64,000 nt of DNA from Carallia brachiata. Its lineage: Eukaryota > Streptophyta > Magnoliopsida > Malpighiales > Rhizophoraceae. The position numbers and the translations under genes were made by a program. This document shows, piece after piece, positions 1-64,000 of this stretch. The stretch lies in the NCBI GenBank assembly GCA_021464245.1, contig JADCRB010000057.1, forward strand, positions 1,799,859 through 1,863,858, in the 5' to 3' direction. Each line of letters opens with the position of its first letter. Position 1 is the stretch's first letter. The notes under the pieces were generated by a model. It did no database searches and was not told where the DNA came from. It worked only from the letters and a program-made list of their open reading frames with translations.

Positions 1-443
1 ATTAATACCCACAAAGCAGTTGCAATATTATTCAACGTCGTTGCAAAAAAACACAAGAAGCTTTCAATTCTGACAGCCATCGACATTATTCGAACTTTGC
101 AAATTATCTAGCACCCATTCAATTTTCCTTTGACACAAACCACGACACCTCTTAATTGCTTTTTGTTGATTAACACCTCCTAAATGCTTTAAATGGGTTG
201 GCACATGCCATACAAACCTACTTTGCAACCGCTCAAAACAACAATCTTATTTTAATGGAAATTACTTCACTGAGATATATGGCCATTGTGGCCTTCTTGT
301 ACTCATTCCGGTGACGTGCATTCTCAACTTGCCAACTCCAGCACCTTTTTTAGTAAAGGGGTTTCAGTCTAGTTCACAAATGCAGTCATGCTTATCCTTC
401 AATGCAATTTTTCCTAATTCAGTCATTTAAAAAATACACCTAA
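1..443. other. Intergenic, no gene seen
   Basis: AT-rich sequence with no long reading frame, no RNA gene and no repeat that I can recognise. It ends where the 691-bp tandem duplication begins. Confidence 0.5.
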
Positions 444-1831
444 TTTTATTTATATTCCTCATGTCACTTTAATACAATATATTTAAAAATTCCCATATTC
501 TTTCAAATGGTTTTCAAAAAAGAGTTTTATTTTATAGTTAGAAAATACAATTAGAAAGCATTCTTTTTTGAACGATGAATTAGAAAGCATTCAATATATG
601 AGTTTTATTGACAAAATATATCTTTAATAATTTTGATGTAGACCTAAAATAATTGATGGGAAAACATTTTTGGTTGTTTTTTAAGTAGCTGTTTTGTGGC
701 TGTCGATGTACAACACAATAGGTAAAATACACGATATATAAGAGAAATTAAAAGAAAATTATACAACATATAAAAAAAAATATACAACACATGTAACTAG
801 CCATCAAAAATTTTTTTTTGTTAAGAACTGATTATACGTGTCGTATAATTTTTTTTTCACATGTTATATAATTTATTTTTACTATGTTATATATCACAGT
901 TACAAAACAACTATTTTAAAAACAGTCATGTATTGATGCTTTTAATTAATTTGCAACCAAAACGCCTGAAATCTGCAACGACTGACGCATGCTTTGTAAC
1001 GAGTCACAAAAAGTAAAATTATATCTGGTTATAAGCGACGTAATTAGAACGCTGTCTTACAAGACTCAACAGCTAAATTGGTAGAATTTGCTTAAAAATA
1101 GAATTTCTAATGCTGTAATTTACCACTTTGTCCTTTTTATTTATATTCCTCATGTCACTTTAATACAATATATTTAAAAATTCCCATATTCTTTCAAATG
1201 GTTTTTCAAAAAACGAGTTTTATTTTATAGTTAGAAAATACAATTAGAAAGCATTCTTTTTTGAACGATGAATTGGAAAGCATTCAGTATATGAGTTTTT
1301 AACAAAATATATTTTTAATAATTTTGATGTAGACCTAAAATTAATTGATGGGAAAAAATTTTTGGTTGTTTTTTAAGTAGCTGTTTTGTGGCTGTCGATG
1401 TACAATACAATAGGTAAAATACACAATATAGAAGAAAAATTAAAAAAAAATTATACGACATATAAAAAGAAAAATATACGACATATGTAACTAGCTATCA
1501 AAATTTTCTTTTTATTAAAGACTGATTATACGTGTCGTATAATTTCTTTTCATATGTCATATAATTTATTTTTATTATGTCATTTATGAAAGTCACAAAA
1601 CAAACACTTTAAAAACAGTCATGTATTGATGCTTTTAATTAATTTGCAACCAAAACGCCTGAAATCTGCAACGACTGACGCATGCTTTGTAACGAGTCAC
1701 AAAAAGTAAAATTATATCTGGTTATAAGTGACGTAACTAGAACGCTGTCTTACAAGACTCAACAGCTAAATTGGTAGAATTTGCTTAAAAATAGAATTTC
1801 TAGTGCTGTAATTTACCACTTTGCCCTTTTT
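444..1831. repeat. Tandem duplication, two copies of about 691 bp
   Basis: The stretch from about 444 to 1139 is repeated almost base for base at about 1135 to 1831, with a constant offset near 691. Shared landmarks include TATTCCTCATGTCACTTT (454 and 1145) and the block ending in AATTTACCACTTTG. Differences are scattered substitutions and small indels. Neither copy holds a convincing reading frame. Each copy ends with the same 160-bp stretch from CTTTTAATTAATTTGCAACC onward, so the duplication includes its own boundary. It is probably an unequal-crossover or replication-slippage product. Confidence 0.9.
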
Positions 1832-3240
1832 GTCTTTCTTTCCTATTCCATTCTACTAATTTTCCAGCCGGTCACTTTTAGGGTTTAATTTTTACTACAG
1901 AAATTTACCATTTTACCCCTGTTGTCATTATATCCCCAACCATTCATTCACATTTTCCCGCCACTGAGTCATTATTATTTTGGGAAAAGTTGCATTTCCG
2001 GACAGGGGTGCCCGAGAAAATGTCTGATCCTATGTGGCATCAATTTTTTAATACATCCAATGAAGAAAGACAGAAACAAGGATGGCGGGAAAAAAATTTC
2101 AGCTCTAGAACATACTGTAGAGCCAAAAAATTTCAGCAGAAAGAGCCGGAAAAATTTGAAAAAATTTGTCAAATGGCGCTAAAATCCATTTTTGGTCCCA
2201 ACTGAAATTACTTACATTCTATTGTCAAATCAAAAAAATTTTAAATTTTGAGTATTATTTTTTTCGAAATCTTTTAAAATTTCTTTAAGAAAATAAAGAG
2301 AAATTTTTTTTCCTTTTTAGGAAAAAATTATAGGTAAATTTGAGAGAGTTTTTTAATTTTTTTTCTTTTCTAAAAAAGAGGATTCATGAACTAATTTTTT
2401 TTCTTTTTTAATCTTTTATTTTATTATACAATCTATAGTTATAGAGATTTAATTATTGTCAAATTAGGAATATATAAATCAATAGAATTCTTATTTGATT
2501 ATAATTAAATTTATATTAATTATGAATCATAATTCTAATTATGATAGAATTTTCATAATTATAAAATATTTTAATATTATTTTAAATTTAAAAATTTATG
2601 AGGAATCACCATATGTTAGTGCAAGAAAGACTGAAATTTTCTCGTAATTTTGACTATATATATAAACCTAAAAATAAAAAAAAAAAACACGAGAGTCACG
2701 GAAAAAGTGACGCACAGTTGACAGCAATCAACTGTTTTTTACTATAAGCAGACACTTTCTTTTTGCAACAAAAAAAATGAATGTATTTTACATCTGTTAA
2801 TTATAAAAGGATGGCAATGTGAGATATTTTTTTTGTTGCACGAATTGTTTTCTGCATGAATTTCACATTACCTAATAAACATGATTACATTTAAATTATA
2901 ATTGGGAAGTTTATGACAATTGACAACAGTTAAAATTAAATAGGTCGCATCAACAAAATTTGTAAAAAAAATGAGGTAGGTTCTAATAAAAGTTATGTTC
3001 AAATAAATTACTAGCCTACTCCAACAAACCTTCCAATATTGTATAATAAAAACTTAATTGATTAAATGAGATTTATACTACATGCTTTAGAATGAAAATA
3101 CTTGTTTTGTACAATCATAGCCTTATGTAACATTAAAACAAAGTTTCAAGGAAAATACTTAGACAAATTTTTATGCAAAATTCTAATTGACGTGGAACAA
3201 TTTCAATTGGATATGCAATTAGACTAATTTTAAAATGAAA
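1832..3240. other. AT-rich intergenic DNA, no recognised gene
   Basis: Three overlapping short frames near 1922-2205, on both strands, look like chance frames: they share no domain and are mutually exclusive. The rest is very AT-rich with homopolymers. I see no RNA gene. Confidence 0.45.
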
Positions 3241-5100
3241 TAGGTAGGCTAGTGCATTTTTTAAGAGTTTGTAGTTTGTTACTCAATAAATCAGTCTTAT
3301 TGCAAATTTAATCAATTTTATTGTAAATCGAATCAATTTTTGGGTGAAAGTGCTAAGAAAACTCCCAAAAAGTAATTTGTTATTTAAACAGTTAGCCTTG
3401 TTGCAAATTTAATCAGCATCATTGCAAATTTAATCAGCATCATTGCAAATCAAATCAATTTTTAGGAGAAAGTGTTAAGAAAGCTCCCGCAAAGTAATTT
3501 GTTACTCAATCAATCAGTTCTATTGCAAATTTAATCTGTTTCGTTGCCAATCGAATCAATTTTTTGGTGAAAGTGTTAATAAAACTCCCAAAAAGTAATT
3601 TATTACTCAATCAATCAGTCTTGTTGCAAATTTAATCATTCTCATTGCAAATCGAATCAATTTTTAGGTGAAAGTGTTAATAAAACTCCCAACAAGTAAT
3701 TTGTTACTCAATCAATCAGTATTGTTACAAATTTAATCAGCCTCATTGCAAATTAAATCAATTTTTGGGTAAAAGTGCTAAGAAAACTCTCAAAAAGTAA
3801 TTTATTACTCAATCAATTAGTCTTGTTGCAGTATCGTTACCAATCAAATCAATTTTTTAGTGAAAGTGCTAAGAAAACTCTCAAAAAATAGTTTGTTACT
3901 CAATCAATTAGTCTTTTTACAAATTTTATCAACCTTGTTGCAAATCGAATCAATTTTTAGGTGAAAGCATTGAGAAAACTCCCAACAAGTAATTTGTTAC
4001 TCAATCAATCAGTCTGGTTGCAAATTTAATCAACCTCATTGCAAATCGAATCAAGTTTTAGGTGAAAGTGCTAAGAAAACTCCCAAAAAAGAGTTTATTA
4101 CTCAATCAATTAGTCTTGTTGCCAATTTAATCAGCATCATTGCAAATCAAATCAATTTTTGGGTAAAGGTGCTAAGAAAACTCTCAAAAAGTAGTTTGTT
4201 ACTCAATCAATCAGTCTTGTTACAAATTTAATCAATTTTATTGCAAATGAAATGAATTTTTGGGTAAAAATATTGAGAAAACTCTCAAAAAATAGTTTAT
4301 TACTCAATAAATCACTCTTATTGCAAATTCAATTAGTCTTGTTGCAAATCGAATCAATTTTTGAGTGAAAGTGCTAAGAAAACTCCCAAAAAGTAGTTTG
4401 TTACTCAATCAATTAGTCTTGTCGCAAATTTAATCAGCCTTGTTGTAAATCAAATCAATAATTGGGGGAAGTGCTCAAAAAACTCCCAAAAAGTAGTTTG
4501 TTACTTAATTAGTCAGTCATGTTGCAAATTTAATCAGTTTCACTGTAAATCGAATTAATTTTTGGGTGAAAGTATTAAGAAAGCTCCCAGATAATAATTT
4601 ATTACTCAATCAATCAGTTCTGTTGCAAATTTAATCAGTCTCGTTACAAATTGAATCATTTTTTGGGTGAAAGTGTTAAGAAAACTCCCAAAAAGTAGTT
4701 TGTTTCTCAATCAATCAGTTTTGTTGCAAATTTAATCAGTGTCATTGCAAATTGAATTAATTTTTGGGTGAGAGTGTTAAGAAAACTCCCAAGTAATTTG
4801 TTACTCAATCAATTAGTCATGTTGCAAATTTAATCAATCTCATTGTAAATTGAATTAATTTTTAGGTGAAAGTGTTAAGAAAACTCCCAAAAATTAGTTT
4901 GTCTTTCAATCAATCAGCCTTGTTGCAAATGTAATCAGTCTCATTGCAAATCAAATCAATTTTTGGGTGAAAGTGTTACAAAAACTCCCAATAAGGGATT
5001 TACTACTCAATTAATCAGTCTTGTTGCAAATTTAATCAGCCTCATTGCAAATTAAATCAATTTTTCTGGTGAAAGTACTAAGAAAACTCCCAAAAACAAT
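3241..5100. repeat. Minisatellite, about 18 units of about 101 bp
   Basis: A head-to-tail array. Each unit contains three boxes: TTGTTACTCAATCAATCAGT, then TTGCAAATTTAATCAG, a second TTGCAAAT(C/T)GAATCAATTTTT, and finally GGTGAAAGTGCTAAGAAAAC followed by TCCCAAAAAGTA. Unit starts fall near 3283, 3502, 3604, 3706, 3807, 3898, 4000, 4098, 4200, 4301, 4400 and so on to about 5005, giving a mean period close to 101 bp. Each unit itself holds two diverged TTGCAAAT half-boxes, so the monomer may be an old dimer. Units differ by many substitutions, so the array is not freshly amplified. It has no coding capacity. Confidence 0.92.
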
Positions 5101-7486
5101 TGACAATTTGAAGTTTAAATTCACAATATAGATACTACCTCATAAATAGTCCATCTCAGTATGAACTATTTATGTTAAGGAAAATGATAAGGTTGATAAC
5201 TTAGTACTATGCAAATAGTTATAATTAGCCATAATTGTAGCTACCTTATATGGTTACTAAAGTTGTTTATCATAGTGATTTGGCCATCACCTTATCTACA
5301 AATTGACAAATACTTCTCCAAATACTTCTCATTTATGACTAACATTCAGCCTCAATAATCATACTTCATGTTAAACATGTTCTTAAATAAAATAATATTA
5401 AGCTATAAGTGGGAAGTCAAAATGCAGATAGTGAAAATGATGATAGTTGGAGAAAAAAAGAGGAAAATATGTATAGTGTTCGAACTATGGATAGCTTAAT
5501 TTTGTTTTATAAATATAAATATCGCTTAATTCCAGTCCATTAAATAAGTGTGCAACAATAAGTATTAACTGTGTAATTAGATTATTTAGATGTATAACAG
5601 TTTGGTAGTAATTTGGTTACGATGTTGTAATTTGTTACTTATTTTGTCAATGTTGTTGCAAATTTAATATGCTCTGTTGCACTTTTAATATTTTTTGGAG
5701 CATTTATTTGTATAAAATTTGAAAATTCAGATTTCAACACTAAAATTCTCATTATTTGTGTGTGGTAGCACCTTGTTAAGTTTAATCGATTATTTGCCCA
5801 AAAAAAAAAAACCAATTATATGATACTAATTCATGGGATGACAATAAACCGAAGTGATATTGATTCACCCTAAATAGAGTCATTAATAGTAAATTTCAAT
5901 AAACTTCTATGCATGGTCCAAAAATTGAATTCTAATTCTAATTGTTGATTATATATATATATATATATATATTGCAATTGGTCTACTTCACTTTTTGGTA
6001 GTTAGTTGCAAAATTTTTGATTTGTTGCAATTCATATCAAAATCGGTGCAGAATTATATATTTTTTGAAAAGAAGTTTCAAAATTTGAAAAATAAAAAAT
6101 TTTGCACGTTTGTTCTACTGTTAAAAAACTTTAGGATCCCACCTATGTCAAATATCTATTACTATAATTTTTTTTTATAAAAAAAAATTCCAATAGCTTG
6201 TTGGCTAGAGGATCTTTAATAAACTAACTAATTTATGAGTGGCCAATTTACTTTGAGAAAAAGCAAGTTAGATAGTCAATTTTGGACATAACAAAATTAA
6301 CCCTAATTATAAGATTTTGCTGGCTTGAGTAATACAACAGATTGATTTATGGATTAAAAAAACAGCTGCTAGGATGCAACAAGATTCTTTCCTCTCCAGT
6401 CTTTGCAAAGGGTGGCTTCTTATTTCCAACAAGAAAGATTACAATGTCATTGGCGTGTTCATGCAGCATTTTCCACTATTGTCTGTCATTTCAAACAATT
6501 CAGTATCATCAAAATCTAAAGATAAGAAGGCAAAAGAAATTGTTTCTTTCAATCTATTACCATCTCAATCTGTTAGGAAATGAAAGCAACCTTGACTCCA
6601 CACACGTCTGAATCAATTGAATGGACACTTAGTTATAAGAAAACGATGTAAATTATTACAACCAGTCTTTCTCTTCAAATGTGAATGGTTCAACATTTCA
6701 AGAGCTAACATCACAAGGAATTTTGCCACATACAGCAGAGACTTTGAACAAACTTCCTTTTTTCATAATCCTGTTTATAGGAGCATGGTCAGAATCAAAT
6801 GAAAGTGTGAGCATTCCCTTCATCCTTAAAAATACAATAAAAAGCACAAGAAATAAAAAGAAAAATTGTTATGAAATAAACATTATCTTCTTTAGACCAG
6901 GTTGAATGTCACCCACCTGTAAATGCCCATCTTTTATATTAAATAAACACCAACCACAAGCCACTAGATGCTCAAAATCATACAAACAAATTCACTGGTA
7001 CTTAGAACAAAGAGGAACTAAGGCTAAAAGTGAGATATAGTTAAGTTCTAAGGCTTGAGCCAAAATCAAATACTTTGTTGCATCCATGTTAAAGCCATTA
7101 AATTAAGGCTTGCCCTTTACCATTTAAAGAATGGGAGGGTGGGGGGGATAAAAGAAAAGCTAAATATGATACTAGTTAAGTTTTTTATTTCTAAGCTTGC
7201 ACATTTAATGGTGACACCCTAAGAATTTCACAATTGGTGCTCTTAATTAAGGCAGGGTACAGATGTTTCTCAAATCATATAGTGAAACACTTCATGGACT
7301 CTTTAATATGTGATAAAGTCATTCTCTCTAACTATCAAATTTTTGAGAAATTCAGAGTTAGCACTTGTAGATAAGAGCAACAAAATGATCATTATTGCAT
7401 ACGTTCTATTTTGACACTCCTTTATAATTGGAAAAAATAAGTAAATAAATGGCTTTATACAATGGAAAAAGTTACAGTTCCAGATA
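5101..7486. other. Intergenic, with an AT microsatellite; unrecognised short frames at 6342-6905
   Basis: An (AT)n run of about 22 bp lies at 5950-5972. A stray TTGCAAATTTAAT box near 5650 resembles the satellite monomer. Short overlapping plus-strand frames at 6342-6611, 6374-6583, 6617-6802 and 6681-6905 show no domain that I can name. They could be remnants of a decayed gene, because frames follow one another over about 560 bp, but there is no positive evidence for this. Confidence 0.4.
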
Positions 7487-7665
7487 AAAGGAGTCCTGAA
7501 AATGAGCCCGAATGCAATTGGTCGGATTCAATATGCAATTGACTGGATTTTAAGTGCAACTAAACACAAGAAGAAATTTCTTCTTATACTTAGTTGCACT
7601 TGTAATCTAGTCAGTTACACATTAAATCCAATCAGTTGCATTCGAGTGCTTTTTCGGGTATCTTT
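7487..7665. repeat. Long near-perfect palindrome (fold-back MITE-like element)
   Basis: The sequence folds about a centre at 7576/7577, where AAGAAGAAATTTCTTCTT is a perfect palindrome with no loop. The left arm (CGAATGCAATTGGTCGGATT..., from about 7509) pairs with the right arm (...AATCCAATCAGTTGCATTCG, to about 7644). Weaker pairing extends to about 7490 and 7663. The arms are about 80 bp and differ by scattered substitutions, as expected of an old fold-back transposon or hairpin-RNA locus. I could not define a clear target-site duplication. Confidence 0.8.
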
Positions 7666-9170
7666 CTCTCTAGAAATGTAACAGTGCTCACAAACAATTT
7701 TGGTGTAGTCATAATCAAGACCAACAACCTCAATACTTTTTTGCCACTTCTGGCTGCACTTCCTAATCTTTTCTACTCACTTTTTATGCTCTTTAAATGT
7801 CATTCACTGAGTATGCATATCATACAATTAAATGACCATTTAGTTCATTATTGACAACAATTCAATTCCTCATCCACATTGGGTGCATTGTTCAGTTGTG
7901 TTTGTTCAATTTGAATCCAATCTATTGCTTTTTATCGATAATTGAAACCTTTCCAACTACACCTCTCAAGAGAACAAGAAAAAGGAAAAAAAAAAAAAAC
8001 AACCACCAAGTAATGGCAGGCATTGAAGCCTCATCAGCCAAACAATAAAGTAAATCTAAAGATAAAAGAGTAAGTGAATCTTGTCCTTTTTTTGTCATTT
8101 TCAAGCTTATTTTTGATAAGTTAATTCCCCCAGTCAAAAGCTTACATAAAGCATCTTCTGTTCCACTGCGGCACGATAGTTGTATTTGTTAAGTTTTTTT
8201 CTACAGAAAAAATAGCTTGTATAAAGCATATTTTGTTCACATAGACCATATGAAAAAATATTAAACAATTAAATGGAATTGGAAGTCCAATATGGAGACA
8301 AAGACGTCAAGGTTATCAATTTTCATATTCGCTAACCACATACAAAGTCCCAAGTCATAAAAATGGAATTTAAACTTCAGGTAATGGGAATGGAATGAAA
8401 TCTTTGCTGCAACTATGGTCTAGAAAACATCAACAACCCCAATATATTTCTATCTAATGTAAACGTCAACACCCCTACTTATCACCAAACTTAATGTAAT
8501 CTATCTCAAGATCGGAAACGAAGCAATATTACATGAAATCTCCACTTCAGTGCAAGTTTTACAGAACTAATTGAACGGATTATTTAAAAGAAATTAAATT
8601 ACCAAATTCAATTACCTTAAACGTAGTGAATTCTTGATTTTTGTACTTCTCGATGCCTTTGCCGTAAAACCCTGTCCTCGCATTCTCCCCTCTATTTCCT
8701 CCTCTTTCTGGCCTCATACCCCAATTCCTCTGTCTTTCTTTCATCATACGACCTCTCTCACTTCCGCCTCTCTCTGCTGCCTTCTCTTTCCCTAATGCTT
8801 GTGAGGCCATCTCTCACAATTGGAGCATTTTTCATTCTTGGAGTCACGGTGGCCTTTGTTGGAGTCGAGGTCACGATTCCAATTGTCTTGCAAGGTTTGA
8901 AGCATTTTTCTTTCTTGGACTGATAAGGGTTTTCCTTTTCAGATAATAAAATCAAACCCCAACACTGTTCACTTGAAATTCAAAATTTGAATTTTAAAAT
9001 CCCTTATTTAAATTTTTAATTTTTTAATATTTTCATTGATTGGACCCTACTTGCCACATAGGATCAGGCATTTAATCGGGCATATTGATCCGGAAATGTA
9101 ATGGTCCCCTATTATTTTATTGTTTGCCACGTCATTCACGCGCATTTCGGGCAGTATTTCTCAGGTGAAG
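7666..9170. other. Intergenic, no recognised gene apart from one doubtful short frame
   Basis: Reading frames on both strands at 7851-8137 arise from a low-complexity A-rich stretch (7977-8000). A GC-richer patch at 8650-8930 gives frames on both strands; only the one at 8795-8923 is listed separately. No RNA gene was seen. Confidence 0.4.
8795..8923 (+). CDS. Doubtful 42-codon hydrophobic frame
   Basis: ATG at 8795 opens a 42-residue frame ending in TGA at 8921-8923. The middle is strongly hydrophobic (residues 7-32, with GAFFILGVTVAFVG then VTIPIVLQGL), as in a single membrane span. I do not recognise the sequence. It lies in a patch less AT-rich than its surroundings. The opposite strand has competing frames of similar length (8580-8810 and 8758-8955). 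It could be an exon remnant, a microprotein or chance; chance is the default. Confidence 0.12.
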   Translation: MLVRPSLTIGAFFILGVTVAFVGVEVTIPIVLQGLKHFSFLD

Positions 9171-9792
9171 TACTTTTTCCATATTATTAGAATTCGGCTT
9201 TGCGTCTGGTGGGTCTGGCGTGTCTCTCTTTATTTTAGTTCTCGTTCGAATGTTCGAAGTGTCGCTCTTTTCTACATAAATGGAATCTATAAGTATGCCT
9301 TTGTCGGTGACGAAACTTAAGCCTTTGTCACAGTGAGTTATAGCATAATAATATGAATCATTTGTACAATTGAGAGGTTCTCTAGCCCATTTTTATTGTA
9401 GTGAACGGTATTATACCTTTAAAATCTTTTCCAAATCTTTCCATTTTGGACAGAAAGCGGTCAAGCTGTTGGAAATTCAATTTATGTCTTATAATGGTTT
9501 GTTTGTTTTTCATTAAAAGAAAAAACAGAAAAAGTTAGCAGCCAAACAATGGAACCAAATAAGAGCCACATTGCATTAGTAAAAAGAAAAAAAAAGAGGA
9601 AATTTTTTCTTTTAAATCATAATTTAAGATAAGATTAAGTATATTTAAGATAACACTAAGTATATTTAGTATTTAATTTTTTATAAAATAAAAAAAGAAG
9701 ATAGAGTATAACCATTATACGGCCAAACAAATTTGGCCATGCAGTAGAGCCCAAAGAAAAAAAAAAACATACTCGAGTGCTTAACTACGCTT

Positions 9793-12679
9793 TTAGACAG
9801 CAAAAGGGTTGAAGTAAACTATCGGAAGACACTGAAGTGCAGGAGAAAAGTTCATGAAAAATTCTGAAGGAGCCTTAATATTCTTGGCTTTATCCTGATC
9901 ACTTCCTTCAAGCTTCCAGTCAAAGCATTGAACCAGGGCTTCTACAACAGTACTGATCGTGCCAAATGCCAGGGTTTTTCCAGGACAAACTCTCCTTCCA
10001 CCACCAAATGGAAGAAAACTACTGTTCATCAGGTCCATGTTAGCTTCAATTTCCTGAGCTTTATTGTTATTATTATTAGAAACCAAGAACCTCTCGGGGC
10101 AAAACTTGTCAGGATTTTCCCACACCTCTGGATCTCTCATGATAGTGTGAAAGTTGATTAGCACGCTGGTGTTCTTTGGCACGTCGAAGCCTCCAAGTCT
10201 GCAGTTTTCTCTACAGAGTCTTGGGATTATTGAAGCTGGTGGATGCAATCTTAGTGTTTCCTTGACAACTGCATGCAAGTAGGGGATTTTCGGAATGTCA
10301 GATTCTTCAATGATTTGGCCCTTCCCCACGACTGATTCTATCTCCTCTCTCAGCTTTTTTGAATATAGCAGGATGGTCTATAAGCTGTTAGGAAATATAA
10401 GTAAAATCAACAGAAAATGGATGCAAATAATATTCAAATAAAGGATATGAACAGTGTCTGAGGCGTGCGAGGCACTGTCCTTAAGGATAGTTTCCGCCCC
10501 CGTTCTCAAGCTGAGACAGTGCACCAGGTCGCAGCGGCTACCCTCCCAGGATACAACAGACCTTCCCACTAATGTGCACTTCAAATAGTGAGGTAACAGA
10601 AACAACTCTAATCTTGATTAACCCAGCAAAAATGTAGCAAAAAGAATGTGCAGGAAGAAGAGTATCTGTAGAAAGTAGTCTTTCTGGAGAAGGATGAGTT
10701 GCTCATATACTGGTTCATCCTTTGAGGTTCATAAAAGTGAATAATGGCCATAAAGGTGAATAATGGACAGAATAATGGTGGTTAAATGGCTGTAACTGCT
10801 GCAACGACTAGTTTTCCAACAGTCAAAAACAGCTAGTTTGACCGAAGAGTCTGAATAGTCTCAAAAATATTGGGTTCAGGGGTGGACCGGCCCGAGACTG
10901 GGTTGCGCAAGACCTCTTATGAGTCTTTTGTTTTGTGAAAGTGTAAGATACATATTAGTTTATAAACAAGTGGTATATAACCTTTCTTTTCCATGTGGAA
11001 TCCAAGTCTCCTTACATACTCTTTTATTAAGTACTACTTGGCTTCTCTTTCCAATATGGGATTCAAGTCTTTTAAAATACCCTTTATTCTTCCAACATAA
11101 GCTCGGCCATTGCGCATATTATAGCGTCTGATGTAGTACCTGTGCCCCCAATGAAGAGGTCCTGCCACAAAGATCGATGATAATTAAAAAGAGTAATAAT
11201 GCTAATTAATATATGAAAAAATCTACATATATTATTAAATTGCATTCTTTGATATGATATTAGTACAGAACATCGCCGATGAGTTAACAATAAACATTTG
11301 ATGACTTCAATCTTAGAAATGTTTTCCCTGCAGCAAATGGGTTCGGTTACAGTTTGACAAGTGACTCCAATTTGCAAATTGCCTACCAAATCTGCCGTTC
11401 AGGATGGAGTCCGGGTACGGATCCCGATTTTCAATTGTCCAAAATTCTGTCCCATTGAAATAAGAATGAGATTTTTTGAAATTATAGTTAAATTTTTTGT
11501 AATAAAAAAAAATGAGATGTATTTTTTGTATTTTTATTGTAAAAAATGTCGCAGTTATTTTAAAAAATTATATTTTCGTTTCATTCAGACAAACGTTCAG
11601 ATAAAACAAAATCGAGATATATATATATATATATATATTGCTTTGGGAGATATGCATGAATTTTTTTTTTTTTTTTTTTTGGATATGCATGGAATTGAAA
11701 GCAAGAGGAGATGGGAAAAATATACCGCAATGGCACCCTCTATGTCTTTCCTCGTAATCTTAAATTCTGAACTATCATCATCTCTGTAAACTTTCAACTG
11801 AATATCCATCAAATCATTCTGATCTCCTGTTTGGCTTTCTTCATTGCCTCTGCTTTTCTTCTCGTGCTCCTCCAAGATCTTCTCCAGCAACTCGTCAAAC
11901 TTTCTATTCAGATCCCTCAGCCGTTTCGCATACAACCAAGAACCCAGTATTTTCAAACGACCATCAAAAGCTTTAGCAATCAACAGCGTTGGAGCAAGTT
12001 TAAGTGACCCATCTGCTAGCTCTCTACACTTCTCTGCCTCATTATCTTCCCCGGAGCACCTTGTGCTCATCACCGCCCTACATATACCGTTGTTGATTGC
12101 CCTCTTTATCTCACTAGATAGATCTATAATCTCACTTTGACAAGCTTTGTCTATTATTCTATGCAATAATTGTGCGAGTTCATCGCGTCGGACGTTGCAA
12201 GATCTCGATATCTGTTTCGCGGAAAGCAATTCTGTCACGCAAAGCTTTCTTGCAAATCTCCAAAAATCTCCGTATGGGGCACCTGCTATCCCTGACTTCC
12301 CAAATACAATGCCATCATCCCCACCGTTTTTTGGCCTGTCACAGAAAATAAGGTCCTGCATTCTGTATATCTCGGTGGCGAGTGCCGTGGATGAGACTAG
12401 GAAGCACTCTAAATTGCCAAAGCGGAGGCGGATGAGAGGGCCGTGCTTGGAAACGAGGTTTTGCAAGCTCTTGTGTAATTCTAAGCTTATGTGGTGAATA
12501 TGACCGACGAATGGAATCGCCGGTGGGCTTGGAGGGAGACGGAGTTGCGTGGTTGGATTTGTGGACTTCTTGGGGAGTGAGTAGTAGAGAATAATGATGG
12601 AGACAAGCCATAGGACGAGGAGGATCGCCAAGTTGCCTTGCAAGGTATCAATAAGGAAGGTGGCGGCCATGGTTAGCAT
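9793..12679 (-). pseudogene. Cytochrome P450 copy 1 (CYP71 clan, CYP93/CYP705/CYP712-like), disrupted
   Basis: Two exons on the minus strand. Exon 1 is 12679-11726 (318 codons): hydrophobic ER anchor (about residues 5-32), the LPPSPPAIPFVGHIH proline hinge and the APYGDFWRFARKLCV C-helix region. The donor is GCG|GTATAT and the acceptor GCAG|GACCTC, a phase-0 intron of 564 bp. Exon 2 starts at 11161 with the I-helix (FIGGTGTTSDAI) and is cut after 11103 by a solo LTR. Coding resumes at 10380 with an extra base near 10354 that shifts the frame. From 10329 the frame carries KETLRL (ExxR), FCPERF and the haem loop FGGGRRVCPG, with a stop at 9793-9795. An intact family member would be a membrane-bound haem monooxygenase. 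The substrate cannot be told from sequence. The insertion plus frameshift make this a pseudogene. Confidence 0.9.
10386..11097 (-). mobile_element. Solo Copia-type LTR inserted in P450 exon 2
   Basis: 712 bp bounded by inverted TGTT...AACA termini: on the plus strand it begins TGTTAGGAAATATAAG and ends TTCTTCCAACA. The perfect 5-bp duplication TAAGC lies at 10381-10385 and 11098-11102. The uninterrupted sequence in P450 copy 2 (33660-33668) is the empty site. Read on the minus strand it starts TGTTGGAAGAATAAAGGG and contains TTGAATCCCATATTGGAAAG, a style typical of plant Copia LTRs. No internal retrotransposon sequence remains, so it is a solo LTR left by LTR-LTR recombination. It interrupts the I-helix exon. 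Confidence 0.93.
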
Positions 12680-12779
12680 GCGGTTTCATGCAAGTACGCA
12701 AAGTGCTAAAAAAAACTTCGTTTATGGATCTAAAAAAGTTGATAATCAACCTCTGGGTTTAGTTCCATAAATTGAGAAG

Positions 12780-12787
12780 TATATATA
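12780..12787 (-). promoter_or_regulatory. TATA box of P450 copy 1
   Basis: TATATATA lies about 100 bp upstream of the ATG at 12679, read on the minus strand. The same motif is at the same distance in copy 2 (35333-35340), so it has been kept through the duplication. Confidence 0.55.
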
Positions 12788-13166
12788 GATCAGTGATGTC
12801 GATAAATTCAATCAAAGTTAACAAATTTCTCGTCGGTATCATTTAATTTTGCCTTGTAATTAAATATGGGTAGATGTTTCACCTATCTATCACTATCCTA
12901 TAGAATTAAAAAATTAGAAAATAGAAGGTTGGTATACTTAAATTGTCTCGCATTAATAAGATTGAGATTAGTGTTTGGGGTTTAGGTTTTTAGAGTTTAA
13001 AGTTTAGGATTTAGAGCTAAGAAAAGTATAATTTATTCTTAATTTGTTTATAATTTTCCGACAATAATGTCATATTCTTGCTAAAAAAAATGTCATCTTG
13101 CTTTTGCCTTCTCTTAATTTGTCTCGATTATGATGTTTCTTCTTGTATCTCTCTTACAAGTTCATA

Positions 13167-13268
13167 TTTATTTACCAACCTATTTAAAACAGACAATTTT
13201 TATTTTTCCAACCTATTTAAAATAGACAATTTTTATTTTTCCAACCTATTTAAAACAGACAACTTTTG
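13167..13268. repeat. Three tandem copies of a 34-bp unit
   Basis: The unit CCAACCTATTTAAAA(C/T) followed by AGACAATTTTTATTTTT is present three times in a row with one or two changes per copy. It causes the repetitive look of a short plus-strand frame here, which I do not treat as a gene. Confidence 0.85.
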
Positions 13269-13299
13269 TTTTTTTTTCCTCCTTAGCCTGTTGAATGTT

Positions 13300-15454
13300 T
13301 AGTCTTGGCTCGGAATCAATTCACAAACACTATCTTTAAGTTTAAGGTTTTATTTTTTTAATCATAACATAAACTTCTCTAATTTCTCTATACATATATG
13401 CGACCTAAACTTCAAGGCCAGAATTTCATTTCTTCTTCCCTACTTTACAAATTACCACTTTATAAAACATTCGAGGTTGAATAATGTGTTTGAAACCCAA
13501 ATCAAGATTTAAGAAAACAAGGATACTATAATAATTTTCAAGCAACAAAGTTCATCAGGTCCGTGCAAAATCTATAAATAATTAAGCACAGGCAAGTTAG
13601 TTTGAGGCTTTAAGACGATCCTGTGGGAGTGCAAAAAGTCAATTCGTCATATATATAATAGAATCCCAATTCGGTTTTCTCCTCTTCAACAACCATTGAA
13701 ACCTTGCATTGCATTGCATTTGTGATTTTTCCATACAACTAATAAACTCATTCTTGCTATCCCGTGGAGGGACTTACTCCCACCCACAACCTCATTATCC
13801 TTTTTTTTTTTTTTTTTTTTTTGGGTCTAATGGTGCTGGCTAGTTGCCACCAGGCAAGTAAGTATTTGCCTACCTATAATTAACTTTGCCTAACCAATAA
13901 GTAATTGGGATCTATTATATGGCCAAACAATTTTTCCTTATTATGTCCGCATGCATTTTTTTTGTTTAATTATAAATATTTTTTGTACAATCACATAAAA
14001 AAAATGTACAACAAAAAAATATTATTATTTTTTAAATTACTTTTTATGAATTTAATTACACAAAATACGTTCTTAATTACATAAAAAAAATTTCATATAA
14101 AAACAATAAAAAAAATTATTTGACCATAAACTTTTTTCCTAAATAATTTTGGTCCAAGTCTGTAATATAAGGCTAGTTGGCAGTTTGGTGTCTGCTTAAT
14201 CTCTGAAAAGAATCTTTGACTTTTGAATCTTTAAGAAAATAATAAACATTTCCATGACCTCAAAGATTTGGTTTTCGCCCAAGTTTGACCGAACAAGGCC
14301 CTAATTCTAATCAAGGCCTACGCTTAATAACTGATGGAAAACTTGATTGTCAACCTCTTCGGATAAAACCTAGGTGATTCGATGCAATTTTAATGCCCAA
14401 TGCCAACGTTTGACGAACTGACAGAGTCATTTATTTCTTGGGTGATCAATCACCATAAACGATCCGCTAAACAATGTTGTTGTCCAGACAGTAAAAGAAG
14501 AATAAAAAAAAAAGGGAATAAATCCAACGATCCACAAAATCCCAACGAACAATATGTCTTGCATGTATCTGTTATAAAAGTCAAAATTCTAGCCGCTGGT
14601 TACCCAATTAATGGTGTTAATTTCTATTCCATCTAATGTGGCTATTAACGATTAAGTTGTCGGCGACTTGACATCTCGAGTCTCATTACACAAATAAATT
14701 AAATGATATATAGAAAACATTAACAATATAATAAATCTATTAGTTTATACAGCTAAACGATCACTTTTTATAATAAAAATCAATGAAAAATACGTATATT
14801 TGTTACAAATATTAATCAGTTGATTATACAAATCAATCGATCGATTATACTATAATTATTCTTTGTCTGTAACTTTTCATGTCCGTGTTTATTTTTTTGA
14901 TAGATTTATGGGTTTAATACTAATGAAAATCTCACATTAGTGGCCCGCCCAACCAGGCGTCTGCAAATAAGAAAAAGATTAAGCTCATCAGGCTAGTAGT
15001 TTAATTTTGGCACTTAAAACTTACGTCAACCAACTTCTCTAATTTCTGTGTACATATAGACGGCCTAAATTTCTAGGCCAGAATGTCATTTCTTCTTCCC
15101 TACTTTACAAATTACCACTTTATAAAACATTCGAGGTTGAATAATGTGTTTGAAACCTAAATCAAGATTTAGGGAAAAAAAAAAAGAATAAGAAAGAAAG
15201 TATAATAATGTTCAAGCAGCAAAGGTTAATCAGGTCCGTGCAAAATCTATAAATAATTAAGTACAGGCAAGTTAGTTTGAGGCTTTAAGACGATCCTGTG
15301 GGAGCACAAAAAATTAATTCGTGACATGTGTATTAGAATCCCAATTCTGTTTACTCCTCTTTAACAGCCATTGAAACCTTGCATTGCATTTGTGATTTTA
15401 ACATACAACTAATAAACTCATTCTTACTGTCCAACGGAAGGACTAACTCCCACC
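13300..15454. repeat. Diverged duplicated non-coding blocks
   Basis: No gene. The block at about 13376-13830 (landmark AATTACCACTTTATAAAACA and GGCTTTAAGACGATCCTGTG) recurs at about 15035-15460 and in part at 17056-17100. A second block, 14160-15035 (landmarks GGCAGTTTGGTGTCTGCTTA, CCAATGCCAACGTTTGAC and GATTTATGGGTTT), recurs at 28480-29560, 30290-30965, 51500-52438 and 59160-59345. A 22-base poly-T run lies at 13801-13822. The blocks behave as an old, dispersed segmental duplication. No coding frame is conserved between copies. Confidence 0.75.
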
Positions 15455-15942
15455 CACTGTTGTCAGAATCGGACCGGACCGGCCGGTCGGATCGGTTGAA
15501 CCGGGGACCGGCCGGTGGTCCGGGCCGATTTTAGTAAATTTTGAAGGGTGACTCGGACCGGTCAAAACGGAAAAAACCGGTCAAGAACCGGTCAAAACCG
15601 GTAAAAATCGGTGAAAACCGGACCGGTTGAACAGGTCCAATAAAATTAAAAAATTCATAAATTACAATTTGACCCCAAATGCTATTTAAATTATAATTTA
15701 AGCATTAATTTTAATTTAAAAGTTCAATTTAGTCCTAAATCTATTAAAAATTTCAATTTCATCCTTAAAATTAGAAAAATTAATATTTAATCACTATTTA
15801 TAAATATTATTTTTATAATTACTTTTATACACATATATATTATTAAATACCGGTTCAAATACCGGTTCGACCAGTTCAACCGGTTGAACCTTGACCCACT
15901 AATGTTTCCGGTTCGATGACCGGTCCTGTTCTAACAACCTTG
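15455..15942. mobile_element. hAT-type MITE with GGACCGG arrays, copy 1
   Basis: 488 bp with imperfect terminal inverted repeats (CACTGTTGTCAGAATCGG at the left against CAAGGTTGTTAGAACAGG on the reverse strand at the right). The perfect 8-bp duplication CTCCCACC is at 15447-15454 and 15943-15950. The paralogous block near 13780 has the site once, uninterrupted (ACTCCCACCCACAACCTC), which is the empty site. Subterminal sequence is packed with ACCGG/CCGGT motifs around an AT-rich core. It has no transposase. The 8-bp duplication and CA-starting ends suggest the hAT superfamily. Confidence 0.85.
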
Positions 15943-18202
15943 CTCCCACCCACAACCTCATTATCCTTTATTTTATTTTATTTTTTTTGGTGCTAGTTGC
16001 CACCGGGCAAGTAAGTATTTGCATAACCTATGATTAATTTGAGAAAATGTTGGTGTGCTGAATTTTGGTATCTTAATTAGTGTCATAATTGAAACTAAGA
16101 CTAATAATTTTAACATAAGACTGAAAATTTTTAAAATAAAAAGTAACAACTGTTACTTTTATATTTCAAAAATTATCAATTTTATTTTAAAATTATTAAT
16201 CTTATTTTAAATTATCAGTATTAATTTCAATTGGGACATCAAATTTAAAACATTTATTGGTGCTTAATTAACTTTGCCTAACCAATAATGGTCCAACCGG
16301 AGTTAATTCAGTTCTCGGTTGACTCCAACCTAACCTGCTTTAAAGCCCACTTCCCTTTGACTTGCCTGAGATATTTATTATTGTAAGTCATATTTTTTTT
16401 TGACTATAACATACATATGATTTTGTACTATATAAATTTATTTAATAAATTTTTTTATTTGAGTCAGGCCCATTTAAAGTTTTTTTTTTTAAAATCACCT
16501 ATGAAGTGGGGTTAATGTGATTCACATCTTCAATAAGTCAAATTAGAAATTCTCTTGTAAATCTTTTAGTACATCAGATTTCATATTTGATAGTGTTCTA
16601 ATAAACAGTCCATGCACCAAGAGCTTTGGTATTCGCACTTGAGCTCTAAACTATTGCTGGAACAATGAACAAATATCGATGGTCTTAAGACCAAAATTTT
16701 TATTGTTGCTTCTTGATACCCCGGGAGTAAGTCTTTCTCCTAATGTTTGTTTTGCAATGTTGATGAGCTTATTTTTAATGATGGTCGGTGTTGGTGAATT
16801 GATTTCCAGCCAAGCCAACTGCAAATTCATATATCTTTTAAGACAAAATATTTCCCACGGTAAGGCCGAAAATAACAATTCTAAGGACAAAAAAAATAAA
16901 AGTAAAAATTCTTCATCAAATAGACTGGTAACTAAATATGAATTTGTTAAGATACAATATAAGACAGAAACATTAGAATCAAAACAACTTAAGAGAAGGC
17001 AAAAGCAACATGACATGATTGTCATCAAATTATAAACAAAATTAAGAACAATAAATTACCACTTTATAAAACATCGAGTTAAATAATGTGTTTGAATCCA
17101 AGCCTAGATAGAAAGGCATAGAACAAAAAATATAACAATTATGGCATAAATGATACCCACAATTATGTTTTCCACTCTCAAAGAGCACTTGCCAATTATG
17201 GCATAAATGATACCGTTTTGCTCCCTGAAAATTTTTCCTACTTTCAAGTCCAGCCTCGAAGCTGAAGATGAGGTGGATAAAAAATTATGCATATTCAAAA
17301 GAATAATCCTTTTCTTTTTTCAGATTTTGATCAACTTATATTTGTACGTACATTTGCATGATTATAGTAAGATTTTTTTTTTATAATAAAAATGAGATAC
17401 TATAGATGATAACTTATAATTTTATTAAAAAAAATTGGGGCGCACCTAAGAGAAGTATTAAGTCATCGGCTCAGTCGTGCTTTAGATGTGGCAATGTTTT
17501 CACATTACAACTAGTCCACAGTAGTTGGTGGTTGATTATTATAATTTTCATGGAAGGGAGGGCTACAATTCTACGTTATATAGTTATAAATACCCGAAAG
17601 GAACTTGGAAAAATACCAGGTTTTTTGTTTCTTTTTCTTTTTATTAAGAAGTATACTGAGTTAGATAGGTTTCTTTTTTTAATAAATTACACTGCTTTTT
17701 TCTCAGAATTTAAATTTAAAATTTTTAGAATAGAAGCTTGAATGTAACTAATATGACATTCTCTAAGGGATGGTTTTCTTTTTTTTTTTTTTTTGCATGG
17801 TTGTACGTAAAATCAATTTATAGTTAATTTCTGCTAATTATATATTTTTTTCTTCAGTTTTTTTTTCAAATTCTTCGGAAAAATTCAATGGTTGGGCAGA
17901 AAAAAAAAATTGGAGCGGGCGGATATTTGAATAAAATAATATTGTTTGTAGTGTATATGTTACTGTTTATAAATAAAAATAATATTATTATTATTGTATA
18001 AATTATTATTTTTAAAAAATAATAATAATAATTTGTTCTTACAGTGTCTGTCGCCAATCCGTCGATCTTCCCGACTTCCTCTATCGGTAGGGGGTTCTTT
18101 TTTCTCTCCTCGTAATCACTACAAAATTGATAGCTGTAGGATAGAAGCTCGTGTAGAGAGAGAGAAAGAGGAATGGTGGGTTTTTTTTATTTTTTATTTT
18201 AA

Positions 18203-18208
<6 letters not shown>
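15943..18208. other. Intergenic, no recognised gene
   Basis: Frames of 125 and 118 codons overlap on opposite strands at 16651-17035. Neither shows a domain I recognise, and the minus-strand one shares its N-terminal style (SCCFCLLL) with a short frame at 13078, so it probably reflects a shared non-coding repeat. The 111-codon frame at 17406-17741 lies in a block that recurs at 36460-36720 and 37430-37700 without conserving that frame, so I reject it. The rest is AT-rich. Confidence 0.45.
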
Positions 18209-18233
<25 letters not shown>

Positions 18234-18257
18234 CTATATATATATATATATATATAA
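18209..18257. repeat. (TA)n microsatellite next to element A
   Basis: About 48 bp of nearly pure TA repeats, interrupted once by TATC, ending 14 bp before the 5' end of retrotransposon A. Confidence 0.9.
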
Positions 18258-18271
18258 TAGTTAAATTTGAC

Positions 18272-18917
18272 TGTAAACTAATAATTTAAAAAAAAAAAAA
18301 ATCTTGGTTGGCAGCCGCCAACCTTGAAGTCAAGGTTGGCAGCTGCCAACCTTTAATGCCAACCAATTGGTTGGTGGCAGGCAGGTGGGGAGGCCTATAA
18401 ATGGCCTCCCCAATTGAAGCAAATGGCAGCAGAAGAAAAAGAAGAAAAAAAGAGAAGCCAGCAGCGAAGCGCGCAAGGAAAAAAAAAAAAGAGAAAAGAA
18501 AAAAAAAAAAAAAGAGAGAGATAGTAAAAAAAAAAAAATCGAAATATTACAAATCCGGCTGGGATTAAGTCTCATACGGCCCTCAGCAAAATCCAGGCAA
18601 CTCATCCGAGAACAAGTCCATTCGACCCTCGGTGAAATTAAGTCAGATCAGCTCAGATCGAGTCTCTACGGTTCCTAAACGTAGTCAAAACATCCAAATC
18701 AGACAGTTTCAGTCTATCCAGTTCAAGAAAAAGCGGTGGAAATTATTTCTGTCAGATCAAGCTCGTGCAGCCCTTGACGGAGTAAAAAAAGGAACACTAA
18801 TCGGAGGATCTACGGAGATCGACCCCACGTAAATTTTCTTTTCTTTACAATTTTTATTTGTAATTTATTTTTGTATTTTCGAGTTTAATTGTTTTAGCTC
18901 GAAATTTACGCTTTACA
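18272..18917 (+). repeat. Element A 5' LTR
   Basis: 646 bp, TG...CA. U3 contains two near-palindromes in tandem (GGTTGGCAGCCGCCAACC and GGTTGGCAGCTGCCAACC, 18305-18352), then an AATTGG box and the TATA box. U5 (from about 18541, ATTACAAATCCGGCTGGGAT) is shared with elements B and C, while the U3 is not. Confidence 0.93.
18396..18402 (+). promoter_or_regulatory. TATA box of element A 5' LTR
   Basis: TATAAAT inside a small palindrome, AGGCCTATAAATGGCCT. It is repeated in the 3' LTR at 27724-27730. Elements B and C have TATAAATA at the matching place despite unrelated U3 sequence around it. Confidence 0.65.
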
Positions 18918-18923
18918 AATTTT

Positions 18924-18941
18924 TGGCACGCTCGGTGGGAC
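18924..18941 (+). other. Primer-binding site of element A
   Basis: TGGCACGCTCGGTGGGAC lies six bases after the LTR end, in the usual position for tRNA priming of minus-strand DNA. Element B has a one-base variant (50124-50141, minus strand), and element C has lost one base here (53258-53274). I cannot assign the tRNA with certainty. An A-rich leader with AAAAAGT repeats follows (18968-19108). Confidence 0.7.
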
Positions 18942-19128
18942 AACTTCACCTCCCATCTCTTGTTCCTAAAAAAAAAAAAAGAGGTAAAAGGGGAGCCGAG
19001 AGAAAAAAAAAAAGTAAAAAAAAAAGTAAAAAAAGTAAAAAGTAAAAAAAAAAGTAAAAGTAAAAAGTAAAAAAAAAAAGTAAAAAAAAAAGTAAAAAAA
19101 AAATTTTACAGGTGTTCAGCACATCAAA

Positions 19129-20690
19129 ATGGCACCGAAAGGAGTACAACTGCTGCCACAAAAAAGAAGGCAACGGCTCCATTGCCTGCATCAACTACCC
19201 TACCTGGGTACGCAGGTCCAGAAACCCGGGGACGGACACAATTTCTTGCCGTCCAAACCCGACAAAATGTCGAAATGGAGAGTCCACAGCTGCACAACAG
19301 GATCTCTCCCCTGACTCTCTTGCCGCATGGAGGAGTCGATCACCCACCCCGATCGAAGTCGGGGGCAACACGACGAAGCCTGCTCAACAATCCAATCATT
19401 CAGATCACACAGAAGAATCAGAAGAGTTTTCTCCCCCAGTCTTTCCCGGAGCCTCATCTGTTGCCGTCATGATGACCAACACAACCAGCACAGAGGAAAG
19501 ATTTCAGAATTGGAGAACAAAATTTTGCAGCTGATCAGAGTCGTGGAGGAAAAAGATCAACAGATCGCGCTCTCAAAGGAAAAGCCCCGATCCAAGTTGA
19601 TCCCGAAATCCGCGAGGAGCAACCATATCCACCCGGTTTCACTCCAGAAGCCACACCAGCCGACGTCTTCCTGCAGAAAAGCGACCAGGTAGTTCTACAC
19701 AGCTGCCACCCTCAAATTCTGTAGCTTCGCTATCTGTTCAACAATTGCAGGAAATGATAGCCAATACGATCCGACTGCAACAAGCTACATCCTTCCAAGG
19801 ATCACAGATGTACGTCAAACCGTACACCAGACGGATCGAAAGTCTCAACATGCCCTTGGGCTACCAGCCGCCCAAATTTCAACAATTCGACGGACGAGGC
19901 GATCCCAAACAGCACATCGCCCACTTCGTTGAAACCTGCAACAACGCAGGGACTTATGGAGATCTCTTGGTGAAGCAGTTTGTTCGTTCACTCAGGGAGA
20001 CCGCTTTCACCTGGTTCATAAATCTTGAACCAGAATCGATCGACAGTTGGGAACAGCTACAACGAGAGTTCCTCAACAGATTTTTCAGCACTCGAAGGAC
20101 GGTAAGTATGATGGAGCTTACCAGCACCAAACAAAGAAAGGAGAGCCCGTTGTCGAATACATCAACAGATGGCGTGCCCTCAGCTTGGACTGCAAAGATC
20201 GCCTGACGGAGACTTCTGCCGTGAGATGTGCATCCAGGGAATGCATTGGGAGCTGTTATACATCCTGCAGGGTGTCAAACCCCGAACTTTCGAAGAACTG
20301 GCGACCCGCGCACATGATATGGAGATAAGCATCCAGACTTCCGGAGGCACGGTTCCCATCCAGTTGGACCAGCAAGGGGGCAGAAGGGAGATTAAGAAAC
20401 CCAACAGCTCCGGAAAAGGAAAGAAGTGATGACTGTTGAAGCCGCACCAGTAAAAGTGGGAGCCAAAGCTAAGGTAAATCCTCCGACCCAAATAACTCAG
20501 CCAAAACAACAAAAGGCGGAAGGTGACATTGCGAGAGTGGAGCAGAAGCAGTATCCATTCCCCGACTCAGACGTCCCCGACATTCTTGAACAACTCTTGG
20601 AGGCGAAGCTGATCGAACTCCCAGAGTGCAAGCGGCCGAATGAAAAGGATCGAGTCAGCGATCCAGATTCTGCAAATATCACCGGATAGT
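19129..20690 (+). pseudogene. Element A gag, frameshifted
   Basis: Gag coats the retrotransposon RNA in virus-like particles. ATG at 19129 opens a frame that breaks soon after, and the homologous sequence continues in other frames. The N-terminal proline/serine-rich part lies at 19182-19500. The conserved capsid-like core is open at 19745-20206 (PPKFQQFDGRGDPKQHI then TAFTWFINLEPESI and FLNRFFSTRRTV). It continues at 20169-20429 (TFEELATRAHDMEI). The C-terminal LPECKRPNEKDRVSDP stretch leads into the remains of a C-x2-H...H...C zinc-knuckle-like motif that is clearer in the element B copy at 48277-48501. At least four frame changes separate these pieces. Confidence 0.88.
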
Positions 20691-20941
20691 AAGTCATCCA
20701 ACCGAGAAGTGTTTCGTCCTGAAGGAGCTAATCATGAAGCTCAAAAGCCAGAATAAAATCATTCTGGACCAGGAAGGCATAACTCTGCAAACCAGACCAC
20801 CATCACTTCAAAACCATCAGAAGAGGTGACACACCGTAAGGAGGAGCCGCTCGACAACAAAAAGTCGACAACGGAGAAGGTATATGAAGCTCTCCAAACC
20901 CTTCTCGCTAACCCTCAGCTGTTTAGCTTTGCAAACAAGAA

Positions 20942-21640
20942 GTGTGGCAAAATCAAGTCGCAATACTCTCCAGACCTCAGCTGAACCTCTGCCATCAAGA
21001 TTCCAACTCGCGGAGCAACAGGCGGACCAAAATCACGTCGGATGTTACTCTGCTATCTCATTTTCAGATGAGGATCTCCTGCTGGGGTCCAAACCCCACA
21101 ATCGGCCGCTTATGTATCAGGCTATGTGAAAGAACAGAAGGTCGACGTATTCTGATCGACGATGGCTCAGCAGTCAATATTATCCCAAAATCCACCATAA
21201 AGGAGCTCGGCATCGGCATTGATGAATTATCAGACAGCCGCTTGATGATTCATGGCTTTAATCAAGGAGGACAGAAAGCAATTGGGATGATTCGCTTGGA
21301 GCTAACTATCGGTAATCTCACTTCTAGCACTCTATTTCACGTGATTGATGCACGTACCACATATAAGATGTTGCTAGGACGACCGTGGATTCATGGAAAT
21401 GGAGTTGTGCTCTCAAGCCTGCATCAGTGCTTCAAGTACTACAATGGTGGCGTTCAAAAGGTCAATGCTGACTTAAAGCCGTTCGATGATGCTGAATCAC
21501 ATTTGGCGGATGCAGTCTTCTACACTGACACAGACAATCCGGAGATCATTCCGTCAAAAGCTACTTGGACTGGGGGCATCCACAAAAAGGGAAAAGCTGT
21601 CGAAGAACCTGCCAATGCCAACCCAGGCTCCAACAAATGA
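20942..21640 (+). CDS. Element A aspartic protease region of pol
   Basis: An open frame holding the retropepsin-like protease that would cut Gag-Pol. The active-site motif is ILIDDGSAVNIIP (D-[DST]-G type), followed by the flap region MIHGFNQGGQKAIG and the C-terminal LLGRPWIHG motif. It is part of a polyprotein rather than a stand-alone gene, so the first codon listed is only the edge of the open frame. Upstream (20690-20940) is the linker from gag in other frames. Downstream (21640-22470) is a poorly conserved spacer with further frame changes. Confidence 0.85.
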   Translation: MWQNQVAILSRPQLNLCHQDSNSRSNRRTKITSDVTLLSHFQMRISCWGPNPTIGRLCIRLCERTEGRRILIDDGSAVNIIPKSTIKELGIGIDELSDSRLMIHGFNQGGQKAIGMIRLELTIGNLTSSTLFHVIDARTTYKMLLGRPWIHGNGVVLSSLHQCFKYYNGGVQKVNADLKPFDDAESHLADAVFYTDTDNPEIIPSKATWTGGIHKKGKAVEEPANANPGSNK

Positions 21641-22469
21641 AAAGCTGCCACAGCCTGCTGAACTCCGTCCGAAGGATGTTGCATCTTCAAGCTCCACTCC
21701 AGTCCTACGCTATGTGCCGAAGTCACGACGCTCAGAAGGTCAACCCCCTTTCTCTTATTGTATTGATCTTAAACAGGAGCAAGGTCATAGCCAACCCAAA
21801 ACAAAGGAGCTGCACAACCTGAAGGAGACTTACACTCTGCCGATACCAAAGATTGAGCCGGTTTTGTCTTCAAAACCATTAAAAGGCTTCGTCAAACCAC
21901 ACACGGGGGCAGTCGAAGGCGGCTCACTTCCAGAAAGAAGAACACATGAAGGATTTGATCCTAATGCATACAAGCTTTTGGCAAAGGCGGGCTATGACTT
22001 TCAAACCCGAGCACAATGGGTACGCTGCCGTCCACACATGGCGCCGCTTCTCAAACATCACAGTCCCGACCTGGCTTAGGCTATCAGGAGAAGTCACCTG
22101 TGCGGATCACGCTAAAGAGCCGAAGCCGAGCAGCTGATGCACGTGCCATCACCACCACCACCAAACAAGACAGGCTTATCCAGTCAAACAAAGAAGGTGA
22201 AGTCAGAGGTTCTGCATTTCATGTCACAATTAGCGAGGAGGCTGATTCCGACTCATCAGATGGTGAAGTGAAGGAGGCTCCCCCGGAACTTGAAGATGGT
22301 GGCCAAGCAACTGTTGATGAACTCAAGGAGGTCAATCTTGGCTCTCCGGAAGATCCTCGACCTACATTTGTAAGTGCTTTACTTACTGCAGAAGAAGAGC
22401 AAGAATATGTTCAGGTATTAAGTCAATACAGGGACGTGTTCGCATGGAGTTACAAAGAAATGCCTGGAC

Positions 22470-24410
22470 TTGACCCAAAATTGCGGTGCATCGTCTAGCA
22501 GTAAAGAAGGGTGTCCGTTCTGTCAAGCAGCCACAACGACGGTTCCGCCCGGAACTCATTCCACAAATCGAGGAGGAGGTGAACAAGCTGATCAATGCCG
22601 GCTTCATCCGAGAGGTCACCTACCCAACGTGGATTGCCAACATTGTCCCGTAAGAAAGAAGAATGGACAGTTGAGGGTATGTGTTGATTTTCGAGATCTT
22701 AACAAGGCCTGCCCGAAAGATGACTTTCCTGTGCCCATAACGGAGATCACAGTCGATGCAACAACGGGTCACGAAGCATTGTCCTTCATGGATGGTTCTT
22801 CAGGCTATAACCAAATCAGAATGGCACCAGAAGACGAGGAGTTGACAGCATTCCGCACCCCAAAAGGTATATACTGCTACAAAGTTATGCCGTTTGGATT
22901 GAAAAATGCTGGCGCCACTTATCAACGTGCTATGCAAAAAATTTTTGATGACATGCTGCACAAGATTGTAGAATGTTATGTTGATGACTTAGTTGTAAAG
23001 ACTAAGAAGCGCAAAGACCACCTCGAGGATCTCAAGACAGTGTTCGAAAGACTTCGGAGGCATCAGCTCAAAATGAACCCTCTCAAGTGCGCATTCGGTG
23101 TCACATCAGGAAAGTTTCTTGGGTTCGTGGTGCGCCATCGTGGAATCGAAGTTGATCAGTCAAAGGTTGAGGCAATTCAAAAGATGCCTGAACCTAAAAA
23201 CCTGCACGAGCTGCGAAGTCTACAAGGAAAGCTGGCCTACATTCGCCGTTTCATCTCCAATTTAGCTGGGAGATGTCAACCTTTCCATCGGTTGATGAAG
23301 AAGGATGTCAACTTCGAGTGGGACGAAGCTTGCAGCAAAGCCTTTGAGAGCATAAAGAAGTACCTTTCCAATCCACCGTCCTGGGCTCCAATTCAAGGAA
23401 AGTCGTTGATTCTCTACATTGCAGCGCAGGAAAGATCTTTGGGAGCCTTGCTTGCACAGGAAAACGAGCAGGGAAAGGAAGTTGCCCTGTACTACTTGAG
23501 CAGAACACTAAACGGTCCGGAGCTGAGTTATTCGCCCATTGAAAAGACATGTCTAGCACTGTTCTTTGCCATTGACAAGCTGAGGCACTACATGCAAGCT
23601 CACACGGTACGTCTCATTGCCAGAGCTGATCCTGTCAAATATATCTTATCCAGACCAATCTTGTCAGGACGACTTGCCAAGTGGGCAGTAATCCTACAAA
23701 GCTACGACATTGTCTACGTGCCTCAAAAAGCAGTCAAAGGACAAGCTCTAGCAGACTTCCTTGCAGATCACCCTGTTCCGTCAGATTGGGAGTTCACAGA
23801 TGATCTTCCAGATGAAGAGGTCTTTTACATTGAGACACTGCCACCATGGACGATGTTCTTTGATGGTGCAGCAAGGCGTGATGGTGCTGGTGCCGAGATA
23901 GTGTTTGTCACTCCTCAACGACAAATACTACCATATGCTATCATTCTCGGTGAGTTATGTTCAAATAATGTTGCTGAATACCAGGCTTTGATCATTGGTC
24001 TTCAAATGGCTGTCGATATGAAGATTCCAACTATAGAAGTCCATGGAGATTCCCAGCTCGTCATCAACCAACTTACAGGATTGTATGACGTGAAGAAAGA
24101 GGACCTTGCGCCTTACCATCAACGTGCTCGACAGCTAATGGATGAATTTGAAAGCATCACCTTGGAGCATGTGCCTCGACGAGAAAACACTCAGGCAGAC
24201 GCGTTGGCTAACCTGGCCACTTCTCTTGCAAAGTCAGAAATCCAGGCTACAGTTGTTGCCGTATGCCAGAAATGGATAGTGCCACAAAGGATGATGAAGA
24301 AACTACAGCAGCCAACGCTGTATCTGTACGTCTCGCGGAGGACGAGGATTGGCGCCAACCAATCATTGACTACTACAGCACGGGAAGCTGCCCGAAGATC
24401 GTCGTCATAA
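22470..24410 (+). CDS. Element A reverse transcriptase plus two RNase H domains
   Basis: A 646-codon open frame. The first 60 or so codons are out of the native frame, with homology joining at KKNGQLRVCVDFRDLNKACP (about 22655). RT motifs follow: MDGSSGYNQI, the MPFGLKNAGATYQR motif and the catalytic YVDDLVV (about 22978). The Ty3-type RNase H runs about 23390-23790 (YIAAQERSLGALLAQ, YSPIEKTCLALFFAI). A second, plant-type RNase H follows at about 23840-24240 (MFFDGAARRDGAGAEIVF, NNVAEYQALIIGL, GDSQLVINQL and ADALANLA). Two RNase H domains in this order are characteristic of the Tat lineage. Element B lacks a small in-frame deletion that A has near 23382 (residues around NPPSWAP). Confidence 0.93.
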   Translation: MTQNCGASSSSKEGCPFCQAATTTVPPGTHSTNRGGGEQADQCRLHPRGHLPNVDCQHCPVRKKNGQLRVCVDFRDLNKACPKDDFPVPITEITVDATTGHEALSFMDGSSGYNQIRMAPEDEELTAFRTPKGIYCYKVMPFGLKNAGATYQRAMQKIFDDMLHKIVECYVDDLVVKTKKRKDHLEDLKTVFERLRRHQLKMNPLKCAFGVTSGKFLGFVVRHRGIEVDQSKVEAIQKMPEPKNLHELRSLQGKLAYIRRFISNLAGRCQPFHRLMKKDVNFEWDEACSKAFESIKKYLSNPPSWAPIQGKSLILYIAAQERSLGALLAQENEQGKEVALYYLSRTLNGPELSYSPIEKTCLALFFAIDKLRHYMQAHTVRLIARADPVKYILSRPILSGRLAKWAVILQSYDIVYVPQKAVKGQALADFLADHPVPSDWEFTDDLPDEEVFYIETLPPWTMFFDGAARRDGAGAEIVFVTPQRQILPYAIILGELCSNNVAEYQALIIGLQMAVDMKIPTIEVHGDSQLVINQLTGLYDVKKEDLAPYHQRARQLMDEFESITLEHVPRRENTQADALANLATSLAKSEIQATVVAVCQKWIVPQRMMKKLQQPTLYLYVSRRTRIGANQSLTTTAREAARRSSS

Positions 24411-24509
24411 GACAGAAATTCAACGACGAGCTCCCCGCTTCATATATCTCAAGGATGCTCTGTATCGAAGGTCTTTTGATGGAGTTTTACTTCGCTGCCT
24501 AGCAATGAA

Positions 24510-25588
24510 GAGGCAAAACAACTCTCACTGAAGCACATTCTGGTGTTTGTGGCGGACATCAATCGGGCCTAAGTTGCACTTCCAACTCAGAAGGATGGGA
24601 TACTACTGGCCAACCATGGTACGTGATTCAATTGAGTTTGCTAAAACTGTCAAGCTTGTCAATTTCATGCGAATTACATACATCAACCACCGGAGCCACT
24701 GCATCCAACTGTCTCATCCTGGCCCTTTGAAGCTTGGGGTCTCGACTTAGTGGGGCCCTTGCCAAAGTCATCCCTGGGTCACCTGTACATCCTCGCAGCA
24801 ACCGACTACTTCTCAAAATGGGCTGAAGCCATTCCACTTAGAGAGGTAAAGAAGGAGCATGTTGCCAATTTCATCCGGACTCAGCTGATCTATCGCTATG
24901 GAGTCCCTCGATTCATCATCACTGATAATGGTAAGCAGTTCTACAACAGCTTATCGACAAGCTCTGCGAGAAGTTCAAGTTCAAGCAGTACAAGTCATCC
25001 ATGTACAATGCCCCAGCAAATGGCTTGGCCGAAGCATTCAACAAGACCTTATGCAACCTGTTGCGGAAGGTAGTCTCTAAATCCAAAAGAGATTGGCATG
25101 ACAGAATTCCGGAGGCATTATGGGCGTATCGTACAACTTACCGGACTCCAACACAGGCGACGCCATACTCACTTGTCTACGGTGTCGAAGCAATACTGCC
25201 GTTGGAAACACAGATTCCATCTCTGCGCATGGCTGTTCTGGAAGGACTCACACAGGAGGAGAATGCTCGCCTACGTCTAGATGAGTTAGAAGCCTCGATG
25301 AAAGGAGGCTCGAAGCACAACAGCAACTTGAGTGCTACCAAGCCCGGCTCACCAACACGTTCAACCGCAGGGTCCGCCCTCGATCTTTTCAAGTTGGAGA
25401 CCTTGTTCTTGCAGTGCGACGGCCCATCAACATGAAGCATCGGCCTGGTGACAAGCTTACTTCCAAATGGGACGGGCCATACTTAGTGCAGGAGGCCTAC
25501 ACTCACAACGCTTACATGCTGTCAGACCAAGAAGGCGTCCGAATCGGCCCAATCAATGGTAAATTTCTGAAACAGTATTATGTGTAAA
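24510..25588 (+). pseudogene. Element A integrase, frameshifted
   Basis: Integrase inserts the retrotransposon cDNA and makes the 5-bp target duplications. Pieces in order: H-H-C-C zinc-binding region (about 24535-24720, including LHFQLRRMGYYWPTMVRD); catalytic core with first Asp in ILAATDYFSKWAEAIP, second in RFIITDNGKQF and the Glu in NGLAEAFNKTL; then AYRTTYRTPTQATPYSLVYG and a C-terminal domain ending VRIGPINGKFLKQYYV with TAA at 25586-25588. A two-base deletion near 24951, relative to element B, splits the core between the second Asp and the Glu. At least one other frame change precedes the core. Confidence 0.88.
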
Positions 25589-25950
25589 TATGTTTAAAAA
25601 AAAAATCAAAAAAAGAAAAAAAAAAAAAAAAATACAAAAAAAAAATCAAAAAAAAAAATCAAAAAAATCAAAAAAAAATCAAAAAAAAAAAATTGGAAGT
25701 CCCGATCTGAAATCAAGCGAAAACCCAAACCGAAAATCCAACCCAAACACTTGAGCCCAATTCAAGTCCAACTCAAAAGCCTGAAAACCAAATCCAAAAA
25801 TCCAAGTCTAGAAGCCCAAACACTCGACCCAAATCCAATCCAAAACCTAAAACCCAAAAATTCCAAGTCCCAAACACAGTCCAGAACCCAAGTTCAAAAT
25901 CCAATCCAACTCCTGGCCCGCATGAGTATAAACTGTGAACGGCCCAAAAA
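25589..25950 (+). other. Element A spacer between integrase and homeobox frame
   Basis: A poly-A/AAATC-rich stretch (25596-25695), then low-complexity CCAAA/CCAAATCC-type repeats to about 25910, then GCATGAGTATAAACTGTGAA, a single relative of the unit that is amplified to 17 copies in element C. No coding frame is conserved between the three elements here. Confidence 0.7.
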
Positions 25951-25958
25951 TATAAAAG
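25951..25958 (+). promoter_or_regulatory. Candidate internal TATA box for the homeobox frame (element A)
   Basis: TATAAAAG lies 95 bp upstream of the ATG at 26046. It is present identically in element B (40377-40384, minus strand). In element C it has changed to AAATAAAAG. The spacing is that of a plant core promoter with a short 5' leader, which suggests the captured gene came with its own promoter. Confidence 0.5.
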
Positions 25959-26045
25959 CAACGGAGGGTTTGAGTCTGAAACTCAGCATCAGTCTCAACC
26001 GATCTTCACCACATACCAAGACCTTGCCCCTCTGCCACAAGAAAG

Positions 26046-26657
26046 ATGGAACCAGTTGCAGAACCTCAAGACAAGGGAGAAGAAAGATCACCCCGCACAA
26101 GGTGGCAACCGACCATGGCACAACTAGAAATTTTGGAGGAAGTCTTCCACAACAATGGAGGTATTATTCCTAGTGCATCTCAAATTTACCAACTTGTTTC
26201 ACGATTGCGCCCGCTCGGGGCAATTGAAGGAAAAAATGTGTTTTATTGGTTCCAGAATCGGAGAAGCAGGAAGAAACCAGCACTGAGAACTGCTTCTTCC
26301 AAAGAACAGTCTGTCGTTCCAGTAGTAAATCCCACTGGTACAGCTTCGCCCACAAATGAAGCAGGTCCAAGTTCTTCCACTGCAATGGTCTCTCCACGGT
26401 ATGTTCATCAAAGTCGTAGCCCATGGGAGAATGCATACTGGTCCTGGTGGTCTTACGGAGTCAGCCGAGGGTTCATCCCTCCTAGATACTTAAGTCTAGG
26501 AGGAATTTTTCTAGCAGAAATAAGTCATTCCGGCGAAATTTTGCCTCTCTTTCAAGAATATTCCGGCAGCATCAACCAGCCGGAAAGCGACGTCAACATC
26601 ATCGGCCCACCAGACGAGGTCGAGCTTGACTTGGAGCTGCGCCTTGGGCCCCGCTAG
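26046..26657 (+). CDS. WUSCHEL/WOX-type homeodomain protein carried by retrotransposon A
   Basis: 203 codons, uninterrupted and intronless. The homeodomain is about residues 17-78: RTRWQPTMAQLEILEEVF (helix 1), SASQIYQLVSRL (helix 2), then the WUS-clade signature IEGKNVFYWFQNRRSRKK (helix 3). The extra residues between helices 1 and 2 are typical of WOX proteins. A WUS-box-like ILPLFQ lies at residues 165-170 (canonical form TL-x-LFP), and an EAR-like repression motif LDLELRL at residues 194-200. WUS/WOX proteins are nuclear transcription factors that maintain plant stem cells. Here the frame lies in sense orientation between integrase and the 3' LTR, with a TATA box 95 bp upstream. Sister copies in B and C are broken. 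The domain call rests on sequence; activity of this copy is unknown. Confidence 0.9.
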   Translation: MEPVAEPQDKGEERSPRTRWQPTMAQLEILEEVFHNNGGIIPSASQIYQLVSRLRPLGAIEGKNVFYWFQNRRSRKKPALRTASSKEQSVVPVVNPTGTASPTNEAGPSSSTAMVSPRYVHQSRSPWENAYWSWWSYGVSRGFIPPRYLSLGGIFLAEISHSGEILPLFQEYSGSINQPESDVNIIGPPDEVELDLELRLGPR

Positions 26658-26678
26658 GACGGCCGACAAGATAAGGTG

Positions 26679-26757
26679 CAACGACTTTGGCAGCACACGG
26701 TAACGACTTCTGCAGCACACGCTAACGACTTCTGCAGCACACGGCAACGACTTTCGT
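26679..26757 (+). repeat. About 22-bp tandem repeat after the homeobox frame
   Basis: AACGACTTCTGCAGCACACG-type units repeat three to four times, starting 22 bp after the homeobox stop codon. The same array is in element B (about 39598-39660) and C (about 57622-57686) with different unit numbers. It may be a 3' regulatory or structural element; the function is unknown. Confidence 0.75.
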
Positions 26758-26952
26758 GACACGCGTCAGCCGCTGTCTCTTTTGTCTCTTATACAGGAAA
26801 GGGACGTGGATGACCCTGCTCGATTCTGCGTACCTTCTTTTTGACTTTTTTTTTTCAAAAAAAAAAAAAAAACCCTTTATCGCATGTATATATATATCTT
26901 GCATTCCCGAGTTATAATACTCACCCCCTCAGCTCTTCTTTCTCAAAAGAAA

Positions 26953-27201
26953 ATGGCTAGTCTCTGCACTTGTCCTAAGAAGTTCTTTGATAAAGAAGTT
27001 GGAGGAGTACGAGCTAAGAAAAGAAGGAGTAGTCTTCCTCGAGGGATCCCTAACGCCATCGGTGTCATGGAGTTCCAACTACTCTCCTTAGTTCACATCT
27101 ACTACAGAGGGATGAGACGCTGCAATTATCCTAATCTTCCTTTGGATGCGGCGATGTACGGGGAAGTTCCAACTACTCTCCTTACGTCGAAGCAGACTTA
27201 G
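26953..27201 (+). CDS. Short conserved frame of unknown function in element A 3' region
   Basis: 82 codons, basic near the N-terminus (CTCPKKFFDKEVGG, AKKRRSSLPRG), then EFQLLSLVHIYYRGMRR and NLPLDAA. I do not recognise a domain. Homologous frames occur at the same place in element B (39129-39431, start codon changed to ATA) and element C (57689 onward, frameshifted). Many differences between copies are conservative at the protein level (K/R, Y/H). In A a TATATATATA run at 26886 lies about 65 bp upstream, so this may be a second captured transcription unit. It could also be a chance frame in a conserved 3' region. Confidence 0.35.
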   Translation: MASLCTCPKKFFDKEVGGVRAKKRRSSLPRGIPNAIGVMEFQLLSLVHIYYRGMRRCNYPNLPLDAAMYGEVPTTLLTSKQT

Positions 27202-27578
27202 GAATCATCACTACAGTCAGTCTCTCTGTGCGCAGGTCTTAAAGTTCCAAAGTGCTGGGCCTTCCTCTTGGGGAGGTTCAAGTTCTTTGCCTACCGGATC
27301 ATCCTCACCAGAGCTCTGGAACTTTAAGAGATATAAAAAATCCTTTGCGGGCTATGGAAGCTCGAATGCACCTGGAGTCAAGGATTCAATTTCTATATTG
27401 GCTGGGCTGCTAACTTCTTCAAGATCATATCGGTTTCCTATTGCGATCCAACAACAGCGGACATGGTCAAAGATAGAAGACTCCAAGATTCAATGTTCAT
27501 CAGGACTTTCCAAATTTCAAACTGGACTTCAAGATTCGGTTCGAATTATCTCTGTAAAAATCTTTCTTACCGACCCTT

Positions 27579-27588
27579 GAAGTGGGGG
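27579..27588 (+). other. Polypurine tract of element A
   Basis: GAAGTGGGGG followed by CATT directly before the 3' LTR. The same motif precedes the 3' LTR in B (38756-38766, minus strand) and C (58337-58346). It primes plus-strand DNA synthesis. Confidence 0.75.
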
Positions 27589-27592
27589 CATT

Positions 27593-28268
27593 TGTAAACT
27601 AATAATTTAAAAAAAAAAAAAAAAATTCTTGGTTGGCAGCCGCCAACCTTGAAGTCAAGGTTGGCAGCTGCCAACCTTTAATGCCACCAACCAATTGGTT
27701 GGTGGCAGCAGGTGGGGGAGGCCTATAAATGGCCTCCCCAAATTGAAGCAAATGGCAGCAGAAGAAAAAGAAGAAAAAAAGAGAAGCCAGCAGCGAAGCG
27801 CGCAAGGAAAAAAAAAGAAAAGAAAAAAGAAAAGAAAAAAAGAAAAAAAAGAGAGAGATAGTAAAAAAAAAAAAAATCGAAATATTACAAATCCGGCTGG
27901 GATTAAGTCTCATACGGCCCTCAGCAAAATCCAGGCAACTCATCCGAGAACAAGTCCATTCGACCCTCGGTGAAATTAAGTCAGATCAATTCAGATCGAG
28001 TCTCTACGGTTCCTAAACGTAGTCAAAACATCCAAATCAGACACAGTTTCAGTCTATCCAGTTCAAGAAAAAGCGGTAGAAATTATTTCTGTCCAGATCA
28101 AGCTCGTGCAGCCCTTGACGGAGTCAAAAAAAAAAAAGGAACACTAATCGGAGGATCTACGGAGATCGACCCCACGTAAATTTTCTTTTCTTTTACAATT
28201 TTTTTATTTGTAATTTATTTTTGTATTTTCGAATTTAATTGTTTTAGACTCGAAATTTACGCTTTACA
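27593..28268 (+). repeat. Element A 3' LTR
   Basis: 676 bp, TGTAAACTAA...GCTTTACA. Nearly identical to the 5' LTR apart from homopolymer-length changes and a few substitutions (for example TCAATTCAG against TCAGCTCAG). It is followed by the TTGAC duplication. Confidence 0.93.
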
Positions 28269-29598
28269 TTGACATATAAAAGAATTAAGTCTAGATATTC
28301 ATGAAATTCATCTATATATATATCTATATATATATATATTATAAAATTAATTGATGTGTAATAAATTTATTTTTAATTTATTATACACATAAAGTTTTTT
28401 AAAAAAAGAAAAAATTAATATAAATAGCCTTGTCTGTGAGAACCCTTTCGACTATCAAAGTTGTAATCAATAGATCAATAAAAGGCTAATCGGCAGTTTG
28501 GTGTCTGCTTCATCTCTGAAACGGATCTTTGACTTTTGAATCTTCAAAGAAAATAATAAATTACACATTGTGTAACAAAAAGTCCACTTTCAAAAAGCAA
28601 AAAAGAGTGGAGGCATTTATACATAAGATGAACGGGACGCGATCTAGGTCGTCCATTGTAAACACAAAAACAGAACAATTATAATGATTAACTATAATTA
28701 ATGATTTAAATTGCATCGTATCCATGGTCAAATCCTGTGTTAAGAAAGCTTATTAAAAAAATATATATATATACATTTATATTAGATAGGCGCTATGTCC
28801 TTTTGGTGAAAAATGCGCCACGTAGAACTAACTTAGGACTATCAATATTTCCATTAGGCCCACTCAAAAGTTTGATTTTCGCCCAAATTTTACGGAACAA
28901 GGCCCTAAATCTAATCAAGGCCTACGATTAATAACTGATGGGAACTTAATTGTTAAGCTCATCGGATAGAACCTAGGTGATTGGATGCAATTTTACTCCC
29001 CAATGCCAACGTTTGACAAACTGACAGAGTCATTTATTTCTTGGGTGATCGATCACCATAAACGATCCCCTAAACAATGGTGTTGTCCAGGCTATAAAAG
29101 AAGAAGAAAAAAAAAATGGAATTAGTCCAACGATCCACAAAATCCCAACAAACAATGTGTCCTGCATATATCTGTTATAAAAGTCAAAAAGCTGGCCGCT
29201 GATTGTCCAGTGGTGTTAATTTTTTTTTTTTTTTTGGTTTATAGTGGTGTTAATTTCTATTCCAACTAATGTCGCTCTTAACCATTAAGCCGTTGACAAC
29301 TTGACAGCTTGAGTCACATTATATATAGACAAGTTAAATGACATATAAGAAATAGTAATAATGTAATAAATCGATTATTTAATATAATTAAATAATTATT
29401 TTTATAACAAAAATTTAATAAAAAATATGTATTATTGTTATAAATATTAATTAATAGTTATCAAAATTAATCAGTAAATTATACTATATTTATTTTTTGT
29501 ATGTAATTTTTTATATCGGTCTATATTTTAGATAGGTGCTATATACTTTTGGTGAAAAATATGTCACGTGGAACTAACTTTGGACAATCAATATTTCC
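28269..29598. other. Duplicated non-coding block, no gene
   Basis: Another copy of the block seen at 14160-14700 (AATCGGCAGTTTGGTGTCTG, CCAATGCCAACGTTTGAC). The short stretch near 28840 (ACTATCAATATTTCCATTAG) is the empty-site paralogue of the MITE at 29599. No coding frame is conserved between copies. Confidence 0.65.
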
Positions 29599-30274
29599 CA
29601 TAGTTTTAAAAACCGGACCGGACCGGCCGGTCGGACCGAAAAACCGGTGAAACGGAGGTCGGACCGGTCCGATTCTCTGATAAAACCGNGAATAGGAAAT
29701 GAACCGCCCGAAAACCGGTGAACCGGCCGGTCGAACCAGAAAACCGGTGAACCGGCCGGTCGGACCGAAAAACCTGTAACTCCAAAACCGGTGAACCGGC
29801 CGGTCGGACCGGTGAACCGGCAACCAGATCATTTTGATCAAAACGACGTCGTTTTATTTATTTTTTTGGATTAAAAATGAAAATAAATAATACTTATCTA
29901 TATTAATGAAAAATATAATATTTTTGAATTATATATTGACTCTATAATATTTATTTTTAGATATGAATATTCGATTAATAGTTTTATAATATTTTATTTT
30001 TGATATTTATACTTTATTAATTTATTTAATTAAAAAATTATCATAAATATCTTGTATTTTAATTTTATTTTAAATTTAAGTAGACTCATATTCTATTTTT
30101 TATGATTATACTCATTATTTGTTTATTAAAAAATAAAAATTATAAGTATTAATTATTATTTTATCAAATCAGAATTGACCCGCCGGTTCAACCGCCGGTT
30201 TTTCGGTTAGACCGCTAAACCACTAACCCAGTCTTCTTACCGGTTCAATAACCGGTCCGATTTTTAAAACTATG
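29599..30274. mobile_element. hAT-type MITE with GGACCGG arrays, copy 2
   Basis: 676 bp. Terminal inverted repeats are near perfect: CATAGTTTTAAAAACCGG at the left, CATAGTTTTAAAAATCGG on the reverse strand at the right. The perfect 8-bp duplication ATATTTCC is at 29591-29598 and 30275-30282. Subterminal regions are dense in ACCGG/CCGGT motifs, as in the copy at 15455-15942, although terminal sequences differ. The core is AT-rich with no transposase. One N at 29689. Confidence 0.88.
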
Positions 30275-32334
30275 ATATTTCCATTTGACCCACTCAAATG
30301 TTTGATTTTCGCTCAAATTTGACAGAACAAGGTCCTAAATCTAATGAAGGCCTACGATTAATAACTGATGGAAAACTAAACTGTTAAGCTCTTCGCATAA
30401 AACCTAGGTGATTAAATACAACTTTAATGCCCAATGCCAACGTTTGACAAACTAACATAGTCATTTATTTCTTGGGCGCTCAATCACCATAAACAATCCC
30501 CAAGGCAATGGTGCTGTCCAGACTATACAAGAAGACAAAAAAAACAAAAGGAATTAGTCCAACGATCCATAAAATCCCAACAAACAACATGTCCTGCATT
30601 TGTCTGTTGTAAAAGTCAAAAAGCTGGCCGCTGATTTTCCAGTGGTGTTAATTTCTATTCCAGTCAATGTCGCTATTAACCATTAAGCCGTTGGCAACTT
30701 CACATCTTGAGTCGCGTTATATAAACATATTAAATGATAGATATAAAATAATAATAATAAAATAGATTGATTATTTTATATAATTAAATAATTATTTTTT
30801 ATAATTAAAAGTTAATAAAAATACACATAATTGTTATAAATATCAATATATTGATTTGATTGTATTATATTTATATCTTTTGTCTATAATTTTTTATATC
30901 CATTCATATTTTTTGATGGATTTATGGGTTTGATAGTAACAAAAATCCCACATTAGTGGCCCACCCAATGAAATATAATGAGATTGAGAAGGCAAGAAAT
31001 TTCAAGATTTGGGAAACACCCAAAAGTTAAAAATGGCGCAGAAATCGAGTTGGATACAGACAATTTCTTGGGCAGCAGAACTGCGAGGTACATGCCCTGA
31101 AAGTGGGTGATGCTATTTACACGAAACAAATAACTTCTTACACGCAAGTTAAAGGTCTGCTTGTCTTTATTGACCCTATCTACGTGCATAGAGTGATTTG
31201 TGCGTGCAAATAGCATGGCCCCCTGAAAGTTGAACGAGGAAAATACAAACTTGCAGAATAAAAATGAGAAAAAAAAAGGTTAATATATAAAAATATTATT
31301 AATTTTATTTAAAATAATAAATTTAATATTAATTTTAAAAAGTAACAGTTTATTTTTTAAAAAAATTTTGTTAATAAATTTAGTATGCTGTGAAATTTTT
31401 TAAACATAATTTATCTATCTCGATAATATGATACTAATTTATATAATTATTATGTTATCGGAAACAAATATATTATTACAAATTTATTATCGAATTTGAC
31501 ATATTTTATTTATATAAAATTATTACGTACTAAATTTTTTATAAAAAATTTAAAGAGGAATTGACTATTAATTTTTAAAATTGATATTAGATTTATTATT
31601 TTAAGTAAAGTAATTGATATTTTTATATATTAAATAAAAAATTCCAAATTTAGGGGAAGATGTAAAAGAGAACAAAAGGAATAGGGATGGCTTTTTACGT
31701 TTTTATTCTTGGTTTAAACGTTGTGGACGCCCGTCACACTGACGCTAGCTTCTTTGCGTCGAAGTCAAGCGCAATAAATTACCATCGTTTTTTTTTTTTT
31801 TTGGGCTTTTTTGCCGTCTGTCAAAAGTCAAAAATAAAAAACTTTCTTTTCAGGTTTTAATTTTTTATCATGCTTTTCAATGCAGAAATTTTGTTTGGTA
31901 AGTTTAGTGAAATACGCTATTTGTATATGGTGATATAAAATTTTAAATTATAAAAAATATATTAAATTAAAAAAATTAAATAAATTATTAAATATTTTTG
32001 ATAGATTATATATTTTTTACACAACTTATTAATATGTCAAACGTAATCAAATTTATATTGATATACCACTGCTAAGTTGTAAAGCAGCCCGTGACAAATT
32101 TCTTTAAAAACAAAAAAAAGAAAGAAAATAGCCAGTAACAAAGCCCTAGAGGCCACACCAGACCGATCTAAACTTTGCCCGGAAAATTGTTGGGCTTCCG
32201 AAACACACTCGCTTCAGTACTTGCCATGGGTGGGCTAGCATTACAAGCCAGCGACCTTGCATAGTGCTATTAATGCACCGCCATTGTTTTGTCTCTGACA
32301 GCTTTTGAGGCGATTAGCATTTAGGGATCTATTA
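30275..32334. other. Intergenic, no recognised gene
   Basis: The first 700 bp are a further copy of the duplicated block (CCAATGCCAACGTTTGAC, GATTTATGGGTTT). The remainder is AT-rich. A minus-strand 87-codon frame at 30953-31216 has no recognised domain. A GC-richer patch near 32150-32300 (CTAAACTTTGCCCGGAAAAT) is unassigned. Confidence 0.5.
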
Positions 32335-33071
32335 AGAATTCGACTTCGCCTGTGGTGAGTCGGGCGTGTCTCTCTTTATTTTAGTTCTTGTTCGATTGTT
32401 CGGAGTGTCGCTTTTTTCTACATAAATGGAATCTATAGGTATGCATGTTAGCAAGTTTCAAATTCGATACGTTTTAAATGGATGCAGGAGGCCCGCTCAG
32501 CCCATCATTATGAGTATGGTGATGCTCTTTACAAGAAATCTTAAGACCAAAATTTATGAGTGCGAATAAACTTAAGCCTCTGTGAACGTGAGTTATAGTA
32601 TAATCATTTGAATCATTTGTATGGTTCAAAGGCTTTCTATCCCATTTTTGTTGTAGTGAACGGTACTATTCCTTTAAAATCTTTTCCATTAAAATCTTTT
32701 CCAAACCTTTTATTTTTGGACGGAAAGCGGTCAAACTGTTGGAAATTCAATTTATGTCTTATAATGGTTTGTTTGTTTTCCATTAAAAGAACAAATGGAA
32801 AAAGTTAGCAGTCAAACAATGGAACCAAATAAGAGCCATATTGCATTAGCCAAAAAAAAAAAAAAAAGAAAGAAAAATTTTCTTTTAAATTATTATTTAA
32901 GATAATATTAAGTATATTTAAGATAACACACCAAGTACATTCAGTATTTAATTTTTGATAATAAAAAAAAAAAGATAGAGTATTACCACTATGTGGCCAA
33001 ACAAATTTGGCCATGTAGTGGAGCCCTAAGGAAAAGAAAAAAAAAAAAAACTCGAGCGTTTAACTACGCTT

Positions 33072-35233
33072 TTAGACAGCTAAAGGGTTGAAGTAAACTA
33101 TAGGAAGACACTGAAGTGCAGGAGAAAAGTTCACGAAAAATTCTGAAGGAGCCTTAATATTGATGGCTTTATCCTGATCACTTCCTTCAAGCTTCCAGTC
33201 AAAGCATTGAACCATGGCTCCTACAACAGTACTAATCGTGCCAAATGCCAGGGTTTTTCCAGGACAAACTCTCCTTCCACCACCAAATGGAAGAAAGCTG
33301 CTGTTCATCAAGTCCATGTTAGCTTCAATTTCCTGAGCTTTATTATTATTATTATTATTGGAAAGCAAGAACCTCTCGGGGCAAAACTCGTCAGGATTTT
33401 CCCACACCTTTGGATCTCTCATGATTGTGTGAATGTTGATTAGCACGTTGGTGTCCTTTGGCACGTCGAAGCCTCCAAGTTTGCAGTTTTCGCTACAGAG
33501 TCTTGGGATTATTGAAGCTGGTGGATGCAATCTTAGTGTTTCCTTGACAACTGCATGCAAGTAGGGGATTTTGGAATGTCTGATTCTTCAATGATTTGGC
33601 CCTTTCCCACGACTGATTCTATCTCCTCTCTTAGTTTTTTTAATATAGCAAGATGGTCTATAAGCTCGGCCATTGCGCATATTATAGCGTCTGATGTAGT
33701 ACCTGTGCCCGCAATGAAGAGGTCCTGCCACAAAGATCGATGATAATTAAAAAGAGTAATAATGCTAATTAATATATGAAAAAATCTATATATATTATTA
33801 AACTGCATTCTTTGATATGATAATAGTACAGAATATCGCCATGAGTTAGCAATAAATATTTCATGACTTCAATTTTAGAAATATTTTCCCTGCGGAAACG
33901 GGTTCGGTTACAATTTGACAAATGACTCCAATTTGCAAATTGCCTAGCAAATTTGCCACTCAGGATGGAGTCGGGTACGGATCCTGATTTTTGATAGTCT
34001 AAAATTCTGTTTGATTGAAATGAGAATGAGATTTTTTAAAATTACAGTAAAATTTCTTCCAACAACAAAAAAATACTGAATATACTTTTTGTATTCTCCT
34101 TATAAAAAGTATTGCAGTTTTTTTTAAAATATCACACTCTTGTTCATTCAGGCAAATATTCCGACAAAACAAAATTGAGATTTATATTTTTTTTTTGCTT
34201 CGGGAGATATGCATGGAATTTTTTTTTTTTTGGATATGCATGGAATTGAAAGCAAGAGGAGATGGGAAGAATATACCGCAATGACACCCTTAATGTCTTT
34301 CCTCGTAATCTTAAATTCTGAACTATTACTATCATCTCTGTAAACTTTCAACAGAATATCCATCAAATCATTCTGATCTCCTGTTTGGCTTTCTTCATTG
34401 CCTCTGCTTTTCTTCTCGTGCTCCTCCAAGATCTTCTCCAGCAACTCGTCAAACTTTCTATTCAGATCCCTCAGCCGTCTCGCATACAACCAAGAGCCCA
34501 GTATTTTCAAAGGACCATCAAAAGCTTTAGCAATCAACAGCGTTGGAGCAACTTTAAGTGACCCATCTACCAGCTCTCTACACTTCTCTGCCTCGTTATC
34601 TTCCCCAGAGCACCTTGTGCTCATCACCATCCTACATATGCCGTTGTTAATTGCCCTCTTTATCTCACTAGATAGATCTATAATCTCACTTTTACAAGCT
34701 TTGTCAATTATTTTATGCAACAATTGCGCTAGTTCATCGCGTCGAACGTTGAAAGATCTCGATATCTGTTTCGCGGAAAGCAATTCTGTCACGCAGAGCT
34801 TTCTTGCAAATCTCCAGAAATCTCCATATGGGGCACCTGTTATCGCTGACTTCCCAAATAAAATGCCATCCTCCCCACCGTTTTTTGTCCTGTCGCTGAA
34901 AATAAGGTCCTGCGTTCTGTATATCTCGGTGGCGAGTGCCGTGGATGAGACTAGGAGGCACTCTAAATTGCCAAAGCGGAGGCGGATGAGGGGGCCGTGC
35001 TTGGAAACGAGGTTCTGGAAGCTCTTGTGGAATTCTAAGCTTAAGAGGTGAATATGACCGACGAATGGAATCGAGGGTGGGCTTGGAGGGAGACGGAGTT
35101 GCGTGGTTGGATTTGTGGACTTCTTGGAGAGTGAGTAGTAGAGAAGAATGATGGAGACAAGCCATAGGACGAGGAGGATCGCCAAGTTGCCTTGCAAGGT
35201 ATCAATAAGGAAGGTGGTGGCCATGGTTAGCAT
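33072..35233 (-). pseudogene. Cytochrome P450 copy 2 (CYP71 clan, CYP93/CYP705/CYP712-like), one frameshift
   Basis: Exon 1 is 35233-34277 (319 codons): ER anchor, LPPSPPSIPFVGHIH hinge, APYGDFWRFARKLCV, and SSEIKRAINNGICRMVMSTR, which resembles the CYP93/CYP712 region. Donor GCG|GTATAT, acceptor GCAG|GACCTC, phase-0 intron of 552 bp. Exon 2 is 33724-33072: I-helix FIAGTGTTSDAI (the usual AGTDTT Asp is Gly), KETLRL, FCPERF, haem loop FGGGRRVCPG and a final FNPLAV. Relative to copy 1 one base is missing near 33572, in the DIPK segment before KETLRL, so the frame shifts. The product would otherwise be about 536 residues, near family length. It is either a recent pseudogene or a sequence error in a working oxygenase. 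The substrate is unknown. Confidence 0.88.
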
Positions 35234-35332
35234 GCGGTTTCATGCAAGTCCGCAAAATGCTAAAAAAACTTCGTTTATGGATCCAAAAAAGTTGATAATC
35301 AACCTCTGGGTTTAGTTACATAAATTGAGTAG

Positions 35333-35340
35333 TATATATA
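35333..35340 (-). promoter_or_regulatory. TATA box of P450 copy 2
   Basis: TATATATA about 100 bp upstream of the ATG at 35233, in the same position as in copy 1. Confidence 0.55.
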
Positions 35341-35809
35341 GATCAGTGATGTCGATAATAGTGATGTCGATAAATTCAATCAAAGTTGACAAATTTCTCG
35401 TCGGTATCTTTTAATTTTGCCTTGTAAATGTGGATAAATATTTCACGGTACTTGCTAATTTTATTCTTTATTTTTTTATGAGTAAAATTAACTCATAATT
35501 TAATATTATTTAAATATTATTTTTAATTTTTTTTATTCTAGTAAATTTCACTTATTATCTAATATAAGATTATGAATAAATTACATTCACTTAAAAATAA
35601 AAAGTTAAAATAGAAATCCTCATATTTCACCTATGTATTACTACCGTATAAAATTAAAAAATTAGAAAATAGAAGGTTGATATAATTAAATTGTCTCACA
35701 AGAGAAAAATTGAGATTAGAGTTTAGGGTTTAGGATTTTAGAGTTTAAAGTTTAAGATTTAGAGTTAAGAAAAGTATAATTTATTCTTAAAAAAAGTTTA
35801 AGACATGTA

Positions 35810-37863
35810 GTTAATTTAATAATTTATTTTTTTAATTTAATATATTCTTCACAAGTTAATGACTTAAGTTTCACGTAATAATTTTATACTTACTAATCAC
35901 TAGTAACTTATTTCTATTTTAAATTGCAGAATAACCAGGGGCATAGGCCAGCTAGTTTGAAAGGACGGAAAAAAAAGAGTTGAGCACACCCTCAAAGTAA
36001 GCGGGTCTGGCTCTCTTTGATTGTTGAATTTTGTCTTGTAGTTGACTTCTCTCGAATATCAATTAAGTGTCTGAAAAGCAGAGTTTAACTTGCAAATTTG
36101 AAACGTTTAATCAATTAATACGTAGGAAAAGGATTTGCTGAAAGCGCAATTGGTTATTTTTGGTCACTTAATAAAATCTAACTTTAGTTTATTATTAAAA
36201 GCTAAAAAAAATTCGTTGAAAACAGAGTTATAAATACTTTCTCATTTATTTTATATGATATTTATTAATTTTACTCATTTTTTAAATGATAAAATTAATT
36301 CATGATTTAATACTATTTAAATATTATTTTTAATTTTTTTATTTAAATAAATCTCACTTATTATGTAATGTAATATTAGAATAAATTACACTTATTTAAA
36401 AAAAATCAAAATAAAAATCCCCATTTTATATATATGTCAAAAATTTTTTCCTTTGTGAATTGGGTCACGAAGACAAACATGAAACACCAAGGCCTGATGT
36501 TGAAGCAAGAGCCTTTTTTTTTCCGATTTTGATAAACTTAAGTTTGTACGTTCATCTGTATGATTATAATAAGTTCTATGGGGAGAAGGGCTCCAATTCC
36601 ACCTCATATATAGCCGAAAGGAACTTGGAAGTAGTAGTTTCTCTCTTTCTTTGTCTTTTTTTTTTCTTTTTTTGGCATTGTTGTACGTAAAATCATTCGA
36701 TAGTTAATTATGTATAGGTGGAAAAAAAAGAGATAAGGAGGGGCCTTTATTTGAATAAAATAATATTATTTATAATGTGCATATTATCGTTCACATTGTT
36801 TTTGTTGTACTAATTAGCATTAAAATTAAAAAAAAAAAAAAGAAGTTTCACTAGTTGGACAGAATTAAGTGGCAAGTTAGAGACACGTACAGTGGATCCT
36901 CACCATCTTTATAGATATTAAAATTAATATGAATTTTTACATTACAATAATAAAAAGACACACAATTAATTTAATATATTTTTTAAATTTAACATATTTT
37001 TTATAATTTAATAATTTAAATTTCACATATCAATTTTATACTTACTAATCACTAATAACTTTTTCTATTTTGAATTGCAAAATATCCGTGGGGCATAGGC
37101 CACCTAGTTTGAAAGTTTGAAACCAAAAAAAAAAAAAAAGTCAGCACTCCCTCGAAACAAAGGACTCTGGTCCTCTCTGATTGTTAAATTTTGTCTTGTA
37201 GTTCACCTCTTTCAAATATCAATTAAGTGTTTGAAAGCAAAGTTTAACTTGCAAATTTGAAACATTTAATCAATTAATACGTAGGAAAAGGATTTGCTGA
37301 AAGTGCAATTGCTTATTTTTGCTCACTTAATAAAATCTAACTTTAGTTTATCAATAAAAACTAAAAAAGAATTTGCTGAAAGTGGAGTTGTAACTACTTT
37401 CTCATTTATTTTATATGTATGTCAAAAGTAATTTTCTTTGTGAATTGGGTCGCGAAGGCAAACATGAAACACCAAGACCTGATGTTGAAGCAAGAGCCTT
37501 CTTTTTCCGATTTTGATAAACTTAAATTTGTATGTTCATCTTTATGATTATAATAAGTTTTAGGGAGAGAAGGGCTCCAATTCCACCTTATATATAGCAG
37601 AAAGGAACTTGGAAGTAGTCGTTTCTCTGTTTCTTTGTTGTTTTTTTCCTTCTCTTTTTTTGGCACGGTTATACGTAAAATAAATCGATAGTTAATTTTT
37701 CTCAGGAAAAACTTAATGTATAGGTGGAAAAAAAAATAAGGAGGGGCCTGTATTTGAATCAAATAATATTATTTATAATGTTTATATTATCGTTCATATT
37801 GTTTTAATTGTACAAATTACCATTTAAAATTTAAAAAAAAAAAAAATTCCTCTAATTGGACGA
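35810..37863. repeat. Tandem non-coding duplication of about 1.15 kb, second unit split by element B
   Basis: Unit 1 is about 35810-36945. Unit 2 is about 36955-37863 and resumes at 51061 after element B. Shared landmarks: TTTATACTTACTAATCACTA, AATTAATACGTAGGAAAAGG, and a block with TCGGCTATATATG/TGCTATATATAAG that also recurs at 17280-17900. Unit 1 holds the uninterrupted version of the element B insertion site near 36852-36895. No gene is seen. The short frames here are not conserved between units. Confidence 0.8.
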
Positions 37864-38751
37864 TGTAAAAGGTAAATTTCGAGTTTAAAACAAATAAATT
37901 CGAAAATATAAAAAATAAATTACAAATAAAAATATAAAATAAAAGGAAATTTACGTGGGGTCGATTTCCGTAGATCCTCCAATTAGTGTTCCTTTTTTTT
38001 TTAACTCCGTCAAGGGCTGCACGAACTTGATCTTGACAGAAATAAATTTTACAGCTTTCTCTTGAACTGGGTAGACTGAAACTGGATCTGATTTGACCGT
38101 TTAGGCTACGGTTAAGAACCGTAGAGACCTGATCTGAGCCGATCTGACTTAATTTCACCGAGAGTCGAAGGGATTTGTTTTCGGATGAGCTGCCTGAATT
38201 TTGCTGAGGGCCGTATGAGACTTGATCCCAGCCAGATTTGTAATATTTTGATATTTTCATATCTATATTCTCAAAAATTCAGATCTAGAGCGATCAGAGA
38301 ATATAAACCCAAAAATAACTTTAGAAATGGAAACAACAAATTTTTTGGGGTTTACCCCTGAAATATCTCTCGAAAAGAAGTTAGGAGAGTATACTGCAGA
38401 GTAAAAACACGTAGAAAAAGGAGAAATTTTCTTGAGAGATTTTCAAAATTTTCTTTTTCTCTCAAATTCTCTGAATTTTTCTATTTACAGATTTGCTGAA
38501 TGTGTTTTGAACTAGGGGGCAAGGGTCTATTTATAGGGTTTCCCCTCTCGTGTGAAAGCATGCGTGTGAAAAGAATAAGTCGATTTTTCTGTGTGAAAGG
38601 AATAAGTCGACTTTTCCGTATGAAAGGAATAAGTCGACTTTTCCGTGTGAAAGCACACGTGCGAAAGGAATAAGTCGACTTTTCCGTGTGAAAGCACACA
38701 TGCGAAAGGAATAAGTGGACTATTAACTCTTTTTTTTTCTTTATGTTTACA
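37864..38751 (-). repeat. Element B 3' LTR
   Basis: 888 bp. On the plus strand it begins TGTAAAAGGTAAATTTCGAG and ends TATGTTTACA. U3 (38555-38720) holds five to six copies of a roughly 30-bp unit with AATAAGTCGACTTTTCC, some separated by GTGTGAAAGCACAC hairpins. The TATA box (TATAAATA, minus strand) is at 38528-38535. U5 is shared with A and C. Confidence 0.92.
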
Positions 38752-39128
38752 AATGCCCCCCACTTCAAGGGTCGGTAAGGAAGAACTTTGCAGACGTAAT
38801 CCGCACCGAGTCTTGAAGTCCAGTTTGAAACTTGAGATGTCCTGATAAACATTGAATGTTAAAGTCTTCTAACTTTGACTATACATGCTGTTGTTGGATC
38901 GCAATAGGAATCCGATACGATCTTGAGAAAGTTAGCACCCCAGCCAATATAAAAATTGACATTCTGGCTCTAGGTGCGATTGAGCTTCCATAGCTCGCAA
39001 AGGCTAGTAAAGGTTCTTTGAAGTTCCAAAACTCTGGTAATGATGATCCGGTAGGCAAAAAACTTAAACCTCCCCAAGTGGAAGGCCCAACACCTCAAAA
39101 CTTCAAGACCGGCACACAGAGAGACTGA

Positions 39129-39431
39129 CTATAGTGATGATTCCCGAGTCTGCTCCAACGTAAGGAGAGTAGTTGGAACTTCCCTATACGTCGCCGCATC
39201 CAAAGGAAGATTAGGATGATTGCAGCTTCTCATCCCTCTGTGGTAGATGTGAACTAAGGAGAGTAGTTGGAACTCCATGACACCGATGGTGTTGGAGATT
39301 GAGTTTCGAGGGCTTTTAGAGATCCCTCGAGGAGGACTACCTCTTCTTTTCTTAACTCGTGCGCCTCCAACCTCTTGATCAAAGAACTTTCTGAGATAAG
39401 TGCAGAGACTAGTTATTTTCTTTTTGAGGAA
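39129..39431 (-). pseudogene. Short conserved frame in element B 3' region, start codon lost
   Basis: Matches the element A frame at 26953-27201 (KFFDQEVGGARVKKRRG, EFQLLSLVHIYHRGMRS and NLPLDAATYREVPTTLLT). The codon at the place of the A start is ATA. An insertion relative to A (SKSPRNSISN) is shared with element C, so it is probably ancestral. The function is unknown. Confidence 0.35.
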
Positions 39432-39668
39432 AAGAAGAGATAAGGGGTGAGTACTACAACTCGGACATGCAGCATCTATATACAAATAATAAAGAGTTCT
39501 TTTTTTGAAAATTCAAAAAGAAGGTACGCAGAATCGAGTAGGGTTATCCACGTCCCTTTCCCGCATAAGAGACAAAAGAGGCAGCGGCTGATGCGTGTCA
39601 CGAAAGTCGTTACCGTGTGTTGCAGAAGTCGTTGCCGTGTGCTGCAGAAGTCGTTGCACCTTATTTTG

Positions 39669-40289
39669 TCAGTCGTCTTGGCGGGGCCCAAGGCGCAGCT
39701 CCAAGTCAAGCTCGACCTCGTCTGGTGGGCCGATGATGTTGACGTCGCTTTCCGACTGGTTGATGCTGTCAGAATATTCTGGAAAGAGAGGCAAAATTTC
39801 GCCGGAATGACTCCTTTCTGCTAGAAAAATTCCTCCTAGACTTAAGTACCTAGGAGGGATGAACCCTTGGCTGACTCCATAAGACCACCAGGACCAGTAC
39901 GCATGCTTCCACAGGCTACGATTTTGATCGTTATAGCCTGAAGAGACCATTGCAGTGGTAGAACTCGGACCTGCTTCATTTGAGGGCGAAGTTGTACCGG
40001 TGGGATTTACTATCGGAACGGCAGACTGTTCTTTGGAAAAAGTAGCTCTCAGTGCTGGTTTCTTCTTGCTTCTCCAATTCTGGAACCAATAAAACACATT
40101 TTTTCCTTCGATTGCCCCGAGCGGGCGCAATCATGAGACAAGTTGGTAAATCTGAGATGCATTAGGAATAATAGCTCCATTGTTGTGGAAGACTTCTTCC
40201 AAAATTTGCAGTTGTGCCATGGTTGGTTGCCACCTTGTGCGGGGTGACCTTTCTTCTCCCTTGTCTTGAGGTTCTGCAACTAGTCCCAT
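39669..40289 (-). pseudogene. WUS/WOX-type homeobox frame of element B, with stop codon
   Basis: The ATG is at 40289-40287. The N-terminal half is frameshifted and a TGA replaces the Arg codon (CGA in element A) in helix 2 of the homeodomain, near 40131. Downstream the frame is open: IEGKNVFYWFQNWRSKKK, then the WUS-box-like ILPLFP and the EAR-like LDLELRL, ending GPRQDD. The CGA to TGA change is what deamination of a methylated CpG would give. The TATA box TATAAAAG is kept at 40377-40384. Confidence 0.88.
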
Positions 40290-40770
40290 CTTTCTTGTGG
40301 CAGAAGAGCAAAGATCTGGTATGTGGTGAAGATCGGTTGAGACTGATGCTAGGTTTCAGACTCAAACTCTCCGTCGCTTTTATATTTTTGGGCTATTCAC
40401 AGTTTATACTCATACGGGCCAGGAGTTAGATTGGATTTTGAACTTGGGTTCTGGACTGTGTTTAGAACTTGGAATTTTCGGGTTTTAGGCTTTGGATTGG
40501 ATTTGGGTCGAGTGTTTGGGCTTCTAGACTTGGATTTTTTTTCGATTTGGGTCGAGTGTTTGAGTTTTGGATCTGGACTTTTGGATTTGGGTTGAGTGTT
40601 TGGGCTTCGAGTTTTCTGAATTGAGCTCAAGTGTTTGGGTTTGGATTTTCGGGTTTGAATTTTCGCTTGGACTTTCAAATCAAGACTTCCCTTTTTTTTT
40701 TTTCATTTTTTTTCGATTTTTTTTATTTTTTATTTTTTTTGTTTTTTTTTTATTTTTTTTTTAAACATAT

Positions 40771-42071
40771 TTACACATAATACTGTTTCAAAAATTTACC
40801 ATTGATCGGGCCGATTCAAATGCCTTCTTGGTCTGACAGCATGTAAGCGTTGTGAGTGTAGACCTCCTGCACTAAGTATGGCCCGTCCCATTTGCAAATA
40901 AGCTTGTCACCAGGCCGATACTTAATGTTGATGGGTTGTCGCACTGCAAGAACAAGGTCTCCAATTTGAAAAGATCGAGGGCAGACCCTGCGGTTGAACG
41001 TGTTGGTGAGCCGGGCTTGGTAGCACTCAAGTTGCTGTTGTGCTTCGAGCCTCCTTTCATCGAGGGCTTCTAACTCATCCAGACGTAGGCGAGCATTCTC
41101 CTCCTGTGTGAGTCCTTCCAGAACAGCCATGCGCAGATGGAATCTGTGTTTCCAACGGCAGTATTGCTTCGACACCGTAGACAAGTGAGTATGGCGTCGC
41201 CTGTGTTGGAGTCCGGTAAGTTGTACGATACGCCCATAATGCCTCCGGAATTCTGTCATGCCAATCTCTTTTGGATTTAGAGACTACCTTCCGCAACAGG
41301 TTGCATAAGGTCTTGTTGAATGCTTCGCCAAGCCATTTGCTGGGGCATTGTACATGGATGACTTGTACTGCTTGAACTTGAACTTCTCGCAGAGCTTGTC
41401 GATCAAGCTGTTGTAGAACTGCTTACCATTATCAGTGATGATGAATCGAGGGACTCCATAGCGATAGATCAGCTGAGTCCGGATGAAATTGGCAACATGC
41501 TCCTTCTTTACCTCTCTAAGTGGAATGGCTTCAGCCCATTTTGAGAAGTAGTCGGTTGCTGCGAGGATGTACAGGTGACCCAGGGATGACTTTGGCAAGG
41601 GCCCCACTAAGTCGAGACCCCAAGCTTCAAAGGGCCAGGATGAGACAGTTGGATGCAGTGGCTCCGGTGGTTGATGTATGTAATTCGCATGAAATTGACA
41701 AGCTTGACAAGTTTTAGCAAACTCAATGAATCACGTACCATGGTTGGCCAGTAGTATCCCATCCTTCTGAGTTGGAAGTGCAACTTAGGCCCTGATTGAT
41801 GTCCGCCACAAACACCAGAATGTGCTTCAGCGAGAGCCTGTTTTGCCTCTTCATTGCCTAGGCAGCGAAGTAAAATTCCATCAAAAGACCTTCGATACAG
41901 AGCATCCTTGAGATATATGAAGCGGGGAGCTCGTCGTTGAATTTCTGTCTTATGACGACGATCTTCGGGCAGCTTCCCATGCTGTAGGTAGTCAATGATT
42001 GGTTGGCGCCAATCTTTCGTCCTTTGCAAGACGTACAGATACAGCGTTGGCTTATGTAGTTTCTTCATCAT
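40771..42071 (-). pseudogene. Element B integrase, damaged
   Basis: Zinc-binding region at about 41880-41640 (HSGVCGGHQSGPKLHFQ, with the HSGVCGGH motif intact), then the core (TDYFSKWAEAIP and ITDNGKQFYNSLID are continuous here, unlike in A). A one-base deletion near 41330 interrupts NGLA-EAF before the catalytic Glu. A stop (TGA where A has CGA) ends the frame just before IGPINGKF. The native stop would be at 40773-40771. Confidence 0.85.
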
Positions 42072-42239
42072 CCTTCTGTGCCACTATCCATTTCTGGCAT
42101 ACAGCAACAACTGTAGCCTGGATTTCTGATTTTGTAAGAGAGGTGGCCAAGTTAGCCAACGCGTCTGCCTGAGTGTTTTCTCGTCGAGGCACATACTCCA
42201 AGGTGATGCTTTCAAATTCATCCATTAGCTGTCGAGCAT

Positions 42240-43872
42240 GTTGATAGTAAGGTGCAAGATCCTATTTCTTCACATCATACATACAACCCTGTAAGTTGGT
42301 TGATGACGAGCTGGGAATCTTCATATCGACAGCCATTTGAAGACCAATGATCAAAGCCTGGTATTCAGCAACATTATTTGAACATAACTCACCGAGAATG
42401 ATAGCATATGGTAGTATTTGTCGTTGAGGAGTGACAAATACTATGCCGGCACCAGCACCATCACGTCTTGCTGCACCATCAAAGAACATCGTCCATGGTG
42501 GCAGTGTCTCAATGTAAAAGACCTCTTCAACTGGAAGATCATCTGTGAACTCCCAATCTGATGGAACAGGGTGATCTGCAAGGAAGTCTGCTAGAACTTT
42601 TCCTTTGACTGCTTTTTGAGGCACGTAGATAATGTCGTAGCTCTGTAGGATTACTGCCCACTTGGCAAGTCGTCCTGACAAGATTGGTCTAGATAAGATA
42701 TATTTGACAGGATCAGCTCTGGCAATGAGACGTACCGTGTGAGCTTGCATGTAGTGCCTCAGCTTGTCAATGGCAAAGAACAGTGCTAGACATGTCTTTT
42801 CAATGGGCGAATAACTCAGCTCCGGACCGTTTAGTGTTCTGCTCAAGTAGTACAGGGCAACTTCCTTTCCCTGCTCATTTTCCTGTGCAAGCAAGGCTCC
42901 CAAAGATCTTTCCTGCGCTGCAATGTAGAGAATCAACGACTTTCCTTGAATTGGAGCACCTAGGACTGGTGGATTGGAAAGGTACTTCTTTATGCTCTCA
43001 AAGGCTTTGCTGCAAGCTTCGTCCCACTCGAAGTTGACATCCTTCTTCATCAACCGATGGAAAGGTTGACATCTCCCAGCTAAATTGGAGATAAACGGCG
43101 AATGTAGGCCAGCTTTCCTTGTAGACTTCGCAGCTCGTGCAGGTTTTTAGGTTCAGGCATCTTTTGAATTGCCTCAACCTTTGACTGATCAACTTCGATT
43201 CCACGATGGCGCACCACGAACCCAAGAAACTTTCCTGATGTGACACCGAATGCGCACTTGAGAGGGTTCATTTTGAGCTGATGCCTCCGAAGTCTTTCGA
43301 AACTGTCTTGAGATCCTCGAGGTGGTCTTTGCGCTTCTTAGTCTTTACAACTAAGTCATCAACATAACATTCTACAATCTTGTGCAGCATGTCATCAAAA
43401 ATTTTTTGCATAGCACGTTGATAAGTGGCGCCAGCATTTTTAATCCAAACGGCATAACTTTGTAGCAGTATATACCTTTTGGGGTGCGGAATGCTGTCAA
43501 CTCCTCGTCTTCTGGTGCCATTCTGATTTGGTTATAGCCTGAAGAACCATCCATGAAGGACAATGCTTCGTGACCCGTTGTTGCATCGACTGTGATCTCC
43601 GTTATGGGCAACGGAAAGTCATCTTTCGGGCAGGCCCTGTTAAGATCTCGAAAATCAACACATACCCTCAACTGTCCATTCTTCTTTCTTACCGGGACAA
43701 TGTTGGCAATCCACGTTGGGTAGGTGACCTCTCGGATGAAGCCAGCATTGATCAGCTTGTTACCTCCTCCTCGATTTGTGGAATGAGTTCCGGGCGGAAC
43801 CGTCGTTGTGGCTGCTTGACAGAACGAACACCCTTCTTTACTGCTAGACGATGCACCGCAATTTTGGGTCAA
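42240..43872 (-). pseudogene. Element B reverse transcriptase and double RNase H, frameshifted
   Basis: RT motifs are in the frame 43872-43372 (KKNGQLRVCVDFRDLN, MDGSSGYNQI, MPFGLK), with a break after MPFGLK. The next pieces are at 43271-43080 (MNPLKCAFGVTSGKFLG). The frame 43053-42262 covers the Ty3-type RNase H and most of the plant-type RNase H (MFFDGAARRDGAGAGIVF, NNVAEYQALIIGL). The end of the second RNase H is deleted or shifted near 42275 (PSSSSTNLQGC). Confidence 0.87.
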
Positions 43873-44449
43873 GTCCAGGCATTTCTTTGTAACTCCATGC
43901 GAACACGTCCCTGTATTGACTTAATACCTGAACATATTCTTGCTCTTCTTCTGCAGTAAGTAAAGCACTTACAAATGTAGGTCGAGGATCTTCCGGAGAG
44001 CCAAGATTGACCTCCTTGAGTTCATCAACAGTCCACCATCTTCAAGTTCCGGGGGAGCCTCCTTCACTTCACCGTCTGATGAGTCGGACCAGCCTCCTCG
44101 CTAATTGTGACATGAAATGTAGAACCTCTGACTTCACCTTCTTTGTTTGACTGGATAAGCCTGTCTTGTTTGGTGGTGGTGGTGATGGCACGTGCATCAG
44201 CTGCTCGGCTTCGGCTCTTTAGCGTGATCCGCACAGGTGACTTCTCCTGATAGCCTAAGCCAGGTCGGGACTGTGATGTTTGAGAAGCGGCGCCATGTGT
44301 GGACGGCAGCGTACCCATTGTGCTCGGGTTTGAGAAGTCATAGCCCGCCTTTGCCAAAAGCTTGTATGCATTAGGATCAAATCCTTTGTGTTCTTCTTTC
44401 TGGAAGTGAGCCGCCTTCGACTGCCCCCGTGTGTGGTTTGACGAAGCCT

Positions 44450-47155
44450 TTTAATGGTTTTGAGACAAAACCGGCTCAATCTTTGGTATCGGCAGAGTGT
44501 AAGTCTCCTTCAGGTTGTGCAGCTCCTTTTTTGGGTTGGCTATGACCTTGCTCCTGTTTAAGATCAATACAATAAGAGAAAGGGGGTTGACCTTCTGAGC
44601 GTCGTGACTTCGGCACATAGCGTAGGACTGGAGTGGAGCTTGAAGATGCAACATCCTTCGGACGAAGTTCAGCAGGCTGTGGCAGCTTTTCATTTGTTGG
44701 AGTGGGTTGGCATTGGCAGGTTCTTCGACAGCTTTTCCCTTTTTGTGGATGCCCCCAGTCCAAGTAGCTTTTGATGGAATGATCTCCGGATTGTCTGTGT
44801 CGGTGTAGAAGACTGCATCCGCCAAATGTGATTCAGCATCATCGAACGGCTTTAAGTCAGCATTGACCTTTTGAACGCCACCATTGTAGTACTTGAAGCA
44901 CTGATGCAGGCTTGAGAGCACAACTCCATTTCCATGAATCCACGGTCGTCCTAGCAACATCTTATATGTGGTACGTGCAATCACATGAAATAGAGTGCTA
45001 GAAGTGAGATTACCGATAGTTAGCTCCAAGCGAATCATCCCAATTGCTTTCTGTCCTCCTTGATTAAAGCCATGAATCATCAAGCGGCTGTCTGATAATT
45101 CATCAATGCCGATGCCGAGCTCCTTTATGGTGGATTTTGGGATAATATTGACTGTGAGCCATCGTCGATCAGAATACGTCGGACCTTCTGTCTCTCACAT
45201 AGCCTGATACATACAGCGGCCGATTGTGGGGTTTGGACCCCAGCAGGAGATCCTCATCTGAAAATGAGATAGCAGAGTAACATCCGACGTGATTTTGGGC
45301 CGTCTGTTGCTCCGTGAGTTGAATTATTGATGGCTGATTCAGCTGAGGTCTGGAGAGTATTGCTGGACTTGATTTTGCCACACTTCTGTTGATTGCAAAG
45401 CTATAAACAGCTGAGGGTTAGCGAGAAGGGTTTGGAGAGCTTCATATACCTTCTCCGTTGTCGACTTTTTGTTGTCGAGCGGCTCCTCCTTACGGTGTGT
45501 CACTTTTGATGGTTTTGAAGTGATGGTGGTCTGGTTTGCGAGGTTACGCCTTCCTGGTCCAGAATGATTTTATTCTGGCTTTTGAGCTTCATGATTAGCT
45601 CCTTCAGGACGAAAACTTCTCGTTGGATGACTTACTATCCGGTGATATTTGCAGAATCTCGGATCGCTGACTCGATCCTTTTCATTGGCCGCTTGCACTC
45701 TGGGAGTTCGATCAGCTTTGCCTCCAGAGTTGTTCAAGATGTCGGGGACGTCTGAGTCGGGGAATGGATACTGCTTTGCTCCAACTCTCGCAATGTCACC
45801 TTCCGCCTTTCCTGTTGTTTTGGCTGAGTTATTTGAGTCGGAGGATTTACCTTAGCTTTAGCTCCCACTTTTACTGGTGCGGCTTCAACAGTCATCACTT
45901 CTTTTCCTTTTCCGGAGCTGTTGGGTTTCTTAATCTCCCTTCTGCCCCTTGCTGGTCCAACTGGATGGGAACCGTGCCTCCGGAAGTCTGGATGCTTATC
46001 TCCATATCATGTGCGCGGGTCGCCAGTTCTTCGAAGGTTCGGGGTTTGACACCCTGCAGGATGTATAACAGCTCCCAATGCATTCCCTGGATGCACATCT
46101 CCACGGCAGAAGTCTCCGTCAGGCGATCTTTGCAGTCCAAGCTGAGGGCACGCCATCTGTTGATGTATTCGACAACGGGCTCTCCTTTCTTTGTTTGGTG
46201 CTGGTAAGCTCCATCATACTTACCGTCCTTCGAGTGCTGAAAAATCTGTTGAGGAACTCTCGTTGTAGCTGTTCCCAACTGTCGATCGATTCTGGTTCAA
46301 GATTTATGAACCAGGTGAAAGCGGTCTCCCTGAGAACGAACAAACTGCTTCACCAAGAGATCTCCGTAAGTCCCTGCGTTGTTGCAGGTTTCAACGAAGT
46401 GGGCGATGTGCTGTTTGGGATCGCCTCGTCCGTCGAATTGTTGAAATTTGGGCGGTGGTAGCCCAAGGCATGTTGAGACTTTCGATCCGTCTGGTGTACG
46501 GTTTGACGTACATCTGTGATCCTTGGAAGGATGTAGCTTGTTGCAGTCGGATCGTATTGGCTATCATTTCCTGCAATTGTTGAACAGATAGCGAAGCTAC
46601 AGAATTTGAGGGTGGCAGCTGTGTAGAACTACCTGGTCGCTTTTCTGCAGTGAAGACGTCGGCTGGTGTGGCTTCTGGAGTGAAACCGGGTGGATATGGT
46701 TGCTCCTCGCGGATCTCGGATCAAGGATCGGTTTTTCCTTTGAGAGCGGCGATCTGTTGATCTTTTTCCTCACGACTCTGATCAGCTGCAAAATTTGTCT
46801 CCAATTCTGAAATTCTTTCTCTGTACTGGTTGTGTTGGTCATCATGACGGCAACAGATGAGGCTCCGGAAAGACTGGGGAGAGAACTCTTCTGATTCTTC
46901 TGTGTGATTCTACAGAATGAGTGGATTCTGTTGAGGGCTTCGTCGTGTTGCCCCCGACTTCGATCGGGTGGGTGATCGACTCCTCCATGCGGCAAGAGAG
47001 TCAGGGGAGAGATCCTGTTGTGCGAGCTGTGGACTCTCCATTTCGACATTTTGTCGGGTTTGGACGGCAAGAAATTGTGTCCGTCCCCGGGTTTCTGGAC
47101 CTGCGTACCCAGGTAGGGTAGTTGATGCAGGCAATGGAGCCGTTGCCTTCTTTTT
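44450..47155 (-). pseudogene. Element B second gag-protease segment
   Basis: Starts about 20 bases after the position of the gag ATG, directly at the N at 47156, with KKATAPLPASTTLPGYAG. The gag core is at 46278-45895 and 46343-46119 (TAFTWFINLEPESID). The protease is at 45083-44451 and upstream (GFNQGGQKAIG, LLGRPWIHG). In this copy the codons around the protease active site near 45150 are frameshifted. It has no LTR or primer-binding site of its own. Confidence 0.85.
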
Positions 47156-47156
47156 N
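47156..47156. other. Single unresolved base at a junction
   Basis: An N sits exactly where sequence from the gag start (plus-strand GCCGTTGCCTTCTTTTT) meets sequence from the protease end (CTCAATCTTTGGTATCGG). The latter also occurs at 44478. This is the typical look of a scaffold join. Confidence 0.8.
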
Positions 47157-49900
47157 CTCAATCTTTGGTATCGGCAGAGTGTAAGTCCCTTCAGGTTGTG
47201 CAGCTCCTTTGTTTGGGTTGGCTATCCTTGCTCCTGTTTAGATCAATACAATAAGAGAAAGGGGGTTGACCTTCTGAGCGTCGTGACTTCGGCACATAGC
47301 GTAGGACTGGAGTGGAGCTTGAAGATGCAACATCCTTCGGACGAAGTTCAGCATGCGGTGGCAGCTTTTCATTTGTCGGAGCTTGAGGTTGAGCATTGGC
47401 AAGTTCTTCGACAGCTTTTCCCTTTTTGTGGATGCCCCCAGTCCAAGTAGCTTTTGATGGAATGATCTTCTACTTGTCTGTGTCGGTGTAGAAGACTGCA
47501 TCCGCCAAATGTGATTCAGCATCATCGAACAGCTTTAAATCAGCATTGACCTTTTGAACGCCACCATCGTAGTACTTGAAGCACTGATGTAGACAAAAAA
47601 AGAGCACAACTCCATTTCCATGAATCCTCGTCCTAGCAACATCTTATATGTGGTACGTGCATCGATCACATGAAATAGAGTGCTATAAGTGAGATTACTG
47701 GTAGTTAGCTCCAAGCGAATCATCCCAATTGCTTTCTTTCCTCCTTGATTAAAACCATGAATCATCAAGCGGTTGTCTGATAATTAATCAATACCGATGC
47801 CGAGCTCTTTTATGGTGGATTTTGGAATGATATTGACTATCGAGCCATCGTCGATCAGAATACGTCGGACCTTCTGCTCTCTCGCATAGCCTGATACATA
47901 CAGTGGCTGATTGTGGGGTTTGGACCCCAACAGGAGATCCTCATCCGAAAATGAGATAGCAAAGTAACATCCGACATAATTTTGGGCTGTCTGTTGCTCC
48001 GTCGAGTTGGAATTACTTGATGGTAGAGATCCAGCTGAGGTCTGGAGAGTATTGCTGACTTGATTTTGCCACATTTCTGTTGATTGCAAAGCTATAAACA
48101 GCTGAGAGTTAGCGAGAAGGGTTTGGAGAGCTTCATATACCTTCTCCGTTGTCGACTTTTTGTCGTCGAGCGGCTCCTCCTTACAGTGTGTCACTTCTTC
48201 TGATGGTTTTGAAGTGATGGTGGTCTAGTTTGTCGAGGTTACGCCTTCCTAATCCAGAATGATTTTATTCTGGCTCTTAAGCTTCATGATTAGCTCCTTC
48301 AGGACAAAATACTTCTCGTTTTGGATGACTTACTATGCGGTGATATTTGCAGAATCTTGGATCACTGACTCGATCCTTTTCATTGGGCCGCTTGCACTCT
48401 GGGAGTTCGATCAGCTTTGCCTCCAGAAGTTGGTCAAGAATGTCGGGGATGTCTGAGTCGGGGAATGGATACTGCTTTTGCTCCAACTCTCGCAATGTCA
48501 CCTTCTGCCTTTCCTATTGTTTTGGCTGAGTTATTTGAGTGGGAGGATTTACCTTAACTTTAGCTCCCACTTTTACTGGTGAGGTTTCAACAGTCATCAC
48601 TTCTTTTCCTTTTTCGGAACTGTTAGATTTCTTAATCTCCCTTCTGCCTCCTTACTTGTCGAACTGAATGGAAACCGTACCCCCGGAAGTATGGATGCTT
48701 ATCTCCATATCATGTGCGCGGATCGCCAGTTCTTCGAAGGTTCGGGGTTTGATGCCCTGCAGGATGTATAACAGCTCCCAACGCATTCCCTAAATGCACA
48801 TCTCCACGGCAGAAGTCTCCGTCAGACGATCTTTGCAGTCCAAGCTGAGGGCACGCCATCTGTTGATGTGTTCGACAACGGGCTCTCCTTTTCTTTGTTT
48901 GGTGCTGGTAAGCTCCATCATACTTACCGTCCTTCGAGTGCTGAAAAATCTGTTGAGCGTTGTAACTGTTCCCAATTATCAATCGATTCTGGTTCAAGAT
49001 TTATGAACTAGGTGAAAGCGGTCTCTCGAAGCGAACGAACAAACTGCTTCACCAAGAGATCTCTGTAAGTCCCTGCGTTGTTGCAGGTTTCAATGAATTG
49101 GGCGATGTGCTGTTTGGGATCGAATCATTCGTCGAATTGTTGAAATTTGGGCGGTTGGTAGCCCAAAGGCATGTTGAGATTTTCAATTCGTCTGGTGTAC
49201 GGTTTGATGTATATATGTGATCCTTGGAAGGATGTAGCTTGTTGCAGGCGGATCGTATTAGCTATCATTTCCTGCAATTGTTGAATAGATAGCGAAGCTA
49301 CAGAATTTGAGGGTGGCAGCTGTGTAGAACTACCTGGTCGCTTTTCTGTAGTGAAGACGTCGGCTGGTGTGGCTTCTGAAGTGAAACCGGGTGGATATGG
49401 TTGCTCCTCGCGGATCTCAGGATCAATTTGAATCGAAGTTTTTACTTTGAGAGCGGCGATCTGTTGATCTTTTTCCTCTACGCCTCTGATCAGCTGCAAA
49501 ATCTTGCTCTCCAATTTTGAAATTCTTTCTTCTGTACTGGTTGTGTTGGTCATCATGACGGCAACAGATGAGGCTCCATGAAAGACTGGGGGAGAGAGCT
49601 CTTCTAATTCTTCTGTGTGAATTTCTACAGAATGAGGTGGATTCTGTTGAACGGGCTTTGTCGTGTTGCCCCCGACTTAGATCAGGGTGGGTGATCGACT
49701 CCTCCATGCAGCAAGAGAGTTAGGGGAGAGATCCTATTGTTGTGCGAGCTGTGAACTCTCAGGTTCGACATTTTGTCGGGTTTGGACGGCAAGAAATTAT
49801 GTCCGTCCCCGGGTTTCTGGACCTGCGTACCCAGGTAGGGTAATTGATGCAGGCAATGAAGCCGTTGCCTTTTTGTTAGTACCGGCAACTGTACTTCTCT
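47157..49900 (-). pseudogene. Element B first gag-protease segment
   Basis: Follows the 5' LTR and primer-binding site. Gag N-terminal and coiled-coil-like region at 49556-49125 (QLIRGVEEKDQQIAALK, YPPGFTSEATPADVF). Gag C-terminal zinc-knuckle-like motif at 48501-48277 (CKYHRIVSHPKREVF). Protease at 48194-47784 with ILIDDGSIVNIIP, continuing 47768-47535 (GFNQGGKKAIG). It is about 95 percent alike by eye to the second segment (44450-47155), with distinct indels, so the two are not a simple copy of one read. Confidence 0.85.
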
Positions 49901-50123
49901 TTGGTGTCATTTGATGTGCTGGACACCTGTACAATTTTTATTTTTTTACTTTTTTTTTATTTTTTTACTTTTTATTTTTTTACCTTTTTTTCTTTTTCTC
50001 TATTTTGTCTTTTCCTCTTTTTCTTTTTCTTTTTTTTTCTTTCTTTTTTTTTTCTTTTGCTCTGCTATTTTTTTTGCTTTTTTTTTGTTTTTTTTTAAAG
50101 AACAAGAGATGAGAGGTGAAGAG

Positions 50124-50141
50124 GTCCCACTGAGCGTGCCA
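50124..50141 (-). other. Primer-binding site of element B
   Basis: Minus strand TGGCACGCTCAGTGGGAC, one base different from element A, six bases inside the 5' LTR end at 50148. Confidence 0.7.
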
Positions 50142-50147
50142 AAAATT

Positions 50148-51055
50148 TGTAAAGGGTAAATTTCGAGTTTAAAACAAATAAACTTGAAAATACAAAAAAT
50201 AAATTACAAATAAAAATATATAAAAAAAAGGAAATTTACGTGGGGTCGATCACCGTAGATCCTTCGATTAATGTTCTTTTTTTTTTGACTTCGTCAAGGG
50301 CTGCAGGAGCTTGATCTTGACAAAAATAAATTCCATAGTTTTTTTTTTAACTGGGTATACTGAAACTGGATCTGATTTGGACGTTTAGACTACGGTTAAG
50401 AACTGCAGAGACCTGATCTGAGCCGATCTGACTTAATTTCATCGAGAGTCGAAAGGACTTGTTCTCGGATGAGCTGCCTGAATTTTGCTGGGGCTGTATG
50501 AGACTTGATCCTAACCGGATTTGCAATATTTTAATATTTTCATATCTATATTCTCAAAAATTCAGATCTAGAGCGATCACATAATATAAACCCAAAAATA
50601 ACTTTAGAAATGGAAAGAGCAAATTTTTTGGGGTTTACTCTTGAAATATCTCTCGAAAAGGAGTTAGGAGAGTATACTGCAGAATAAAACATAGAAAAAG
50701 GAGAAATTTTCTTGAGAGATTTTCAAAATTTTCTTTTTTTCTCAAATTCTTTAAATTTTTCTGTTTACAGATTTGTTGAATGTATTTTGAATTGGGGGGT
50801 AAAGGCCTATTTATAGGGTTTCCCCTCTCATGTGAAAGCATACGTGTGAAAGAAATAAATCGACTTTTTCGTGTGAAAAAATAAGTCGACTTATTCCTTA
50901 ATAAGTCGACTTTTCCGTGTGAAAAGAATAAGTCGACTTTTCCGTATGAAAGCACGTGTGCGAAAGGAATAAATCGACTTTTACATGTGAAAGCACATAT
51001 GCGAAAGGAATAAATGGACTATTAACTCTTTTTTTTTTCTCTCTTTATCTCTACA
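50148..51055 (-). repeat. Element B 5' LTR
   Basis: 908 bp. Plus strand begins TGTAAAGGGTAAATTTCGAG and ends TATCTCTACA. It shares the SalI-like AAGTCGACTT repeats (50835-51020) and the TATA box (50808-50815) with the 3' LTR. Many substitutions and indels separate the two LTRs, so this insertion looks older than element A, or the two ends come from different elements. Confidence 0.92.
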
Positions 51056-52438
51056 GACGAAACTAACTGAGGCGTCAAAGACACGTATAGTAGATCATGC
51101 ACGCAAAAAGATGCTGTTTTCTTTTTTTTTTTGAATGAAAAAAGTGTACTTTCAGACAAAAATGTTTGGCTCTATGCTCGACGATCTAACAATCTATTAA
51201 ATTATAATAAAGTGTAACTGTATTAATATTTTATAAAATAATAAAATAAAATTATAAGATATATTTTTTTAATTTATATTTTATTATTATAATTATAAAA
51301 AAATTAGATTTTGTTGTAATTTAATGGAACAATTGGGCAAAAATTCTGACAAATTCTAAAAGACATACGATCTGCAACGAAGTGATAAAAATCGACAAAA
51401 AAAAAAAAAAAATTCATATAATTCCGTCTATTTCACGTGTCGCTGCGGCAGCCGGCAGGACCTTTTTTTTCTCTTCTCGTAATCAATATAGGTCCCCATT
51501 GTCTAGTTGACACTTGGCAGTTTTTATCAGCTTAATCTCTGACAAGAAGTCTTGACTTTGAAATCTTTAAACAAAATAACAATAAATTATACATTGTTTA
51601 GCAAAAATTCTGACTTCCGAAAAACAAAAAGGATTGGAGCCAGGGGCCAGGAGGCTACTACAGACACGATGAACGGGACGTGATTTGGGTCGTTTATTGC
51701 AAATACGAAAACTGACCAATTACAACGATTAACTATAATGGACGATTCAGATTGCATCATGTTCGTAGTTAGATCCTGTGTTAACAAAGGTCTTCGAAAA
51801 AAAAAAAAAAAACACATTGGATAGGTGCGATATCCTTTGGTGAAAAAATATGCCACGTGGAGCTAACTTAGGAAGATCAATATTTTTACTAGGAGTCTTA
51901 TTATATAGACATAAAATGAAATTGCACATTTATTATATAATTTTAAATTATTAACAATACTAATTATTTAATTAATAATTAAAATTAAATAATAAATCGA
52001 TATCACATTTTATATTTAAATTTTGTATTTATATGTTTTTTTCTTTTGANNNNNNNNNNNNNNNNNNNNNNNNNNNNNNNNNNNNNNNNNNNNNNNNNNN
52101 NNNNNNNNNNNNNNNNNNNNNNNNNNNNNNNAGGGACCCACCCAAAGGTTTGGTTTCGTCTAGGCGGAGCTATGCTTAATAAATGATGAAAATCATAGTT
52201 GTGGAACAATTGATTAGGCTTCAACTACATGTACTTTGATTTTTATTCTTTTTGATATGATGTACTTTGATATTGATCCATTCAAGCTCTTCGGAGACTG
52301 ACAGAGTCATTTAATTCTTAATTTGGTGGTTAATCACCATAAATGATCCCTTAAAACATGTGTTTTGCATATATCTGTTATGAAAGACAAAAAGCTAGCC
52401 ACTGATTACTCAGTGGTGTTAATTTCTGTCCATCTATT
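51056..52438. other. Non-coding flank with assembly gap
   Basis: Begins with the second half of the split duplication unit (GGCGTCAAAGACACGTATAG, compare GTTAGAGACACGTACAGTGG near 36875). It continues with another copy of the block that starts GGCAGTTTTTATCAGCTTAA. A gap of 82 Ns lies at 52050-52131. No gene is seen. Confidence 0.7.
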
Positions 52439-53251
52439 TGTAAATATCATTATCAAACAAAAAAATATATATTCAAAGTCGGCGTTGCCGATTTCAAAGT
52501 CGGCAACGCCGACCAAAGAAAAAAAAAATTAATTAATTAAAAGATTTATTTCTCATGTGATGTTCACATGGGAAAGGAACTTTATAAATAGACCTCTACC
52601 GCTCAGTTCAAAACAAATTCAATAAATCTGTAAATAAAAAAATTCAAAGAATTTGAGAGAAAAAGAAAATTTTGAAAATCTCTCAAGAAAATTTCTCCTT
52701 TTCTTACGTACTTTTACTCTGCAGTATACTCTCCTAACTCCTTTTTAAGAGATATTTCAAGGGTAAGTCCCAAAAAATTTGTTGTTTTCCATTTCTAAAG
52801 TTATTTTTAAATTTATATTCTCCGATCGCCCTAAATCTGAATTTATGAGAATATAGATATAAAAATATCAAATTACTACAAATCCTGCTGGGATTAAACC
52901 TCATACGGCCCTCAGTAAAATTCAGACAGCTCATCCGAGAGCAAGTCCATTCAACTCTCGGTGAAATGTCAGATCAGCTCAAATCAGGATTCTACGGTTC
53001 TTAACCGTAGTCAAAACGTCCAAATCAGATACAGTTTCAGTCTACCCAGTTCAAGAAAAAGCTGTGGAAATTATTTCTGTCAAGATCAAGCTCATGCAGC
53101 CCTTGACGGAGTCAAAAAAAAAGGAACACTAATCGAAGGATCTACGGAGATCGACCCAACGTAAATTTCTTTTTATCTTACAAGTTTTGATTGTAATTTA
53201 TTTTTGTATTTTCGAGTTTAATTATTTTAGGCTCGAAATTTACCCGTTTCA
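52439..53251 (+). repeat. Element C 5' LTR
   Basis: 813 bp. U3 holds two GTCGGC...GCCGA(C) boxes: TCGGCGTTGCCGA (52480-52492) and GTCGGCAACGCCGAC (52500-52514). A CATGTGATGTTCACATG hairpin follows near 52555-52571, then TATAAATA at 52583-52590. U5 matches A and B. Confidence 0.92.
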
Positions 53252-53495
53252 AATTTTTGGCACGCTAGTGGGACATTTTCACCTCCCATCTCTTGTTCCT
53301 TAAAAAAAAAAAAACAAGCAAAAAGAAGTAGCGGCAAAAAGAAAAAAGAAAAAAAAAAGAAAAGAGCCGAGAAAAAGAAGAAAGAAAAAAAAAGAAAAAG
53401 AAAAAAAGAGAAAAAGACAAAACAGAGAAGAAGACAAAAAAGTAAAAAAGTTAAAAGTTAAAAAAAAAAAATTTTACAGGTGCTCAGTATATTAA

Positions 53496-55110
53496 TTGGC
53501 ACCAAAAAGAAATACAGCTGTCGGTACCAACAAAAAGGCAACGGCTCCATTACCTGCATCAACTACCCTACCTGGGTACGCAGGTCCAGAAACTCGGGGA
53601 CGAACACAATTTATTGCCGTCCAAACCAGACAAAATATCGAAACGGAGAGTCCACAGCTTGCACAACAACAGGAACTCTCCCCTGACTCTCTTGCCGCAT
53701 GGAGGAGTCGATCACCTACCCCGATCGAAGTTGGGGGCAATGCAACAAAGCCTGCTCAACAGAATCCAACTCATTATGTAGAAATCCACACAGAGAAATC
53801 AGAAGAGTTCTCTCCCCCAGTCTTTCGCGGAGCCTCATCTGTTGCCGTCATGATGACCAACACAACCAGCACAGAAGAAAGAATTTCAGAATTGGAGAAC
53901 AAGATTTTGCAGTTAATCAGAGTCGTGGAGGAAAAAGATCAACAGATCGCCGCTCTCAAAGGAAAAGCTCCGATCCAAATTGATCCCGAGATCCGTGAGG
54001 AGCAACCATATCCACCCGGTTTCACTCCAGAAGCGACACCAGCTGATGTCTTCAATGCTGAAACACAACCAGGTAGTTTTACACACCTGTCACTCTCAAA
54101 TTCTGTAACTTCGCTATCTGTTCAACAATTGCAGGAAATGATAGCCAATACGATCCGCCTGCAACAAGCTACATCCTCCCAAGGATTACAGATGTACGTC
54201 AAACCATACACTAGACGGATCGAAAATCTCAACATGCCTTTGGGCTACCAACCGCCCAAATTTCAACAATTTGACGGAAGAGGCGATCCCAAACAGCACA
54301 TCGCCCACTTCGTTGAAACCTGCAATAATGCAGGCACTTACGATGATCTCTTGGTAAAACAGTTTGTTCGTTTGCTTAGAGAGACTGCTTTCACGTGGTT
54401 CATAAACCTTGAACCAGAATCAATCGACAGTTGGGAACAGCTACAACGGGAGTTTCTCAACAGATTTTTCAGCACTCGGAGAACGGTGAGCATGGATGGA
54501 GCTTACTAGTACAAACAAAGGAAAGGAGAGCCTGTTGTCGAATACATCAACAGATGGCGTACTCTCAATCTAGACTGCAAAGATCATCTTACAGAGACTT
54601 CTGCTGTGGAGATGTGCATCCAGGGGATGCACTGGGAGCTATTATATATCCTGCAGGGCATCAAACCTCGAACTTTTGAGGAATTAGCAACTCGCGCACA
54701 TGACATGGAAATAAGCATCAAGACCTCTGGAGGCACGATTCCCATCCAACTACCTGGGCCAACATGGGAGCAAGGAAGTGATGGTCATTGATGCTTCACC
54801 GATAAAAGTTGGAGCTAAAGCAAAAATGAGTCCTCCAGCGCTGGCAAATCAACCGAAACGACAAGAAAAGGGAAGGACGACCTTGCGAGAATTGGAACAG
54901 AAGAAGTATCCATTCCCCGACTCCGAGGTTCCAAACATTCTTGATCAACCTTTAGAAGCTAAATTGATCAAACTCCCGGAATGTAAGCAACCCAATCACA
55001 AGATCGAGTCAATGATCCGAAATTCTGCAGGTATCACCGCACAATCACCATCCAACCGAGAAGTGTTTCGTCTTAAAGGAGCTGATCTTGAAGCTCATAG
55101 ACCAAAATAA
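53496..55110 (+). pseudogene. Element C gag, start codon changed to TTG
   Basis: The longest uninterrupted gag in the window: open from 53496 to 54509 (337 codons). The core motifs are PPKFQQFDGRGDPKQHI, TAFTWFINLEPESI and FLNRFFSTRRTV. The codon matching the element A ATG is TTG, so normal initiation is lost. The frame breaks after ARRTVS near 54490, and gag sequence continues in other frames at 54606-54791 (TFEELATRAHDMEI) and 54778-55110. The zinc-knuckle-like segment is degraded (IRNSAGITAQSPSNREVF). Confidence 0.87.
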
Positions 55111-55189
55111 AATTATTTTGGACCAGGGAGACATAGTCTCAATCAACCAAACTGCCGTCCCTTCAAATCCGTCAGAAGAAAGTCAACAT

Positions 55190-55263
55190 GAATTTACGCT
55201 TGCATGCTGTCAACGCATCCCGACCTGGTTCGATCAAACGGTAAACTTCTAAAATTTACTGTG
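55190..55263 (+). pseudogene. Remnant of integrase C-terminus at the pol deletion
   Basis: TTGCATGCTGTCAACGC matches the element A text TTACATGCTGTCAGACC near integrase end, and the frame ends NGKLLKFTV with a stop, matching NGKFLKQYYV in A. It lies about 80 bp after the gag-proximal sequence, so some 4.4 kb of pol has been deleted between them. Confidence 0.75.
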
Positions 55264-55739
55264 TAAAAAAAAAAAAAAGAAAAAAAAAGGGCAAAAAAAA
55301 GAGAAAAATAAAAAAAGGAAATAAAAAGAAAAAATGCAAAAAAAAAATGAAAAAAAAAGCAAAAAAAAAAGTGTCTGAAACTTATGTGCAGGTTCAGAAT
55401 CCAACCTAAAGTCTAAATTTAGAATCGGGGGCAGAACTGGGATTCCCATTTCTAGTTCAAAATCCAAGTCCAAATTCAAACTTGAACCTAAAGCTCAAAT
55501 TCAAATCCAGACACAAAAAACTTAAACTCAAACCCTAGCCCAAGCCTAAATTCACCAAATCTAAACTCGGGCTCAAATTCCAAATTTAAATGCCAACCAA
55601 TAGCCTAAATCCATATTCGGGGGCAAAGATTAGACTCTGAATCAAAACCCAAGTCAACAGCTCAACAGCTCACCAGCCAAACAGCTCAACAACTCAACAG
55701 CTCAACATCAATAGCTCACCAAACAGCTCAGCAGTTCAG

Positions 55740-56530
55740 CAAAACACTCCTGCATCGCACGAGTATAAAAGGCGATCAACAGCAGCACACTCCTGCTTCG
55801 CACGAGTATAAAAGGCGATAATCAATCCACCACAGTTCAGCACTCCTGCATCGCACGAGTATAAAAGGCGATCAACAGCAGCACACTCCTGCTTCGCACG
55901 AGTATAAAAGGCGATAATCAATCCACCACAGTTCAGCACTCCTGCATCGCACGAGTATAAAAGGTGATCAACAGCAGCACACTCCTGCTTCGCACAAGTA
56001 TAAAAGGCGATAATCAATCCACCACAGTTCAGCACTCCTACTCCGCACGAGTATAAAAGGCGATCATCACAGCACACTCCTGCTTCGCACGAGTATAAAA
56101 GGCGATAATCAATCCACCACAGTTCAGCACTCCTGCATCGCACAAGTATAAAAGGCGATCAACAGCAGCACACTCCTGCTTCGTACGATATAAATAGGCG
56201 ATAATCAATCCACCACAGTTCAGCACTCCTACTCCACACGAGTATAAAAGGCGATCATCACACGCACACTCCTGCCTCGCACGAGAATAAAAGGCAAACA
56301 GCTCCACCACAAAGCACTCCTGCCTTGCACGAGTATAAAAGGCGAACAATTCGCAGCATACTCCTACCTCGCACGAGTATAAAAAGGCGACACCACAGTT
56401 CAGCACACTCCTACCTCGCACGAGTATAAAAGGTGATCAAACTACAGCACACTCCTGCTCCGCACGAGTATAAAAGATGAACGATCCAGCAAACCAGACT
56501 CCTGGCCCGCACGAGTATAAACTGTGAACG
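55740..56530 (+). repeat. Minisatellite of 17 units, almost all with a TATAAAAGG-like core
   Basis: Units of about 40-53 bp, often alternating as a dimer. The core is CTCCTGCTTCGCACGAGTAT followed by AAAAGGCGAT, with ATCAATCCACCACAGTTCAG or CAACAGCAGCA as linker. I count 17 cores between 55763 and 56520. Fourteen read TATAAAA, one TATAAAT, one AATAAAA and the last TATAAAC. Elements A and B have only one related unit (GAGTATAAACTGTGAAC), so the array expanded in the lineage of C. It lies 460-1,250 bp upstream of the homeobox frame. Long minus-strand frames across it are repeat translations, not genes. Confidence 0.92.
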
Positions 56531-56987
56531 GCCCAGTAGCAAAAAAAAAAAAAAGTTCGGAAGTCCCGATCTAAAAGTCCAAGCGAAACTCCAAACCCAA
56601 AAATCCAAGCCCAAACACTTGAGCCCAATTCATAAAACTCAAAGCCCAACTCAAAAGCCTGAAAACTAAGTCTAGACTCAAAACCCAAACACTGAACCCA
56701 AATCCAAAATCCAAATCCAAAACCCAAACACTCGATCCAAATCCAAAATCCAAGTCTAGAAGCCCAAACACTCGACCCAAATCCAATCCAAAGCCCAAAA
56801 CCCAAAAATTCCAAGTTCCAGACACAGTCCAGAACCCAAGTCAGAATCCAATCCAACTCCTGGCCCGTATGATATAAACTGTGAACGGCCAAAAAAATAA
56901 AAGCGACGGGGTTTGAGTCTGAACTTAGCATCAGTCTTAACCGATCTTCACCACACACCAGACCTTTGCTCCTCTGCCACAAGAAAG

Positions 56988-57602
56988 ATGGAACCAGTTG
57001 CAGAAGCTCAAGACAAGGGAGAAGAAAGGTCACCCCGCACAAGGTGGCAACCAACCATGGCACAACTGCAAATTTGGAGGAAGTCGTCCACAACAATGGA
57101 GGTATTATGCCTAATGCATCTCAGATTTACCAACTTGTCTCACGATTGCGCCCACTCGGGGCAATCGAAGGAAAAAATGTGTTTTATTGGTTTCAGAATC
57201 GGAGAAGTAGGAAGAAACCAGCACTGAGAGCTGATTTTTCCAAAGAACAGTCTGTCGTTCCGATGGTAGATCCCACCGGTACAACTTCGCCTTCAAATGA
57301 AGCAGGTCCGAGTTCTACCCACTGCAATGGTCTCTTCAGGCTATAATGATCAAAGCAGTAGCCTGTGGGAGCATGCGTACTGGTCCTAGTGGTCTTATGG
57401 AGTCAGTCAAAGGTTCATCCCTCCTAGGTACTTAAGTCTACGAGGACTTTTTCTAGCAGAAAGGAGTCATCCCGGCGAAACTTTGCCCCTCTTTCCAGAA
57501 TATCCGTCCGGCAGCATTAACCAGCTGGAAAGCGACGTCAACATCATGGACCCACCAGACGAGGTCGAGTTTGACTTGGAGCTACGCCTCGGGCCTGGCT
57601 AG
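56988..57602 (+). pseudogene. WUS/WOX-type homeobox frame of element C, frameshifted
   Basis: ATG at 56988. A missing base near 57073 (in helix 1) shifts the frame. The homeodomain continues in the next frame (SQIYQLVSRLRPLG, IEGKNVFYWFQNRRSRKK). A second shift lies near 57320. Further on, the canonical WUS box TLPLFP is present near 57480 and the EAR-like FDLELRLGPG ends at TAG 57600-57602. The upstream TATA box of A and B is changed to AAATAAAAG here. Confidence 0.87.
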
Positions 57603-57688
57603 GATGGCCGACAAGATAAGGTGCAACGACTTTGGCAGCACACGGTAACGACTTCCGCACACACGGCAACGACTTCTGCAACAACGAA

Positions 57689-58360
57689 AATGGCTAGTCT
57701 CTGCACTTGTCCAAGGAAATTCTTTGATCAAGAAGTTGGAGGCGCACGAGCTAAGAAAAGAATGAGTAGTCTTCCTCGAGGGATCTCTAAAAGCCCTCGA
57801 AACTCAGTCTCCAACGCATCGGTGTCATGGAGTTCCAACTACTCTCCTTAGTTCACATCTACCACAGAGGGATGAGATGCTACAATCATCCTAATCTTTC
57901 TTTGGATGCGACGACGTACAGGGAAGTTCCAACTACTCTCCTTACGTCGGAGCAGACTTGGGAATCATCACTACACAGGTCTCTCTGTGTGTCAGTCTTA
58001 AAGTTCTGTAGTTCTGGGCCTTCCTCTTGGGGAGGTTCAAGTTCTTTACCTACCGATCATCCTCACCAGAGCTCTGGAACTTTAAGACATATAAAAAATC
58101 CTTTGAGAGTTATGGAAGTTCGAACGCACCTGGAGACAGAATGTCAATTTTTATATTACTGGGGTGCTAACTTTCTTAAGATCGTATCGGATTTCTATTG
58201 CGATACAACAACAGCAGGCATAGTCAGAGTTAGAAGACTTCAACATTCAATGATCATCAAGACATCTCAAGTTTCAAACTGGACTTCAAGACTCGGTTCG
58301 GATCATTTTGTAAAATTCTTCCTCCTTACCGACCCTGAAGTGGGGGCATTTGTAAACATC
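57689..58360 (+). pseudogene. Short conserved frame in element C 3' region, frameshifted
   Basis: ATG at 57689 opens SLCTCPRKFFDQEVGG and AKKRMSSLPRGISKSPRNS, then shifts near 57825. The continuation is open from 57827 (EFQLLSLVHIYHRGMRC, YREVPTTLLTSEQTWESSL) to beyond the 3' LTR start. About 190 bp present in A between the homeobox stop and this frame, including the TATA-like run, are missing. No domain is recognised. Confidence 0.35.
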
Positions 58361-59144
58361 ATTTTCAAAAAAAAAAAAATTCAAAGTCGGTGTTGCCGAT
58401 TTCAAAGTCGGCAAGGCCGACCAAAGAAAAAAAAATTAATTAATTAAAAGATTCCTTTCCCATGTGATGTTCACATGGGAAATGAACTCTATAAATAGGC
58501 CCCTGCCCTCCAGTTCAAAACAGATTCAGCAAATCTGTAAACAGAAAAATTCAAAGAATTTGAGAGAAAAAGAAAATTTGAAAATTTCTCCTTTTCTTAC
58601 GTGCTTTTCTCTGCAGTATACTCTCCTAACTCCTTTTTGAAAGATATTTCAAGGGTAAGCCAGAAAAAATTTGTTGTTTCCATTTCTAAAGTTATTTTTA
58701 GATTTATATTCTCCGATCGTCCTAAATCTGAATTTATGAGAATATAGATCTAAAAATATCAAATTACTACAAATCCGGCTGGGATTAAGCCTCATACGGT
58801 CCTCAGTAAAATCAAGACAGCTCATCCGAAAGCAAGTCCATTCGACCCTCGGTGAAATTAAGTCAGATCAGCTCAGATCAGGACTCTACGGTTTTTAACC
58901 GTAGTCAAAACGTCCAAATCAGATACAGTTTCAATCTACCCAGTTCAAGAAAAAGTTGTGAAAATTATTTCTGTCAAGATCAAGCTCGTGCAACACTTGA
59001 CGGAGTAAAAAAAAATGAACACTAATCGAAAGATTTACGGAGATCGACCACACGTAAATTTCTTTTTATCTTACAATTTTTTATTGTAATTTATTTTTGT
59101 ATTTTCAAATTTAATTGTTTTAACCTCGAAATTTACCCCTTTCA
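58351..59144 (+). repeat. Element C 3' LTR
   Basis: 794 bp, TGTAAACATCATT...CCCTTTCA. It carries the same U3 boxes (GTCGGTGTTGCCGAT, GTCGGCAAGGCCGAC), the CATGTGATGTTCACATG hairpin and a TATA box at 58490-58497. It differs from the 5' LTR by several substitutions. A polypurine tract GAAGTGGGGG lies at 58337-58346. Confidence 0.92.
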
Positions 59145-62100
59145 CTTTTTTTTTTTTTTTTTCACCCAAATCTGTCCATCCATTCTCGCTATTAAGCTAT
59201 CGGCAACTTGACGTGATGGATTTATGGGTTTGATACTGATGAAAATATCATATTAATGGCCCCAACTTGGCGTGTGCAGACAAGAGAAGGGTTAAGTTCG
59301 TGGGGCTAATAGTCTGAATTTATCACTCTTAAAACTTATGTCAATGAGCAATAATGCAGTAGATGAAATAGTGAACGAAGAGTAAGTACACGGTAGTGGA
59401 GGGTTCTGGTTTTTTTATTTTTTTATACAAACAAATAAAAAGATTGCGCTTATTACATGGTACTTAAATTGAGCAGTTACATTAAACTATAAAGAATAAA
59501 TTTATAGTATACAATAAGAATCATCAATATCTCTTAATATTATGTAAGGTTAAAACGTAAATTTAATTTAATAAATATTCAACTTAATAATTTTATAATA
59601 TAAACCAAATCTTTTAACTACTGAATAATAATAAACAGTGGTATCATTTTTATATTTAAAAGCCAAAATAGTAGTCAACTAAGGGGGGTATACTGAAATA
59701 TAACAATTGATATGTTACGGACATAGGTTGGCCGCTAGAGAGGGTATCTAAGGTACTTGACTGCTAGCGTACGAGCTATACTATTTGGTTTTCGTGTTAA
59801 GGATTGTAATACTATGCTCAGATAAAATTTTAAGATGAGAGAAAAGTGACGAAGAGAAAGTAAAAGAAAATATCATTAAAAGAGAAAAAAATATTTTATT
59901 TTTTTATATTTGGAAAGGAGTGATGAGAGAAAAAAATTATAAATTTTTTACTTGAGAAAGGGTGAAAAGTGAGTAAGAAAAAAATAATATATATAAGAAT
60001 TTTAATTTTATTCTATAAAGAAAATAATATATATATATCAAAAAATATTTAATTGGAAATTATATATGAAGTACTTATATAAATTTAGTTTAATAACTTT
60101 ATAATATTTGTACAATTTTTTGTTAAAAAATTTAATTTATTTTTAAAGAATGTAGATTTTTTTAAAAATAAAATTAAAGTTATCAATATACAGTAAAAAT
60201 AATATAGCCTTTTCATAAAAATATAGAGAATCAATAAATTTCTTCTTAAATCTCTCAATTTTGAGAGGAATAGTTTTAATGGACTAGTGAGAAGAATTAA
60301 CTTTTTTCTCTCTCACTTTTTTCTCCCTCAAAAATATTTTTTAAATGTAAATATTTTATTCTTTTTTCTCTACTTTCCTCTTACTCTTATCCTTTTTTTC
60401 CTTCCCAAACACAATGAAGGGGAGCTGGGCCTGGATTAATTAGCTTGAAAGAAGACGGGTTCAAGAATAATGGGTTCCAAAGGCGACGGACTAAGAAGCC
60501 CACAGAGTCCAATCTGTCAACCGGGGACCCACCGACGGCTTTGCCCGGAAGTTTTTGGGCGTAGGAAAAACAATTCACCCATAGGGTTTCATATCTTGCA
60601 GCGCCCCCCTGTGATTGTTCCCCTGCTGGACCACGATAGATTTGGTGTACAGATGCCAAGGAAGAAGCTGGTGAATCTTGATGCTCTTTAATTAGGCTGT
60701 TAGCCATCCACAAGACCAAAGAAAAAAAGCAAAACAATTCATGCGTTTTTTGGGAACCATTAATTAATCAAAATTATGGGAGTTAAGCTCCTCTTAGAGT
60801 AGGATAGCAAGGGGTGCAATGGTCTCGTTTGAGGCCCCCTTAGTTTAGTTTGTGTTTTCTTTCATTCGTTGTATAGCCATCCGTGGGGAAAAAAAAATCA
60901 AAAATATTTATTTTAATTAAATTTCATTATTAGACTTCTTAAATAAGCTTATAAGAAAAGAAAAGAAATTAAAAAATAATGAGAATCCCATGATCCACAG
61001 GGCCAATGCCTCTTGAACTAGTCTAGAGGATAATATCTATATTAGTAAATTTATGTGATTAATTAAATGAGAGCAGCTCATATGTCAATGTTGTATTAAA
61101 AAAAAAATTCATTTGATCTATAAAAGAATAGGATTTTAGTGACTATAAAAAAATAATAATAATGCTACGTGCAAGTCCCGCCCCACCCAAAAATAATAAT
61201 AAAAAAATGCTAAGTGACACGTCAAAAGTTATGATCTAATAATAAAGATAAAGATATGATTATTGTCAAAATAAAGAATCTCAGTTTGAATTTATAAAGA
61301 TAATCTATGAAACTAAATTTATATCCAACTTAATACAAATTTTATCATAATTATTTAGATCATTCGCATCTGCATTCCAAGGGGCCAAAACGACATACGT
61401 ACTCATTTGGATCCCTAGTGCTTGTCTCCTCAATAATTTTTCTTGCTTTATTCGAGACAAATTAGCACCATATTATACACTACGCGCCGTTAACTCCCTT
61501 GTATACAAGATAATCGTCTGATTGATGCTAATACGACAAGGAAAGTAACAAAAACAAGATTAGCACCCAAATATTCAAGTTCTTCGGTTCAACAAGTACT
61601 TGATGCTCTTCAAACGTCTGTGTATTTGGTTTGTAGGAAATAGAAACTGAGTCCTGACTTGAAATGAAGAGTTTACGTATTTTATCATTAGACCTCATAG
61701 TTAGTGAATTTCCAATATCTTTTTTCATGGTACATTTATAAATAAGGTTCCATTACTGTGAGAGAAAATTATTTGAGAATTTGTTTGTAATGCAACAAAT
61801 AAAAAATTTACTGCAATCATATTCACAAAATATACAATTAAAAAAGAAAAAAATTATTATTTTTTTCATTTCACATTTTTATCATTCTTATTACATAAAT
61901 TATAAGAATTGTTGTATTACGGATAATCATAAGAACATCATTGGTCGGGACATTAATATTTAACTTTAGATAAACATAGTATCAATCGTTTGGATGTAAT
62001 GGTTATCTACCCGTTAAGTTTCAGTTTCAACATAAATGCGGTGGAATTCCTTAGTTTCAGTTTCACATATATGTGGTGACGATAAGGGTAATATTTTATG

Positions 62101-63536
62101 TCAGAGAGATATATCGCTCTCATTTATCTACTAAAAAGTAAATCAATTCATGTTGATCCCACAAAAAAATCAACAAATGCTGAATTATTAGTTGCCTTAG
62201 ACGGTCTTTTACTTTGTTGCCTTTTTCGCTATCTAGCTCCAAAAGCCAAGTCTCCTAATCAACGAGTCAATGATGCATAATTAAGTTCCCTTATTTAATT
62301 GGATAAGGACGACCAATAAGCTGCTCAGATTAGAAGATCAAACAAAATGTTCATTTCGGTTAATTTTGTTTAATTTTAGTTCTTCGTTCAAAGGAGGTTT
62401 GCTACGGACAGTCACTTTTTACCTTCTCTTTTATAGACATCACACAAATCAACACATAAACACTTTTTTATGGTATTTCTGTAATATTTTGACATTCAAC
62501 TTTTTGACAACTAATTAACACCTGCTACGTAATTAACAACTATAAAAAAAAAAATAAAAATAACTGTTACTAGCATTTCTCTCTATCAAAGAACCTTATA
62601 AACTGAATCACCACATATATTGGAATCCTATAAAATCATAAACGGCCTCCCTGCATGAAGGGAAAGGAGAATGGGTCATGGGATAATCCGAACTCACATG
62701 TCACCAACCAACCCTAGTGATTGACTTGACCATTTTCCGATGATGGTGCCTCAAATCCGTATTTCATGTTGTCTCAATTTGTTTGTTTCAATCTGCCGTT
62801 CTTATTTTATTTTATTTTTTTTTGTTTTTTACGAAGGAATATTCGATTATTGTGCTATCCATCATTCTAAAATTAGCTGAGGCTTTTGATAGGTAATAAA
62901 CATGCTGAGATTTATTAGAGACGCGCAAAGATTTTGTTAATAGATTAGCAGTCCGTTGTAAAAACTAGATAAGTACAAGCATATGAACTAGACATGAAAC
63001 TACGCATTGCCAATTATTATTGTGAATTTGTTATGTATAGTTTTTTGATGTATGATCACAATTAATAAGGCAAATTACGAATTTACAAGCAACGATCAAG
63101 AGTTTGAGTCTGCCATGTAGTGAGATAAAAAAAAAACGTACTGATACCAAATGGGACAAAAATGTAGGATATGTCACTTGTCTTAAATGTAACGAAAACC
63201 TTGTGGCCAATTATAATTGTTTGATCGATACACAATTTTACAACATAGCCAATTTAAAGAGATTACTATTATTCTTACAATCAAGTAAAAGATCCTTAAC
63301 CTTTCTTGCAACGTTTTAAATGATGAATTATTTTGAATATATATATAACAAGGAGGGCAAAACCCAAAAAAATATTAAGTAGTTACAACTCTATAAAAAG
63401 AGACTCCAACTACATTATCCCTAATAATAGTGTTACCTGAGTTTGTATCATTTATTTGTGGAGATATCATTTACCGTCAAAAACTTTCAAAACAAATATA
63501 CATATTTCTTTGCTGAAGTTCATCTATGTTTTGTCC
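59145..63536. other. Intergenic, no recognised gene
   Basis: 59160-59345 is one more copy of the dispersed block (GATTTATGGGTTTGATACTG). 59660-60420 is AT-rich. 60387-60737 (minus) and 60470-60691 (plus) overlap in a GC-richer patch and show no domain; it may be a decayed insertion. 61140-63500 has short frames only (for example 62098-62280, 63104-63319), none recognised. No RNA gene was seen. Confidence 0.45.
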
Positions 63537-63544
63537 TATATAAG
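63537..63544 (+). promoter_or_regulatory. TATA box upstream of the CYP716-like remnant
   Basis: TATATAAG about 85 bp before the ATG at 63629. It suggests that the 5' end of a real gene, including its promoter, is kept even though the body is lost. Confidence 0.4.
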
Positions 63545-63628
63545 CTCTAGTGAAGCTAATGCAAAATTCATGAAGTGAAGTTCTAGCTTTCAAAAACTCC
63601 AAGCTTCACCGATAAAAATAAAGCATGC

Positions 63629-64000
63629 ATGGAGCTCTTTCTTCTGTGTAGCCTAATAATTTTACCTCTCATAGTTTCAATTCCTCTGGTACTGCACATC
63701 TACAATCACAAGTACGATGTTTCTCACCCCAATCTCCCACCAGGTACGATGGGCTTTTTTCATTGTTGCAGTTGTACAGGAATGCAAATTCAACACAGGA
63801 ATCCACAATGCTTCCCAAAGCCAGAAAATTTTGATTCAAAGGGAATTGAAAGAGTTGGACCGGCATCTTACACATTTCGTACCATTTGGAGGAGGTCGTA
63901 GGATGTGCCCCGTAAGAGAATGCGAACAGTTTGCGATACTTGTGTTCATGCAATGTGGTGAGAAGATTCAGATGGGAGAAGCTAATTCCCAATGAGAAAC
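63629..64000 (+). pseudogene. CYP716-type cytochrome P450 remnant, internally deleted, runs off the window
   Basis: The N-terminal ER anchor (ELFLLCSLIILPLIVSIPL) and a proline-rich hinge (HPNLPPGTMGF) are followed almost at once by C-terminal text: HRNPQCFPKPENFD, then, after a one-base insertion near 63875, the haem loop FVPFGGGRRMCPV and ILVFMQC. In another frame RRFRWEKLIPNEK runs up to the window end. The order and wording match the CYP716 group, known for triterpene oxidation. About 350 codons are missing from the middle, frames change at least twice, and the conserved Gly after Cys-Pro is Val. The call is a non-functional remnant; the downstream end is outside the window. Confidence 0.8.

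Follow-up and report, generated by a model that had tools for sequence, protein, structure and literature searches.

Plant LTR retrotransposons often contain extra reading frames, which rarely have a nameable function. WUSCHEL-type genes instruct plant cells to remain stem cells, and the WUS-box and EAR motifs of their products recruit TOPLESS-type co-repressors. The closest system described so far comes from Vigna marina and V. riukiuensis, for which amplification of WOX genes inside LTRs was presented in a 2023 meeting report (PMC10714607). As in the family described below, the copy number is large (more than 1000 in V. riukiuensis), and most copies were stated to lie between identical LTRs with target duplications; the report is a talk summary, and its section gives no sequence, lineage or selection data. 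LTR-borne WOX genes are therefore already reported in outline, which weakens the statement of the first-pass annotation of the present DNA that no described case was known. Within the literature searched (subscription papers and preprints being outside its scope), the Vigna report was the sole LTR-borne WOX case found, and the element anatomy, family-wide presence, selection and block exchange presented here were not found in print.

Further plant elements resemble the present family in single aspects. In orchids, Ty3/Gypsy elements of 25 kb carry an m6A RNA demethylase, likewise a host-type extra frame that became fixed and was retained through diversification, but this frame encodes an RNA-modifying enzyme and not a developmental transcription factor (PMC9289625). 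For other LTR elements in the 121-genome screen, the available sections of this paper name B3 and YgdH (LONELY GUY) domains and not a homeobox. Retand elements are also non-chromovirus plant Gypsy elements, in which the interval from pol to the 3' LTR encodes an additional protein that probably binds DNA, and about half of them possess tandem repeats in this interval (PMC11963269). In contrast to the frame described here, their TRP28 frames are antisense, as a rule with 600 nt or more, and no sense frame there encodes a known domain according to the available sections (PMC11963269). A homeobox is not named in the available text of PMC7264820, PMC11963269, PMC9289625 and the gene-capture review PMC13317346 (0 hits for homeobox in a term search).

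The homeobox frame and the element that carries it

The window, i.e., the whole stretch of 64,000 nt that was analyzed, contains an LTR retrotransposon on the plus strand, here termed element A (18272..28268), which was delimited by self-comparison. Its 5' LTR (18272..18917) and 3' LTR (27593..28268, preceded by the purine-rich tract AAGTGGGGGCATT) enclose gag and pol, the termini read TGTAAAC...TTTACA, and the 5-bp target duplication TTGAC is present on both sides; two LTRs, TG..CA ends, target duplication, purine tract, gag and pol thus characterize an LTR retrotransposon. Encoded on the same strand are a gag part (19601..20203, PF03732, 1.1e-07), a probable aspartic protease region (20927..21637, PF13975 with 18.8 bits, below the cut-off), a reverse transcriptase (RT) followed by two RNase H domains (22470..24410; PF00078, PF17917/PF17919, PF13456) and an integrase (24645..25584, PF00665 with 1.2e-08 for the first piece), the frame of which is broken by small indels. 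RT and both RNase H domains are located in one frame of 646 aa, in which PF17917/PF17919 is followed by PF13456 (83.5 bits), the latter being a domain that we take to be the archaeal-type RNase H. A second, archaeal-type RNase H is a named feature of the Tat lineage (PMC5348765). Judged by this domain order, element A is classed as a Tat-type (dual RNase H) Ty3/Gypsy element, in agreement with the lineage first assigned to it.

The two LTRs of element A differ by 4 mismatches and 15 gap openings, corresponding to a divergence of 0.006. Since only 4 sites differ, the element is young, with an insertion age of 0.24-0.44 My under the rates that we assume. The excess of gap openings over substitutions makes small (homopolymer) indel errors in the assembly probable, and the broken integrase frame of element A has to be read with corresponding caution.

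Between integrase and 3' LTR, element A contains an intact, contiguous frame of 203 codons in sense orientation (26046..26657, plus strand), directly followed by 22-bp tandem repeats (26680..26753, plus strand). The homeodomain covers residues 16-80 (26091..26285), as delimited by PF00046 (2.3e-12, 47 bits compared to a cut-off of 22.9), PDB alignments and a structural model. Alignment to WUS proteins located a WUS-box-like motif, here ILPLFQ (26538..26555), and the EAR motif LDLELRL (26625..26645). The first-pass annotation, which had described an intronless WOX frame with both motifs at this position and in this orientation, is borne out in each of these respects. An antisense frame of the TRP28 type was not found between pol and the 3' LTR of element A, where the longest antisense open stretch comprises 96 aa.

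Among solved structures, relatives of the encoded protein at E<=0.01 were limited to two distinct sequences, namely WUSCHEL (6ry3, 3.7e-18, the best match) and STENOFOLIA (6wig, 6.3e-16). A fold prediction made with ten aligned sequences yielded three helices in the homeodomain, with pLDDT values of at least 90 at 51 residues and mostly below 60 in the rest of the protein. All 11 Foldseek matches to this fold at E<=0.001 were homeodomain chains of WUS or STENOFOLIA, and several of these chains carry bound TGAA, TAAT or G-box DNA.

The protein resembles WUSCHEL and its clade in homeodomain length, WUS-box, C-terminal EAR motif and motif order, homeodomain, WUS-box-like motif and EAR motif following each other as in the host WUS genes. 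The homeodomain is of WUS length, and its extra residue is common to WUS and one WOX2 sequence. Differences concern the homeodomain identity of 46-51%, the end of the recognition helix (NRRSRKK in the element vs. NHKARER in WUS; NRRSR is common to WOX9/11) and the fact that the element frame is intronless and mobile. ILPLFQ in element A is one letter off the usual WUS-box ending. Among 40 distinct intact copies from the genome, the exact T-L-x-L-F-P WUS-box was present as TLPLFP in 24, LPLF followed by P or Q was present in 35, and 4 had no LPLF; homeodomain, WUS-box and EAR motif occur together in most intact copies.

Two further elements in the window carry a homologous frame. Element B (37864..51055, minus strand, flanked by the target duplication TCGTC) contains it at 39681..40289 (minus strand), with 92% DNA identity to that of element A and one in-frame TGA. 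Element C (52439..59144, plus strand) possesses LTRs and lacks pol; its frame (56988..57602, plus strand) shows 89% DNA identity to that of element A and is interrupted by frameshifts and a stop. An exact target duplication was looked for at element C, and none was found. LTR divergences of 0.088 (B) and 0.076 (C) characterize both as old insertions. The three elements were previously described as one family with homologous frames in the same place; homology and position hold, while the frames in B and C are broken, A is young, B and C are old, C is devoid of pol, and the family comprises hundreds of copies.

The RT regions of A (22680-24179) and B (42170-43760) are about 98% identical and the homeobox regions (26046-26654 and 39681-40289) only 92%, which indicates a different history of the 3' part, i.e., recombination. 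Around the gag-protease region of element B, a 2.7-kb internal direct duplication with 93% identity was observed (44475-49874). External to the elements, tandem repeats of roughly 100 bp are located at 3271-5096. Moreover, two CYP712/CYP705-like P450 copies (90-91%) on the minus strand flank element A (9313-12859 and 32568-35427). For a P450 gene, the best matches are found in Malpighiales (52% for Erythroxylum; soybean 44%), so that the host, in contrast to Vigna, appears not to be a legume.

Presence across the family and recent amplification

The assembly (337.5 Mb, 164 contigs) was searched for further copies. A protein search returned 2287 first-look candidates, and all 150 that were scored match at 85-100% identity. 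Applying a 30-nt pattern of the homeobox core with up to 3 mismatches, 832 genome matches were obtained, and an integrase-core pattern gave 667; the reversed-pattern control was 0 in both cases. The homeobox frame therefore belongs to a retrotransposon family and is present in hundreds of copies.

In order to sample elements independently of the homeobox, RT matches were used. The frame was found at the expected place in all 16 elements checked, in one of them in part only. These 16, out of 86 scored RT matches, are those located on contigs C1-C43, for which the list of exact homeobox matches is complete; ten were judged by position by eye, and six, including the partial one, by fetched sequence. 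A second sample was derived from 40 matches to the 3' flank, of which the top 27, minus element A and six copies known from protein matches, left 20 copies. All 20 contain the homeobox, one without its first third. An undamaged frame was present in 2 of the 20, a share that is biased low because A and the six protein-match copies were left out, and some of the 1-nt indels in the copies look like assembly errors. Presence of the frame throughout the sampled family supports the first-pass annotation on this point.

The probability that elements merely landed around a WOX gene of the host or a retrocopy is virtually nil. In the independent insertions A and B, the frame lies between LTRs with target duplications, hundreds of copies exist, and the host possesses at least nine WOX loci apart from the elements, two of which are WUS-like. 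LTR-enclosed position and copy number refute this explanation.

Amplification of intact homeobox frames in this family is recent. At least 20 copies contain identical intact frames of 624 nt, part of this identity being explained by their having been chosen for identical score. Their flanks, which were not subject to this selection, are 96-100% identical in windows of 200 columns, save for an A-rich stretch with 90-93%. In the 5' pieces of ten burst copies, an LTR pair was found in seven and no LTR match in three; the seven pairs, several of them partial, show K values of 0-0.015 (0-11 mismatches over 184-899 ungapped columns).

Integrase frameshifts in element A and several young copies prompted consideration of a non-autonomous amplification, in which pol would be dead and the homeobox alive. 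This explanation was set aside. Five burst copies were inspected for their integrase frames; in two of them (L038 and L041) the integrase motifs share a single frame, and among the others the breaks vary. Furthermore, RT frames are open up to 1064 aa, and the LTRs of element A differ mainly by gaps that look like assembly error.

Selection on the frame and its origin

Homeodomain dN/dS values among the three elements of the window were 0.23 (A-B), 0.14 (A-C) and 0.35 (B-C), with Fisher p values of 0.017, 0.0012 and 0.12. Whole-frame ratios were moderate, amounting to 0.48, 0.38 and 0.56 (p 0.018, 0.0006 and 0.13), and the B-C comparison was not significant. For comparison, the ratios among A, B and C were 0.16-0.29 for gag, 0.30 for RT and 0.27 for protease, and integrase pieces gave 0.32, 0 and 0.72, based on few changes.

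For the 40 distinct intact copies, obtained from 59 intact among 70 located copies and picked by protein score, the homeodomain had a pN/pS of 0.184 (0.077-0.425) and the linker one of 0.77. The WUS-box block of these copies gave 1.88 (0.45-12.0), and their EAR block gave 0.40 (0.12-1.45). Because choosing copies by protein score makes dN/dS appear too low, a second set was drawn through the 3' flank, which avoids this bias. Its 20 copies gave a homeodomain pN/pS of 0.365 (bootstrap 0.215-0.601). The linker had a value of 0.79 (0.41-1.81), and the C-terminal part had one of 0.57 (0.17-2.15). These ratios indicate purifying selection on the homeodomain and a nearly neutral linker. Residues of the WUS-box and the EAR motif are nearly all retained in the flank-sampled copies, and neither the intact nor the flank-sampled ratios gave statistical support for constraint on this end of the protein. 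The demonstrated constraint is thus confined to the homeodomain.

Some copies, designated type Z (most of L105-L113), have a homeodomain block with 73-85% DNA identity to the others and flanks with 86-100%. Such a diverged block within similar flanks suggests that the homeobox block was probably exchanged between lineages. Comparisons of type Z with A, type Y and L018 yielded dN/dS values of 0.27-0.36 at dS values of 0.34-0.48 (Fisher p 0.0004-0.015, four comparisons), and low ratios at this dS point to an old constraint, presumably 13-34 My under assumed rates.

The selection data bear on the possibility that the captured gene is carried along passively and without function. The first-pass annotation had regarded a dN/dS near 1 over many copies lacking a transcript as a sign of such a passenger; for the homeodomain, such a ratio was not found. 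Most flank-sampled copies are damaged and the WUS-box block is without measured constraint, as expected for a passenger, and transduction of host genes by LTR elements is described in the available sections of PMC7264820. Purifying selection on the homeodomain next to a near-neutral linker argues against it, as do the intact frames of the youngest burst and the frame in all 16 RT-sampled elements checked, making passive carriage very unlikely. As its DNA-binding part appears to be kept by selection, the element probably uses its homeobox protein.

Regarding the origin of the frame, in L101, a WUS gene of the host, intron sequence separates the exon for the homeodomain from that for WUS-box and EAR motif (exon ends determined by eye), whereas the element frame is contiguous and without the introns of the host WUS genes. 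This difference fits capture through mRNA, and RNA-mediated capture of the WOX gene is inferred from it. Identity of the element homeodomain was 46-51% to the best modern-clade sequences and 39-42% to WOX11; for the type Y homeodomain, the single best sequence was a WOX3 (51%), compared to 49% for WUS. In the phylogenetic tree, the element homeodomain was placed, with a long branch, on the side of the modern clade and not of WOX9/11 (support 98/95; 98/97 in an earlier tree). There, the element sequences stand beside 19 other modern-clade sequences, which group without them at 87/84. Constraining the element sequences with WUS was not rejected (p-AU 0.199). The search and tree proposed earlier for finding the donor clade support the homeodomain and modern-clade membership.

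A protein database search returned 18 proteins with PF00046, WUS/WOX-named or unnamed, at 39-51% identity, and a profile search was drawn towards WOX11 among the best 120 of 1063 matches. A search of viral contigs found no relatives. Few other WOX proteins have both a WUS-box and an EAR motif, and the presence of both in the element favors WUS as the donor. The donor was probably a WUS-like gene, and in any case the phylogeny points to the modern clade. The frame is regarded as a WUS-like gene that has indeed been captured and that resides, with its homeodomain under selection, in a young family of Tat-type retrotransposons.

Candidate promoter and proposed role of the protein

Upstream of the frame, a conserved non-coding block (25896..26045, plus strand) was identified. 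The 150 nt preceding the ATG show 94-99% per-base identity to element A in 30 other copies, and 39-89% was determined further upstream. Within the block, TATAAAAG is located at 25951-25958, and in 42 of 50 copies, a number that includes the 20 identical burst copies, it lies 93-96 nt upstream of the ATG. No ATG occurs between TATAAAAG and the frame start in the two copies inspected. Compared with other upstream 8-mers, the TATA box showed no special conservation (49th percentile). Taken together, the block represents a candidate internal promoter. In element C, a tandem array (55745..56521, plus strand) precedes the homeobox, with units containing GAGTATAAA (16 matches at <=1 mismatch). The array at 55745-56521 comprises core-promoter-like units with 16 SRCRYGAGTATAAA matches (<=1 mismatch), and A and B have one each. 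Among 50 other copies, 15 TATA-bearing units precede the frame in one and a single unit in 49.

The protein might bind the LTR or the block ahead of its frame and thereby tune transcription of the element itself. The TATA-bearing repeats ahead of the element C frame and the conserved block would suit such self-regulation, a role of this kind having also been proposed for TRP28, the antisense-encoded protein of Retand elements (PMC11963269). Neither of the canonical WUS sites, TGAATGAA and TTAATGG, occurs in the block or in any of the six LTRs of A, B and C, which speaks against self-regulation, although this absence is a weak test because the recognition helix has changed. Self-binding via canonical WUS sites in the LTRs of A, B and C was accordingly rejected as a candidate. 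A G-box in each LTR of element B and TAAT cores in the LTRs were noted, which may be chance occurrences. Self-regulation is considered a tentative explanation, somewhat unlikely on the present evidence.

The explanation that we prefer, and consider rather probable, is that of an element-encoded, WUS-like DNA-binding repressor, the product of an accessory gene with a candidate internal promoter. According to this proposal, a Tat-type Ty3/Gypsy retrotransposon would have captured an mRNA from a WUS-clade WOX gene and retained it, downstream of pol and ahead of the 3' LTR, as an accessory gene. This gene would most likely be expressed from a separate mRNA, initiated at the TATA box in the conserved block. 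Its product would most likely be a nuclear DNA-binding repressor, the homeodomain of which would locate target sites while WUS-box and EAR motif would recruit TOPLESS-type co-repressors. It may act in trans, its targets being host genes or transcription of the element itself. Repressor activity is suggested by the general biology of WUS-box and EAR motifs, and a benefit to the element may likewise be inferred.

A more far-reaching possibility concerns manipulation of host cell fate. Through WUS-like action in shoot or germline-lineage cells, the protein might keep these cells undifferentiated and thus enlarge the pool of cells whose new insertions reach the next generation. Homeodomain, WUS-box and EAR motif in most intact copies and the selected homeodomain are consistent with this possibility, and Citrus LTR elements carry YgdH, which is the domain that characterizes LONELY GUY cytokinin proteins (PMC9289625). 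The recognition helix, which is unlike that of WUS, and the toleration of hundreds of copies by the genome argue against it, and such host-directed action appears unlikely. It is judged distinctly unlikely that a retrotransposon lineage, by means of a working stem-cell regulator of its own, keeps host cells in, or returns them to, a stem-cell or germline-lineage state in order to replicate there.

The biological relevance lies in the nature of the extra protein. It is a recognizable developmental regulator with a DNA-binding domain that appears to be selected, present in hundreds of copies and involved in a very recent burst. WOX gene counts in genome annotations may be inflated by elements. 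Moreover, the family makes it directly testable whether a plant retrotransposon can benefit by influencing the identity of stem cells or of the germline. If the cell-fate reading were true, this would be a transposable element manipulating plant cell fate.
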